Source: Sweltsa coloradensis
Lineage: Eukaryota; Arthropoda; Insecta; Plecoptera; Chloroperlidae
Length of the DNA: 64,000 nucleotides
NCBI GenBank assembly: GCA_024449915.1
Contig: JAMZAV010003229.1
Span: 1 to 64,000 of the forward strand
Direction of reading: 5' to 3'
Shown here piece after piece: positions 1 through 64,000 of this stretch. Each line of letters opens with the position of its first letter. Positions within the stretch are counted from its first letter, which is position 1. The notes beneath the pieces were generated by a model that was not told the DNA's origin, did no database searches, and saw only the letters and a list, made by a program, of their open reading frames with translations. Both the position numbers and the translations under genes were made by a program.

Positions 1-10
1 ACGACAAGTA

Positions 11-375
11 TTTGGTGATTTAGTGGTTCAAAACGAGTGTATGTTACTTTTTCTTCAATATTCCAAATAATTCGATAAATTGTTGTATGCATTTTAATTC
101 ACCATCAGTGTTTTATTACGTTATATTACATTGAATAACACTTCATCGTCACCGTCATTGTTATCAAACATTTGACACAACTCTGCCACTCACTCACTCA
201 CTCACTCACTCACTATTTCGACATAGATTATTACATAATCTTATCACCAAAGCTAAAAACTACATGCGTTTAATTTACATGTGTTTACATAGCTTAATTT
301 CTGGTGTTTTTTTGTGATTCAAAATCGAGGGTATGATAGTTTTTCTTCAATAATCCAAATAATTCGATAAAAGTT
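11..375. repeat. Diverged direct repeat in otherwise featureless sequence
   Basis: Two similar stretches, about 11-90 and 308-375, share the words TTTTTCTTCAAT and CAAATAATTCGATAAA and lie about 290 bp apart in the same orientation. Nothing else is recognised in positions 1-430. Confidence 0.5.
187..214. repeat. (CACT)n microsatellite
   Basis: Seven uninterrupted CACT tetranucleotides. Confidence 0.95.
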
Positions 376-429
376 ACAAAACAACGAAATTGCGAGTTTT
401 TAAATTTCTTATGTAGCCAATTACCATTA

Positions 430-1010
430 TCTTGACGGGCCATCTCTGTGGAATGTCAATAGTCGTTCATCCTGTCCAGTAGCCGAGCCGCATGGTGGGG
501 GAAGAGCGCGGCGGAGAAGTTTACCTGCCTCGGCGCAACCTTCCCTTGACATTATCGTGGCTGATAAAAACACAAATGACAAAACACCTCTCATAAGCCT
601 TAACACTCCGCCTCTAACACACCCTCCAAAACACAAAGACAACATAAACAACAATATAAAAAAAACAAAATTTATTAGAATTCTACATCAAAATATTCAA
701 GGCCTTACACTTACAAAAAGTAGGGACTTAAATATCATTTTAGAAGAGCACAGTACGAAAAATGAAACTGTTGATGTGCTATGTATATCAGAGCACTGGA
801 AAACAAGTGAAAGTATAAACAGTATTGTGATTGATTACTACAAACTAGTTTCCAAGTTTTGCAGAAATTCTCATATACATGGAGGGGTTGCAATCTTTGT
901 GAACAACACACTGTTTGAGCTTGTAACTCAGAAGCCAACAATTACTATGTTGTGATTTAAATTTTGAATGTGCTTGCATTGAATTGAATTAAAGTACAAA
1001 TAAACAAACA
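430..1010 (+). pseudogene. LINE-A, 5' part: 5' UTR and start of APE endonuclease
   Basis: A GC-rich leader (about 430-556) precedes an open frame at 557-955. The product begins the apurinic-like endonuclease of a non-LTR retrotransposon. Visible marks are RILHQNIQGL (the first endonuclease strand with its Asn), VDVLCISEHW (the motif carrying the catalytic Glu) and HGGVAIFVNN. After a frame change the similarity continues as DLNFECACIELN to about 1010, where a 1.6-kb insertion interrupts it; the endonuclease resumes near 2592. The family is CR1/Jockey-like by general pattern. No intact ORF remains, so the copy is dead. Confidence 0.8.
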
Positions 1011-1039
1011 CTAGCGGTATCAAATATCCAACCAAATAC

Positions 1040-1500
1040 AAAAATTTGTAAAAAAAAAAAAAAAACGGCAGCCAAGCTCTCCTTCAAAAGTCTTCTGCTG
1101 TAAATGCTGTGAGATATAGAAGTTGAGCCAAGCTTTTTATTCTTTCTCCCTAGTTTCGCTTTGAAAATAAGTAAGATCATTTCGCCTGTTGCAGCAGGCC
1201 AACGATTTTTTGTTTGGGTTAAAAAGTAAAATTTTTTAACCCACAAAAAAAATTCTTGGCCATGAACCAATTCAATGGACCATACTTTTTTATGAAATTC
1301 GAGTTAAAATTTTACATTTTTACCATTAAATCGTTGCTTGGCGTCGTCAACAGCGCAAATGATTTAAACTATGCTTCCAAACGAACTATGGTGTTTTAAG
1401 ATTAAAAGCTTGGCTTAACTTCTATATTACTGCTTCACGAGTCCGAAGACTTTTGAAGAGACTGGCGCTGATGTTTTTATTTTTTTTTTTCAAATTTTTT
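1040..1500. mobile_element. Fold-back MITE, ACAAAAACTTGTA family (old copy)
   Basis: The left arm (about 1040-1145) is the inverse of the right arm (about 1400-1500). Paired blocks include AGACTTTTGAAG with CTTCAAAAGTCT and GCCAAGCTTTT with AAAAGCTTGGC. Terminal and subterminal words resemble those of the fold-backs at 22227-22601 and 37295-38098. Confidence 0.7.
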
Positions 1501-2285
1501 TATTGTTGGATATTACAGTCTTTTGTGTTCCCAATTCCTTAGGTGTTGAATATTGACTTTGAACGATTAAATTGTTAAGTTCAAGTTGAATTTTTGACAT
1601 TTTGAGCTCAGGTCCCCCCAAGTTACCCCTTGGTTTTAAGCACTAGAATTGTTCAAGGTTTTGGTTTAATTTCAAGCTTGTACAAATTACCACGTCTATA
1701 AGTTACGCGTTGTTTTTGATTTGATTTCCCGGTCCGATAGGCGGTATGTTATATGAGGTACATCAAGTGTTGCCCAAGTTTCAAGTTCTAAGCATGTACC
1801 GTTTTTCATGTAAGGTAATTCAAAGACGTAGGAATCTACTCTTTGATAATTTTGATTTTCTACGTACCGTTACCATTTTGCTTTCCATTTCAAGTGTAAA
1901 ATAGAGAAAAATGTATTTCACGTTTAAATCATCTCAGTTGTAGCGTTTTCTTTGAATGATTCATTTCTTAAAGTTCAGATATGTTTTTTTGTCATTTTTG
2001 GGCCCATGGCCATCCTTAAATTTAGCCCATTGTGTTTTGGACGCAAGATATTTATAATGGTAAATAGCATGTTTAATTTTAAGTTTGTAGAAATTACCAC
2101 GCCTTAATAATTAGGCGTTTTGATTATCATCCAAATTTTGATTTTCTCCGGTCCCTGTTACCCGATTTTGGTTTTGAAAGCAAAAGTCACTGCGTCTGAA
2201 GTACATCTAAGTGTGGTCCGAGTTTCATAGTTGTAAGATTTACCGTTTTCTCTGTAGGCTAAATTAATCTCCGCAGAGAACTAAC

Positions 2286-2330
2286 CAGCCACCCACCCAC
2301 CCACCCACCCAGCCACCAGCCAGCCGAAAG
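2286..2330. repeat. CCAC-rich microsatellite
   Basis: Runs of CCAC and CCAG tetranucleotides. Confidence 0.85.
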
Positions 2331-2591
2331 GAATTTGACGATGTTGAGAGCCTTTTTTAACACAGAACGAGTTATCGGATAGGGTTGATTTTTTTTTGTA
2401 TGTCATGGACCACATACCAGGTCATATACCGAGTTTTAATATTGTAACTCTTTCGGGGCGGCGTGTGCAGATAGCTGAAAACCCCCCAACTCTGGTAGCT
2501 GTATACAGGGCTGGAGTTCGTGTCGCCTAAGCAGTCGCATGCGCTTGTCTGCCGGGCGACGACGGTCGCCCTTGATCATAATCGTCGTAAT

Positions 2592-3447
2592 TTAAAGATC
2601 CACAAAATGGCAACATTAAAACCTTTCTAGAAAAAATTGAAATAATTATCTCTAAACTATTAAAATCAAATAAACATTTAGTAGTTTTGGGTGACTTTAA
2701 TGTAAACGTCTCTCCAAATAGTAAAGACCCGAATAAAGATCAACTAACTAATCTCCTTAGCTCATTTAACCTTATACTCACCGTAAATGAACCAACTAGT
2801 TGACCAAAGGAGGCAAACTTCATCCATTATTGACAACATAGCAACAAATACTACACTTCCTTTCAAGACACAGGTACTCAACCTTGGTATTGCCGACCAT
2901 TATGCTCAAGAAATCAAAATTCAATGAAACAATTTTATTCACCTAATATAACCAAAAACAATTCAATTATTGAATGACACTACATTAGATAATCTTATCG
3001 AAAGACTTGAAGAAGAAATGTGGGATGATGTATCACAAGCTAAATTGGCTGATGATAAATGCAATACATTTATACAGAAGCTGCAGTTATATATCAGTGA
3101 AAATTGTCCATTTAAAACTATAAAAAATAAACCATTCTACAAAAAGCAAAACTGGATATCGAAGGGTATAAAAATCCCGAGTTCAAATAAGAGAAGTCTT
3201 CTTTATATAAAAACTCATTTCCAAAACGAGACGTTTCTTCAAACTTACGTTAAATCATATTTAAAAATCTATAAATAAGTTTTAAAAACAGCAAAAAGTA
3301 ATCAAATTAATGACAGTATATCTCAAGCTGGCAATAAGTCAAAGTGTATCTGGAAAATTATAAATTCAGAGAAAAATAACAAACCTATTAAGCCCCATGA
3401 AAATATTAATCTACTCAATAGTAACAACGATTTAATAATAAGTAATT
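2592..3447 (+). pseudogene. LINE-A, endonuclease 3' part and linker
   Basis: Continues the element started at 430. KHLVVLGDFNVNVSP matches the GDFN motif of APE-type endonucleases, and the SSIIDNIATN and GIADHY segments match the last two conserved motifs (the SDH-type His is read as ADH). A frameshift lies near 2805. The open stretch 2970-3278 is the endonuclease-RT linker. It then breaks at a short inserted retroposon tail (3448-3581). Confidence 0.8.
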
Positions 3448-3581
3448 AGTAATTAGTAATAATTAGTGTCTGAATCTATGTAATTAGATTTATTTTGTTG
3501 TCCTCCTTTGTAAATCAGTTTTTATAACTGAATAGGATAGACGTTAAATAAATAAATAAATATAAATAAATAAAATAAACG
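3448..3581 (+). mobile_element. 5'-truncated LINE/SINE tail inserted in LINE-A
   Basis: LINE-A reads NNDLIIS before this segment and DSKMVAKIL after it, so about 134 bp are inserted. The insert ends in a (TAAA)n-rich tail preceded by a hairpin-like AAATCAGTTTTTATAACTGA. A very similar 3' end occurs, inverted, in the SINE at 55022-55490, so the two probably used the same retrotransposition machinery. Confidence 0.7.
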
Positions 3582-5935
3582 ACTCTAAAATGGTAGCAAA
3601 AATCCTTAATAGCTATTTTGCTAATGAAGCCTCTGACTTAACAAATAACTTAGCAAATCAAGGAAATAATCCAAATCTTACTTTCATTGATTACTTGCAT
3701 AAGACACAAGAGCCCAGTAAAATCTATATATGTTTATAAGACTGATATTAATGAAATAAAAAATATTGTTGGTAAGTTAAAATCATCTTATTCTGCAGGA
3801 GTAGATGGCATATCCATTATTGTTTTAAAGAAATGTATCCATATGTTAGCTGCACCTCTATGTGACATTTTCAATACCAGTCTAAAAGATGGGGTCTTTC
3901 AACAAGCACTAAAAATATCAAAAATAATTCCCATACATATAAAAGAAGGTAAACTCCTTGCAAGTAATTATCGACCAGTATCTAATCTACCAGCTGTCCA
4001 AAAATATTGGAAAGAATTATTTAGCTATTTTGCTAATGAAGCCTCTGACTTAACAAATAACTTAGCAAATCAAGGAAATAATCCAAATCTTACTTTCATT
4101 GATTACTTGCATAAGACACAAGAGCCAAGTAAAATCTATATATATTTTTATGAGACTGATATAAATGAAATAAAAAATATTGTTGGTAAGTTAAAATCAT
4201 CTTATTCTGCAGGAGTAGATGGCATATCCATTATTGTTTTAAAGAAATGTATCCATATGTTAGCTGCACCTCTATGTGACATTTTCAATACCAGTCTAAA
4301 AGATGGAGTCTTTCAACAAGCACTAAAAATATCCAAAATAATTCCCATCCATATAAAAGAAAGTAAACTCCTTGCAAGTAATTATCGACCAGTATCTAAT
4401 CTACCAGCTGTCCAAAAATATTGGAAAGAATTATTTATAACATATTGATAAGCTTTTTAGAAAAGCACAACATTCTACAGAAAGACAAAATGGATTCAGA
4501 AAGGGAAAATCTACTAGTGATACAATTAGAAGATTTCTATTAAACGTAACTAGTGAAATGGATTAAAATATTGATACTTTGGGTATATTATGTGATCTCA
4601 CCAAAGCTTTTGACTGTGGTGATCACAATATACTCCTCACTAAATTAGAACATTATGGAGTACGTGGTGATGCTCTAAAATTATTAAAATCATACCTAAC
4701 AAACAGAGTTCAAAATGTAGAAATAAAGCAATAAAAATAGTAAAATTTCACATACCATTTCGGACTCTGAGAAAAGTATATGTGGTGTACCACAAGGGTC
4801 AATTCTTGGCCCTTTATTTTTCATTGTCTTTATTAATGATCTAACTGAAAGTATAGAAGATGCTGAACTTTTTGCTGACGATTTTTCCACAGTCAGGCTG
4901 ATAAAAGCAAAGCTCTTTGGGATAAATCAGAAGAAAGACTAAGTGATTCAAATGGGTGGTTTACAGCTAACAAGCTTAATTTAAACTAAAAAAAAAAAAA
5001 CGATATCCAATTCCACTCAATTCAGAAGATTAAATATTTAAATAAAATACCATACCTAACTAATTTTTCAGATAATTCAAATATTACACAAGTTTCATCA
5101 AATGTATTTCTTGGCTTAACAATAGACCAACATCTAACATGGCACGATCATATCAATACATTAATACCAAAACTTAATTCGTCTTGTTATGCTATATGGA
5201 CCATCAGGCAGATAAGTAACATCACCACAGCCAAAATATGCTACTATTCATTATTTGAGTCATATATTATAAGCTACGGAATTGAATTTTGGGGTATATC
5301 GACCCACATTAATAAAGTTTTTATTATACAAAAAAAGCAAATAGAGCAATTTGTTCCCTTGGTCCCACAGAACACTGTTAACCTTTTTTTATACGCCACA
5401 AAATACTTACCATTTCATGATTATACATTTTTAAATCAATATTAGTAATTTAAAAAAATATACACACCTACTCAGTAAATGCAAATGTCCATTATCATGA
5501 CACACGTAAAAAAATCACCTACAGCTAAACTCATATCACACAAAACTTGGACAAGTAAACTCGGACTACTTACATAAATCTCTTTATAACCATCTTCCAG
5601 AATCCATCAAAAACATTTCAAGCTATGACTGTTTCAAACATAAATTAAAACAAATTTTAATTCTAAAAGCCTACTATTATCTTATTGATTACTTTAATGA
5701 TACACTCACAGAAATTCCTGTTATCACTTGATGTTATTGATTGGCTATAGCCTAATATAATGAAACGAACCTTATTTTATTACTTTTCAATAATTATTAT
5801 TATTTACAATGTATTATATATTATGACAATTCCTCATTATATTAGTATTAGTAACATTTATTTGTATTTAGCTAAAGGACACATACACTAAAAATTGTGT
5901 TGTTGTTATGTACAATTTGTCCTAAAAAAAGCCTC
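3582..5935 (+). pseudogene. LINE-A reverse transcriptase and 3' end
   Basis: The RT domain is degraded. [17 protein letters not shown] (first catalytic Asp region), GVPQGSILGPLFF and LFADDF (the FADD catalytic box) follow in order between about 3950 and 4890, with stops and frameshifts between them. The C-terminal region runs to about 5730, followed by a 3' UTR to about 5935. A 411-bp segment of the RT N-terminal part is duplicated (see 3610-4436). The copy cannot encode a working enzyme. Confidence 0.85.
3610..4436 (+). repeat. 411-bp tandem duplication within LINE-A RT
   Basis: Positions 3610-4020 and 4021-4434 are near-identical direct copies. Both encode the block from YFANEASDL through DINEIKNIVGKLKSS and DGISIIVLKKC to YRPVSNL. 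Because 411 is divisible by three, the frame stays open across both copies (3687-4448). Confidence 0.95.
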
Positions 5936-6612
5936 TCTCTCGATGTTCGCAAATCATCGCTCGGCTATCGACAGTGTGCGCGACGCGTAGGCTACCGCTC
6001 TCGTCTTCCCATTTTCCTACTTCTGGATGAGGACACTACCAAGACCATAGGAGGAATAGGCATCTGAGGAAACAATCGTGGGTTTGGCAGGATCGTACAG
6101 GGCTAGGGAAGGTGCCTGGGTAAGAAGAGTTTTGATCTTCTCGAATTCTTGTTTTTGAGGTATTCCCCACGTCCAACAATTTTTTGTTGAAAGGAGGGAG
6201 CTAATTGGCTCAAGGATTTCCGCTTTCTAGGGATATATTTTCCTAGGAAGTTTACTATGCCCAAGAAGCTTTGCGCCTGTTTGACGTTAGTTGGTGGATC
6301 CACCAGGTTTACGATCGCCGCTATCTTCCGATCGTCGGCTCTAATACCATGAGCATCGATTGTGTGTCCTAGAAAGTCTACAGAGTCTACTGAATACTCC
6401 GTTTTCTGTTCATTCAGGGTTATTCATGTTAAGTTTAGCCTTTCTTACACTGCCCGTAGACGATTGTCATGTTCAAACTGGTCTTTACCCCAGACAATCA
6501 AGTCATCCATGTGCACCAGGACTCCTTTAAGTCCATGCAGTATTTGACTCATTCTTTTCTGAAAGTACTCCGGCGCTGAGGCGATACCAAAAGGCAAGCG
6601 CTTGAACCTAGC
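5936..6612 (-). pseudogene. Ty3/gypsy-type pol fragment (RT to RNase H)
   Basis: Read on the minus strand, RLPFGIASAPEYFQKRM and LVHMDDLIVWG (RT, with MDD in place of the usual YxDD) are followed by VDFLGHTIDAHGI, the linker DPPTNVKQAQSFLGIVNFLG, and RNase H motifs LALYDPAKPTIVSSDA and VAYASRTLSIAER. Stops and frame changes break it. No LTRs are present. It abuts LINE-B sharply near 6612, so it is a truncated relic. Confidence 0.9.
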
Positions 6613-7750
6613 ATAGTTGATGATCTTACCAAAGCCTTTGATTCAATTGATCACAGGACGTTTCTGTCAAAAATGGAGTACTATGGGATCAGAGGTATTG
6701 CTCAAAGTTGTCTTTCATCATACCCATCTGGACGCTCACAAGTAGTGGCTATCCGCACTGTTGACAATAATTTAACAAAAACAGTTCTCTCAAATCCTCA
6801 AAAAATAGTTAAAGGAGTCCCTCAAGGCTCGATATTAGGTCCCTTAGCTTTCCTCATTCATGTTGATGACCTGCAGCTACACCTAACCGGTGGACTTCTT
6901 ATAGAGTATGCAGATGACTTCAGTCATCTGCTAACTGCCTCCAAACACACTATATCTAGCTTTCCAATGATATAAAATCAAAATGCTGTGCAAATGTCTC
7001 AGTACAGCCAGCAAAACATTTTTTCATTATCTCTTCCCAAAACAGTATACATGAATTTTCATACTCCCCAAAATATACCCCTGTCAAGCCCTCTTATCCA
7101 AATTGGGAGTTACCACATTATTCGCTCTTATTCATTTAAACTTTTAGGATTAATCCTAACAGAGACTTTGGATTGGTCGGGTCAAACAAACATTGTTTCA
7201 TCTAAAATTCTTAGTGGGTGTTATATACTCAGGAAACTTAAAACTATAGTCCAACCTCATATTTTGATTATTACATACTTTGCATTTATCCACTCCTTCT
7301 TTTCATATGGAACACTTCTCTGGGGTGCATCGCCTCATGCAAAAAGAGTCTTCATCCTCCAGAAAAGAGCAATCAGGATAATAGCGGGAGCTTCTAGAAA
7401 GCGATCTTGTCGGGAACTCTTTCGACAATTAGAAATCCCAACACTAGCATGTGTCCTGATTCAGTCAGCATCTCTTTTTGTTTGCCTTAATACCCACATC
7501 TTCCAGCAAAACACTACTGTTCATGATCACTTTACACGTTCCAGCAATTTAGTTCACACTTCCTCTCATAATCTTTCCCTTTTCTCTAAAGGTCCATACT
7601 ACTTAGCATCAATTATTTATAATAACCTTCCGAATAAAATTCGCTTATGCCCATCTGACAATTCTTTCAAATCTAATCTTAAGTCCTTCCTGCTTAAAAA
7701 CAGTTATTACTCACTTCATGAGCTTCTATCTGACGGCTCTCCCAAATAAA
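6613..7750 (+). pseudogene. LINE-B, RT palm to C terminus
   Basis: Begins abruptly at DDLTKAFDSIDH (catalytic Asp region), then GVPQGSILGPLAF and EYADDF (YADD box) in 6673-6975. After a frame break, 6988-7749 encodes the RT thumb and C-terminal region in one open frame, including SFKLLGLILTETLDW, LWGASPHAKRVFILQKRAIRII and the usual terminal NNLPNKIRL/SFKSNLKSFLL motifs. It is 5'-truncated, lacking endonuclease and RT fingers. A CR1/Jockey-group affinity is inferred from motif style. Confidence 0.9.
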
Positions 7751-7936
7751 TTACCTTGTTGATTGTCATTAATATCAATATTTACAATGTAGTAATTATT
7801 ATTGTGTGCATCATTGTAAATGTAGGCCTAATTGCATTTTTTTTATTTTTCATATTGTATAATTACATTTATTTATGTATTATCTATAACATTTGTTAAC
7901 CGTTATTTTATTAAAATTTTATTTTATTTTATTTTC
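7751..7936 (+). other. LINE-B 3' UTR with ATTTT-rich end
   Basis: Non-coding AT-rich sequence after the LINE-B stop, ending in TTTTATTTTATTTTATTTTC against the 3' end of the next element. Confidence 0.5.
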
Positions 7937-7995
7937 ACGAGTGAGCGCAGCGAACGGAGTGATCTCCATTCAACTTAAACGGCATTTATTTTGTC

Positions 7996-8060
7996 TGCGT
8001 GCGTGTGCGTGTGCGTGTGCGTGTGCGTGTGCGTGTGCGTGTGCGTGTGCGTGTGCGTGT

Positions 8061-8106
<46 letters not shown>
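7996..8106. repeat. GTGTGC hexamer and GT dinucleotide microsatellite
   Basis: About ten GTGTGC-type units (to about 8060) followed by about 20 GT units. It sits at the microsatellite position of Helentron-like copy a. Apparent ORFs across it (Cys-Ala or His-Thr repeats) are artefacts. Confidence 0.95.
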
Positions 8107-8109
<3 letters not shown>

Positions 8110-8548
8110 CCGAAAATCAGCCGAATTGCCGAACCTATTGTGCTGAAATTTTAAACAGACATCTGGTACGAGTTTATTGAGAACTGCTAACAAAATCAGG
8201 TAGATCCATTGCGATTTAAACCTACAAGAAATAATAAATTGAAAAATAGGCGTCCAATGTTTAGAATTTATTTTAACGCCAATGGTTTAGATTTTGAAAA
8301 TATATTTTTTGTTTGTTATTTACCTGGCTGTGAAATGCCGTGCCCAAGCAAGGTCTATCAAATGTTGAACGTCAAGGTACTCCCAAATTCCGCTCGTAGA
8401 TTGAGTAAATCTTGCAATATTTACACGTATTTCGTACTGGCTATGTTTTCCTTGGTATTGTCACAGATGATGGACTACACTGCGTTATGCATTTCAAAAC
8501 ATGTTTAATAATTTTTTAAATACAATCTAGATATGACAAAATCTTTCC

Positions 8549-8612
8549 CGGCCAGAGGATTGAACCCATTTCTCCCACATTTCGGCTACAAGGGCGCTTT
8601 AGCCAACTAGAC
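8549..8612 (-). repeat. tRNA-like block in element a
   Basis: On the minus strand, an A-box-like TAGTTGGCTAAAGCGC is followed about 35 nt later by a B-box-like GGGTTCAATCC. The stems are imperfect, so this is a tRNA-derived element module rather than a tRNA gene. Confidence 0.6.
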
Positions 8613-8885
8613 TCGGGAAACGCCAAAGTCGTTGTCAGACGAGTGAGCGAGTCATGTGTTGAGTACCCGGGAACATTTGCATTGAAGTTTGATAATTATT
8701 TTCGTATAAATAATTTTTTTTTAGTTTAGTTGGTATACGGGCGCGTCAACTGTAAGGCCATAATGCGCCTCTCTAGCCTATGATAGGCTAGAGAGGCCTA
8801 AGGTAGGGGGAAGAAAAGTAATGATATCGGGTACTCAACACATGGCTCACTTACTCGTTTAACAACGACTTTGGCGTTTACCTAG
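8611..8885. repeat. Fold-back hairpin of element a
   Basis: GGGAAACGCCAAAGTCGTTG at the left is inverted at the right (CAACGACTTTGGCGTTTACC), with further pairing of ACGAGTGAGCGAG and the GGGTACTCAACACATG-type blocks. Confidence 0.85.
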
Positions 8886-9072
8886 TTAGACGATCCCACT
8901 CAAACTAATAATATGAGGTTTGCCAAAAATCAGGAACAGCTAATCAGGGAATATAATGAAAAACTTTCGCGGAAGAAACCGCCGAACGCGAATCTTTATT
9001 CTTGTGTTCAATCTTCATTTTTGTGTTCAAATCTTGATAACAGTTTAGTCCAAAAAATCTTGACTCTAATAT

Positions 9073-9355
9073 ACTAGGGAAACGCCAAAGTCGTTGTTAA
9101 ACGAGTGAGTGAGCCATGTGTTGAGTACCCAAATATATTTCTTTTCTTCCCCCTACCTTAGGCCTACCTAGCCTATCATAGGCTAGAGAGGCGCATTATG
9201 ACCTTACAGTTGACGCGCCCGTCCCCGTATACCAACTAAACTTTAAAAAATTATTATTTATTCGAATATAATTATCAAACTTAAATGCAAATGTTCCCGG
9301 GGACTCACCACATGACTCGCTCACTCGTCTAACTACGACTTTGGCGTTTCCCTAG
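9073..9355. repeat. Fold-back hairpin of element b
   Basis: CTAGGGAAACGCCAAAGTCG pairs with CGACTTTGGCGTTTCCCTAG, with an interior that also pairs imperfectly. Confidence 0.9.
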
Positions 9356-9423
9356 TCTAGTTGGCTAAGGCGCCCTTGTAGCCGAAATGTGAAAGAAGTG
9401 GGTTCAATCCCCTGGTCGGGAAA
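9354..9423 (+). repeat. tRNA-like block in element b
   Basis: A-box-like TAGTTGGCTAAGGCGC and B-box-like GGGTTCAATCCC in tRNA spacing directly after the hairpin. The acceptor stem does not close. Confidence 0.6.
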
Positions 9424-9741
9424 GATTTTGTAATTTCTTGATTGAATTTCAAAAATAATTAAACATGTTTTGAAATGCATATAACGCTGTGTAGTCCATC
9501 ATCTGTGGCAATAGGGCCTACTATGGTAAACATAGCCAGTACGAAATACGTGAAAATATTGCAAGGTTTACTCAATCTACGAGCGGAATTTGGGGGTACC
9601 TTGACGTGCAACATTCGACAGACCTTGCATGGGTACGGCATTTCACGGCCAGGCGAATAACAAACAAAAAATATCTTTTCAAAATCTAAAACATTGTCGT
9701 TAAAATAATTTCTAAACATTGGAAGTCTATTTTTCAGTTTA

Positions 9742-10442
9742 TTAAGCGAGCGAAGCGAGCGTTTCCATTTGACTCTGCCGGAAAAATTTGTCACTCGTTT
9801 TGTTTTTTTTTTTGTTTGTTTTTTTTTTTTTTTTGTTTGTATGTCTCGCCATAACGTTCGAACGGAGGCTCGGATCGAGTTGAAATTTTGACCATCCGCA
9901 AGCTTTGTTCTCGATTGAATGCCATTAGTTTTGTGGCAAAATCGTTCAAAAAGTTAAAAAGTTACATTAAAGTTAATCGAAAGTTTTTTTTTCAAACTAA
10001 CCGGCGACAAAATCTGAGATAGCCAAATCATTTAGAATGTCCGTCCGGTCACGAATATGTTAATTTTAGTTTAATCCGATAAGTAGTGTAGATGGAAATT
10101 ACATTATAACAAAAGTAACGTTGCCATGGCAACGAAAAGACGCGCGAAGTTTCTAATGCACTGCCACCTAGAAGTAATCAAAATACTTTCGAGGAAGCAG
10201 TCTATTATTTGTCACCAAAGAGTTTAAATATTTTTCCCAATGAGTCAAGGTCCTCTAGATGGCGGTGGATTTTATCCACAAAGTAAAGATTTACATACGG
10301 GTTTACCCAAATACCTTGGCAATAATAAATAATATCGGAAACATGGCCCTGTGGACAGCGAACGTCGCAAATTTTAAAATTTTAAAAAATGTGCATTGTG
10401 GGGCTGCTCGCTTATCAACGCGTCCAACTGAGCGTTTCCTAG
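9742..10442 (-). mobile_element. Helentron-like copy (GCTCGCTTA family) nested in element b
   Basis: On the minus strand it starts CTAGGAAACGCTCAG, contains CGCGTTGATAAGCGAGC subterminally, and ends CGCTTCGCTCGCTTAA. Left flank CAGTTTA joined to right flank TTATTTCTTG gives the same sequence as the uninterrupted element a, so nothing was duplicated or lost and the insertion was at a TT dinucleotide. A poly-T/TTTG tract occupies 9800-9840. Confidence 0.7.
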
Positions 10443-10566
10443 TTATTTCTTGTAGGTTTAAATCGCAATGAATCTTGCTGATTCTGTAAGCAGTTCTCAA
10501 TAAACTCGTACCGGATGTCTGTTTAAAATTTTAGCGCAATATGTTCAGCGATTCGGCTGATTTGCA

Positions 10567-10567
<1 letters not shown>

Positions 10568-10607
<40 letters not shown>

Positions 10608-10618
10608 CGCACGCACGC
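10568..10618. repeat. CA / CGCA microsatellite
   Basis: CA dinucleotides followed by CGCA-type units at the microsatellite position of element b. Confidence 0.9.
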
Positions 10619-10683
10619 AGAAAAACAATTAGGGCCGTTTAAGTCGAATAGAGATCACTCCGTTCGCTGCGCTCACTCGTTTA

Positions 10684-10890
10684 ATAATAACAATTTTCAA
10701 TGCCTTCCAGCTAACTTTTTCAAAGTTTTTTTTTAAGTAGGCCCTACGTGTATCACTATTAACTAAATGTCCATGTAAAATTGAAACGTAATAGATCCAC
10801 AGTCTTTAGAAGGAGTATGTCTAGGAGGAACTAACGGAAAGTGATTTTGAGCGTGTTTTAACATATTTTCGTCACCCATAAGGATTATTA
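10684..10890. other. Fragment of an interspersed subrepeat
   Basis: The words CCTTCCAGCTAACTTTTTCAA, split here as CCTTCCAGCTAAC and TTTTTCAA, and AATGTCCATGTAAAAT also occur at 33880-33960 and in the element at 54188-54968. No gene is seen. Confidence 0.4.
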
Positions 10891-13488
10891 TTAAGAAAAC
10901 GCCACAGTCGTTGTGAGACGAGTGAGTGAGCCATTTATTGAGTACCCGGAAATATTCCCTTTTATCCCTCTACCTATTAGGCTGGGTCTAGACATGGGTC
11001 TTTCCCATGATCCAATGATATTCTTCCTTACCCAGGTCTGGCATTCCGGTGAACGCGTTTGCGTCCAGTTCGCGCATGACATGATCTCCCCGAGCCGGCT
11101 GTCGCTCGGTGCGTGATAAAATCCCGCAATCGTAAACTAATTTCCAAATAACTATTCATTTTCCGAACTTATAACTTTCCTGCTTTTTGTAACGATGTGC
11201 ATACTGTTCAGGAATTATGTGGGTAGATAGTTTTATGGGCTTATTGTAGTTAATTACTTATATTAGCCGTAATATGATGCATAGGGCCTACTCACAAGTG
11301 TTACTGTGATACACTTTTGGGATAGTTATAGTGTATATATAAATTATAACAAGTAAAGAAATCCGTGCGTGATTTTTTCGTTATTTATGTTTTAAACCTT
11401 CCAACCCGAGATTTAACACAAGTTTTTAATTATTGTTGTAGTGCAGACGAATTATCTGATACTGAAATATAGGATTACAAATCTAATAAAACCTGTTACC
11501 ACGCAATTATTTATTGCGTAAAAGATTACACATTGTAGACTAATACAGACAATCGAAATAATAATCAAATAGTAATCGAAATAGCTAGATCAAATGGACA
11601 AATAATGCACAACCGTTTTCACCAAAATTATATTAGAATGTAATTAGACGCGGGAATAAAAGGGTCCTTGATGGTAATTAATTTCTAGGTCAACTTTACA
11701 TCTCCCTCAGCTAAAACATTATGTGATAAATACGCGTACTTCGAAATAATTAAATCAAACGTTTCAGCACTTACAAATGTGCGTTTCCTTCGGCATGTTC
11801 TTTGGGTAGACTATATCTTCACTATGAATTGTTTTATTTATTCGGATGCATATTCGCGTGAGTGAAAATATGTTGATATTTTTCTGTCAATGTAAGGCTT
11901 TTGATTGACTTTAAAAAAATATATTAGCGACGTAAAGCAAGGCCCGGTTCCTACAACCGTGTTTTATTCTTTAGAAATTGTTTCAGTTTGATTGGTCGTC
12001 GTAAGAATTATAATCAATGGAATTATTAACGTCTGATTGGTCCGTCATAAGAATTATGTTTTTGTTATTTAACACGCAAGTCCTATCCCCTTATAAGAAA
12101 ACTAATTAGTGGGAACAGGCCCAAATGTATCGTCGACGGTCTATAACTTATACACAATAAAATTATCATTTGCGACTCGCAAAACAAAAAAGTAGGCCTA
12201 ATATCAAATACACTGACTGGCGTTGTACATCCATTAAACATCCATACGTCCGTACTAAACCCACTAACAATAATTGTCTAAAATGCTATTAAAACTGCGA
12301 CATGAAGAGAATTGCATTCACGCAAATAATGTTTGACACAAAATTGAGCGAACTTTTCACGAGCAAGATAATATCTGGACCAGGGTCACGACACGGTTCC
12401 ACCAAGACTACTGATTACACACTGCTCCGAGATATCTTGATGAGATGGGGCACTTGAATCTGTTATGATTTGGAAGTTGAATGTATATGCAAGTTGAGAT
12501 ATCGCTCTAATGAAAACCATTCCAGTTAATTGCTAATGGAAAAATGTCGTAAGCTGTCACTACTCGCTAGTACTAGCACAGTATCAATGAACAACAATAA
12601 TGTTCGTATACTGAAAACCCAGTCGCGATCCATCAAATAACTTGAGAAATACAGAGTGGAGCAATGAACACGTGTGGCGTTATACGGCCGGGCGCTATCT
12701 GATTCACATGAACGAGATCGGGCTGACGTCACACTCGCGGCGGAGATGCGCAGTGTCATACCTAGCCACACAGAGATATCCTTGTACCATGGGTCTTTCC
12801 TCCCTAGCCTAATATAGGCTAGGCTAGAATGGCGCAATATTGCCTTACATGTTGACGCACCCTTATACCGACTAAACTCAAAACCCATCATTTATACCTA
12901 TATATCAATGAACTTATATGTAAATGTTCCCGGCTACTCAACACATAACTCGCTCACTCGTCTCACAACGACATTGGCTTTTTCCAAGTCTAGTTGACTA
13001 TAAGGTGCCTTTATACCCGAAATGTGGGAGACCCGGGTTCAAGCAACGGTCGGGATACATTTTTTAATTTGTGGAATGCATTCTGCAATATTATGGAAAA
13101 CATAGCCATAACAATTTACGTGAAAATATGGTAAGACTTACTCAATCTCCTAGCGGACTTTTGAGCGTTAAAGATTCGATACACCTTGGCCACTGCACGC
13201 ATTCACAGCCATTCAAACACGATTTAATTTTTCTGTATTTTTAGTACACATTTTTAGACCTGTTTTCAATTTAGTATGTCTCGTAGGATTAAATAGAAAC
13301 AGATTTTTGCTGTTTTGTAGCAGTTCTCAGTTAACTGGTCACGGATGTCTGTTTGAAATTTCAGCTCAATATATTTGGCCATTTGACCGTATGGCGTCGG
13401 ACAAATAAACATACATTTTACAGACATAATCACGAGAAAACCCGTTCGACATGCGTTGTTAGACTCATTCGCTACGCTCACTCGTTTA
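10891..13488 (+). mobile_element. Helentron-like element C, interrupted by a 1.78-kb insert
   Basis: Degenerate start (AAGAAAACGCCACAGTCG), first hairpin arm to about 11005, second hairpin arm from 12801 to about 12990, tRNA-like block (12988-13056), body, core, a decayed microsatellite near 13405, and 3' end GCTCACTCGTTTA at 13488. The interruption lies inside the hairpin between two copies of CATGGGTCTTTCC. Confidence 0.6.
11006..12787. mobile_element. Unclassified 1.78-kb insert with 13-bp direct repeats
   Basis: CATGGGTCTTTCC occurs at 10993-11005 and 12788-12800. The related hairpin near 13590 shows that the surrounding element continues across the gap with one copy, so this is an insertion with a 13-bp target duplication. 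The insert has no terminal inverted repeats, no poly-A and no long convincing ORF. A TGACGTCA word and a CpG-rich stretch lie near its right end (about 12690-12750). The TSD length suggests target-primed retroposition; the class is unknown. Confidence 0.5.
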
Positions 13489-13706
13489 ATTATTATTAGA
13501 AAAACGCCAAAGTCGTTGTTAGATGAGTGAGCTAGTCATAAGTTGAGTACCCGGTAACAGTCCCTTTCCTCACCTTACATTTGGCTGGATCCAGCATGGG
13601 GCTTTCCCCCTAGCCTATCATAGGCAAGAGTGGCACATTATGGTCTTAAAGTTGACGCGGCCTTATGCCAACTAAACTCAAAACCCTATCATTTATACCT
13701 TATTAT
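13489..13706 (+). mobile_element. Truncated Helentron-like 5' hairpin (element D)
   Basis: Starts near 13496 with AGAAAAACGCCAAAGTCG and follows the first arm of the element-C type hairpin as far as TTTATACCTTATT, where the next unit begins. Confidence 0.55.
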
Positions 13707-16700
13707 ACTAGGAAAACGCCAAAGTCGTTGTTAAACGAGTGAGTGACCTATGTGTATAGTATCCGGTATCATTCCCCATACTGGGCTACATCGAGCCTAT
13801 GGGAGAAAAGGCGATGTTCCCGGGTACTCAACACATGGCTCACTCACTCGTTTAACAACGACTTTGGCGTTTTCCTAGTTATTTAAATTGAACATTTAAA
13901 ATGCGAATCATATTCAAAAGTATTAGCGTGAAACATTACCAAATTTCCAAGATAAAACAAAATCACCTAAGTTTTATTACCCATTTAACACCCCTCAAAA
14001 ATAATATGTGGGTGTAAAAATATAAAAAAGTTCGAGCTAATGGGTATCGAACCCCAACCCTCCGTGCGGTAGTCTAAATACTTACCAATAGGCCATGCAA
14101 GCCACGTAGTTATCGTCCCACTAGCTGCTACTAAACAAATGCTATAGATATTTTAAAAATCACATTTTAATTTATTGTAGGATTAAATCGTAATGAATCT
14201 AGCTGATTTTGTTAGCAGTTCTCAGTAAACTCGTACCGGATGTCTGTTTAAAATTTCAGCCCAATCTGTTCAGCGGTTCGGCTGATTTTCGACGTACAGA
14301 CAGACAGACAGACAGACAGAATCACAATGAGAGCCGTTCGAGTTGAATGGAGACACTCGGTCGCTCCGCTCCCTCGTTTAACTAGGGAAACGCCAAAGTC
14401 GTTGTTAAACGAGTGAGTGAGTGAGCCAAGTGTTGATTACCCGGGAACATCCCCTTTCCTCCCCTATACCTAAGGATCTAGCCCAGTATGAGGAATGATA
14501 CCGGGTACTCAACACATGGCTCACTCACTCGTTTAACAACGACTTAGGCGTTTCCCTAGTTATACTAGTTATACTAGGGAAACGCCAAAGTCGTTGTTAA
14601 ACGAGTGAGTGAGCACCATGTGTATAGTACCCGGTATCATTCCCCATACTGGGCTAGATCCAGCCTTGGGTATATGGGAGGAAATGGGATGTTCCCGGGT
14701 ACTCAACACTTGGCTCACTCACTCATTTAACAACGACTTTGGCGTTTCCCTAGTTATTTAAATTGAACATTCAAAATGCGAATCGTGTTCGAAACGTACT
14801 AGCGTGAAACATTAACAAATTTCCAAGATAAAACAAAATCACCTGATTTTTATTTCCCATTTAACACCCCTCAAACATAATAATATGTGGTAGTAAAAAT
14901 AAAAAAAGTTCATACTAACGGGTATCGAACCCCAACCCTCGGTGCGGAAGGCTAAATGCTTACCAGTAGGCCATCCCATGCCACGCAGATTTCGTCCCGC
15001 TAGCTGCTACTAAACAAATGCTATCGATATTTTTAAAAATCACATTTTTATTTATTGTAGGCTTAAATCGCAATGGATCTAGCTGATTTTGTTAACAGTT
15101 CTCAATAAACTCGTACCGGATGTCTGTTTAAAATTTCAGCCCAATCTATTCAGCGGTTCGGCTGATTTTCGACGTACAGACAGACAGACAGAATCACAGA
15201 ATGAGGGCCGTTTGAGTTGAATGGAGACACTCGGTCGCTCCGCTCCCTCGTTTAATAAATTGAACATTTGAAATGCGATTCGTATTCAAAACGTATTAGC
15301 GTGAAACATTAACAAATTTCCAAGATAAAACAAAATCACCTAAGTTTTATTTCCCATTTAACACACCTCCAAAATAAAATGTGGGTTTAAAATTATAAAA
15401 AAAGTTCGAGCTAACGGGTATCGAACCCCAACCCTCCGTGCGGTAGACTAAATGCTTACCAATAGGCCATGCAAGCGACGTAGTTATCGTCCCGCTAGCT
15501 GCTAGTAAACAAATGCTATCAATATTTAAAAAATCACATTTTTATTTATTGTAGGATTAAATCGCAATGGATCTAGCTGATTTTGTTAGCAGTTCTCAGT
15601 AAACTCGTACTCAATGTCTGTTTAAAATTTCAGCCTAATCTGTTCAGCGGTTCGGCTGATTTTCGACGTACAGACAGACAGACAGATAGACAGACAGAAT
15701 CACAAAATGAGAGCCGTTCGAGTTGAATGGAGAAACTCGGTCGCTCCGCTCCCTCGTTTAACTAGGGAAACGCCAAAGTCGTTGTTAAACGAGTGAGTGA
15801 GTGAGCCAAGTGTTGAGTACCTGGGAACATCCCCTTTCCTCCCCTATACCTAAGGATCTAGCCCAGTATGAGGAATGATACCGGGTACTCAACACATGGC
15901 TCACTCACTCGTTTAACAACGACTTTGGCGTTTCCTTAGATATTTAAATTGAACATTTGAAATGCGAATCGTGTTCAAAACGTATAAGCGTGAAACATTA
16001 ACAAATTTCCAAGATAAAACAAAATCACCTAAGTTTTATTTCCCATTTAACACCCCTCAAAAATAATATGTGGGTGTAAAAATATAAAAAAGTTCGAGCT
16101 TATGGGTATCGAACCCCAACCCTCCGTGCGGTAGTCTAAATACTTACCAATAGGCCATGCAAGCCACGTAGTTATCGTCCCACTAGCTGCTAGTAAACAA
16201 ATGCTATCAATATTTATAAAATCACATTTTTATTTATTGTAGGATTAAATCGCAATGGATCTAGCTGATTTTGTTAGCAGTTCTCAGTAAACTCGTGTTC
16301 AATGTCTGTTTAAAATTTCAGCCTAATCTGTTCAGCGGTTCGGCTGATTTTCGACGTACAGACAGACAGACAGATAGACAGACAGAATCACAAAATGAGA
16401 GCCGTTCGAGTTGAATGGAGACACTCGGTCGCTCCGCTCCCTCGTTTAACTAGGGAAACGCCAAAGTCGTTGTTAAACGAGTGAGTGAGTGAGCCAAGTG
16501 TTGAGTACCTGGGAACATCCCCTTTCCTCCCCTATACCTAAGGATCTAGCCCAGTATGAGGAATGATACCGGGTACTCAACACATGGCTCACTCACTCGT
16601 TTAACAACGACTTTGGCGTTTCCTTAGATATTTAAATTGAACATTTGAAATGCGAATCGTGTTCAAAACGTATAAGCGTGAAACATTAACAAATTTCCAA

Positions 16701-17045
16701 GATAAAACAAAATCACCTAAGTTTTATTTCCCATTTAACACCCCTCAAAAATAATATGTGGGTGTAAAAATATAAAAAAGTTCGAGCTAACGGGTATCGA
16801 ACCTCAACCCTCCGTGTGGTAGGCTAAATGCTTACCAATAGGCCATGCAAGCCACGTAGATGTGGTCCCGATAGCTGCTACTAAACAAATGCTATCGATA
16901 TTTTAAAAATCACATTTTTATTTATTGTAGGATTAAATCGCAATGGATCTAGTTGATTTTGTTAGCAGTTCTCAATAATTTTGTACCGGATGTCTGTTTA
17001 AAATTTCAGCCCAATCTGTTCAGCGGTTCGGCTGATTTTCGACGT

Positions 17046-17082
<37 letters not shown>

Positions 17083-17799
17083 ATCACAGAATGAGAACCG
17101 TTCGAGTTGAATGGAGACACTCGGTCGCTCCGCTCCCTCGTTTAACTAGGGAAACGCCAAAGTCGTTGTTAAACGAGTGAGTGAGCCATGTGTATAGTAC
17201 CTGGTATCATTCCCCATACTGGGCTAGATCGTGCCTTAGGTATATGGGAGAAAAGGCGATGTTCCCAGGTACTCAACACTTGGCTCACACACTCGTTTAA
17301 CATCGACTTTGGCGTTTTCCTAGTTTAAATTGAACATTTAAAATGCGAATCGTGTTCAAAACGTATTAGAGTGAAACATTAACAAATTTCCAAGATAAAA
17401 CAAAGTTACCTAATTTTTATTTCACATTTCACATCCCTCAAAAATAATATGTAGGTGTAAAAATATAAAAAAGTTCAAAATTAACGATTAACGAACCCCA
17501 ACCCTCCGTGCGGTAGGCTCTATGCTCACCACTATGCCATGGGAGACACGTAGAGTTCGTCCCGCTAGCTGCTACTAAACAAATGGTATCGATATTTTAA
17601 TAAATCAGGGATTAAATCGCAATGGATCTAGCTGATTTTGTTAACAGTTCTCAGTAAACTCGTGCCGGATGTCTGTTTAAAATTTCAGCGCAATCTGTTC
17701 AGCGGTTCGGCTGATTTTCGACGTACAGACAGACAGAATCACAGAATGAGGGCCGTTTGAGTTGAATGGAGACACTCAGTCGCTCCGCTCCCTCGTTTA
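13707..17799 (+). repeat. Head-to-tail tandem array of Helentron-like units
   Basis: Units: 13707-14380, a hairpin-only 14381-14574, 14575-15254, a hairpin-less 15255-15760, 15761-16448, 16449-17144 and 17145-17799. A full unit (655-696 bp) has a 5' fold-back of about 175 bp starting ACTAGG, a body starting TTGAACATTT, a minus-strand tRNA-like block, the core TTCGGCTGATTTTCGACGTA, a (CAGA)n microsatellite and the 3' end CTCCCTCGTTTA. Four junctions read CTCGTTTA|ACTAGGG with nothing between, that is, the 3' end of one copy joined directly to the 5' end of the next. Confidence 0.85.
14041..17545 (-). repeat. Six tRNA-like blocks in the tandem array
   Basis: About 14041-14110, 14918-14990, 15413-15480, 16103-16165, 16790-16860 and 17485-17545. 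Each reads on the minus strand as an A-box-like TGGCCTATTGGTAAGC followed by GGGTTGGGGTTCGATACCC. The loop-like GGTTCGATACC is conserved while the arms vary. The orientation is opposite to the tRNA-like block of elements a, b and C, so two different tRNA-derived pieces were captured. Confidence 0.6.
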
Positions 17800-18640
17800 A
17801 TAAACAGCCGATGAAGACACTGGAGTTAACGTTTTGTGTTAGTTCCACCCACAGAATCTCACAGTTGGTTTCGTAGTTTTTCCTAACACGACTCTTCAAT
17901 TTTGAATTTACAGCAATAATAGCCCCACCTCCAGATTTTCCCTGTATCCTCACTACGATCGCGCCGATAAACTGTGTATGATTAACTGAGTACTTCACTT
18001 TCAAACACTTTATTGCTTAGCCACGTTTATGTTACACATATGACGTCGTATTCACTAGTATCCGCAAATTGTGTGTTGAAGTCATTTAATTTTGAACCGG
18101 CAATGCTGCGAGCGTTCATATAAAACACTGGCAGAGTTTTTGTGGACGGTGGGCCGGGATTTACAGAGATATCCCCCGACAAGAGAAGTAGGCAAAGCGC
18201 TCTGAACGCGAAGGATGTTGTGTTTCTTTTCAGCGAACGGTTTGCGCTGGTCGGGGGTGGCCTGGCTGCCTCGAGAGTCCGCATCCCTGTGCACGCGAAC
18301 GCGGAGAATGTGTAACTTCTTCTTCCAAAAGAGATAACAATGCTTGGCTCGTGTGTAGTTGCACTAGAAGAAGTGGGCCTTCAAATTCCAATTTGACACC
18401 TTCTCGCGGTTTGGCCCGTGAAAAGGGGAGTTTCACTCCCTGAAACTAATGGCGAGCTCTGGGTCGTCGTCGGGGAACCCCTTCCCTTTGACTACCTCCC
18501 CGATGGCGACGACAAAGACAACACGGACGGATGATGACACAGACGGAGACGACCACGACGTGGGGGAACCCCTGCCCACCCCATATGCTTGTGGCTGGTT
18601 CTGACCAGCACAGGCCTGTCCACCCCTTGTCCCCCCGCGT
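17800..18640 (-). pseudogene. LINE-C, 5' end and APE endonuclease start
   Basis: On the minus strand a GC-rich leader precedes the frame at 18284-18027, which contains LCLLLLSGDISVNPGP and then PVFYMNARSIAGS and the SEYDVICVT endonuclease segment. After a frame change, 18004-17800 adds IQGKSGGGAIIAVNSKL and CEILWVELTQ before breaking at the 3' end of the tandem array. A hydrophobic run followed by GDxxxNPGP is common in CR1-like LINEs of marine invertebrates, where some versions act as 2A-type ribosome-skipping peptides. Here the usual Glu of the DxExNPGP pattern is replaced by Ser. Confidence 0.75.
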
Positions 18641-18849
18641 CATCCCTTACGTCCCTCCCTCCGTCTCGATTAGCCAAGTTGCATAAATATAAGACGTTAA
18701 GCAATATCCAATCCAAATCGAGAAGAAGTCACTTTTCGACACACGCACGTATAGAGAGATAACACGAGTATTCCGAGTAGAACCGCGGTAAAACTTATTT
18801 TCACAACGGAGCGAAATACGCGCGTGGAGGGACTGGGCGCCATCTTGGC

Positions 18850-18964
18850 CGTATGCCGTTTGCCCGGTAGAGCGCGAACAAACAGACAGAAAAAAAAAAA
18901 AAAACACCCGAGCTAAATTTTTTTGGAGGGTCTGTGAAATTAAAGTCTTCGCTTCGCTCATCCA
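18850..18964 (+). mobile_element. Helentron-like 3' end fragment
   Basis: From about GCGCGAACAAACAGACAG through an A-run and ACCCGAGCTAAATTT to the 3' end CTTCGCTCATCCA, matching the minus-strand 3' ends of the copies at 39281 and 54188. The 5' part is missing. Nothing is recognised in 18641-18849. Confidence 0.6.
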
Positions 18965-19034
18965 ATTACTACTTTAGGTCATCGCAAAGATCTATAACGT
19001 AACGCTGACCAGTTGCAATGACTTGTTTTTTTTA

Positions 19035-19763
19035 TTGGATAAGCGTAGCGAGCGAAGCGAAGATTCCATTTCACTAAACTGGAGAAAAAAATCCGGATTT
19101 TTTTTTCTTTTCCCCCTTTTTTTTTGTATTTTTGTGTGACTTCGCACGATTCCGGCTAAACCGATACTCCAATTGCGATGTAATTTTGTGAAGGCATTTG
19201 AAATTTCTGTACTTAGAACTGCCACGTTTTTGAGCGCAATCGAAAAACTGTTTCTCATGAAAATCGCAATTTTACGATTATTTTCGATTTAAAAAAAATA
19301 TTCTTCGACTTATAAACACCTACATGCTTTTTTCGATTGTAATGATTTTTTCACAGAACCATTATTTTATGAATTAATATATTCGTGTGAAATTTAAGCG
19401 TAATCGAAAAATTATTTCTCATGAAAATCGCAATTTTACGATTATTTTATTTTTTAAATTTCTTCGACTTATAACACCTACATGCTTTATCCGATTGTAA
19501 TAATTTTCACAGAACCCTTATTTTAGGAATTAATATATTCGTGTGAAATTTGAGCGCGATAATCGAAAAAAAAATTCTGATGAGAATCGCAATTTTACGA
19601 TTTTTTTAGGACCTTAATTTTATGAACTTTTATATTCGTGTGAAATTTGAGCGTAATCGAAAAATTATTTCTCGTGAAAATCGTAATTTTACGCTTTTTT
19701 AGTATTTAAAAAATTACGCTCATCCAACAACGCGCCTGAAAAAGCGTTTGCGAAGCTTCCTAG
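19035..19763 (-). mobile_element. Helentron-like element (CATCCA family)
   Basis: On the minus strand it starts ACTAGGAAGCTTCGC, has the subterminal TTGGATGAGCG, then degenerate tandem subrepeats of 150-165 bp with the words CACACGAATATA and AAGCATGTAGGTG, a core GGTTTAGCCGGAATCG, an A-rich tract, and the 3' end CGCTTATCCA. Confidence 0.65.
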
Positions 19764-20030
19764 TATTCTTCCCACGCAGCACTCACATATTCCTCGAATG
19801 TCCTATGGACATTCGTGAATAAAATGTGTATATTCCTGGGATATCACGTATTTTACAATATGTATTCAAGGTATGTTCGACGAATGTGCAAATGTCCCGC
19901 TTTTGATCATACTGTGGACCACCCTGATAGATCCCACTGGATATTCTATGAATATACTGACAATATCCATGTATCGTATATGCAATTCTTGAATATAATT
20001 GAAACATCTATATGACATTCATAGGTATAT

Positions 20031-20741
20031 ATTATCTGTCAAGAAAGGCATAATCAGCTGTTTAACCGCTAGGGCACAAAACTACTGCTCGGACCCAATT
20101 AGCTTGAAAACAGAACAACAATTACTGGCAGACGTATTCACAGCTAATGGGTATCCTAAAAAGTTAACAACTGATGTTATAAACAGTCATGCCACTAAAC
20201 AAAAACGTAAAGAGGAAATACCACGCACGACAATGTCGATACAATATATTCCTGGATTTTCTGAAAAATTCCGTCGCATCACGAAAAAGTTGAATGTCGG
20301 AACTGTATTCAAATCATCACACACGTTACGTAGCATAATTTCGAAAACAAAACCCAGCGATCCAAAAGAAGAGTCAATAAATGTAATTTACACCATACCG
20401 TGTGTTTGTGAACAAGAGTACATTGGGGAAACATCAAGACCAGTAAACATCCGCATAGGTGAACATAAAAAAAAACAAAAGAAGGGAAGGCCAGGATGCC
20501 ATCAAAATTAAAAGATCATTTCGACGTGTGCAAGGAAAACATCAATTGGGAGGGGGTTAAAATAATCTTAAAAGAAGAGAATGCCGACATTAGGAAGAGA
20601 AAAGAAGCTGCAGTCATGTCATGCATTAAAAATGTAATTAGCCAGGCCACAAAAGAATTCAGCCCTATATGGCGCAATCTAGTCAGGGAAGAAGTCACTA
20701 GGGCACAACAACATGGGTGGAAGCCTCCGGAAACACAGTGA
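20031..20741 (+). pseudogene. Penelope-like RT C terminus and GIY-YIG endonuclease
   Basis: The frame opens with the RT thumb (KKGIISCLTARAQNYCSDP, then LLADVFTANGYP). It continues through a basic linker to NVIYTIPCVCEQEYIGETSR, the GIY-YIG nuclease core with the Cys residues characteristic of Penelope-like elements, and VNIRIGEHKK. A frameshift near 20495 moves the rest into another frame (PSKLKDHF to VTRAQQHG, ending 20741). GIY-YIG endonucleases cut the target to prime reverse transcription. The RT palm is missing, so this copy is inactive. Confidence 0.92.
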
Positions 20742-20754
20742 GATTGCCAGTGTG

Positions 20755-20800
20755 TCAGTGTCTGACGATGGAGACGGACGTCTCCGAAAATTCACACAAG
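20755..20800 (+). ncRNA. Possible decayed hammerhead-like motif in Penelope 3' UTR
   Basis: CTGACGA is followed by a perfect GGAGAC/GTCTCC stem with a four-base loop and then GAAA. This resembles the CUGANGA, stem II, GAAA order of hammerhead ribozymes known from Penelope-like elements. An extra U after the first box and no clear stem III make activity doubtful. Confidence 0.3.
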
Positions 20801-21173
20801 TAAGTGTTAAAAATATAGACCTCGGTTAGTTGTTTAATACACTCGTCAAATAACATTCATAGGTAGGCCTATATGAATATACATACTACATAGTACGTAC
20901 ATTGCAGGCATCTACAACAACAGTCCCAGGAATATCCTACGTATATTTATGAATAAAATGTGTATATTCCAGGGATATATTATTTACAGAATTGTAATGT
21001 ATCCATGGCATGTCCGGTGAATCTACAAATGTCCTGCTATTCATCTACTGTTGACCTCCCAGGTATATTCTTATGGATATTTTTTGAATGTACCATCAAT
21101 AGCCACCGATTTTTATATGCATTTCTTGAATATCCTTCTTACATTCATCAACATCCACAGGTTTATAGATAGA

Positions 21174-21443
21174 GTAGAGTAGAGTAGACCTTTATTCACT
21201 TAGACTAATACATGGTACAAGTATACACATCTTCATGAAGAGGGAGTGAATTGTTCCTAAGGCTAAAATATGGTAAAAAATGAATAATAAAATAGAATGC
21301 ATATTTCATTTGAATCAAGATATATGTATAGGCCTATTACTAGTATGGTATAATACTAGTATTGAGAATTGAAGTTGTTTGAATTGATTAATTGAGTTTT
21401 GAAATTAAAAAATGAAATGGGTAATTGGTATGATATGATACAA
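21174..21443 (-). mobile_element. Short retroposon with (ACTCT)n tail and 10-bp TSD
   Basis: TATAGATAGA occurs at 21164-21173 and 21444-21453. Read on the minus strand the insert ends AATAAAGGTCTACTCTACTC, a polyadenylation-like word followed by pentanucleotide repeats, as at the 3' end of a 5'-truncated LINE or SINE. It has no coding sequence. Confidence 0.65.
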
Positions 21444-22226
21444 TATAGATAGATATAAGGTACATTGATGGTATCTACAACAATCGAGGGATATGTAATT
21501 TAAAAATACAAATTATTCTATGCACATTCACAGGATGTACAGTGGATGTACGGGACTATATCATTGACGTTCATTTGATGTGCGTGGTCAAGTTTTGTAC
21601 GTTTTGTGGACCTACTATGTACATCATTCAGTATATACTTCAATGAACGTACAATATACGAATATATCCACGATTAAAACATTCATTTCGGGAATGTCCT
21701 AGGTACATTCGAACGACATCCATAGGTATACAAATACGTGCATTATGTATCAGCACAACCGAGGGATAGGTAATTTAAAATCATTTATCATTCCATGGAT
21801 ATTCACAGGTGTGCGGGAATATTACATGCATGTTCATTTGATGTGCGTGGTCACGATTTGTATGTCCTATGGACCTACTATGTACATCATACAGTGTATC
21901 CTACGAATGTACGGACAATATACGAATATATCCATGATTCACATAATATGCCGACCAAGGGTGTACTAGTAGCTATGATGTCGACCATCGACTAGTGAAA
22001 ATTCGGAAATTTTAAGAGTTTTGGTAAGAAGTAAGTAACGTTATTAAACAGTGGACATCCTGATTCCTGAGCAATCCAAAATTTAAGCTGGTATTAGGTT
22101 AGATTTCAGCTCGACCGAAGTGCAATGGAAGAGCCTTGACCTGGGGATATTATACTTTAAACGGAAACAACCCGAGAATATGAGTAAAGCAAGCTCCGGA
22201 GCCATGGCGGAATGCTCTAACTTCTA

Positions 22227-22601
22227 CACACACATAACAAAAACTTGTAGAAATACAGCCAAACCTTACACACTCAAAAGGAATGAGATCTAAAAAAAGG
22301 GCCAAGCTCATCTACCCTTCCACATAAACGTACAGTGTCCCATAACAGCATCCTCGAAAAGTTTTTCAAAATAGAATTTGCGATTATTAATTTAACGTAA
22401 TAGTTTATCAAAGTTCTTTTTTTGTAATTAATTTAAACGTAAACATGCAAATTCTATTTTGCCAAGCTTTTCGAGGATGCTGTTATGGGACACTGTACGT
22501 TTATGTGGAAGGGTAGATGAGCTTGGCCCTTTTTTTAGATCTCATTCCTTTTGAGTGTGTAAGGTTTGGCTGTATTTCTACAAGTTTTTGTTATGTGTGT
22601 G
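22227..22601. mobile_element. Fold-back MITE, ACAAAAACTTGTA family
   Basis: Two nearly perfect inverted arms of about 155 bp (22227-22385 and 22445-22601) start CACACACATAACAAAAACTT and flank an AT-rich loop of about 60 bp. Confidence 0.9.
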
Positions 22602-23286
22602 ATCTCATTACTTTTTCAAGTTCCATTACAAAATTATTTGCTAAAATATAATATTTTTATCAAAGTTGATTTAAATTCTATGGTATTAGCAGTAACAATA
22701 TAGGATGTAAAATATCTAGACCCGGATTCATGTACATCCTGGGTATAGGTGGTATAACCATGGTATAACGACGGTATAAGGACTGGACCCCAATTCTTGA
22801 GTTCGTGGGAGATGAGTTGAAAACGCAATTTGAAAACGAAGTCGTTTTCGTTTTCGAAGGAATTGGTATTCTTGAACGGTATCGTGGAAAACGTCATGGG
22901 TTGTGAGTTGAAAGCATTGATATTAAACCCCTATGGTTGAAAGAGTATCACGAAATCCAAACACTTTAAAAAGATTTGAGTATAGCAAAGAGCTCGAAAA
23001 AGTTCTATATTTATTCTAGATGGCAGTGCCTTCATAAACGCGGGCCAATCGAAAGACAAGTTGTATGAAATGATTTGATTGTTGCAATTATGTAAACAAA
23101 CAGTTGAGCAAGTTCATATCAAAACAATGTTGTGCTGGCATAGGGTTGGCTAGGCTTGTCAAACATGTAATGTAAGTATGAATTTTACTAGTCCTATAGC
23201 CAAATGGAACTTTAGACCTACACTGTTGTATTATAAATAATTTTCTACATCTGGGCCTATGCCAGGGACGGTTTCTGATTAGTTTT
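22602..23286. other. No gene recognised
   Basis: AT-rich unique sequence with a local palindrome around CGTTTTCGTTTTCGAAGG near 22845. No coding similarity is seen. Confidence 0.4.
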
Positions 23287-23699
23287 ATGAGAAGTAGGGG
23301 GAAAATGACAGTTCTGGGTCAGTGGGGGAGCGCGATTTAACATGGGCTCTTATGGGAGAGTCCCCCACACACATGTGGAGGAGATTTTTAATCACGATTT
23401 TTTTTAAATTTTTAATTTTTATTATGCAAATTTTAATTATGTACATTTTTAAATGGTCCATTTTTTTAATTATGATTTTTTAAATTTTTTAATTGTGAAT
23501 TGTAATTTTTTAATTTTTCACTTTTTTCAAGATGGCGGATGCTACACTAGAGTGTGACCACATTAGCCTAAGCTTAACCAATTTTTTTATTATCTTTGAT
23601 TTCAAAATGGGGAATGGACCACTTTAACCCAACTGAACCTAAGTTTTATTTAATAAATTCGATTTAATATTTCCAATTAAATAGTTTTTTGAAAAAAGT

Positions 23700-23775
23700 C
23701 GGATGAACCCGTATTCGAACCCCGGCCGGCTGCACCAAACGCCCACACGCTAACCGCTCGCCTACTAGGACACAG
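23700..23775 (-). repeat. tRNA-like block in left Polinton arm
   Basis: On the minus strand AGGCGAGCGGTTAGCGTG (A-box/D-arm like) is followed by CCGGGGTTCGAATACGGG (B-box/T-loop like) and, shortly after, a T-run that could stop RNA polymerase III. The T stem does not pair fully. The homologous block lies in the right arm at 33150-33229. Confidence 0.6.
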
Positions 23776-24081
23776 ATGATGGCATGAGTTTGTTGTGCTA
23801 TCTATATGCACGCTGTAGCATGCACGGACGCTAAGCGCGGCGCTATCTAGTAACGAATTTTGTAACTAAAAGAATCTTTACCTTTTGGCCCCAAATAGAA
23901 CGTTGTATGATGACGTCAGGCTAACCTGTTGAGACTTGTTTCAAGCTGAGGTGACGTTTCCATACGCAGACGTGACAAGACATGCATTGTGTGTGAAGAT
24001 GAAGGATAGGGAATTATGGTATAACTAGGGCAAATAATTTTAAAAGTCAAGACTTATTCATGGTTACAACAAATCTAGTAA

Positions 24082-24087
24082 TTTATT
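24082..24087 (-). terminator. PolB polyadenylation signal, left copy
   Basis: AATAAA on the minus strand about 45 bp after the PolB stop codon. The same word follows the right copy at 32842-32847. Confidence 0.6.
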
Positions 24088-24131
24088 AAACAAATCACAT
24101 AAGTACACGTAACCACAATAATATATACATT

Positions 24132-27100
24132 TTAAGATACAGTTTTCTTCTTCATCATTTCCTTAATCCTAATATGTCCATATGCAAGTGTTTGAACACC
24201 ATCTCCTAATAAATATCGTTTATCATCAGCAGGTGACAAAGCAATCTTTCTCTGCTTGATGGTGTACACTTCATGTTTATATTGCCTAATAGTAAACATT
24301 TCCTCACTTATTATTACACTGTTTAATAAACATTTCTTATAATGATCGTGGCGTATTTTCTTTTTAATTGTTTGTCTCACCACACCCTTTGCAACTTTCT
24401 TTTCTTCCCCGCTGGCATTCAATAGTGAATACATTTTTGGCCGCAAACCGACAAACTCTTTTATCAAACTCCCTCCCATTTCATCCTTCATTTTACCCAA
24501 ACATTTTTTATTCGTGTTGTCAAATAAAACATGATTTTGTGGATAATTTGAAGTGTCAAACAGATTTGCATGTTCTGCAACATCGCAATACACGTCTTGA
24601 GTTTTTATTTCATAACATAAAGAATCAGTATCGGTGAAAAGAAGACTTGCATCTTGCCCATACTTCGAATTTATGAACGAATAATGAAAGTCATACATGA
24701 AAGTTTTGCTTAACTCTAAAATAGAAAAGCCCACATATATTGGTCTGTTTAACAAGAGTGTTTTCTTTATTGATTTAACTGCAACTAGATTATTTGCAAA
24801 TATGGTGAACCCCTCGAATGCTGGCGATGCAATCAATTTCTGTGCCTTCTTTTCAGTAGTAACTAAATCAACATTAACTCTCTTCCTTAGACACTCCAGG
24901 GACTTGCCGTAAATTGCATTGTTCATTAATTTGTAGTAATTTTTGCCAAATTCATTTGTTGCGTGTTTTCTCTTTTCGGTATTTAAGTCAATAAACGGTT
25001 TCAACCAATTACTCTGTGTGAACTCAACCACTCTATGTATTTTTGTCAGCTTCATTCCATATCCAATATACTGCTTTAGATTTCTATAATGGATCACGTA
25101 TTTTTCTTTATTTTGCAAATTTGGTACCAGTTTTGTAATTTTACCAGTAGTTGTAATATTCAGTTTTGAATTTAAATGTTGCGAAAACGGAGATAATAAT
25201 TCACCTTCGATTTCCATCCGTTCTGGTGCAAGGGGATAGCAGTTATGCATTTGATGCAATTTTTCAGGATACTCTAAATCCACTTCAAGAATATAACCCT
25301 TTTCACTTTCGACATCTACCTTTTCTACATCGAGAAGTACGATTTCGTTTTCGTCCAACCAACGAAAATCGCTGATTGGGAGTTTTTCAATCATAGAAGT
25401 TCCATACAAATTATTGCAATCCCAGTACATAATGTATTTACTCTCCTCGTGTTCGTTATAATCCTCCATGTACTTGTTGTTTGCAACAGAATGTCTTTTG
25501 GATATCATTGACACCCCACCGCGTATACCACTCTCAATGAAAATATGCATATCGACATCGGTTAATAGTTCAAGTTTCACACCAGTCATTTTTAGACATG
25601 CCTGCCATGCGAAACCCGGAGCAGTATACAAGTGAGCAGGATCTATTTCATAGTCTTTTAAAGCTAATGTCCTGAAGTTTTCGAAAACGTCGGCCAATAA
25701 CAAAACATCAGTCTGTACGTACAAGTCTTGATATTCACCAATGCTTTTAATTTCAAATGCATCCCATACTCTTTGGGCATGCTCATAGTCCTCAGCTGTT
25801 ATAGTGCCTTGTGCCAAACTGCTGTAAAATGCTTCTATTGGTGGTAAACTAGTTTCATCCATTTTTGTACTGCAATTCATATACTCATATGGAAACACAC
25901 CTTTTCTCAAAAGCAAAGGCATCCTAGCATCATTGAAGATTTGTTTCATAATAACAAAATGTTCATTATTACCAGACTCCTTCAGATTTTCCACTTATTG
26001 CTCTAATGAAGCATTCAGGAATTGTAAACTATCAATAAACTGCAACTTTCCAATAGAAAATGATATGTATTTTTCCATATTGTTTGGTATGCAGGTTATT
26101 TTTTTATTTTCAATTTTCCCCATCCCTTGCATAATCAAATGAGAATCATAATTTCGTAGATTATGTAAAATAACAGGAACTTTGCTAGTAAATTTGTAAT
26201 TTAAATTACATGAGTTATGCGCGGCACCTCTAAATGTTCCGGTAATATGACAGTGATCCCTCACTCGCTCATTATCCAAAGACTTTTTGCAAATATGGCA
26301 TTGCTTTGATGCATGAAACATTGTCTCCTCATCCAAACTTAACTTCATTGGCACAACACATTTTTTAATGTCACTTAATCTTTCTTCTTCTTTTAACATA
26401 CAATCTAAAAATGTATCAACAACATTTTTTCCTCGGTACACGACAGGTTCTTTTACACATTTTCCATTAGAATCAACAACCACATATGCAAACCCAGATG
26501 GTACATGTTGAGCAAGTTCCGTTGTATGTGAAGTATTGGGATCTTTTTCACACCCTTCAACTGGTTTGATATAGCTCTCAAAATCTGCATAAATGACATT
26601 CGGCACTTTTAATGCAAGTTGATGATTTTTAAATTCCATCCATTTATCCTCTTCTTTAGGCATGACAATTTTTTGTGGCTCGTTTCTAGAGCACAATGAT
26701 TCATGGTTAACAAGTAAGAGTTTTGTTGTAAAACGATGTAAACAGTAATGACAGTAAAACTTCTCACCATTGTGCTTGCTTAGGGAACTCATCAACCGAT
26801 TGAAGTTTTTAATGAGGCAATAATGTTTTTTATCACCCACAGTTATGTAAAGTAAATCCACATGTCTTGCACAGCTTTGTTTTGTAATACGCAGTGGGAA
26901 AACTTCTTCTTCATACCCATATACGTTTACCGAGATGTTATTTTGTTGCTCAAATTTACCAATATGTTTGACTGAAACTGGATAATCAATCCCATTCATG
27001 TTAAGTTCATTTTCCCATTCAACATATTTTTTTACGCGTTTTCCACTATGACTGGCTGGATGAATTGCAGCTAAAACACACCATAGAAAGCAACGTTCAT

Positions 27101-27899
27101 CTTCATTTTGAATGTTTATTATTGCTTTTTTGTTTCTTAGTTCAATAGGTAGCTCAATGTAACTCGACGCTGCAAGCGGAGCATATTTACCGACTTTTAG
27201 TTCCAGATATTCCACTTTGTCTTCATTCCACCCACTTCCTTCACAGTGGAACTCCCAACTTCGTTTTGTTAATAATTCCATCACCTCGTTCACTTGTTGC
27301 TCAATCTCATGTTCACCTAACAGTACACTACACTTACTTCTAAAACAGGGTGTTGAAATTACAGTATTACCCTCACCATCATCACGAGTAAATCTCACTA
27401 GTAACGCAACATACCACTTAACACTTTTCATTTCACGAAGTTCTTCAGATAATTGTCGTTTAATAGTTTCGGTCAGACTGTCTTTGAATGATAAATGATT
27501 CATCGTATTGTCATTGTTTTTAAATTTATAACTCTTTACACTACTATTCAATGAACTATTAAATTCGCAAGGGTCTTTACACACATTGTTCTTTTCAATC
27601 ACTTCCTGATCTGCTGCTTCGATACCAACTGGAGTTTTCTTGCAAGGTGTTTTCATGTGCCTCTTTAAAGCATCTTGACGCGAAAATGTCTTGAAACAGG
27701 TTCGACAGCAAATTTCAGACGTTTTATGAATCTTCATATGACGTGCTAAGTGATCAGCTCGCTTAAATGTAGAATGGCAAATGCCACAACTTTGCAAATA
27801 GGGTGAAGCTGAATGAACATTTTGACGATGTCGATTAAGATTTCTCTTTTGTGTGAACACTTTATCACAGTTGATACATTCAAATCTGTCTGTCGCCAT
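24132..27899 (-). pseudogene. PolB: Protein-primed DNA polymerase B, left copy (one stop codon)
   Basis: Family-B polymerase that copies linear element DNA from a protein primer. Counting from an ATG at 27932, which lies inside the intron, there are C2H2-type fingers at residues 19-40 and 49-69, a C2HC finger at 76-97, a conserved block near 275-292 (QNEDERCFLWCVLAAIHP), a fourth finger (394-414), Exo I YADFES (Asp450, Glu452), a Cys/His HNH-like module (545-575) and Exo II NLRNYD. Codon 646 is TAA. The frame continues for 620 residues with Exo III YVQTD, motif A WDCNNLYG, motif B KLMNNAIYG, motif C FTDTDS and KMY. The chosen start is the ATG at 27899, just after the splice acceptor. The right copy has a sense codon (TTA) at the stop, so the nonsense change is recent. 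All catalytic motifs are present. Confidence 0.95.
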
Positions 27900-27910
27900 T
27901 GCAAATGGAA

Positions 27911-28087
27911 CTGTAATAAAAAATATATGCAAATTAATATGTTTATAACGTAACTGTTAGCAAAATGTACATATTATGTTGATAATTAATTTAGAAAATT
28001 TTAAATACACATGTTATTTAAATTAAGTACATAAAAAACAAATGAAGTAGAAGTGAATTCGCAAAATAAAAACACACAAACTCTTAC
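27911..28087 (-). other. 5' leader intron of left PolB
   Basis: On the minus strand GTAAGAG begins at 28087 and a pyrimidine-rich TTTTTTATTACAG ends at 27911, 12 nt before the ATG at 27899. The right copy keeps both sites (28867-29039, 173 bp). Conservation of donor and acceptor supports real splicing. Confidence 0.65.
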
Positions 28088-28274
28088 TTTAACACTTGTC
28101 CTGGTAAGTATAATTATAATATATACGTACTCATAAGGTTGAAATATTAGAAACAAAACCTAACACTTGCTACTTTGCACACGACCTTCACTCTTTGAAC
28201 ACTCAGAGACGAATGAAAAGAGTAAAACATCCCCGCCTTTTATACCTTTTTTTTTGCTGCTTTGCGCATGCGCA
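28088..28274 (-). promoter_or_regulatory. PolB promoter and non-coding first exon (left copy)
   Basis: Minus strand: TGCGCATGCGCA (28263-28274, the NRF-1-type palindrome), then TATAAAA (28238-28244), then about 120 bp that would form exon 1 before the GTAAGAG donor. The start site is expected near 28210. One short upstream ATG frame lies in the exon. This segment is in the unshared centre, so the right copy lacks it. Confidence 0.6.
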
Positions 28275-28775
28275 TTGCTAATTTATTAATTTTCAAACGA
28301 TGCATGTAAAATTCACTTTTGCTACACAATCATAATTACGCTTCACAAAACATGACACAGCAAAAATAATTATATGATACATTTGTTAATATATTCCAAT
28401 TATTTAAAACAACAAAACGAAATGTGAGTTATAATTATTAAAATATTATTATTATAGTTAAATTTGGCATGTATATTCATTATACTATAAAAATATAGTA
28501 AACACTAATACTTATCAAGGCAGGCGCATGTTTTCTTTACCGTAACCTAGGAGTGTACATTGGAGTGATGATGTTTGATGATTTTATTTCTAAGTGTTTT
28601 GCTCATGTGAAGTAATTCTAATAGAATGCAACACAAAACATTCAATATCAATTAATATCAATCAATCAATAGGTAGCCTACAACAATTGTAACTGTGCAA
28701 GTAGAATTTTAAATCACTCTTCATTTCATTAAATAATTTACGAAGTTAATTGAGCTTTCCCGAAGACAAAGGCTT
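28275..28775. other. Unshared centre of the Polinton palindrome
   Basis: AT-rich, without ORFs or recognised motifs. A polymerase, integrase or capsid fragment was looked for by eye and not seen. Confidence 0.5.
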
Positions 28776-28980
28776 GTCGATAACTAATTTAGAAAGTGGT
28801 AAATATGTATTTAATTTGAATTAAGCACATAAAACAAAATACGTAGTGGAAGTAACAACAAAACAAGTAAGAGTTTGTTTGTATTTATTTTGCGGCTTCA
28901 CTTCTACTTCATTTGTTTTTATGTATTTAATTTAAATGACATGTGTATTTGAAATTTTCTAAATTAATTATCAACATATG
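28776..28980. repeat. Local hairpin at the palindrome centre
   Basis: 28776-28853 is the imperfect inverse of 28901-28980 (right-copy intron) and matches, in the same orientation, part of the left-copy intron at about 27977-28060. Three copies of the segment therefore exist, and the middle one makes a hairpin with the right one. Confidence 0.75.
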
Positions 28981-29039
28981 CACATTTTATTAACAGTAAC
29001 GTTATTAACATACTAATTTGTATATATTTTTTATTACAG
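28867..29039 (+). other. 5' leader intron of right PolB
   Basis: GTAAGAG donor at 28867 and TTTTTTATTACAG acceptor ending 29039, ten bases before the ATG at 29050. Sequence upstream of the donor differs from the left copy and has no TATA box. Confidence 0.6.
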
Positions 29040-29049
29040 TTCATTTGCA

Positions 29050-32000
29050 ATGGCGGCAGACAGATTTGAATGTATCAACTGTGATAAAGTGTTCACACAA
29101 AAGAGAAATCTTAATCGACATCGTCAAAATGTTCATTCAACTTCACCCTATTTGCTAAGTTGTGGCATTTGCGATTCAACATTTAAGCGAGCTGATCATT
29201 TAGCACGTCATATGAAGATTCATGATACGTCTGAAATTTGCTGTCAAACCTGTTTCAAGACATTTTCGCGTCAAGATGCTTTAAAGAGGCACATGAAAAC
29301 ACCTTGCAAGAAAACTCCAGTTGGTATCGAAGCAGCAGATCGGGAAGTGATTGAAAAGAACAATGTGTGTAAAGACCCTTGCGAATTTAAAAGTTCATTG
29401 AATAGTAGTGTAAAGAGTTATAAATTTAAAAACAATGACAATACGATGAATCATTTATCATTCAAAGACAGTCTGACCGAAACCATTAAACGCCAATTAT
29501 CTGAAGAACTTCGTGAAATGAAAAGTGTTAAGTGGTATGTTGCGTTACTAGTGAGATTTACTCGTGATGATAGTGAGGGTAATACTGTAATTTCAACACC
29601 CTGTTTTAGAAGTAAGTGTGATGTACTGTTAGGTGAACATGAGATTGAGCAACAAGTGAACGAGGTGATGGAATTATTAACAAAACGAAGTTGGGAGTTC
29701 CACTGTGAAGGAAGTGGGTGGAATGAAGACAAAGTGGAATATCTGGAACTAAAAGTCGGTAAATATGCTCCGCTTGCAGCTTCGAGTTACATTGAGCTAC
29801 CTATTGAACTAAGAAACAAAAAAGCGATAATAAACATTCAAAATGAAGATGAACGTTGCTTTCTATGGTGTGTTTTAGCTGCAATTCACCCAGCCAGTCA
29901 TAGTGGAAAACGCGTAAAAAAATATGTTGAATGGGAAAATGAACTTAACATGAATGGGATTGATTATCCAGTTTCAGTCAAACATATTGGTAATTTGAGC
30001 AACAAAATAACATCTCGGTAAACGTATATGGGTATGAAGAAGAAGTTTTCCCACTCGTATTACAAAACAAAGCTGTGCAAGACATGTTGATTTACTTTAC
30101 ATAACTGAGGGCGATAAAAAACATTATTGCCTCATTAAAAACTTCAATCGGTTGATGAGTTCCCTAAGCAAGCACAATGGTGAGAAGTTTTACTGTCATT
30201 ACTGTTTACATCGTTTTACAACAAAACTCTTACTTGTTAACCATGAATCATTGTGCTCTAGAAACGAGCCACAAAAAATTGTCATGCCTAAAGAAGAGGA
30301 TAAATGGATGGAATTTGAAGGGTAAAAGCCGAATGTCATTTATGCAGATTTTGAGAGCTATATCAAACCAGTTGAAGGGTGTGAAAAAGATCCCAATACT
30401 TCACATACAACGGAACTTGCTCAACATGTACCATCTGGGTTTGCATATGTGGTTGTTGATTCTAATGGAAAATGTGTAAAAGAACCTGTCGTGTACCGAG
30501 GAGAAAATGTTGTTGATACATTTTTAGATTGTATGTTAAAAGAAGAAGAAAGATTAAGTGGCATTAAAAAATGTGTTGTGCCAATGAAGTTAAGTTTGGA
30601 TGAGGAGACAATGTTTCATGCATCAAAGCAATGTCATATTTGCAAAAAGTCTTTGGATAATGAGCGAGTGAGGGATCACTGTCATATTACCGGAACATTT
30701 AGAGGTGCCGCGCATAACTCCTGTAACTTAAATTACAAATTTACTAGCAAAATTCCTGTTATTTTACATAATCTACGAAATTATGATTCTCATTTGATTA
30801 TGCAAGGGATGGGGAAAATTGGAAATAAAAAAATAACATGCATACCTAACAATATGGAAAAGTACATATCATTTTCTATTGGCAACTTGCAGTTTATTGA
30901 TAGTTTACAGTTCCTGAATGCTTCATTAGAGCAATTAGTGGGAAATCTGAAGGAGTCTGGTAATAATGAACATTTTGTTATTATGAAACAAATCTTCAAT
31001 GATGCTAGGATGCCTTTGCTTTTGAGAAAAGGTGTGTTTCCATATGAGTATATGAATAGTAGTACAAAAATGTATGAAACTAGTTTACCACCAATAGAAG
31101 CATTTTACAGCAGTTTGGCACAAGGCACTATAACAGCTGAGGACTATGAGCATGCCCAAAGAGTATGGGATGCATTTGAAATTAAAAGCATTGGTGAATA
31201 TCAAGACTTGTACGTACAGACTGATGTTTTGTTATTGGCCGATGTTTTCGAAAACTTCAGGACATTAGCTTTAAAAGACTATGAAATAGATCCTGCTCAC
31301 TTGTATACTGCTCCGGGTTTCGCATGGCAGGCATGTCTAAAAATGACTGGTGTGAAACTTGAACTATTAACCGATGTCGATATGCATATTTTCATTGAGA
31401 GTGGTATACGCGGTGGGGTGTCAATGATATCCAAAAGGCACTCTGTTGCAAACAACAAGTACATGGAGGATTATGACGAACACGAGGAGAGTAAATACAT
31501 TATGTACTGGGATTGCAATAATTTGTATGGAACCTCTATGATTGAAAAACTCCCAATCAGCGATTTTCGTTGGTTGGACGAAAACGAAATCGTACTTCTC
31601 GATGTAGAAAAGGTAGATGTCGAAAGTGAAAAGGGTTATATTCTTGAAGTGGATTTAGAGTATCCTGAAAAATTGCATCAAATGCATAACTGCTATCCCC
31701 TTGCACCAGAACGGATGGAAATCGAAGGTGAATTATTATCTCCGTTTTCGCAACATTTAAATTCAAAACTGAATATTACAACTACTGGTAAAATTACAAA
31801 ACTAGTACCAAATTTGCAAAATAAAGAAAAGTACGTGATCCATTATAGAAATCTAAAGCAGTATATTGGATATGGAATGAAGCTGACAAAAATACATAGA
31901 GTGGTTGAGTTCACACAGAGTAATTGGTTGAAACCGTTTATTGACATTAAATACCGAAAGAGAAACATGCAACATTGAATTTGGCAAAAATTACTACAAA

Positions 32001-32800
32001 TTAATGAACCAATGCAATTTACGGCAAGTCCCTGGAGTGTCTAAGGAAGAGAGTTAATGTTGATTTAGTTACTACTGAAAAGAAGGCACAGAAATTGATT
32101 GCATCGCCAGCATTCGAGGGGTTCACCATATTTGCAAATAATCTAGTTGCCAGTTAATCAATAAAGAAAACGCTCTTGTTAAACAGGCCAATATATGTCG
32201 GCTTTTCTATTTTAGAGTTAAGCAAAACTTTCATGTATGACTTTCATTATTCGTTCATAAATCCGAAGTATGGGCAAGATGCAAGTCTCCTTTTCACCGA
32301 TACTGATTCTTTATGTTATGAAATAAAAACTCAAGACGTGTATTGTGATGTTGCAGAACATGCAAATCTGTTTGACACTTCAAATTATCCACAAAATCAT
32401 GTTTTATTTGACAACAACGAATAAAAAATGTTTGGGTAAAATGAAGGATGAAATGGGAGGGAGTTTGATAAAAGAGTTTGTCGGTTTGCGGCCAAAAATG
32501 TATTCACTATTGAATGCTAGCGGGGAGGAAAAGAAAGTTGCAAAGGGTGTGGTGAGACAAACAATTAAAAAGAAAATACGCCACGATCATTATAAGAAAT
32601 GTTTATTAAACAGTGTAATAATAAGTGAGGAAATGTTTACTATTAGACAATATAAACATGAAGTGTACACCATCAAGCAGAGAAAGATTGCTTTGTCACC
32701 TGCTGATGATAAACGATATTTATTAGACGATGGTGTTCAAACACTTGCATATGGACATATTAGGATTAAGGAAATGATGAAGAAGAAAACTGTATCTTAA
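29050..32800 (+). pseudogene. PolB: Protein-primed DNA polymerase B, right copy (frameshifted)
   Basis: Starts MAADRFEC and follows the left copy. The finger domain and the conserved block are open to 30021, where loss of one A shifts the frame. A short deletion near 30320 removes codons before Exo I. The segment 30449-31978 is open and carries the HNH-like module, Exo II, Exo III and motif A (WDCNNLYG). Further shifts follow near 31965, 32010 and 32420, with a stop near 32156. Motif C (FTDTDS) and KMY remain readable in later frames. At the position of the left copy's stop this copy reads Leu. It has at least four disabling changes and lacks the left copy's promoter. Confidence 0.95.
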
Positions 32801-33149
32801 AATGTAAAAATTGCTGTTACGTGTACTTATGTGATTTGTTTAATAAATTACTAGATTTGTTGTAACCATGAATAAGTCTTGACTTTAAAATTATTTGCCC
32901 TAGTTATACCATAATTCCCTATCCTTCATCTTCACACACAATGCATGTCTTGTCACGTCTACGTATGGAAACGTCACCTCATCTTGAAGCAAGTCTCAAC
33001 AGGTTTGCCTGACGTCATCATACAACGTTCTATTTGGCGCCAAAAGGTAAAGATTCTTTTAGTTACAAAATTTGCTACTAGATAGCAGCGCGCGTAGCGT
33101 CCGTGCATGCTGCAGCGTGTATATAGATAGCACAATAAACTCATGTCTT

Positions 33150-33229
33150 CATCTGTGTTCTGACAAGCGAGTGGTTAGCGTGTGGGAGTTTGGTGCAGCC
33201 GGCCGGGGTTCGAATACGGGTTCATCCGA
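33150..33229 (+). repeat. tRNA-like block in right Polinton arm
   Basis: Inverse counterpart of 23700-23775: AAGCGAGTGGTTAGCGTG, then CCGGGGTTCGAATACGGG. The following T-run seen in the left arm is broken here. Confidence 0.6.
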
Positions 33230-33794
33230 CATTATTTCAAAAAACTATTTAATTGGAAATATTACATCGAATTTATTAATTGTTGTTGGTTTATGTCACG
33301 TAGAAAAAACTAAGGTTCAGCTAGGTTAAAGTGTTCCATTCCCCATTTTGAAATCAAAGATAATTTAAAAAATTGGTTAAGCTTAGGTTAAAGTGGCCAC
33401 ACTCTAGTGTAGCATCCGCCATCTTGAAAAAGTGAATAATTAAAAATTAAAAAATTACAATTCACAATTAAAAATTTAAAAATTCATAATTTAAAAAATC
33501 ATCATTAAAAAATGGTCCATTAAAAAATTTACATAATTAAAATTTGCATAATTAAAAAATTAATAATTAAAAAAATTAAAAATTAAAAATTCGTAATTAA
33601 AAATCTCCTCCACATGTGTGTGGGGGACTCTCCCATAAGAGCCCATGTTAAATCGCGCTCCTCCACTGCCCAGAACTCTCATTTTCCCCCTACTATGAGA
33701 GTATAATGACACCTTTTCTCGTTCCACACAAAGAAGAAAATTTTTAAATGTCCGCCATTTGTTTACGTATCGCACTTTCCCGCCTAACTCTGCT

Positions 33795-34335
33795 TATACC
33801 GTCAACAAGTGTCAAGTAACTATGGTTACTTGTTGATTATATGCCAAGTGTTTAAGGCTTATTTTAAAACCTTTATTTGGAAGCCTTCCAACAAACTTTT
33901 TCAACTTTTTTTTTCAAAAGAGACTATCATTCTATAACCTTAATGTCCATGTAAAATATGAACATTGTAGCCCCACCCGTCTGGTCAGAATCGCGGGCCG
34001 ACGTATTAGATGTTAGCAGTAGCTAGCAGTAGCTAGCAGTAGCTAGCAGTAGCTAGCAGTAGCTAGCAGTAGCTAACATCCTTAAAGTGATTTTGAGCAT
34101 GTTTGAAGACATTTTTTCACCAAGAAGGAATGGTCGTACCCCAATAAAATTTGGCATGTGTTGTCAGGTACCTAAATCCCCTCGATTGTGATAGTTTTCA
34201 AGTTCACATCACGTTACATGACGGCTGGGTAACACCTCGAAATCACCCCAACTCTGCTTGGTGTATAAGGTGCTTGAGTGTGTAGCGCACCGCGGCTTGG
34301 CTGCGGCGCCCTAACGGGCACCTAGATGGTAATAC
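33795..34335 (+). repeat. Interspersed repeat R, copy 1
   Basis: Shares with 36470-36850 the words AACTTTTTCAACTTTTT, AATAAAATTTGGCAT and GGTACCTAAATCCCC-like blocks. Parts also occur in the 54188-54968 element. Non-coding. Confidence 0.6.
34013..34076. repeat. 10-bp minisatellite
   Basis: About six copies of TAGCAGTAGC head to tail inside repeat R. Confidence 0.95.
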
Positions 34336-34338
34336 TAA

Positions 34339-34920
34339 CTAGGAAAACGCTTAAGTCCCGCCGCGTTGTTGGATGAGCGTAATTGGTCTATTGAGCCGCC
34401 ATGTGTTATGCGGGTTTTCTGTTGTTCTGTGAAAAAATCATTACTGTTGAAGATTATTTTTTAAATTTATTTAAATTAAATAAAAAATAAACTTCAATTT
34501 TTTATTTTTTTAGTTAATCGAAATTTTAAAAAAGAAAAAAATCGTAAAATTATTTGATTGCGCTCAAATTTCACACGAATATATTAATTCATAAAATTAA
34601 GGTTCTGTGAAAAAATCATTACAATCGGATAAAGCATGTTGGTGTTATAAGTAGAAGAAATTTTTCAAAAATCGAAAAAAAATCGTAAAATTGCGATTTT
34701 AATGAGAAATAATTTTTCGATTGCGCTCAAAAACGTGGCAGTTCTAAGTTCAGAGATTTCAAAGGCCTCCATAAAATTTCATTGCAATTGGAGTATCGGT
34801 TTAGCCGGAATCGTGCGGACAAACACACAAAAATACAATAAAAGAAAAAAAAAACATTCCGGATTTTTTTCTCCAGTGTAGTGAAATGGAATCTTCGCTT
34901 CGCTCGCTACGCTCATCCAA
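34339..34920 (+). mobile_element. Helentron-like element (CATCCA family)
   Basis: Begins CTAGGAAAACGCTTAAGTCC, has TTGGATGAGCG starting about 30 bp in, two subrepeats, the core GGTTTAGCCGGAATCG, and ends GCTCGCTACGCTCATCCA. Confidence 0.7.
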
Positions 34921-34929
34921 CTACTAAAA

Positions 34930-35205
34930 CTGTAAACCGACGGTGTTGACTCGAGCGCAAAGCGCCCGAATCTATGATTCGGGAGGTCCCGGATTCGAAT
35001 CCCGTCGAGACCGGCAATCCTGACTGAAGGTTTTTTTCGAGGTTTTCCTCAGTCGTTAATGCGAATGCAATGGATTGAGTCCTCTTAAACAGCCCTCGAA
35101 CTTCCCTTCACAATTATCCTATCCGCATCATACCTAATTCACATTCATATTTTTATATTGCACCCTATGACAGGTTAATTCCTACGGGGAAAAAATATAT
35201 GATAG
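34930..35205 (+). mobile_element. tRNA-derived SINE, copy 1
   Basis: Head 34937-35014 contains GGTCCCGGATTCGAATCCC (B box) and an upstream A-box-like region. It is followed by a central domain with GGTTTTCCTCAGTCGTTAA and a 3' part ending near ACAGGTTAATTCC. The same structure is at 56138-56395. Confidence 0.8.
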
Positions 35206-35225
35206 AGTAGGTCGTATGTGTTTTT

Positions 35226-35296
35226 ATTATATGAGGGATGGAGTGGGGGTGATGGGAGGGTGGATGGATGGATGGGGGGAGGGGGGAGGGGGTTGT
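35226..35296. repeat. GGAT/GGGA-rich low-complexity tract
   Basis: G-rich repeats (TGGATGGATGG and GGGGGGAGGG). Confidence 0.85.
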
Positions 35297-35630
35297 AAGC
35301 ATCGAAAATGTTCACTGTGCCATACAGATAAAGATGTAAGAGAGTTTGTGCTAAAGTTTGACAATTTTTTGTTCATCGACTAATAAGCAAGTTTGTCTTT
35401 CTTTAAAACGTCCCACCCTTAGTAATACGCGAGACAATGTTAGTCTATTATAAACTTGTGTCAAAGCCAGTATAACCCATTAGGGTGGAGTGAAGAGTTG
35501 CTCTATGTAAGACTATTCGATGTAGTTCACCCGTAAGAGCTTTTAGTTCAATCGGCTTTCTGTGTTCGCGCAGAATTTAGTTGCGTAAAGCGTTGTCGCA
35601 AATAAACATGATACGTACGTGTTTGAATAA
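35297..35630. other. No gene recognised
   Basis: Unique sequence without ORFs, boxes or repeats that I can identify. Confidence 0.4.
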
Positions 35631-36410
35631 GTAGGAAAACGTTTAAGTCCCGCCGCGTTGTTGGATGAGCGTAATTGGTGCATTGAGCTGCCATGTGTTA
35701 TGCGGATTTTCTGTTCTGTGAAAAAATCATTACTAAGTTGAAGATTTTTTTTTAATTATTTAAAAATAAATAAAAAATAAACTTCAATTTTTAATTTTTT
35801 TAATTAATCGTAATTTTAAAAAAGAAAAAAATCGTAAAATTTCGATTTTCATAAGAAATAATTATTTGATTGTGCTCAAATTTCACACGAATATATCGAT
35901 TCATAAAATTAAGGTTCTGTTAAAAAATCATTACAATCGGATAAAGCATGTAGGTGTTATAAGTCAAAGAATTGTTTTAAAAAAGAAAAACCACGTAAAA
36001 TTGCGATTTTCATGAGAAATAATTTTTCGATTGCGCTTAAATTTTCCACGAATATATAAATTCATAAAATAAAGGTCCTGTGAAAAAATCATTACAATCG
36101 GACAAAGCGTGTAGGTATTATAAATCGAAGAAATTTTTTCAAAATCGAAAAAAATCGTAAAATTGCGATTTTTATGAGAAATTTTTTTTCGATTGCGCTC
36201 AAAAACTTGGCAGTTCTAAGTTCAGAGATTTCGAAGGTCTCAATAAATTTTCATCGCAATTGGAGTATCGGTTTAGCCGGAATCGTGCGGACAAACACAC
36301 AAAAATACAAAAAAAAAAAAAAAAAAAAAAAAAAACATTCCGGATTTTTTTCTCCAGTGTAGTGAAATGGAATCTTCGCTTCGCTCGCTACGCTCGCTAC
36401 GCTCATCCAA
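35631..36410 (+). mobile_element. Helentron-like element (CATCCA family)
   Basis: Starts GTAGGAAAACG (first base differs from the family), contains three subrepeats of 150-165 bp, a run of about 24 A after CAAAAATAC, and ends GCTCATCCA. Confidence 0.7.
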
Positions 36411-36469
36411 TTAACAATATAATGTAAAATAGCTCGTGGTCCAAAGAAATGCAATTTGTACGCATTGTG

Positions 36470-36850
36470 GGTGATTATTGTCAAGTTTCTATAGTTACTT
36501 GCGAATTATATGCCTGTATAAGGCGTAAATTAAAACCTTCATTTGGATGGATGCCTTCCAACTAACTTTTTCAACTTTTTCTTTCAAAAGGCACCCGTTT
36601 CGTGAGAATCGCTGCGCAATTGAAACGAGTTAGGGAGTAGCCAGCCAGTGATTTTGACCATGTTTCAACCAATTTTTTCATCCAGAAGGAATCGCACCAA
36701 AATAAAATTTGGCATTGTGTTGTCATGTACCTAAATCCCCCCGATTATGACAGTTTTAAAGTTAAAAACACGTTTCATTATGACGGTGACACCTCGAAAA
36801 CTCCCTAACTTTACTTGGTATATAAGGTTCCTGAGTGTTATAAAACAGGC
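36470..36850 (+). repeat. Interspersed repeat R, copy 2
   Basis: Follows copy 1 (33795-34335) in order but lacks its 10-bp minisatellite. Confidence 0.6.
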
Positions 36851-37294
36851 ACCTACATAATTTTAATAATGTAATATTATAACAATTATTAATTTTGTTT
36901 AGTGGTGATCCATTATCCAATTATATTTCCAGCGTCTTTGTCCGCCAAACTTCTTTTTTAAAATATGTGTGCCAAGGTAAGGGCAAGAGCGGAAAGTCTT
37001 TTCACTTGGGAATGTGATATAAATAGCAATTCAAGAACGTTTCTATACTCAGCCGACAGAGTTCGCCGTCGTTCAGCCACGAGCCGCAACCATACGGTTT
37101 CAGTTATTTGACACTAGATAGCGACACTGGAGGTTATTGACTAAGGTTTAACCTTGTATAGTCGCGTCGCTCAAACGTAGATTACTTCCTTATTCTACAC
37201 ACTCGACATCGACATCTTAGTGATCTTACACTATTCATTATTAATCAACATTCATTAGGCCTATTCATCCTAAATCACATGTATTGTATTATAT
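36851..37294. other. No gene recognised; TATA-like word
   Basis: ATATAAATAG lies near 37018 and is followed about 30 bp later by TACTCAGCCGACAG. This could be the core promoter of a solo LTR, but no partner copy is in the window. Confidence 0.3.
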
Positions 37295-38098
37295 AATCCG
37301 ACGACTACAAAAACTTGTAAAAAGTCAGCCAAGCATTTCACATTCAAAATGATTGGGATAAAATAACAAGCCGATATACTCGAAGAGCCAAGCAATGTTT
37401 CATCCAGTAGTTGTGCCCTTCAAAGTTATGATATCATTTCGCCCAGTGACTAACGCCAAGCGATAGATTTCAACGTTGTGTATACCTGTACAAAACATTA
37501 GGAATCAAAGATAAATTACAGTAAATTCATATTAATCAAAGCATTCAAATATATAATAAAGAACACTAATAAAGCTTGGCGCATTGAAAGAAGGTTCTAC
37601 CCTTTCTGCACGCTCTCCGTTGCGTAGCCGTTAGCCACATCCTCCCCCCTCCCCCCTCCCCCCACTCCACGACAGATATCAATTACCCAAACGCCATATT
37701 TTTTCTTTCCTGTTGTAAGTGAATTTAAATTATTGTGCTTGTCAAACAGTTTTTAGTGACGACCTCTTTTTAGGAGGTTCTACCCTTGCTGCACGCTCTT
37801 CGTAGTCAATGCGCCAAGCTTTATTAGTGTTCTTTATTATATATTTGAATGCTTTGATTAATATGAATTTACTGTAATTTATGTTTGATTCCTAATGTTT
37901 TGAACAGGTATACACAACGTTGAAATCTATCGCTTGGCGTTAGTCACTGGGCGAAATGATATCATAACTTTGAAGGGCACAACTACTGGATGAAACATCG
38001 CTTGGCTCTTCAAGTATATCGGCTTGTTATTTGATCCCAATCATTTTGAATGTGAAATGCTTGGCTGACTTTTTACAAGTTTTTGTAGTCGTCGGATT
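37295..38098. mobile_element. Large fold-back element, ACAAAAACTTGTA family
   Basis: Arms of about 290 bp (37295-37590 and 37807-38098) begin AATCCGACGACTACAAAAAC and are almost perfectly inverted. The loop includes a C-rich tract (37640-37672) and two copies of GGTTCTACCCTT. Confidence 0.9.
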
Positions 38099-38230
38099 TC
38101 ATTACTTTTTTAAGTTTGGTGCTATAGCTACTAGTTGTTATGGATACAATAAAATCGTTGTTAGTAATCCATCAATTGAAACAAGGTTAAATGTTAAATA
38201 TTTCCTCCACCACTATTGCGCCAATTAAAT

Positions 38231-39036
38231 ATAGGGTGTCGGCTTCTAAGCCCCTGTCTCCTAAGCCCCTGGACCTTTTTTTGGCTTCTAAGCCCCTGTG
38301 ACCGACGGTTGTGCTACACGTTGCGAAGCGGGGCTAAGAAGACAAACCGGTCCGGGCTTTAGAAGACTAAAAGTCTTCTTAGGCCCTGTCTCCTAACGCC
38401 CGCACGATGTTTTTGTTCGGTCGCACACGTTGCAAAGCGGGCTGTACTACTGTAGGTGAAACCATAAATTCCCAAATGTTGGTGGTGGGTGGGGGTGGGG
38501 GGATAAAAATTAATCATTTGCAATATTCGATTGATTAGATATTGCTTAACGTCTCATTCGACTCGAAAATGTTGCAATTAAATCATGTAGGCATTGCAAA
38601 AGCACTGTTTTAATATGCATTGATTTTATTGTGACAATTTTATTCATAGTTGAATGTTGATAAAGAATTGGTTTTGGGAGAACTAACACCATAGTTTTCA
38701 TTTCTTAACAGTAACTGTGTATCTGCGTGGGTAGACCCCAAATACACATAAATGTATAATATCTTTACTTTGCATACTTAATATAATATAACTGCATAAT
38801 TATGCCGAGTTGGGAACCTGCTCATCTTAAACATTAATATTGTGTCGTTTTCAATTATTGCAGGCACTCAATGTCGTCTAAGATGTAATAATACTATTTA
38901 CTTCAATTCAGAAATTAAAAAAGTACGCCCCAAAAGGGATTCGAACCACGGGTCTCCCACACTCTAGGTGAGCGTCGTAACTACAAGACCATCAGGGAGG
39001 GTAAATTATAATCTATGAATTGTAGTTGCATTATAC
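38231..39036. repeat. CTAAGCCCC repeat, copy 1
   Basis: Starts with a module of repeated TCTAAGCCCCTG words and the hairpin AGAAGACTAAAAGTCTTCT, continues through unique AT-rich sequence, and ends with a minus-strand tRNA-like block (38933-39003, GTGGTTCGAATCCC). Copy 2 is 62428-63240 and a partial copy is 39049-39217. Confidence 0.75.
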
Positions 39037-39048
39037 ATCTGAAGGGGC

Positions 39049-39217
39049 GGTATTCTAAGCCCCTGTCTCCTAAGCCCCTGGACCTTTTTTTGGCTTCTTA
39101 GCCCCTGTGACCGACGGTTGTGCTACACGTTGCGAAGCGGGGCTAAGAAGACAAACCGGTCCGGGCTTTAGAAGACTAAAAGTCTTCTTAGGCCCTGTCT
39201 CCTAACGCCCGCACGAA
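39049..39217. repeat. CTAAGCCCC repeat, partial third copy
   Basis: Repeats the first 170 bp of the element directly after copy 1, then stops at CGCCCGCACGA. Confidence 0.75.
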
Positions 39218-39280
39218 AACCATGAGCCATTACAGATAAGAAATGATAACGAATTTTTAAGTGTTTATTATTATCGATTT

Positions 39281-40031
39281 TTGGATGAACGAAGCGAAGA
39301 CTTTAATTTCACCGACCCCCCAAAAAATTTAGCTCGGGTGTTTTTTTTTTTTTTTTTTTTTTTCTGTCTGTTTGTTCGCTCTCTACCGGGAATACGGCAT
39401 ATGCGATCTTGATCAAAATTTAAGGGGACCTTCGAAATCTCTGAACTTAGACTTGCTACGTTTTTGGGGTACAATCGAAGAAATATTTCTCATAAATATC
39501 GTACTTTTACGATTTTTTTCGGTTTTTAGTGCGATATTTTCGTGACATTTGGGCCGATTCTGACCAAACGGGTGGGGATACAACGTTCATATTTCACATG
39601 CACATTTAGTAATGGTGTGTATGACTTTTTGAAAGAAAAAGTTGAAAAAGTTAGCCAGATCTATAGAAATAAAGGTTTAGTTTTGATTTTTTTGAGTGTT
39701 AAATATTAAAACCTTTATTTCTATAATTCTGGCCTAACTTTTCTATTTTTTTTCAAAGTCAATACATTCACCTTACAAATGTCCAGTGAATATAAACGTT
39801 GTAGCCCCTTTTGAATCCGCCCAAATAGCACGAAAATAGATTTAGATCTTTTCACAGCCTTTTTAAATTCCATGAGATTTTATATAAAAAGCCTTTTTTA
39901 CAAAACATAGTCAAGACCAATATATTGTTTGATGGGCCTGTTAAATTTTTTTTTTTTAATTAATATTAAATTTTTATAGATTAAAAAGCTCATCGTCAAC
40001 GCGAACTAAAAAAGTTTGCGAAAGCTTCCTA
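39281..40031 (-). mobile_element. Helentron-like element (CATCCA family, variant core)
   Basis: Minus strand: start TAGGAAGCTTTCGC, internal copies of GGTGGGGATACAACGTTCA-type subrepeats, core region with GTTTGTTCGC, T/A-rich tract, and 3' end CGTTCATCCA. Confidence 0.6.
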
Positions 40032-40689
40032 TTTTGAAACTTAGTACCACGGACAGGAAGCATAAATGTTATAGTCAAGCGAATTAAAGGACAATACAAG
40101 AACAATTAGGGGTTTTTGGTAGAGGCTAATTTTGGACTTATCTCAGAACAAATTTAAGAAAATTGCCTCGAGGCGCCATGACAAAATTCGTCCGGTTAAG
40201 GGGGTGGAAGGGGTTGAAAAAATGGCTTTTTTTAATTCGAAAATTCAAATATCAAACTAAATTTAATCCTAAGATTACAAAATTAATACATATTCTAGAT
40301 AAAAGTCCAAAATTTATTTAAACAAAATACATATTACCATATATGTATATCTAACCATATTTTACACCCTTTGATTTTTATTAACAAATTTTCTCACTGT
40401 GCTGGGAGGATTGGTCTACCAGACGTGGGTTTTGTGATAGGGCCGTGAATTTTTCCTAAAATACTCAGAAGAATGTGCTCTAAAAAATGGCTCGAGGTGC
40501 CCTCAAAAAAGTTGCTTGCTTATAGGAGAAAAAGGGGGTGTACTAAAAGGGGTTGATAACACTAAAATATATAAATCTGTATTCAAATATAATATTAAGG
40601 ACGCCAAATTAACATTCATTGTAGATTAAGATCTAAAGTTTAATTTAAAAAATTAAAATTTCACCATATATGTAGATCTGATCAGATTA

Positions 40690-41130
40690 TGCGCCCTGAC
40701 CACTTTTCATAAATTTACTCAATATTAACGAAAGTGTATCGTGTGACCACTTGTTTTGTCCCACATTATTCCAATATTACGAATTAGGACGAAAAGAACA
40801 TTTTGCAATGCCTTGGGTACATTTTCCACACAAAGACTTTGACCCATTTTCACACATTTACTCAAGATTAACGAAAGTGTATAGTGTGACCACTCGTTTT
40901 GTCCAAAATTATGCCAATAAAACGAATTATTACGAAAATAAGTTTTTAACACCTTGGGTACATTTTTACGCAATGGACTTTGACCCTTTTTTTTACAAAT
41001 TTACTCAAAAATAACGAAAGTGTATCGTGTGACCACTCGTTTAATCCCAAATTATGTCAATAATACGAATTAAGACGATTTTTTTGTAACACCTTGGGCA
41101 TATTTTCACGCAATGGACTCGGATCCATTT
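40690..41130. repeat. 138-bp tandem repeats in left arm
   Basis: Three successive copies carrying TTTACTCAA, AACGAAAGTGTAT and CCTTGGG. The inverse series is at 44340-44740. Confidence 0.8.
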
Positions 41131-41149
41131 TCTAACAATAAGCGTCAAA

Positions 41150-41640
41150 TAGCCTATTTAGAGTTACCTAACAATTTGGTGGTTTTGTAGTCGAGTGTCA
41201 ACACACCTTTTGGATCAAAATAGTACATTCATGATGTGTGAATCATGTACTGTGAATACTGGCCGCTTTGCTAACGCTATAATAATATAGTCACGTTGAT
41301 GGATGAGTCTTTTTTGGTCAATCGATCCTCCTTTTTATATGGTCTTCATACTGTTTTCTTGTTATAAGTATGTTTTGAATAAAAGATCAGTGAATTAGTA
41401 ATTAGTTATATAAACTTGTCAAAATATCTTCTTTAAAAGCACAGTTATTGATGTTATACAAATAGGTACAGTATATTTATTTTATTAGTGCACGGGAAGT
41501 CGTAGATTTGTTCCATAACACTTTCCGAATTTAATTTTCATTTAGATTTCTATTGAGTTATTTACACAAGCACTATTCACAAAAACCCGGGAACGAGGCC
41601 CTGCAATAGTAACAGGAATATTGGTTATGATTTAAATTGC
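41150..41640. other. No gene recognised
   Basis: AT-rich sequence between the left arm and LINE-D. No motif is seen. Confidence 0.4.
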
Positions 41641-41649
41641 CTGTTAACT

Positions 41650-44210
41650 GTAACGATAACGGGAAGCTATTGCCAGGCTATCCATCGCTGTATTCATAGC
41701 TAAACCACTAGCGGATATATTCAATTTCTCCTTCATGGTTGGCATTTACCCAGATATGGCGAAATGGGCTGTTATTAAGCCACTATTCAAAAAAGGTAAC
41801 AAAAAAGATATAGGTAACTACAGACCAATAGCTCTTCTAACAATATTCTCAAAAATTTTAGAAAAGCTTTTCTTAAAACGCTTAACGGAATTTCTTGATA
41901 CTAATCAAATTCTATGTGAGGAACAACACGGGTTTAGGAAGAAATATTCAACCACTTCAGCAACCTTCAACATAGTTTTATAAAATCATGAAGCTTGAGA
42001 ACATAAAAAGAAGTAGCAGTGTTAATGTGTGACTTGTCCAAAGCTTTCGATACCATTGACCATAATATTTTAATTAAGAAATTGAACTTTTATGGTATCA
42101 ATGGTATTCCCTCCAAATGGATAAAGTCATATATTAGTTGTAGGAAGCAAATGGTCAAGTTACAGAATTGTAAATCTAAAAAGAATCTATCATGGGAAGA
42201 AATACGTAATGGCGTGCCCCAAGGGTCAATATTAGGGCCTATATTTTTTAGTTTGTACATAAAACTAGGAAAACGCTAAGTCCCGCCGCGTTGTTGGATG
42301 AGCGTAATTGGTGCATTGAGTTGTTAAGTGTTATGCGGATTTTCTGTTGTACTGTGAAAAAATCATAACTTAGTTGATTTTTTTAAAAATTAATTTAAAT
42401 TAAATAAAAAATAAACTTTAATTTTAATTTTTTTTAATTATTCGTAATTTAAAAAAGAAAAAAATCGTAAAATTTCGATTTTCATAACAATAATTTTTGA
42501 TTGCGCTCAGATTTCCAACGAATATATAATTCATGAAATTAAGGTTCTGTGAAAAAATCATTACGATCGGATAAAGCATGTAGGTGCTATAAGCCAAAGA
42601 AATTTGAAAATCAAAAAAATTCCAAAAATTGCGATTTTTTAAAGAAATTTATCTTTCGATATCGCTCAAAATTCACACGAATATATCAATTCATAAATTA
42701 AAGGTTGTGTGAAAAAATTATTACAATCGGACAAAACATGCAGGTGTTATAAATCGAAGAATTTTGTTAAAAATCGAAAAAAATCGTAAAATTGAGATTT
42801 TCATGAGAAATAATTTTTCGATCGATTTTTCCCCCCGTGCAGTTCTTCGTTCAGAGATTTCATAGACCTCCATAAAATTTCATCGCAATTGGAGTATTGG
42901 TTTAGCCGGAATCGTGTTCACAGACACACAAAAATACAAAAAAAAAAAAAAAAAAAAAAAAAAACATTCCGGATTTTTTTCTCCAGTGTAGTGAAATGGA
43001 ATCTTCGCTTCGCTCGCTACGCTCGCTACGCTCATCCAACAAATATAAATAGTGAATTTAGCATAGTTATACTATTTGCAGACGATACCAGTGTGGTTAT
43101 TACAGGAAAGGATGGGCAGAATTAATAGCAAATATTAAATTTATTCTTAGCAAGTTAGAGGAATGGTTTGACCCAATAAACTTAAATTAAACGGCGCAAA
43201 AACCAATCTAATGAGATTTCAAACTAAAGGAAAACTTAATGAAATAAAAATTAATTATAAAATTAGAACACTGTCGTTTACTCGGGATTAATATTGATGA
43301 TTATAGACTAAATTGGGAAGAACACATTCATAAACTAGGCAAACGTTTGAGATCATCATGTTATGCACTTAAAGAACTGTCACATCAAGTGAGTTACCCT
43401 ATCTACAGAATAGCATTTTTTGCAAACGTACAATCTAATATACTATATGGTATATAAATTTGGGGTGGGTCTACATTTGCTCAAGACATATTTAAATGTC
43501 AAAAAAAGTCTGTCAGAATTTTAGGTCGGAAAAGTTATAGATCATCTTGCAGTAAACTTTTTGTGCAGCTGAATATATTAACCGTACCTTGCTTATACAT
43601 TCTCGAAATTCTTACATTTGTCAAAGATAATCCATCTCATTTTACCCGAAACAGTTTTATACATACCAGAACCATACAACCAGAATACAAGATTTAACAG
43701 TAATTTACACCAAACCCAACACAGACACAACCTATCAAACAGAGACCCAGTTAAAGCTGGTGTTATTCTTTTTAACAATTTACCAACTAAATTAAAAGAC
43801 CTCAACATAAATTGAGACAAATTTAAAATAAACGTTGAACAATATCTAATTTTTCATGGGTTTTATAGTATAAAAGAATTTCAAGATGGTAAAGACTGCT
43901 CTTGTGAATATTGTATTAAAAATTTGAGGTGAAAGATAAGAGGGTAAAAATATAACGCTGAAAGAAATTTTTGTAATTATTGTATTGTATGTAAATTTTA
44001 TTTTGAATGTAAAATGAATAACATGTAATATTGTATTTTGCATGTAGAATTAAATATGTAAAATTAAGGTATTTTGTAAGTAGATTTAGAATAAGTTAAA
44101 GCGTGTTTCAAGACTTGTACATGAACTATGTATTTTTAAGTGAGCAATGCTTTTGCAATTGCTAATGAAATAAAACGCATTTGAATTAAAAATTGAATTG
44201 AATTATAGAG
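41650..44210 (+). pseudogene. LINE-D reverse transcriptase and 3' end, split by a nested element
   Basis: RT fingers: IAKPLADIFNFSF, VIKPLFKKGNKKDIGNYRPI and EEQHGFRKKYSTTSA, ending in a frameshift near 41985. Palm: LMCDLSKAFDTIDHNILIKK, NGVPQGSILGPIFFSLYI, then the nested element 42265-43039, then EFSIVILFADDTSVVIT (FADD box). The thumb and C-terminal region are degraded, with short recognisable pieces to about 43830. The 3' UTR ends near 44205 in an ATTGAATTGAATT-type tail. The endonuclease half is missing. CR1/Jockey-like by motif style. Confidence 0.9.
42265..43039 (+). mobile_element. Helentron-like element nested in LINE-D RT
   Basis: Starts CTAGGAAAACGCTAAGTCC, has three subrepeats, the core GGTTTAGCCGGAATCG and an A-run, and ends GCTCGCTACGCTCATCCA. 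It separates FFSLYI from EFSIVILFADD. Joining the flanks leaves about the normal RT spacing, so there is little or no target duplication. Confidence 0.75.
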
Positions 44211-45225
44211 CAGCCCTAAATTTGACAAATTATTTACGAGTATTTGCCTTGTGCGCGTTGTACGATTTTATAAAATAAAACTAAAATGTTGTAAACATTT
44301 GTATTTGAAAATGTGATTGAAGCCCCAAAAAAATGTGGCAATGGTGTTAAAAAAAATCGTCCTAATTCGTATTATTGACATAATTTGGGATTAAACGAGT
44401 GGTCATACTATACACTTTCGTTATTTTGGAGTAAATTTGTAAAAAGGGGTCAAAGTCCATTGCGCGAAAATGTACCCAAGGTGTTAAAACTTATTTTCGT
44501 CCTTATTCGTATTATTGGCATAGTTTGAGACAAAACGAGTAGTCCCACTTCACACTTCACTTTCGTTAATCTTGAGTAAATGTGTGAAAATGGGTCAAAG
44601 TCCATTGTGTGAAAATGTACCCAAGGCATTGCAAAATATTCTTTTCGTCCTAATTCGTAATATTGGAATAATTTGGGACAAAACAAGTGTTCACACGATA
44701 GGCCTACACTTTCGTTAATATTGAGTAAATTTATGAAAAGTGGTCAGGGCGCATAATCTGATCTGATTTACATATATGGTGAAATTTTAATTTTTTAAAT
44801 TAAACTTTAGATCTTAATCTACAATAAATGTTAATTTGGCGTCCTTAATATTATATTTGAATACAGATTTATTTATTTTAGTGTTATCAACCCCTTTTAG
44901 TACACCCCCTTTTTCTCCTATAAGCAAGCAACTTTTTTGAGGGCACCTCGAGCCATTTTTTAGAGAACATTCTTCTGAGTATTTTAGAGAAAATTCACGG
45001 CCCTATCACAAAACCCACGTCTGGTAGGCCAATCCTCCCAGCACAGTGAGAAAATTTGTTCATAAAAGTCAAAGGGTGTAAAATATGGTTAGATATACAT
45101 ATATGGTAATATGTATTTTTTTAAATAAATTTCATATCCACAATATGTATTAATTTTGTAATCTTAGGATAAAATTTAGTTTGATATTTGAATTTTCGAA
45201 TTTTTAAAAAATGCCATTTTATCCC

Positions 45226-45575
45226 TAGCGAAATTAAAGCCACGCGAAATTACAGTTTTTTCGTGATATCTCGAGAACTATGCAAATTATCTAAAAACTG
45301 ATTGCAGACAGCTCTGTGGTTTTGTTACAGCAATATAATGCAAGAAAAAATATTCAAATATAATAATCGGTGCGGTTTGTATAAGATATACATTTAATTA
45401 ATTAAATATATCAAATAAAAAACTTAATTACTATCACATTACAATATTCTTTTGTACAGGCTATAGTTCTTCCAAAACCACAGGGCTGTCTGCAATCAGT
45501 TTTTAGATATTTTGCATCGATCTTGAGATATCACGAAAAATCTGTCATTTCGCTTGGTTTTAATTTCGAGACTAT
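45226..45575. mobile_element. Small fold-back MITE in the right arm
   Basis: Inverted arms of about 105 bp share TTTTTCGTGATATCTCGAGA-like and AAAAACTGATTGCAGACAGC words around a 140-bp AT-rich loop. The left arm of the host fold-back lacks it, so it inserted later. Confidence 0.85.
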
Positions 45576-45927
45576 CCCTTCCTCTTAACCGGACGAATTT
45601 TGTCATGGCACCTCGAGGCAATTTTCTTAGAATATTGTTCTGAGTATACAGTCCAAAATTCAGGCCTCTACCACAAAACCTCTAATTGTTAGCCTTATCC
45701 AACTAGCTATTATAAGACTATGTAATTTGATCTCACACGTGCATTCGTCGTTTACAGCGTAAAATAGCCTAAAAAGGACAAAACGTGCATTAGTTTTTTG
45801 TGTAAATGGAAACTTGTGAAAACAGGGTAAATTAACAAAAATTACTTAAAGTTCCCATTATTAATTTTTAAATACGAATTTTTGGAAGAAGTACAAAACG
45901 AGTGTTCATGAGCACGTCTTTCCTTGG

Positions 45928-46697
45928 TTGGATGAGCGTAGCGAGCGAAGCGAAGATTCCATTTCACTACACTGGAGAAAAAAATCCGGAATGTTTTTTT
46001 TTTTTTTTCTTTTCTTTCTTTCTTTCTGTATTTTTGTGTGTTTGTTAACACGATTCCGGCTAAACCGATACTCCGATTGCAATGAAATTTTATGGAGACC
46101 ATAGAAATCTCTGAACTTAGAACTGCCACGTTTTTTAGCGCAATCGGGAAATTTTTTCACTTAAAAAACGCAATTTTACGATTTTTTTCGATTTTTAAAA
46201 AATTTCTTCGACTTATAACACCTACATGCTTAATTCGATTGTAATAATTTTTTCACAGAACCTTAATAATTTTATGAATTAAGATATTCGTGTGAAATTT
46301 GAGCGTAATCGAAAAATTATTTCTCATGAAAATCAAAATTTTATGTTTTTTTTCTTTTTAAAAACAATTCTTTGACTTATAACACCTACATACTTTGTCA
46401 TATTGTAATGATTTTTCTACAGAACCTTAATTTCATGAATTAATATATTCGTGTTAAATTTGAGCGCAATCGAATAATTATTTCTTACGCAAATTGCAAT
46501 TTTACGATTTTTTTCTTTTAAAAAAATTACGATTAATTAAAACAATTAAGTTAATTTTTTATTTTATTTAATTTAATTATAAAAATTAAGTTAATTTTTT
46601 ATATAATTTAATTTAATTTAAAAAAATCTTCGACTTAGTAATGATTTTTTTACAGAACAACAGAAAATCTGCGTAACACATGGCATCTCAATGCACC
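45928..46697 (-). mobile_element. Helentron-like element, 3' portion (split by BEL element)
   Basis: Minus strand 3' end CGCTCATCCA at 45928, then core, T/A-rich tract and four subrepeats. It stops at TCAATGCACC where the BEL element begins and resumes at 53299. Confidence 0.75.
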
Positions 46698-47270
46698 TGT
46701 TCGAGCCGAGGTGCTCAACTCCGAGAATAATGGACTGTATATATATTTTGATCTGAACTTACCCCGAATCTTGACGTAGGCTGAAGGAGGCAGTGCAGAG
46801 GTAAGTACGATGGGCGAGATGTTAAGCCCACCGCGAGAGAGAACAGGGATAAAGAAACTCGAGTTTGGAAGATGAGTAGGAAGTTAGAGAATGCCTGGAA
46901 GGCAAGTCGAACCAAGGACTGCAGCTCGGAATCCCGTCGTTGTATTCCAAGACGGACGCGGCAGGCGGCTACGCACTTGAATACGTACAGTGAGTGCAAT
47001 GTCCGGAGAACGGACACGTGCGTTGCGAGTTGGCGAGCGAGAGAATTTGAAACGAAAACGAACTTTGCACTTCATCGAGTGAAGGCGAGAGGCGAACTGC
47101 ATTGACAACATACTTGCATAAAGTCGAACGCGAGAAAACCTGGAAATGACGTCTGATAGGCGAAATTCAACAGGTGATAACAATATGTGCACTTATGAAT
47201 ACGAAACAAGAAATACCAATAGCTAAGAGAAAATATACTACCACAATAGCGCCGGGAAATGGCGCGAACA
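46698..47270 (-). repeat. BEL 3' LTR
   Basis: 573 bp, matching 52729-53298. A purine-leaning tract (AGGTGGGCGG on the minus strand) lies just outside at 47271-47285 and may be the polypurine tract. Confidence 0.9.
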
Positions 47271-47370
47271 TAACCGCCCACCTAAATGGATATTTTAGAT
47301 AGGACCAAGAGAAATAACTAAACTACAACTATAAGACCGAGCCAAAACGATAACTAAGAAGGAGGGAGGA

Positions 47371-50300
47371 TCACCACTTGTTCACCGGACGGGTAAACAC
47401 TCCTTTGGGAGTCCGAACGGACGCCACTCTGATGACGTTGTCTTTGCCAGGGCACACTTGTACCACCCGCCCAATAGGCCAAGACAAGGATTTGGTAGCG
47501 GGTTCCAACACGAAGACAAAGTCACCGACCTTGGGTTCGGGCACGCGCGCACCCACTTCCCACACTGCATCTGCTGTGCAGATCCCTCAAGGACCAACGT
47601 GTCCAAAAGCTTTGATGCAGTTGACGGACTTGAACCCACGAGAGAGGTGAGAGGCATTCTCGACGACAGCAACTTCGGGAGGTGCGAGAAGCGAGGTGCC
47701 GATCAACAAATGGGCGGGAGAGAGGTAATCTGGGCCATCCAGGGGTCGAAACGAAGTGGCACAAAGGGGACGACTATTCAACACGGTTTTCGATGCGTGA
47801 AAACAGGGGGGAGTACTCCTCGAAATTTAAAGGGGCGGAGTCCTTAATTAGTCATGCAGGAGTAACTTGGCGGATTTTACCCCGGCTTCCAAAGTCCACC
47901 AAAATTAGGAGCGTAGGGGGGTTGAAATCCCACCTAACATTACGTAGTGGCAAGCTTTTTCCGCGATGGCGGTCTCAGCTGCCGTGAGAGAATCGTAGAT
48001 CTCGGGGAGCGAGCAGCACACCTACGTAGTTACGGCCACAGTGGGAGTAAATGTGAGCTGGGAGCCCCCGCCGGGCGAGAAACCGATCAAGACAGCCAGG
48101 AAAGCTTCAGTGGACAGTCAGAGACCAGCTCAGGTGCACAGCTTTGGGGGCCATGCAGACGAAGAGACATAAGTAGCCTTTGACGATGGAGGCATTACGA
48201 CGAGGACTCGTCTTCCACTGAGAATGGGCCGCGTAGTCTGTGCCCACGTGGAGGAACGCACGCGAAGGCTTAACGCGAGGTTCAGGCAGATTGGCCATAA
48301 TTGGCTGATTGGGGCTTGGCGCGGAAATTTGAAACAGGTAAGCAGCGACGAATGCGTTGCCGTAACAACCAGCAGAGAGTATCCAATACATCTGAATGAG
48401 AGCTTGCACAGGGGCGGGGCAGAGTGCAAGGAGGAGAGATGAAGGCATCACACAGAGCGGGGACAATGCGCTTCTTGGGAAGCAAGGGGGGATGACGAGC
48501 TTCTTCGGGGAGAAGAATAATAAAGCCTCCCGGGCCCCCCTGACAAACCCACGGGAGTCAATGAAGGGCTTGAGGGTGGCGATGCGGGGGTCACGAACGA
48601 GTGTTTGGGCCAGTTGCTTGAGCTCATCAGCGAAGTACTGCTGCTGAGTGATGCGCACGAACAGGCGCATCGCGTCCTAAAGATCGGACGGGAGCAGGGG
48701 AAACCAGAGGGGGGTGCAAGGTTCTTCAAACGAGCAAGCAAGATGCGGGAAAAGCGTACCACGTGCCGAACACGCGCTTGGCTTTAAAGGGCCCGAGGAG
48801 AAACTCTGCAGTTTGACAAGCAGAGGATCAATTTACGGGATCATGAGTTATCAGCACGCTTTGGGAGACGCTTTCAGCTCGGGCAAGTCGTGGCTGGGTT
48901 CAACCAAAGGGACCGAGCGAGACCACGTGGAGGGGGAGAACGCATGAAGGGGGAACCAGAGAACCATATGGGGTGGTTCAACAGGTCCAGGGGGAGCCCC
49001 CCGAGAGGCGCAATCGGCAGGGTTCTCTTCAGAACTAACATGAGCCCAATTCGGGGGAGAAGGGGTCTCGAGTATTTCGACTCCCCGATTGGCGACGAAT
49101 GTCTTCAGCTGGTGCGGGGGGTACTGAGCCAAGCGAGCACGATAGTGAGTCAGTGTATAGCAACACTGTTTCTATTTTGCAAGGGGCCCTTGAGAGGGGG
49201 TAGGGTGTCTTTAAGCACCCTAGACAATAAAATGCTCTACTGAGTTCCAACTTGGCACAGTGAGCAGCTTGACGGGCGCGACCTTGCTCCTGGCTCTCAA
49301 CAATCTGACGTGAGATTGCAAAGCACGTCCTTCAACGTGCAGTAAGAGTAGCAGCATAGGCCTTCTCGGAGCGTCGCAAAACCCTACAAGCCGGTATTGG
49401 CATCGTTCATGACAAGGGGGACGCGGACATGAACATCACCCCAACTTGGGCACGGGCTTTCAGGGCAGTGACCCCAAGTCTGAGAGAGTGATTCCGAGAG
49501 TGATTCATCCCACTCCACGCGCAAGAGCCAGAGATTCTGCATGAACCTTTCATCCAGGAGACGAAAGGGGTGAGAAACCCGAGTGGGTCGAATATGCGCG
49601 CGATGTAGGAGAGTATGGACCGTTTGGTGACGCAACCTACAAAGGGCAGAGTGTGGAGCTGAAGAAATCGGAACGAGGGTCCCCACACAGACCGGAGAAT
49701 TTTCAAAGTTTGTTCGTCGTTGAGAAGACCAGGGAGTTTCTAGATGGTCCTTGGGGAGGGAGTTTAAGAGCGTCAGGAACATTGCTAGCCCACTTGCGTA
49801 GCTCGACGCCTGCACACTGAGTGAGTGACTGCAACTCAGCACGAAGCACGAGGGCTTCGTAAAGGTCACTGGCGCCTGAAACTACGTCATCGATGTAGAT
49901 GTTTGAAGTAAGGGCGCGTAAACGAGAGGAAACTTAGCACCTTCGTCCACGACCGTTTGCTGCAACCTCGTTGGGCCTGGAAGGCGAGGGAGTGAGACCG
50001 TAGGTAAATGTATTGGTTGGGTACTCAACGACAGGAGAGTAGGGCTCGGACGCCAGAATATGTGCTGAAAAGCACGATCGTCCTGGTGCACAAGGATTTA
50101 AAGGGTACATCTTCTCACGTCCGCGCACAGAGCTACAGGATAAGTGCGAAAAGTGGTTAGAACAGTGGGAAGGTCACTTTGAAGCTTAGGACCACTCAGC
50201 AGACGTGGTTGAGAGCGACTATTTTTAAATCGGGAGAGGAGGCGTTGATCCACTCGCAGTTTAGTGGTAGAGCTTGTGACCTTGTGTCACAATGATGCGG

Positions 50301-52271
50301 GATTATGTACTCCGCAGGTCGAGAGGAAGGCTGCTGTGCAGTGAACGAGCGTAATCACTCATGAACTCATGATATGAGTTCATGAAGTGGAGGATCACGC
50401 TTCAGACGGCGCTCTAAACTGACAAAAGTCTTGAGCGCAAACGTCACGATTGAAAGCCTGGCATGACGCAATCAGCTTGAATGGTAGAGCGACCGAGTAG
50501 CGGCCAGAGGGTCGCGAGAGTGAGTTTTAATGAAGTGCTCTTCAACGAGCGAATCCATTGGGTCCAGAGAGGGGGGTCGACTGACTTCTTCTGTTTCCCA
50601 GAAGAGACGGAGAGTATGTTCCAACGGGACTTGTCACAGCGAGAAATGAGTAGGATGACTCGGGTTTGCTGGGTTGAGTAGCGGGGACCGGCCCTAAGAT
50701 TACCCCACCAAAAACCGTTTTGAGTGCGGCGGGTTTGCTGCCTACGATCGGGGTGTCCGTTTTACGAGAATGTCTGAGTAGAGATCGCACCAATAAAGGA
50801 AAAATCAATGGGCCCTGGTACTTGAAGCGATCGTCAGCGAGGTCAAGGTCTGATAGCGCTCTATGACGTCAGTGGACACGGAGGATGTAGGCAAATTGCC
50901 GGGCAATAGTTGAGAGAACGTGTGCATTGACATGCTAGAGGGTTGCCCAGAGAGCCGAGAAGCTAAACTGCATTGCACATACCATGCACTCGAGTATTGT
51001 TGTCCGACACCTGACAGTTGGGCGTGGGCTGGATTGACTTTTCAAGCCCAAACGTTGCACTAACGCTTAGTGATAGCAGAGATTTGTGACCCGGAGTCAA
51101 CAACCCGCGAAAGGGTTGCATGATCCCGTGCGCGTCACTAATGATGCGCGAACGGTGCCTAGTATGAAAAGTTTGATGAGTGGGGCTCGAAGCCTGGCTT
51201 GACATGACAGAGCCTGGGGCGCTGAAAGGGCCTTGCTCGGTGACAGGAGTAATCGTCAGCGAGAGACGGAGCGGATTCAGAATGTAACATAGAATGAAAG
51301 TTTAGAGCTTTTGACACACAGAACATGATTTCGTGGAAGTGCATTGGGATCGCAGATGTGCACCCATACAATTTAAAACAGCGTTTTAATTGGCGCAGCG
51401 TGTCATAACGTTGGTCTATGGTTAAACCAAAGGAAAACATTGCACTGGTACAATGTATGAGAAGCTTACATACGGACAACGGGCACAGTTGAATGAGAGT
51501 GATTACGAGATTAATTAGTGGGTACTCGCTGCACACTGTTGTTCGGGCAGGGGACGACACTAGCAAGGTGTTTTTATTCGCTTTGAAGGGGAGAGAACTT
51601 TTGACGGTAGTAACAGAACTTTTCCCGACAGCACATAACTCCATCGTTCTAGATTTGGTCTTCGAGAAAAACGATTAGCGATTTGTTTAAACGGGAGTTT
51701 GAAATTTGATGTTTGTCTGTTTTCAAAGCCTTGCGAGATGACGCATCGAGATTACTAATGCCAAAAATAACATAAAAAATCACCTAAAACGGGAATATTC
51801 CCGAGCTTTCAGAGATTCGACCCGAGTTGCGATGTGTTTTTAGAAAAGCTTGAAGACCGTCATAGGATGACGTTTTTTAGAGGAACAAAATCTAAATCTT
51901 GTGGACATACAAACTCCCTAGTAATCGCTTGTTTTGATACGAGAGATGAGAGTGTTCAGAGCGGGAGGGTAATTTTCTTCAGTTTTTGAAACTCTGAGAT
52001 GAGGGCCACGGAGTTTCAGACAAAGAAGTTGTTAAATAGTGTAACTTTTGAACATTACTTAATGATTTATTATCATCGATCAGAGATTTGAAAAGAGAAT
52101 AAATTTGGGCCATTTGCAAATGTCTCCTTTGAACTTGGGAAGATCTATGACAGGCAATGCAAGAGATGGTTGAACTGAGGCGGACAGAGGACCCGGTTGA
52201 GTCACAACAGGGCGCTGATTTAATTTATCAACCGTATATACGAAACTTCCCAAGCAAAGAAAGCGTTTCAA
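47371..52271 (-). pseudogene. BEL/Pao gag-pol, heavily frameshifted
   Basis: Minus strand, N to C: gag DUF1759-like segment with LPKFKGDICKWPKF (52271-52080); degenerate zinc-knuckle region CFKLYGC to FHSMLH (about 51420-51300); protease end PIVGSKPAALKTVFG and ILGPV (50754-50685); RT box YIDDVVSGASD (about 49900) followed by GVELRKWASN; the Pao-specific TKRSILSYIARIFDPLGFL (49628-49560); RNase H region LKTFVANRGVEI and EENPADCASRG (49132-48851); integrase with LKPFIDSRGF and VGTDYAA (48670-48107); and the C-terminal DUF5641-like KVGDFVFV, WPIGRVVQVCPG (47565-47371). Many shifts separate these, and no primer-binding site was recognised beside the 5' LTR. Confidence 0.9.
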
Positions 52272-52728
52272 AAATGTCTTGAAATTTGTCTATTTCGATC
52301 GATTTAGCGGGAAGAACTACTTGGGTGTTGAGTTCGGCAATAGACATTTGGATTTCGCGGAAATCAATTCCCCAAATTTAACAAAATTATCAAAACGGAG
52401 CCTAATGACTCAACTTGATCGGGGTTTTTTTTCTCGAACGCATTGTACGTTCGCTGAACGGACGCGAATATAAACTCGCGTCGAGGGAAATAACTTTTTC
52501 TGCTGAGCTTGCAACTCTTCCTGATGAACGGAGATTACAAGTAGCAACCATAAGAGGAAACAACGTAAGAGACAATTACACTGAATAGCACAATCAAAAG
52601 AAACCAGAGCGAAAAATAAACACTCAAAACCGTGTGTGTATTTCGACGACCAACAAGGACTACCTTGATGAGAAAATATTTGCGAAAAATGCGGAAAAAC
52701 ACCGTAGCATCCGGCCCGGAGGGCCCTG

Positions 52729-53298
52729 TGTTCGAGCCGAGGTGCTCAACTCCGAGATAATGGACTGTATATATATTTTGATCTGAACTACCCCGAATCT
52801 TGAAAGTAGGCTGAAGGAGGCAGTGCGAGGTAAGTACGATGGGCGAGATGTTAAGCCCACCGCGAGAGAGAAGGGATAAAAAACTCGAGTTTGGAAGATG
52901 AGTAGGAAGTTAGAGAATGCCTGGAAAGGCAGTCGAAACCAAGGACTGCAGCTCGGAAACCCGTCGTTGTATTCCAAGACGGCGCGGCAGGCGGCTACGC
53001 ACTTGAATACGTACAGTGAGTGCAATGTCCGGAGGAACGGACACGTGCGTTGCGAGTTTTCGAGCGAGAGAATTTGAAACGAAAACGAAATTTGCACTTC
53101 ATCGAGTGAAGGCAAGCGAACTGCATTGCAACATACTTGCAATAAAGTCGAACGCGGAAAACCAGGAAAAGACGTCTGATAGGCAGAAATTCAAACAGGT
53201 GATAACAATATGTGCAACTTATGAATACGAAACAAGAAATACCAATAGCTAAGAGAAAAATATAACTACCACAATAGCGCCGGGAAATGGCGCGAACA
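52729..53298 (-). repeat. BEL 5' LTR
   Basis: 570 bp. It is the upstream LTR in the minus-strand orientation of the element. Confidence 0.9.
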
Positions 53299-53349
53299 GC
53301 ACCATATACGCTCATCCAACAACGCGGTGGGACTTAAGCGTTTTCCTAG
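53299..53349 (-). mobile_element. Helentron-like element, 5' tip (continuation of 45928-46697)
   Basis: Starts after the second GCACC and ends GACTTAAGCGTTTTCCTAG, the inverse of the family 5' end. Confidence 0.8.
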
Positions 53350-54116
53350 TAGTAAAAAATATATATGCGAATATGTAAATTTTGTCTTAAGTTAAGCCAC
53401 AGTGGAAGAACGTTAAACACTGAATTTTCATCGAAATAATAATGCGGTCTAGTAATAATACTAGTTGGGCCTGTAAAAACAGCAAGATTAAGCATAGTGA
53501 AATTTGTATTTCGGGGTTCCTTAGTTGTATTTTTTATTAGTAGAAACGAAATTGTATTTTTTCCCGATCATTTACACTTCTGGGCGTTTTCGCTTGAGGC
53601 AATCGAAAATGATTATACACACAGTTGATCGAAACGAGAGTGAAATTAAAAATAAACACAGAGAAGTGATTTCCCCGATACATATTATTTCGTGTATATT
53701 TCGGGATTTTTAAAGTATACAATTTGAGTGTATTAAGAATATTATAAGGTGTAGAAAAAAATACGAAATAGTGGAGAAGGGCCTAGGCCTAAAGGCAAAT
53801 TCGTGCAAAAAGTGAAACTAACGTAGAAATTGGCACTATTACTATTTCGGGTACGAGAAGTTCAAAATTCGATGGCTCCAAGGTGAGCTTCTCTGACTTT
53901 ATTGTTAATAAAAATTTAAAATTAATTAATTTAAAATCACCCAGACTACCTAATATCAAATTGAGCCTAAAGCTTATTTTATGAGGAATAAATAAATGTC
54001 AAAATATATTTTTAAATATAAATACGATTGTAATATTTTAGATAGGTCTATACTTTAAAACTTGTCGTAGGCTTTCGTAGGTCTACTTTCAATTTCACCT
54101 TTACTTTCAATATAAA
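53350..54116. other. No gene recognised
   Basis: AT-rich unique sequence. Short ORFs here have no recognisable motif. Confidence 0.4.
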
Positions 54117-54187
54117 CATAGCCTATCATCATATATGGTCTTACAGTTGACGCGCCCTTATACCAACTAAACTTGAAAAGCGTTTTA

Positions 54188-54968
54188 TTGGATGAGCGAA
54201 GCGAAGACTTCAATTTCACTGACCCCTCAAAAAATTTAGCTCCAATGTTTTGTTTGTTTTTTGTTTTGTTTTGTTTTTTGATTTTTTTTTCTGTCTGTTT
54301 GTTCGCTCTCTACCGGGCAAACGGCATATGCGATCTTGATAAAAATTGGAGGGGACCTTCGAAATCTCTGAACTTAGACTTGCTACGTTTTTGGGTGCAA
54401 TCGACGAAATATTTCTCATGAATATCGTACTTTTACGATTTTTTTTGATTTTGTGTGCGATATTTTCGTGACATTTGGGCCGATTCTGACCAAACGGGTG
54501 GGGCTACAACGTTCATATTATACATGGACATTAAGGTTATGGTAATGTAGTACCTTTTGAAAGAAAAAGTTGAAAAAGTTAGCCAAAATCCATAGAAATA
54601 GGGCTTTTAATATAAGTTTTTTGATTTTTTGTGCGATATTTTCGTGTCATTTGGGTCAATTCTGACCAAACGGGTGGGGTTACAACGTTCAAATTATACA
54701 TGGACATTAAGGTTATGGTGATGTTGTTCCTTTTTAAAGAAAAAGTTGATAAAGTTTGCCAGAATCCATAGAAATAAAGCTTTTAATATAAGTTTTTTTA
54801 CGGTAAATAATAACTTTTGACAAGTAACAAAAGAAACTTGACAACAATCACCTACAATGCGTAGGCAGCAAAACAAAGCACTTGCAAAAGTAAAGATATC
54901 TCACGCAAACTAAAAACTTTTTAAAAAAGCTCATCCATCAACGCGGCGGGACTTAAGCGTTTTCCTAG
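54188..54968 (-). mobile_element. Helentron-like element nested in the older copy
   Basis: Minus strand: 5' end CTAGGAAAACGCTTAAGTCC, two tandem copies of a roughly 177-bp subrepeat (word ACCAAACGGGTGGGG), a core with GTTTGTTCGC, and 3' end CGCTCATCCA. The flanks rejoin without an obvious duplication. Confidence 0.7.
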
Positions 54969-55021
54969 TTTATATCAATATAGTTATCAAACTTAAATGC
55001 AAATGCTCACGGGTACTAAAC

Positions 55022-55490
55022 ATATGAATAAAAATTAAATAAATAAATAAATTGTATTTAGAGTCTACCCACTCAGTTATATAACTGATTTTCAGTGGGG
55101 GACAGTAAATCAAAGCGACAAAGCCAACCCTGTAGGCCCCGACGCAATCGACGAGTGAGCGATAACCAACCAAAGATCGATATTTGTAATAGGAAATAAT
55201 ATGGCAATCAGTGGTATGGACAGTGCGAACACCCGCGGATCCACGCCAGAATCAACAAGGCCGATTCAGAACAACTCTAAATTTATTATGTGCTTCGTTG
55301 CTAGGACGGCTCCAAAGTCACCGTTTACAAACTCCTAAGACAAGAACTGATGGACTTAAGTCCAAATCAGAAGTTAAAAAACTTCTGACTTTGACGGGAA
55401 TCGAACCCTGTACCTTCTACATTGGAAGCAGATACGCTAACAACAAGACCAACGAGCCACACAAGACCAACGAGCCACTCAAGACCAACT
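55022..55490 (-). mobile_element. tRNA-Gly-like SINE with LINE-type tail
   Basis: On the minus strand the head (55462-55392) has an A-box-like TTGTTAGCGTATCTG, a TCC-type anticodon loop region CTTCCAATG and B box GGGTTCGATTCCC, resembling tRNA-Gly. A body of about 280 bp leads to a tail with AAAATCAGTTATATAACTGA and (ATTT)n. The tail matches the insert at 3448-3581. Confidence 0.7.
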
Positions 55491-56137
55491 CGTCTAACAA
55501 CGACTTTGGCGTTTTTCTAGTCTAGTTTTGGCAAAGGGACGCCTTATACCCGAAATGTGTGGGACTGTGATACTTATAGGTCCAGTCCCTGGTGGGGAAA
55601 AGGGATTTGTTTTTTTGGATTGTATTTTTAAAAATTTTTAAACATGTTTTGAAATGCATATAACGCAGTGTATAGTCTATCATCTGTGCCCAATACTATA
55701 GAAAAAACATAGCCAGTAAGAAAATCGTGTTAAGATTGCAAGGTTTGCTCAATATCCGAGCGGAATGGGGTGTACCTTGATCGTGCAAGATTCGATCCCC
55801 TTTGGGCACTGCATTTTCAGGGCCGGGCAAATAACAAACCAAAAATATTTTTTTCAAAAACAACAATTGTTTTTAAAATAGGTCCTACACATTAGCAGCC
55901 TATTTTTCAATTTGTTACTTCTTGTAGGTTTAAATCGCAACGAACCTAGCTGATTTTGTTAACAGTTCTCAGTAAACTTGTTCCGGATGCTTGTCTAAAA
56001 TTTCAGCTCAATCTGTTCAGCGATTCGGCTGATTTTCGACGTACACACACGCACGCACACAGACTCACAGAATGAGCGCCGGGTTTGAGTTGAATGGAGA
56101 CACTCAGTCGCTTCACTCCCTCGTTTAATTATAGATT

Positions 56138-56395
56138 ACCGACAGTGTTGGCTCGGGCGCTAAGCGCTCGACTCTGATTCGGGAGGTCCCGGGTTCGAAT
56201 CCCGTCGAGACCGGCAATCCTGACTGAAGGTTTTTTCCGAGGTTTTCCTCAGTCGTTAAGGCGAATGCAAGGGATTGAGTCCTCTTAAACAGCCCTCGGA
56301 CATCCCTTCACAATTTCCTATCCGCACATACCTAGTTCACCTGAAGAGGGGCTAATTGCACACTATAACAGGTTTCCCACGATAAAAATTTAAAA
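56138..56395 (+). mobile_element. tRNA-derived SINE, copy 2, with 14-bp TSD
   Basis: TTTAATTATAGATT at 56124-56137 and 56396-56409 flanks a 258-bp SINE whose head contains GGTCCCGGGTTCGAATCCC and whose centre has GGTTTTCCTCAGTCGTTAAG. It inserted across the 3' end of the Helentron-like element. Confidence 0.9.
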
Positions 56396-56669
56396 TTTAA
56401 TTATAGATTGTTGTAGACATATTGATTCATGTTGATGTAATTAAGGATACCTCTACTACATTTTAGTTAAATTATACCTCTTTTGACTAATGTGTGAGAA
56501 TGTATACCTAAAGCTTGTTGCCAGTGGCAGTACTTGTTTTGATATAATTTGTTGATTTTGCTTGATTTTTCTTTGATTATTATAAATTTTTCTTTAAAAT
56601 TAAACTGGAAACGTTGGTTGAAATAAAGTGCACTGATAAACCCGAAATATAATTATGCCATTATTATTA

Positions 56670-57345
56670 TTTAAGGCTGTTGCATCGTTCTCTAAACTTT
56701 ATTTAAAAATCAAAGGAAGATGACTGCAATCTTATCTAGATGAGTGAGGGTCTTAAACATAAAGGAAAAATATATTTTGTAATATTTTGGGCAGGATGTT
56801 ACGTCTCTGTCAGTCATTATATGCAAATTTTTGGACAAAAGTTGGAACTCTGAGCAAGGTGTTATACTTAATTTAGAGCGACGATTTTTTTATATTGTTT
56901 CTAAAAATCATTTATTTTATTTATTTATTTATTTATTTTTCATTGCCTTCCACCTCCTTATATGGAAAAACAATTTTGTGAAATATCGTTCAATGTTCTA
57001 TTTTTTTCGTCCGCAGGTACAAAACTCTTATTAGTACCCTGACAACAAAATCGTATATCGAACGGTATTTCAAAAATTGTTTTTCCTTATAAGGAGGTGG
57101 AAGGCAATGATGTGAAGTAAAAATATTTAAAAAAAATCGTCGCTCAAAATTAACACCTAGCCCAGTGTTCCCACTTTTATCCAAAAATTCGCATATTATG
57201 GCTAACAGGTACGTATCGTCCCGCCCCAAAAAATACAAAATATATGTTTTTGTTATCTTCAAGACCCTCACTCATTTAGATAAGATTGCCGTCATCTTCC
57301 TTAAATTTTAAAATATAGTTTAGAGGACGATACAATAGCCCTAAA
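56670..57345. mobile_element. Fold-back element with about 310-bp arms
   Basis: Left arm about 56670-57000 and right arm about 57045-57345 share inverted blocks such as GATAAGATTGC, GAGCGACGATTTTTTT and CCTTCCACCTCCTTATA. The termini resemble AAGGCTGTTGCATCGT. An (ATTT)n tract at 56910-56938 is present only in the left arm. Confidence 0.85.
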
Positions 57346-57744
57346 AGAAAATATCACACTGAATTACATAAAAAGAGAATTTTATTCCCTGCGTTACCGA
57401 AAACTAGGTTTCCATTTTAAGGGATGCGTATTTAACAAAAATCAATTAAATTTAATTAAATCCTATGCTATGAAAATAAAAACAAATAGTTTTCCGAAAA
57501 CGTTTGGAATTTAATTTTTTTTTTTAAATTTATTTAAAATATTATTCTTGTCATAGTCATATTTTATTTATGAATATGAGGCTTCACAAAATTAGATAGA
57601 ATGAAATAGAAAGGCACCTATCGTAGCACTTTTCAATATTATTATCTCGATTCTAGAAAATTAATAAAAAAAGTGTTTTGAATCCGTCAAAAAGGCCATA
57701 TACACCAAAATGTGCTAGCATTTTCTGCCTGATTCGCGATAAAT
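57346..57744. other. No gene recognised
   Basis: AT-rich. Possibly degraded LINE-E upstream sequence, but no motif can be read. Confidence 0.35.
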
Positions 57745-59130
57745 CTTGAAAAATCTGCTATGGTAGGATGCCCATTTAGGCCTATCCATTATCGAAAAAT
57801 ATGTAGCAATTATAGACCAGTCTGTGTTACAAACATACTGGCAAGAACCCTCGAACGCCTTATAAACAGCCAACTTCAAGTTTATTTAATGAACAATAAT
57901 CTTATGTCGAAAAACCAGTATGGATTTATTGCCGGAAGCTCTACAGAAAAACTCATGGGCACTCCTAACAAATGAATGGCTGCTACCCCCTTGACAGTAA
58001 AGTTCCTCCAAAAAATAGCCCTAGTTTCTGTAGATATTAGCAAAGCGTTTGACTGCATCTCACACACAATCCTTTTTTTAAAAAACTAAAACACGTATTT
58101 AATTTCTCGAATAACGCCCTTGATTGGGTTCTAGTTTTTTAACTGGGCGAACCGTACAGACGAGAAATCAATGGCCAATTATCATCCAAACTCAATCCCC
58201 TATGTGGGGTTCCCAAGGAACGGTAACAGGTCCAGTATTTTTTAATATGGTTGTTAACGACCCTACGGAACCATGTCAACTGCCCAAATCTGTCATGTAT
58301 GTAGATGACTTTCTTCTTATTTGCATGGGAGAGAGCTACGATAGAGTACTGGAAGTAATCAGTACAGAATATACACATGTAAGCAACTGGTATGATTCGA
58401 ATAGGCTAAAAATAAATGGGAATAAGACGCAAGTGATGTTTTTAGGTAAAGAACCTGCCCCAGTCGCAGTAACATTAGACGAAACAGTTATTCAAGCATG
58501 TAAAAAAATGAAATATTTTGGCGTAGTATTAGATAGAAATCTGAATTTCAATGAGCATATATCTAGCACAATATCAAAATGCTTTAAAAGGCTGCATATA
58601 TTCAAAAGACTGAGATATTTCCTTACAGAACAAGAACGTGCTATGTTCTACACCAGTTTTGTTAGACCTATTCTTGAATACTGCCCCACTATATGTGGAG
58701 TAACTACGAAATTCAATCTACGTAAGCTAGAACTGACCCAAAACAAAGCACTACGCATCATAAACAATAGAAAAAAATTAATACAAACTAGAACCGATAA
58801 CAACATTCCCTCATTTCAGTCCAGACTTCAATATCTTGTTCTGATGAGAATTTATAAAGCATTTCACGAGAAACCTGACAACAGGTATCCAGCCATGTTT
58901 CATAAGGTGCAATCAAACAAAAGTCTTCGCTCTGTAGCCAACAACAACATTACAGTACCTAAAGTAAACAAAGAAACTAGAGGAAAAAGATCATTCAATT
59001 ATGTATCGGCACACAGGTGGAATGCTTTACCTGCTAGCTTAAAAATACAAAACTCAAAAACAAAATTTAAGAACTTGGTAAAAAATGTTGTATATGAATT
59101 TCAGACATTAGGCCTACTATGAAGAAAAAA
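57745..59130 (+). pseudogene. LINE-E reverse transcriptase and C terminus
   Basis: RT fingers NYRPVCVTNILARTLERLI and QYGFIAGSSTEKL (57760-57975), then VDISKAFDCISHTI after a frame break. The segment 58124-59122 is a single 332-codon open frame with GTVTGPVFFNMVVND (degenerate PQGSVLGP motif), MYVDDFLLI (YVDD catalytic box), KMKYFGVVLDRNLNF, the thumb, and a C-terminal RRSFNYVSAHRWNALP-like end (here KRSFNYVSAHRWNALP). The endonuclease is missing and two frame breaks precede the long frame, so it is a 5'-truncated relic. Confidence 0.9.
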
Positions 59131-59515
59131 ATATGTTTAATACACTGTCTGTTATTTTCTATACTCTCATTTTATTGTATTCTAATTAGTTCTAGTTATT
59201 ACTGTTAGCCCTAATATTAGTATCATCTTATTTTAATCAAGAAAAAATAAATAAAAAAATAAAAAAAATGTAATTTGTACTTATGTAGGACTACAAATAT
59301 AGTATATAGGTATATATTAGCCACGCACACTATATAAGCAATAATATTATGAATGGAATTATGGACTCATTAGGAAATGCAAGAAATATTTATTTTACTT
59401 TTAACTGTAGTTTTCTTAGCTCTTAGTATTATTAGTCTTGGGCATCAAGTAGGAGTGATTTATTACTTAACCTGTATGAAACATGTATGTAGTTACTACT
59501 TTAAAGAAACCCAAA

Positions 59516-59550
<35 letters not shown>

Positions 59551-59556
59551 AAATAT
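59131..59556 (+). other. LINE-E 3' UTR and (AAAT)n tail
   Basis: AT-rich non-coding sequence ending in about ten AAAT units (59512-59556), the usual simple-repeat end of a LINE. Confidence 0.7.
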
Positions 59557-60364
59557 GTATTAAAAACTATTAATTATCCGTTATTAAGGTTTAAATAGTG
59601 GCGTAGCGGTAACCAAAGCCGCCCCCGCAAGACTTGGGGGCCCCCCGTCTGGGGGGGGGGGGTCACTGGTCAAGCTGAGTTCAGGGGCCAAAATATGAGT
59701 TGATTGATACTCGTGTATAGAGAAAAAAACTAAATTATTACTTAAATTTATTTCCAAAAGTCTATGTCTGACACTTGCGTTTTCAGTTTGCATCAATTAA
59801 CGAATCTATGTTCAACTCGATGTTCAATAAACGACTCCGATATGCAGACGTAATGATTGCTCTCTCTAAAATTAGCATCACATCAAAAAACGAAGTAGAA
59901 AAAAGAAGCAAAACCAATTAATCTGTTTTGATGGTTGTCACACAAAGTTGTTACAGTCGAAAAGTATAAAAGTATGGACTTGATCTACACTTGTAGCAGG
60001 GCCAAAAGAAGAATCGTTCATTCTTCGTTCGTTCGTGAACTCTTAGAAGACCAACGACTGTCAGATACCCCCCCCCCCCCTAGATGTATTAGTTTTAACC
60101 AAAACGGGCAATTTGGGGTAATTTTTACTTATTTTTTTGGAAAAGTCAAAAAAATTATTTCCGGAACAAACAAATAAAATGAAAATGTGGATGAAATTAT
60201 ATTTTCAATTCCTTACACGAATCAAAAGTATGGAATAGATTTCGTTCAACGATTAATTGGCATTGAAAAAATAAAAACTATTGAAAAACTCAGAGATGCA
60301 CCCCTCTAACCCGCACCCACCACTGGCCAACAAGTGGATGTCTACTCCAAAATAATCAACCTAT
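59557..60364. other. No gene recognised; G- and C-homopolymer tracts
   Basis: Contains GTGGCGTAGC followed by a run of twelve G near 59652, and a run of fourteen C at 60068-60081. The ORF at 59935-60177 shows no known motif and crosses the C run, so it is not called. Confidence 0.4.
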
Positions 60365-60705
60365 TTGATGAGCGTAGCGAGCGAAGCGAAGATTCCATTC
60401 TACTACACTGGAGAAAAAAATCCGGAATGTTTTTCTTTTTTAATTCTTTTCTGTTTGTATTTTTGTGTGTTCGTTAACACGATTCCGGCTAAATTGATAC
60501 TCCAATTACAATAAAATTTTCTGAAGGCCTTTAAAATCTCTGAACTTAGAACTGCCACGATTTTGAGCGAAATCAAAAATTATTTCTCATGAAAATCGCA
60601 ATTTTACGATTTTTTTCGTTTTTTAATAAAATTCTTCGACTTATAACACATACATGCTTTATCCGATTTTAATGATTTCTCACTGAACCATAATTTTATG
60701 AATAA
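60365..60705 (-). mobile_element. Helentron-like element, 3' half (split)
   Basis: Minus strand 3' end CGCTCATCAAA at 60365, core and first subrepeats. It is interrupted after TATGAATAA by the next element and resumes at 61309. Confidence 0.75.
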
Positions 60706-61308
60706 CTAGGAAAACGCTTAAGTCCCGCCGCGTTGTTGGATGAGCGTAATTGGTGAATTGAGCTGCCATGTGTTTTGCGGATTTTCTGTTGTTCTGTGAA
60801 AAAATCAGAACTTTGTTGAATTATTTAAAAATTGAATCAAATTAAATAAAAAATTAACTTATTTTTTTAATTAATCGTAATTTTAAAAAAAAGGAAAAAA
60901 TCGTAATATTGAAAACTTCATAAGAAATAATTATTCGATTACGCTAAAATTTCACACGAATACATCAATTCATAAAATTAAGGTTCTGTGAAAAAATCAT
61001 TACAATCGGATAAAGCATGTAGGAGTTATAAGTCGAAGAAATTTTTTAAAAATCGAAAAAAAATCGTAAAATTGCGATTTTCATGAGAAATGATTTTTCG
61101 ATGGCGCTCAAAAACGTGGCAGTTCTTAGTTCAGAGATTTCGAAGGCCTCCATAAAATTTCATCGCAATCGGAGTATCGGTTTAGCCGGAATCGTGTTAA
61201 CAGACAGACAAAAATACAGAAAGAAAGAAAAAAAAAAAAAAACATTCCGGATTTTTTTCTCCAGTGTAGTGAAATGGAATCTTCGCTTCGCTCGCTACGC
61301 TCATCCAA
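60706..61308 (+). mobile_element. Helentron-like element nested in its own relative
   Basis: CTAGGAAAACGCTTAAGTCC to CTACGCTCATCCA. Removing it joins TATGAATAA to AAATAATCTTGTG, which aligns without gap to the subrepeat consensus (TATGAATTA then ATATATTCGTGTG). Insertion was therefore between two A bases with no target duplication. Confidence 0.8.
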
Positions 61309-61733
61309 AAATAATCTTGTGAAATTTGATCGCAATCGAAAAATTATTTCTTATGAAAATCGAAATTTCACGGGTTTTTTCTTTTTTCAAACAATTCTTT
61401 GACTTATTACACCTACATGCTTTATCCGATTGTAATGATTTTTTTACAGAACCTTAATTTTATGAATTAATATATTCGTGTGAAATTTGAGCGCAATCGA
61501 ATAATTATTTCTTATGGAAATCGCAATTTTACGATTTTTTCTTTTTTAAAATTAATATTAATTTAAAAGAATTAAAATTTAAGTTTATTTTTTATTTAAA
61601 TTAAATTTTTTTTTAAATTTCAACTTAGTCATGATTTTTTCACAGAACAACAGAAAATCCGCATAACACATGGCAGCTCAATGCACCAATTACGCTCATC
61701 CAACAACGCGGCGGAACTTAAGCCTTTTCCTAG
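61309..61733 (-). mobile_element. Helentron-like element, 5' half (continuation)
   Basis: Subrepeats continue to the 5' end, read inversely as GGCGGAACTTAAGCCTTTTC then CTAG at 61733. Confidence 0.75.
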
Positions 61734-61736
61734 TTA

Positions 61737-62351
61737 TTGGATGAGCGTAGCGAGCGAAGCGAAGATTTCATTTCACTACACTGGAGAAACAAATCCGTTT
61801 TTTTCCCCTTTTTTTGTATTTTTGTGTGTTTGTTAACACGATTCCGGATAAACCAATACTCTAATTGCAATGAAATTTTCTGGAGGCCTTCGAAAACTCT
61901 GAACTTAGAACTGCCACGTTTTTGAGCGCAATCGAAAAATTATTTCTCATAAAAATCGCAATTTTACGATTTTTTTCGATTTTTTAAAAATATCTTCGAA
62001 CTATAACACCTACATGCTTTATCCGATTGTAATGATTTTTTCACAGAACCTTAATATTATGAATTTATATATTCGTGTGAAATTTGAGAGCAATCCAAAA
62101 ATAGCTTTTTATGGAAATCGCAATTTTACGTTTTTTATTTTTTTATTTTACATTTCTTCGAATTATAACGTCTACATGCTTTATCAGATTGTAATTATTT
62201 TTATACAGAACCTTAATTTTATGAATTCATATATTGGTGTGAAATTTGAGCGTAATCGAAAAATAATTATTTATGAAAATCGTAATTATACGCTTTTTTC
62301 GTTTAAAAAAACTACGCTCATCCAACAACGCGCCTGAAAAAGCGTCTGGAA
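61737..62351 (-). mobile_element. Helentron-like element abutting the previous one
   Basis: Minus strand 3' end CGCTCATCCA begins three bases after the neighbouring 5' end; core, T-tract, three subrepeats, then CAACGCGCCTGAAAAAGCG near 62340. The terminal ACTAGG is lost. Confidence 0.65.
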
Positions 62352-63315
62352 GTTCGCCCCAACCGGGATTCAAACCACAGGTCTCCCACATTCCAGGTGA
62401 GCATCTTAACCATGCCCTTCAGATGGGTGTCGGCTTCTAAGCCCCTGTTTCCTAAGCCCCTGGACCTTTTTTTGGCTTCTAAGCCCCTGTGACCGACGGT
62501 TGTGCTACACGTTGCGAAGCGGGGCTAAGAAGACAAACCGTTACGGGCTTTAGAAGACTAAAAGTCTTCTTAGGCCCTGTCTCCTAACGCCCGCACGATG
62601 TTTTTGTTCGGTCGCACACGTTGCAAAGCGGGCTGTACTTTGCTCGAGGTGAAACCATAAATTCCCAAATGTTGGAGGTGGGTGGGGGGATAAAATTAAA
62701 TCATTTGCAATATTCGATTGATTAGATATTGCTTAACGTCTCATTCGACTCGAAAATGTTGCAATTAAATCATGTAGGCATTGCAAAAGCACTGTTTTAA
62801 TATGCATTGATTTTATTGTGACAATTTTATTCATAGTTGAATATTGATAAAGAATTGGTTTTGGGAGAACTAACACCATAGTTTTCATAACTTTACAGTA
62901 ACTGTGTAGCTGCGTGGGTAGACCCCAAATACACATAAATGTAAAATATCTTTTACTTTGCATACTTAATATAATATAACTGCATAATAATGCCGATATG
63001 GGAACCTGCTCATCTTAAACATTAATATTGTGTCGTTTTCAATTATTGCTGGCACTCAATGTCGTCTAAGATGTAAAAATACTATTTACTTCACTTCTAC
63101 TTATTCAGAAATTAGAAAAGTCCGCCCCAACCGGGATTCGAACCACGGGTCTCCCACACTCCAGGTGAGCGTCGTAACTACTAGACCATCAGGAAGGGTA
63201 AATTTTAATCTATGAATTGTAGTTGCATTTTACATCTGAAGGGCATGGTTAAGATGCTCACCTGGAATGTGAGAGACCTGTGGTTTGAATCCCGGTTGGG
63301 GCGAACTTTTTTAAT
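62345..63315. mobile_element. Fold-back with tRNA-like inverted arms
   Basis: 62347-62425 and 63237-63315 are inverse copies of about 80 bp, each containing a tRNA-like block (GTGGTTTGAATCCC, and GATGCTCACCTGG). They enclose CTAAGCCCC copy 2, whose end carries another tRNA-like block (63119-63196, minus). Confidence 0.75.
62428..63240. repeat. CTAAGCCCC repeat, copy 2
   Basis: Near-identical along its length to 38231-39036, including GAAACCATAAATTCCCAAAT and CATCTTAAACATTAATATTG. Confidence 0.85.
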
Positions 63316-63332
63316 TTCTGAATTGTAGTAAA

Positions 63333-64000
63333 CTAGGAAGCTTCGCAAACGCTTTTTCAGGCGCGATGTTGGATGAGCGTTATTTTTTTAAACGAAAAAA
63401 GCGTATAATTACGATTTTCATAAAAAATTATTTTCGATTACGCTCAAATTTCACACCAATATATTAATTCATAAAATTAAGGTACTGTATAAAAATCATT
63501 ACAATCTGATAAAGCATGTAGACGTTATAATTCGAAGAAATGTAAAATTTAAAAAAAAAAACTAAAATTGCGATTTCCATGACAAGCTATTTTTGGATTG
63601 CGCTCAAATTTCACAGGAATATATTTATTCATAAAATTAAGGTTCTATGAAAAAATCATAACAATCGGATAAAGCATGTAGGTGTTATAATTCATAGATT
63701 GTTTAAAAAATCGTAAAAAAAAGATTTTCATGAAAAATTATTTTTCGATTGCGCTCAAATTTCGCACGAATATAAAAATTCATAAAATTAAGGTTCTGTG
63801 AAAAAATCATTACAATCGAATAAAGCATGTAGGTGTTATAGTTCGAAGATATTTTTAAAAAATCGACAAAAATCGTAAAATTGCGATTTTTATGAGAAAT
63901 ATTTTTTCGATTGCGCTCAAAAACGTGGCAGTTCTAAGTTCAGAGTTTTCGATGGCCTCCAGAAAATTTCATTGCAATTAGAGTTTTGGTTTAGCCGGAA
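63333..64000 (+). mobile_element. Helentron-like element, runs off the window
   Basis: Starts CTAGGAAGCTTCGCAAACGC, with GTTGGATGAGCG at about 63369, four subrepeats, and the beginning of the core (GGTTTAGCCGGAA) at the window edge. Confidence 0.7.

Follow-up and report, generated by a model that had tools for sequence, protein, structure and literature searches.

Polintons, or Mavericks, are known as large multi-gene elements whose tips generally start with AG. Genomes that are linear inverted dimers and fold on themselves are found among the symmetric defective genomes of adenoviruses and the self-complementary genomes of parvoviruses, where they arise within a single infection or in the laboratory. 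In genomes, long perfect palindromes are usually unstable. Very long inverted repeats also characterize Foldback and Galileo, the complete copies of which carry a transposase of the P superfamily. In published accounts, the inverted repeats of vertebrate Mavericks measure 46-1,447 bp, with a mean of 402 (PMC8097293), those of Galileo about 300 bp to 1.2 kb, the copies with the longest repeats having no transposase ORF (PMC3573991), and the family-B DNA polymerase (PolB) of bidnaviruses is said to derive from Polintons, along with their inverted ends (PMC4061559). Among the open-licence PMC papers that literature searches listed, none is, by title or abstract, on a palindromic or PolB-only Polinton.

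The element presented here lies in a window of 64,000 nucleotides (the whole stretch of DNA analysed) from the stonefly Sweltsa coloradensis. Its family resembles Polintons in its 6-bp target repeats, in its tips, which also start with AG, and in a PolB that, like that of C2288, an ordinary Polinton, bears C2H2 fingers at its N-terminus. Whereas in Polintons terminal inverted repeats (TIRs) of up to about 1.4 kb surround unique genes, the window element consists almost entirely of inverted repeat, has its PolB doubled, and contains no ORF of integrase, ATPase, protease or capsid type. It differs from the adenovirus and parvovirus dimers in that the palindrome appears to be inherited across insertions and in two subfamilies, and from Galileo, with which it shares very long inverted repeats, in that these repeats carry the gene. 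Bidnaviruses have capsid and helicase genes and single-stranded genomes, features of which none was seen in the window family. We consider it somewhat probable that this is a Polinton-derived family of palindromes with a PolB in each arm, which is inherited as such, whose arms are likely kept alike via a full-length hairpin, and which is likely inserted by the integrase of ordinary Polintons.

The window element spans 23293-33694 between exact 6-bp target repeats, ATGAGA. Both ends begin AGTAGGGGGAAAATGA, with tips of the AGTAGGGG type. Its parts are the following, C135 being a related locus.

23287..23292, no strand: left target-site repeat ATGAGA, read directly
23293..28089, plus strand: left palindrome arm, tip AGTAGGGGG outermost (blastn of arm against arm; exact tip pattern)
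28090..28864, no strand: single-copy centre, 775 bp, present in both C135 halves; relative to C135, 1,923 bp are missing, with the junction near 28855-28861
28230..28275, minus strand: predicted promoter for the left-arm PolB, facing outward, a TATA-like box plus GCGCATGCGCA (sequence read)
28865..33694, minus strand: right palindrome arm, inverse of the left, tip outermost (blastn of arm against arm; exact tip pattern)
33695..33700, no strand: right target-site repeat ATGAGA, read directly

The arms, of about 4.8 kb each, are 95.4% identical in a blastn alignment of 4,862 columns that contains 127 mismatches and 26 gap openings, and ungapped inverted blocks between them reach 1,638 nt at 98% (repeat search). 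The 6-bp repeats, AG termini, inverse arms of about 4.8 kb and unshared part of about 0.8 kb given by an earlier sequence-only reading are thus all confirmed, the unshared part being 775 bp. Search matches show two copies of the corresponding segment, inverted relative to each other, at other loci, and C135 has it in both arms. Central deletion of palindromes is known from other systems, and a putative deletion of this kind best accounts for the 0.8-kb asymmetry seen here, this copy being the family palindrome minus about 1.9 kb at its centre. The loss would have happened during or after insertion. Both halves of C135, and both of another related locus, C734, contain stretches similar to the promoter, which we presume to be one from its motifs; the central deletion would explain why the right half of the window element has no mirror copy.

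Each arm holds one PolB gene, as the sequence-only reading had proposed and as reading frames in both arms confirm; both of these predicted genes are broken, the right one being split into three frames by small indels.

24132..27956, minus strand: left-arm frame, C2H2 zinc finger - endonuclease-VII-like - PolB, open except for one TAA at 25995-25997
29017..30021, plus strand: right-arm PolB, N-terminal piece with zinc fingers (reading frame)
30326..31978, plus strand: right-arm PolB, exonuclease to motif A piece (P0002), with a predicted fold like that of phi29 DNA polymerase
32327..32800, plus strand: right-arm PolB, C-terminal piece (reading frame)

The domains of the left-arm frame are those we take it to have from a scan with familiar motifs. 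No other ORF of at least 120 aa lies inside the element according to the ORF list. The predicted fold of P0002 has as its nearest match (E 2e-6, TM 0.40) phi29 polymerase with terminal protein, and the nearest predicted viral folds include PolB listed as bidnavirus-like, bidensovirus, densovirus and parvovirus. A search of solved structures by sequence, with P0002 and with alignment A1, matched no polymerase. The window PolB is up to 57% identical to PolB-like proteins, the named ones being from animals. Seven of 27 aligned PolB sequences have a DNA_pol_B_2 domain; the window's own pieces are without it.

Third codon positions account for 0.59-0.68 of the PolB differences among the window and the related loci C135 and C2907, and for only 0.39-0.44 in comparisons with the decayed arm of C14377. 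Judging from these codon positions, PolB is under purifying selection between loci. This bears on a foldback-type DNA transposon that would have captured a Polinton PolB within its long inverted repeats and be moved by an unrelated transposase. The 6-bp repeats, the AG at the tips and the selection on PolB suit ends of Polinton type, and it is hard to see what such a transposon would do with PolB, so that we regard this explanation as very improbable, even though Galileo, which is foldback-like, has long inverted repeats and was first known from copies consisting of repeats only (PMC3573991).

The earlier reading wavered between a single event and a spreading family, and suggested a search of the host genome. 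This search, once run, turned up a number of palindromic loci whose 6-bp repeats differ, in favour of a family, and supports the view of the element as a stripped, symmetrical Polinton derivative. Beyond the window, six PolB loci have the palindromic layout (C135, C2907, C329, C734, C9000 and C9356), four of them with exact, differing 6-bp repeats and a fifth with repeats matching at 5/6 positions. An exact pattern scan finds the AGTAGGGG-type tip at 31 genome sites, and the reversed control pattern at 0. Among 14 contigs with tip and PolB, seven are palindromic and the others single, cut or unsettled. In the eight two-tipped elements examined, six target repeats are exact and all different (ATGAGA, GACACT, AGTAAC, ATTGGT, CATGTT, GGCGAC), and those of C329 and C765 match at 5/6 and 4/6 positions. 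The arms of C135 are 97.8% alike over 5.4 kb, the remainder being self-inverted around a 122-nt loop, and those of C2907 are 97.1% alike, with a centre interrupted by LINE-like ORFs (by eye). C329, a likewise palindromic sister subfamily with a PolB 78% alike, has halves 97.7% alike over 6.1 kb and arms of about 7.7 kb. C734 and C9000 have a self-inverted central 1.5 kb (at 96.8% and 93.6%), and their coordinates place a pair of outward-facing PolB genes in each; C9356 is self-inverted at 77.5% over 5.1 kb, which is the extent of the piece, and only the 5' part of its second PolB is present.

Long palindromes assemble poorly, single-base indels are commoner in right than in left arms, and one contig, C3292, stops 1 kb past its centre copies. 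All this could point to an assembly artefact, through unsplit reads or collapsed repeats. Yet the arms differ by 2-5% and end at the tips, and on different contigs different flanks are joined to matching 6-bp repeats, which makes an artefact hardly credible.

Other members fit the layout less well. In C3292, the final 1 kb past the centre copies shows no self-inversion and no likeness to the centre of C734. The central piece of C11540 is weakly self-inverted (148 columns at 82%). At C978, from a clade with PolB at 56-60%, the centre segment is found both ways round; its mirror PolB was absent at the computed position where we sought it, and we do not claim palindromy for this clade. Of C1271 only one arm is present, with its PolB frame open and a cut within the centre, and at C14377 a tipped left arm is followed by 4 kb without a mirror. 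Such one-arm loci, together with the fact that the arms within a locus are sisters, would be expected if each palindrome had formed anew, a linear genome with one PolB being copied by snap-back shortly before insertion. Against this, the centre is common to C734 and C9000 at 94.9%, and to C734 and C9356 at 71.8%, and the window and C135 share their centre flanks, whereas separate events should yield different fold points; moreover, the loci read include no monomer with two tips. We hence judge repeated formation to be quite unlikely, though less so than an artefact or a foldback transposon. Because centres are common to several loci, the palindrome is more readily seen as inherited, and the proposal that it had newly formed at the window locus is not favoured: the C135 centre, the C734/C9000 centre and the palindromic C329 subfamily indicate an old, inherited form. 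The centre might have been a degenerate tip copy marking the fold-back point, for portions of the one in C135 resemble the subterminal tip at about 71-74%. The segment concerned, however, is scattered across the genome at places without tips, so that the resemblance is no evidence, and this idea was rejected.

The arms of an inherited palindrome nevertheless resemble each other within each locus. The columns that split element from element, left from right arms, or crossed arms number 184:4:4 for window and C135, 265:1:1 for window and C2907, and 274:3:2 for C135 and C2907; in the tree, the arms of C135 pair with each other, as do those of C329, at 100/100. Arms within a locus being far closer than arms between loci, they must be kept alike. 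Homogenization is incomplete, given that third positions make up 0.54-0.58 of the arm differences within loci, above 1/3. Chromosomal palindromes are known to convert, and it is conceivable that the likeness between the arms of an inherited palindrome is due solely to chromosomal gene conversion, not to replication of the element. Identity along the window arms is indeed patchy (blastn), and uneven: it is 92.6% from tip to PolB stop and 98.0% inside the gene. The differences at the tips (7.5%) exceed those in the gene (2.0%), a pattern that chromosomal gene conversion could also give. However, many substitutions and indels are private to one arm in inserted copies, so that conversion after insertion must be slow or rare, and we hold it unlikely as the sole cause, if a little less so than formation anew at each locus.

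For an inherited palindrome homogenized during its own replication, the following course may be proposed. The type of PolB suggests that replication would be protein-primed at the tips. The strand displaced would fold back into a full-length hairpin, the end of which would be an ordinary double-stranded tip, allowing replication to restart, and mismatches between the arms would be repaired in the stem. Integrase would be supplied in trans by ordinary Polintons. Polintons with a related PolB and an integrase are present in the same genome, and C2288, with a zinc-finger PolB, an integrase with rve and chromodomain, a TIR of about 1.25 kb and no palindrome, is a candidate helper; its ATPase-like ORF scores 20.4 bits with Pox_A32, below the cut-off of 22.8, and its ends do not begin AGTAGGGG. 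A full Polinton with the same tips, which the sequence-only reading would have taken as the helper, was not found among the integrase matches listed: these include none of the 24 exact-tip contigs (window contig included). In viral contigs, P0002 as query found no relatives; the alignment as query found two loci, L025 and L026, both multi-gene and with no long palindrome in the part examined.

A family in which the palindrome is inherited and its arms are kept alike would be a natural experiment in protein-primed linear DNA replicating via a folded single strand, and the concerted pattern of the arms would make this replication model testable from the sequences of relatives alone. It would also show that a minimal Polinton derivative, reduced to polymerase and ends, has spread beside full Polintons, which bears on the transfer of modules to other viruses. 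More tentatively, the family may be a self-complementary replicon, a Polinton offshoot that kept only its polymerase, doubled head to head, in which each released strand would be its own complement, and one tip, one gene and one strand would suffice to rebuild the whole. Such units of PolB plus tip might then be portable replication modules, of the kind from which bidnaviruses could have drawn their polymerase and ends.

The element in the window is a near-complete palindrome with a family-B DNA polymerase (PolB) gene in each arm, as the sequence-only reading had described:

23293-33694, whole element, bounded by exact ATGAGA repeats
23293-28089, left arm, inverse copy of the right arm
28865-33694, right arm, inverse copy of the left arm

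The arms are 95.4% identical over 4,862 columns and are separated by 775 bp of single-copy DNA. Each contains one gene whose reading direction runs from the centre out to the tip (the conserved outer end, starting AG), with C2H2 zinc fingers, an endonuclease VII-like stretch and then the polymerase. The left-arm frame holds a single stop and the right-arm gene several small indels; all the polymerase motifs scanned for were present on the left, and motif B was not found on the right. The Pfam model DNA_pol_B_2 gave no match to the window's PolB pieces, and matches 7 of 27 aligned sequences. The longest open piece of the right-arm PolB gave a predicted structure (mean pLDDT 82) whose nearest PDB fold is phi29 DNA polymerase, with the terminal-protein complex as top entry (E 2e-6, TM 0.40). 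The viral predictions nearest to this structure are PolB proteins that carry the names of parvoviruses, densoviruses, adintoviruses and MELD viruses, bidnavirus-like ones ranking lower.

Other features of the window were recorded as follows:

404-955, 3654-7749 and 58124-59122, ORFs resembling parts of LINEs (by eye)
19999-20511, ORF resembling the GIY-YIG-type end of a Penelope-like element (by eye)
47000-53000, G+C 0.44-0.57, against roughly 0.3-0.4 in the surroundings
63123-63195, minus strand, one tRNA model match (32.4 bits) at which ARAGORN found no tRNA; perhaps a tRNA-derived SINE

Whether the element was a single event or belonged to a spreading family had been left undecided, and a search of the genome (1.45 Gb, 16,871 contigs) speaks for the family. 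The exact tip pattern occurs 31 times on 24 contigs, and a reversed control pattern not at all. Genome lists of tip-query, PolB and integrase matches score the best candidates, so that counts from them are lower bounds: at least 13 of the 24 tip contigs also carry PolB among the matches listed, a fourteenth (C14377) has a PolB arm recognised by DNA, and the other 10 showed no PolB among those matches. Eight two-tipped elements were examined, and the 6-bp target-site repeat is exact in six of them, each time with a different sequence.

Target-site repeats of the two-tipped elements (C numbers are other contigs of the same genome)
Window: ATGAGA, exact
C135: GACACT, exact
C2907: AGTAAC, at the outer tips, exact
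C734: ATTGGT, exact
C9000: CATGTT, exact
C4306: GGCGAC, exact; no PolB found
C329: agrees at 5/6
C765: agrees at 4/6

Tandemly duplicated tips were seen at both ends of C2907 (952 and 1387 in the stretch L013; 8740 and 8113 in L015), at the right end of C734 (L028, 576 and 310) and in C2544 (L017). A subterminal segment (tip query 128-285) is scattered in the genome without the remaining tip, for example on C4768, C2036 and C4548, and may be a separate repeat. C765:294257-308908 (L011, L012) is a second type of palindrome with the same tips, whose arms, about 89% alike, hold arrays of about 126-bp repeats; no PolB was found in it, and its centre has ORFs resembling gypsy pol (by eye).

Of the 14 contigs on which tip and PolB occur together, seven are palindromic (window, C135, C2907, C329, C734, C9000, C9356), and most of the well-preserved members are palindromic right to the centre. 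The halves of C135 are 97.8% identical over 5.4 kb, the remaining centre being self-inverted around a 122-nt loop. C329 is a 15.4-kb palindrome (halves 97.7%, about 70 nt separating them; PolB 78% identical). The central 1.5 kb is self-inverted end to end in C734 (96.8%) and C9000 (93.6%), and C9356 is self-inverted at 77.5% over the entire 5.1 kb covered by the stretch read. The arms of C2907 are 97.1% identical, with a middle interrupted by inserted ORFs that are LINE-like by eye. The window's apparently unshared centre is found in either half of C135, and 1,923 bp of C135, between C135:998655 and 1000579, are missing from the window copy, which is thus probably a centrally deleted member. 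For the loci read, these structural facts are firm.

The other seven do not fit, or fit less clearly. C1271 consists of a right arm alone, its PolB frame open and its left side ending within the centre palindrome. In C14377 a left arm with its tip is followed by 4 kb in which no mirror arm was seen. C3292 ends 1 kb past its centre copies, and this final 1 kb is not self-inverted and has no likeness to the C734 centre; C2432 has a centre copy at most 0.3 kb from the contig start. The centre is present in both orientations in C11540, whose central piece is only weakly self-inverted (148 columns at 82%), and, outside these 14 contigs and by coordinates only, in C6999, C7736, C6477, C4028 and C978; a direct check of C978 for a mirror PolB was negative. 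Two outward PolB matches of unlike identity were listed in C3307 (51% and 71-79%) and one in C389.

The centre of C734 is the same as that of C9000 (94.9%) and more distantly that of C9356 (71.8%), which indicates that the palindrome itself was passed from copy to copy. Yet the arms have evolved in concert. Of the seven palindromic PolB loci, three (window, C135 and C2907) have both arms aligned along their length, and arm patterns were counted in these. Columns separating elements outnumber those separating left from right by 184 to 4, 265 to 1 and 274 to 3, crossed patterns being as rare as the latter. The tree is in accord: the C135 and C329 arm pairs each received 100/100, and the C2907 pair was less clear.

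Among these three elements, 59-68% of PolB differences fall at third codon positions; the share is 63-77% in comparisons with C9356, 54-58% between the arms of one element and only 39-44% against the decayed C14377 arm. In all seven comparisons tested, three of them within and four between elements, the counts exceed one third. It follows that PolB was under selection during the spread of the family. Selection also acted while some of the differences between arms accumulated, and a living copy could therefore have had arms that were not identical. Private substitutions are more numerous in the right arm in the window (80 versus 56, p 0.05), C135 (41 versus 24, p 0.05) and, most strongly, C2907 (58 versus 14, p 2e-7), which also has 24 single-base indels on the right versus 4 on the left. 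The cause would be either decay of one arm with retention of the other, or poorer sequencing of one arm.

The proposal of a stripped Polinton derivative is borne out: by its polymerase, tips and 6-bp repeats the window element is Polinton-derived, yet by gene content and repeat structure it is no Polinton. Ordinary Polintons are present in the same genome. C2288 combines a zinc-finger PolB with an integrase (rve and chromodomain) and an ATPase-like ORF, for which Pox_A32 scores 20.4 bits, below the 22.8 cut-off; its TIRs measure about 1.25 kb, and it has no palindrome. Among the matches listed, PolB and integrase lie 3.5 to 14 kb apart on C464, C7314 and C1152, and 64 kb apart on a fifth contig, C1788, left out of the Polinton count; of the contigs listed, none of the seven whose PolB is 95% or more like C3082 (C3082, C2288, C887, C3937, C845, C15361, C1179) has an outward-facing PolB pair. 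A helper Polinton sharing the tips, as had been envisaged, was not recovered: none of the 24 tip contigs has an integrase among the integrase matches listed, and the ends of C2288 differ from the family tips. Two IMG/VR viral contigs (L025, L026) have a related PolB. In L025 there is also an integrase (relatives with rve), together with ORFs that look capsid-like and ATPase-like by eye.

Polinton-type PolB is among the protein-primed polymerases. Replication would begin at one tip and displace one strand, which in an ordinary Polinton could pair at its short ends only. In a palindromic element the displaced strand would be self-complementary throughout and would therefore fold into a half-length hairpin, whose open end would be a normal double-stranded tip. 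Copying of the hairpin would regenerate the palindrome, mismatch repair within its stem would make the arms alike, and a Polinton-type integrase, absent from the window element, would insert the linear product into the chromosome. We propose this fold-back cycle with a borrowed integrase as the best-supported and likely mechanism.
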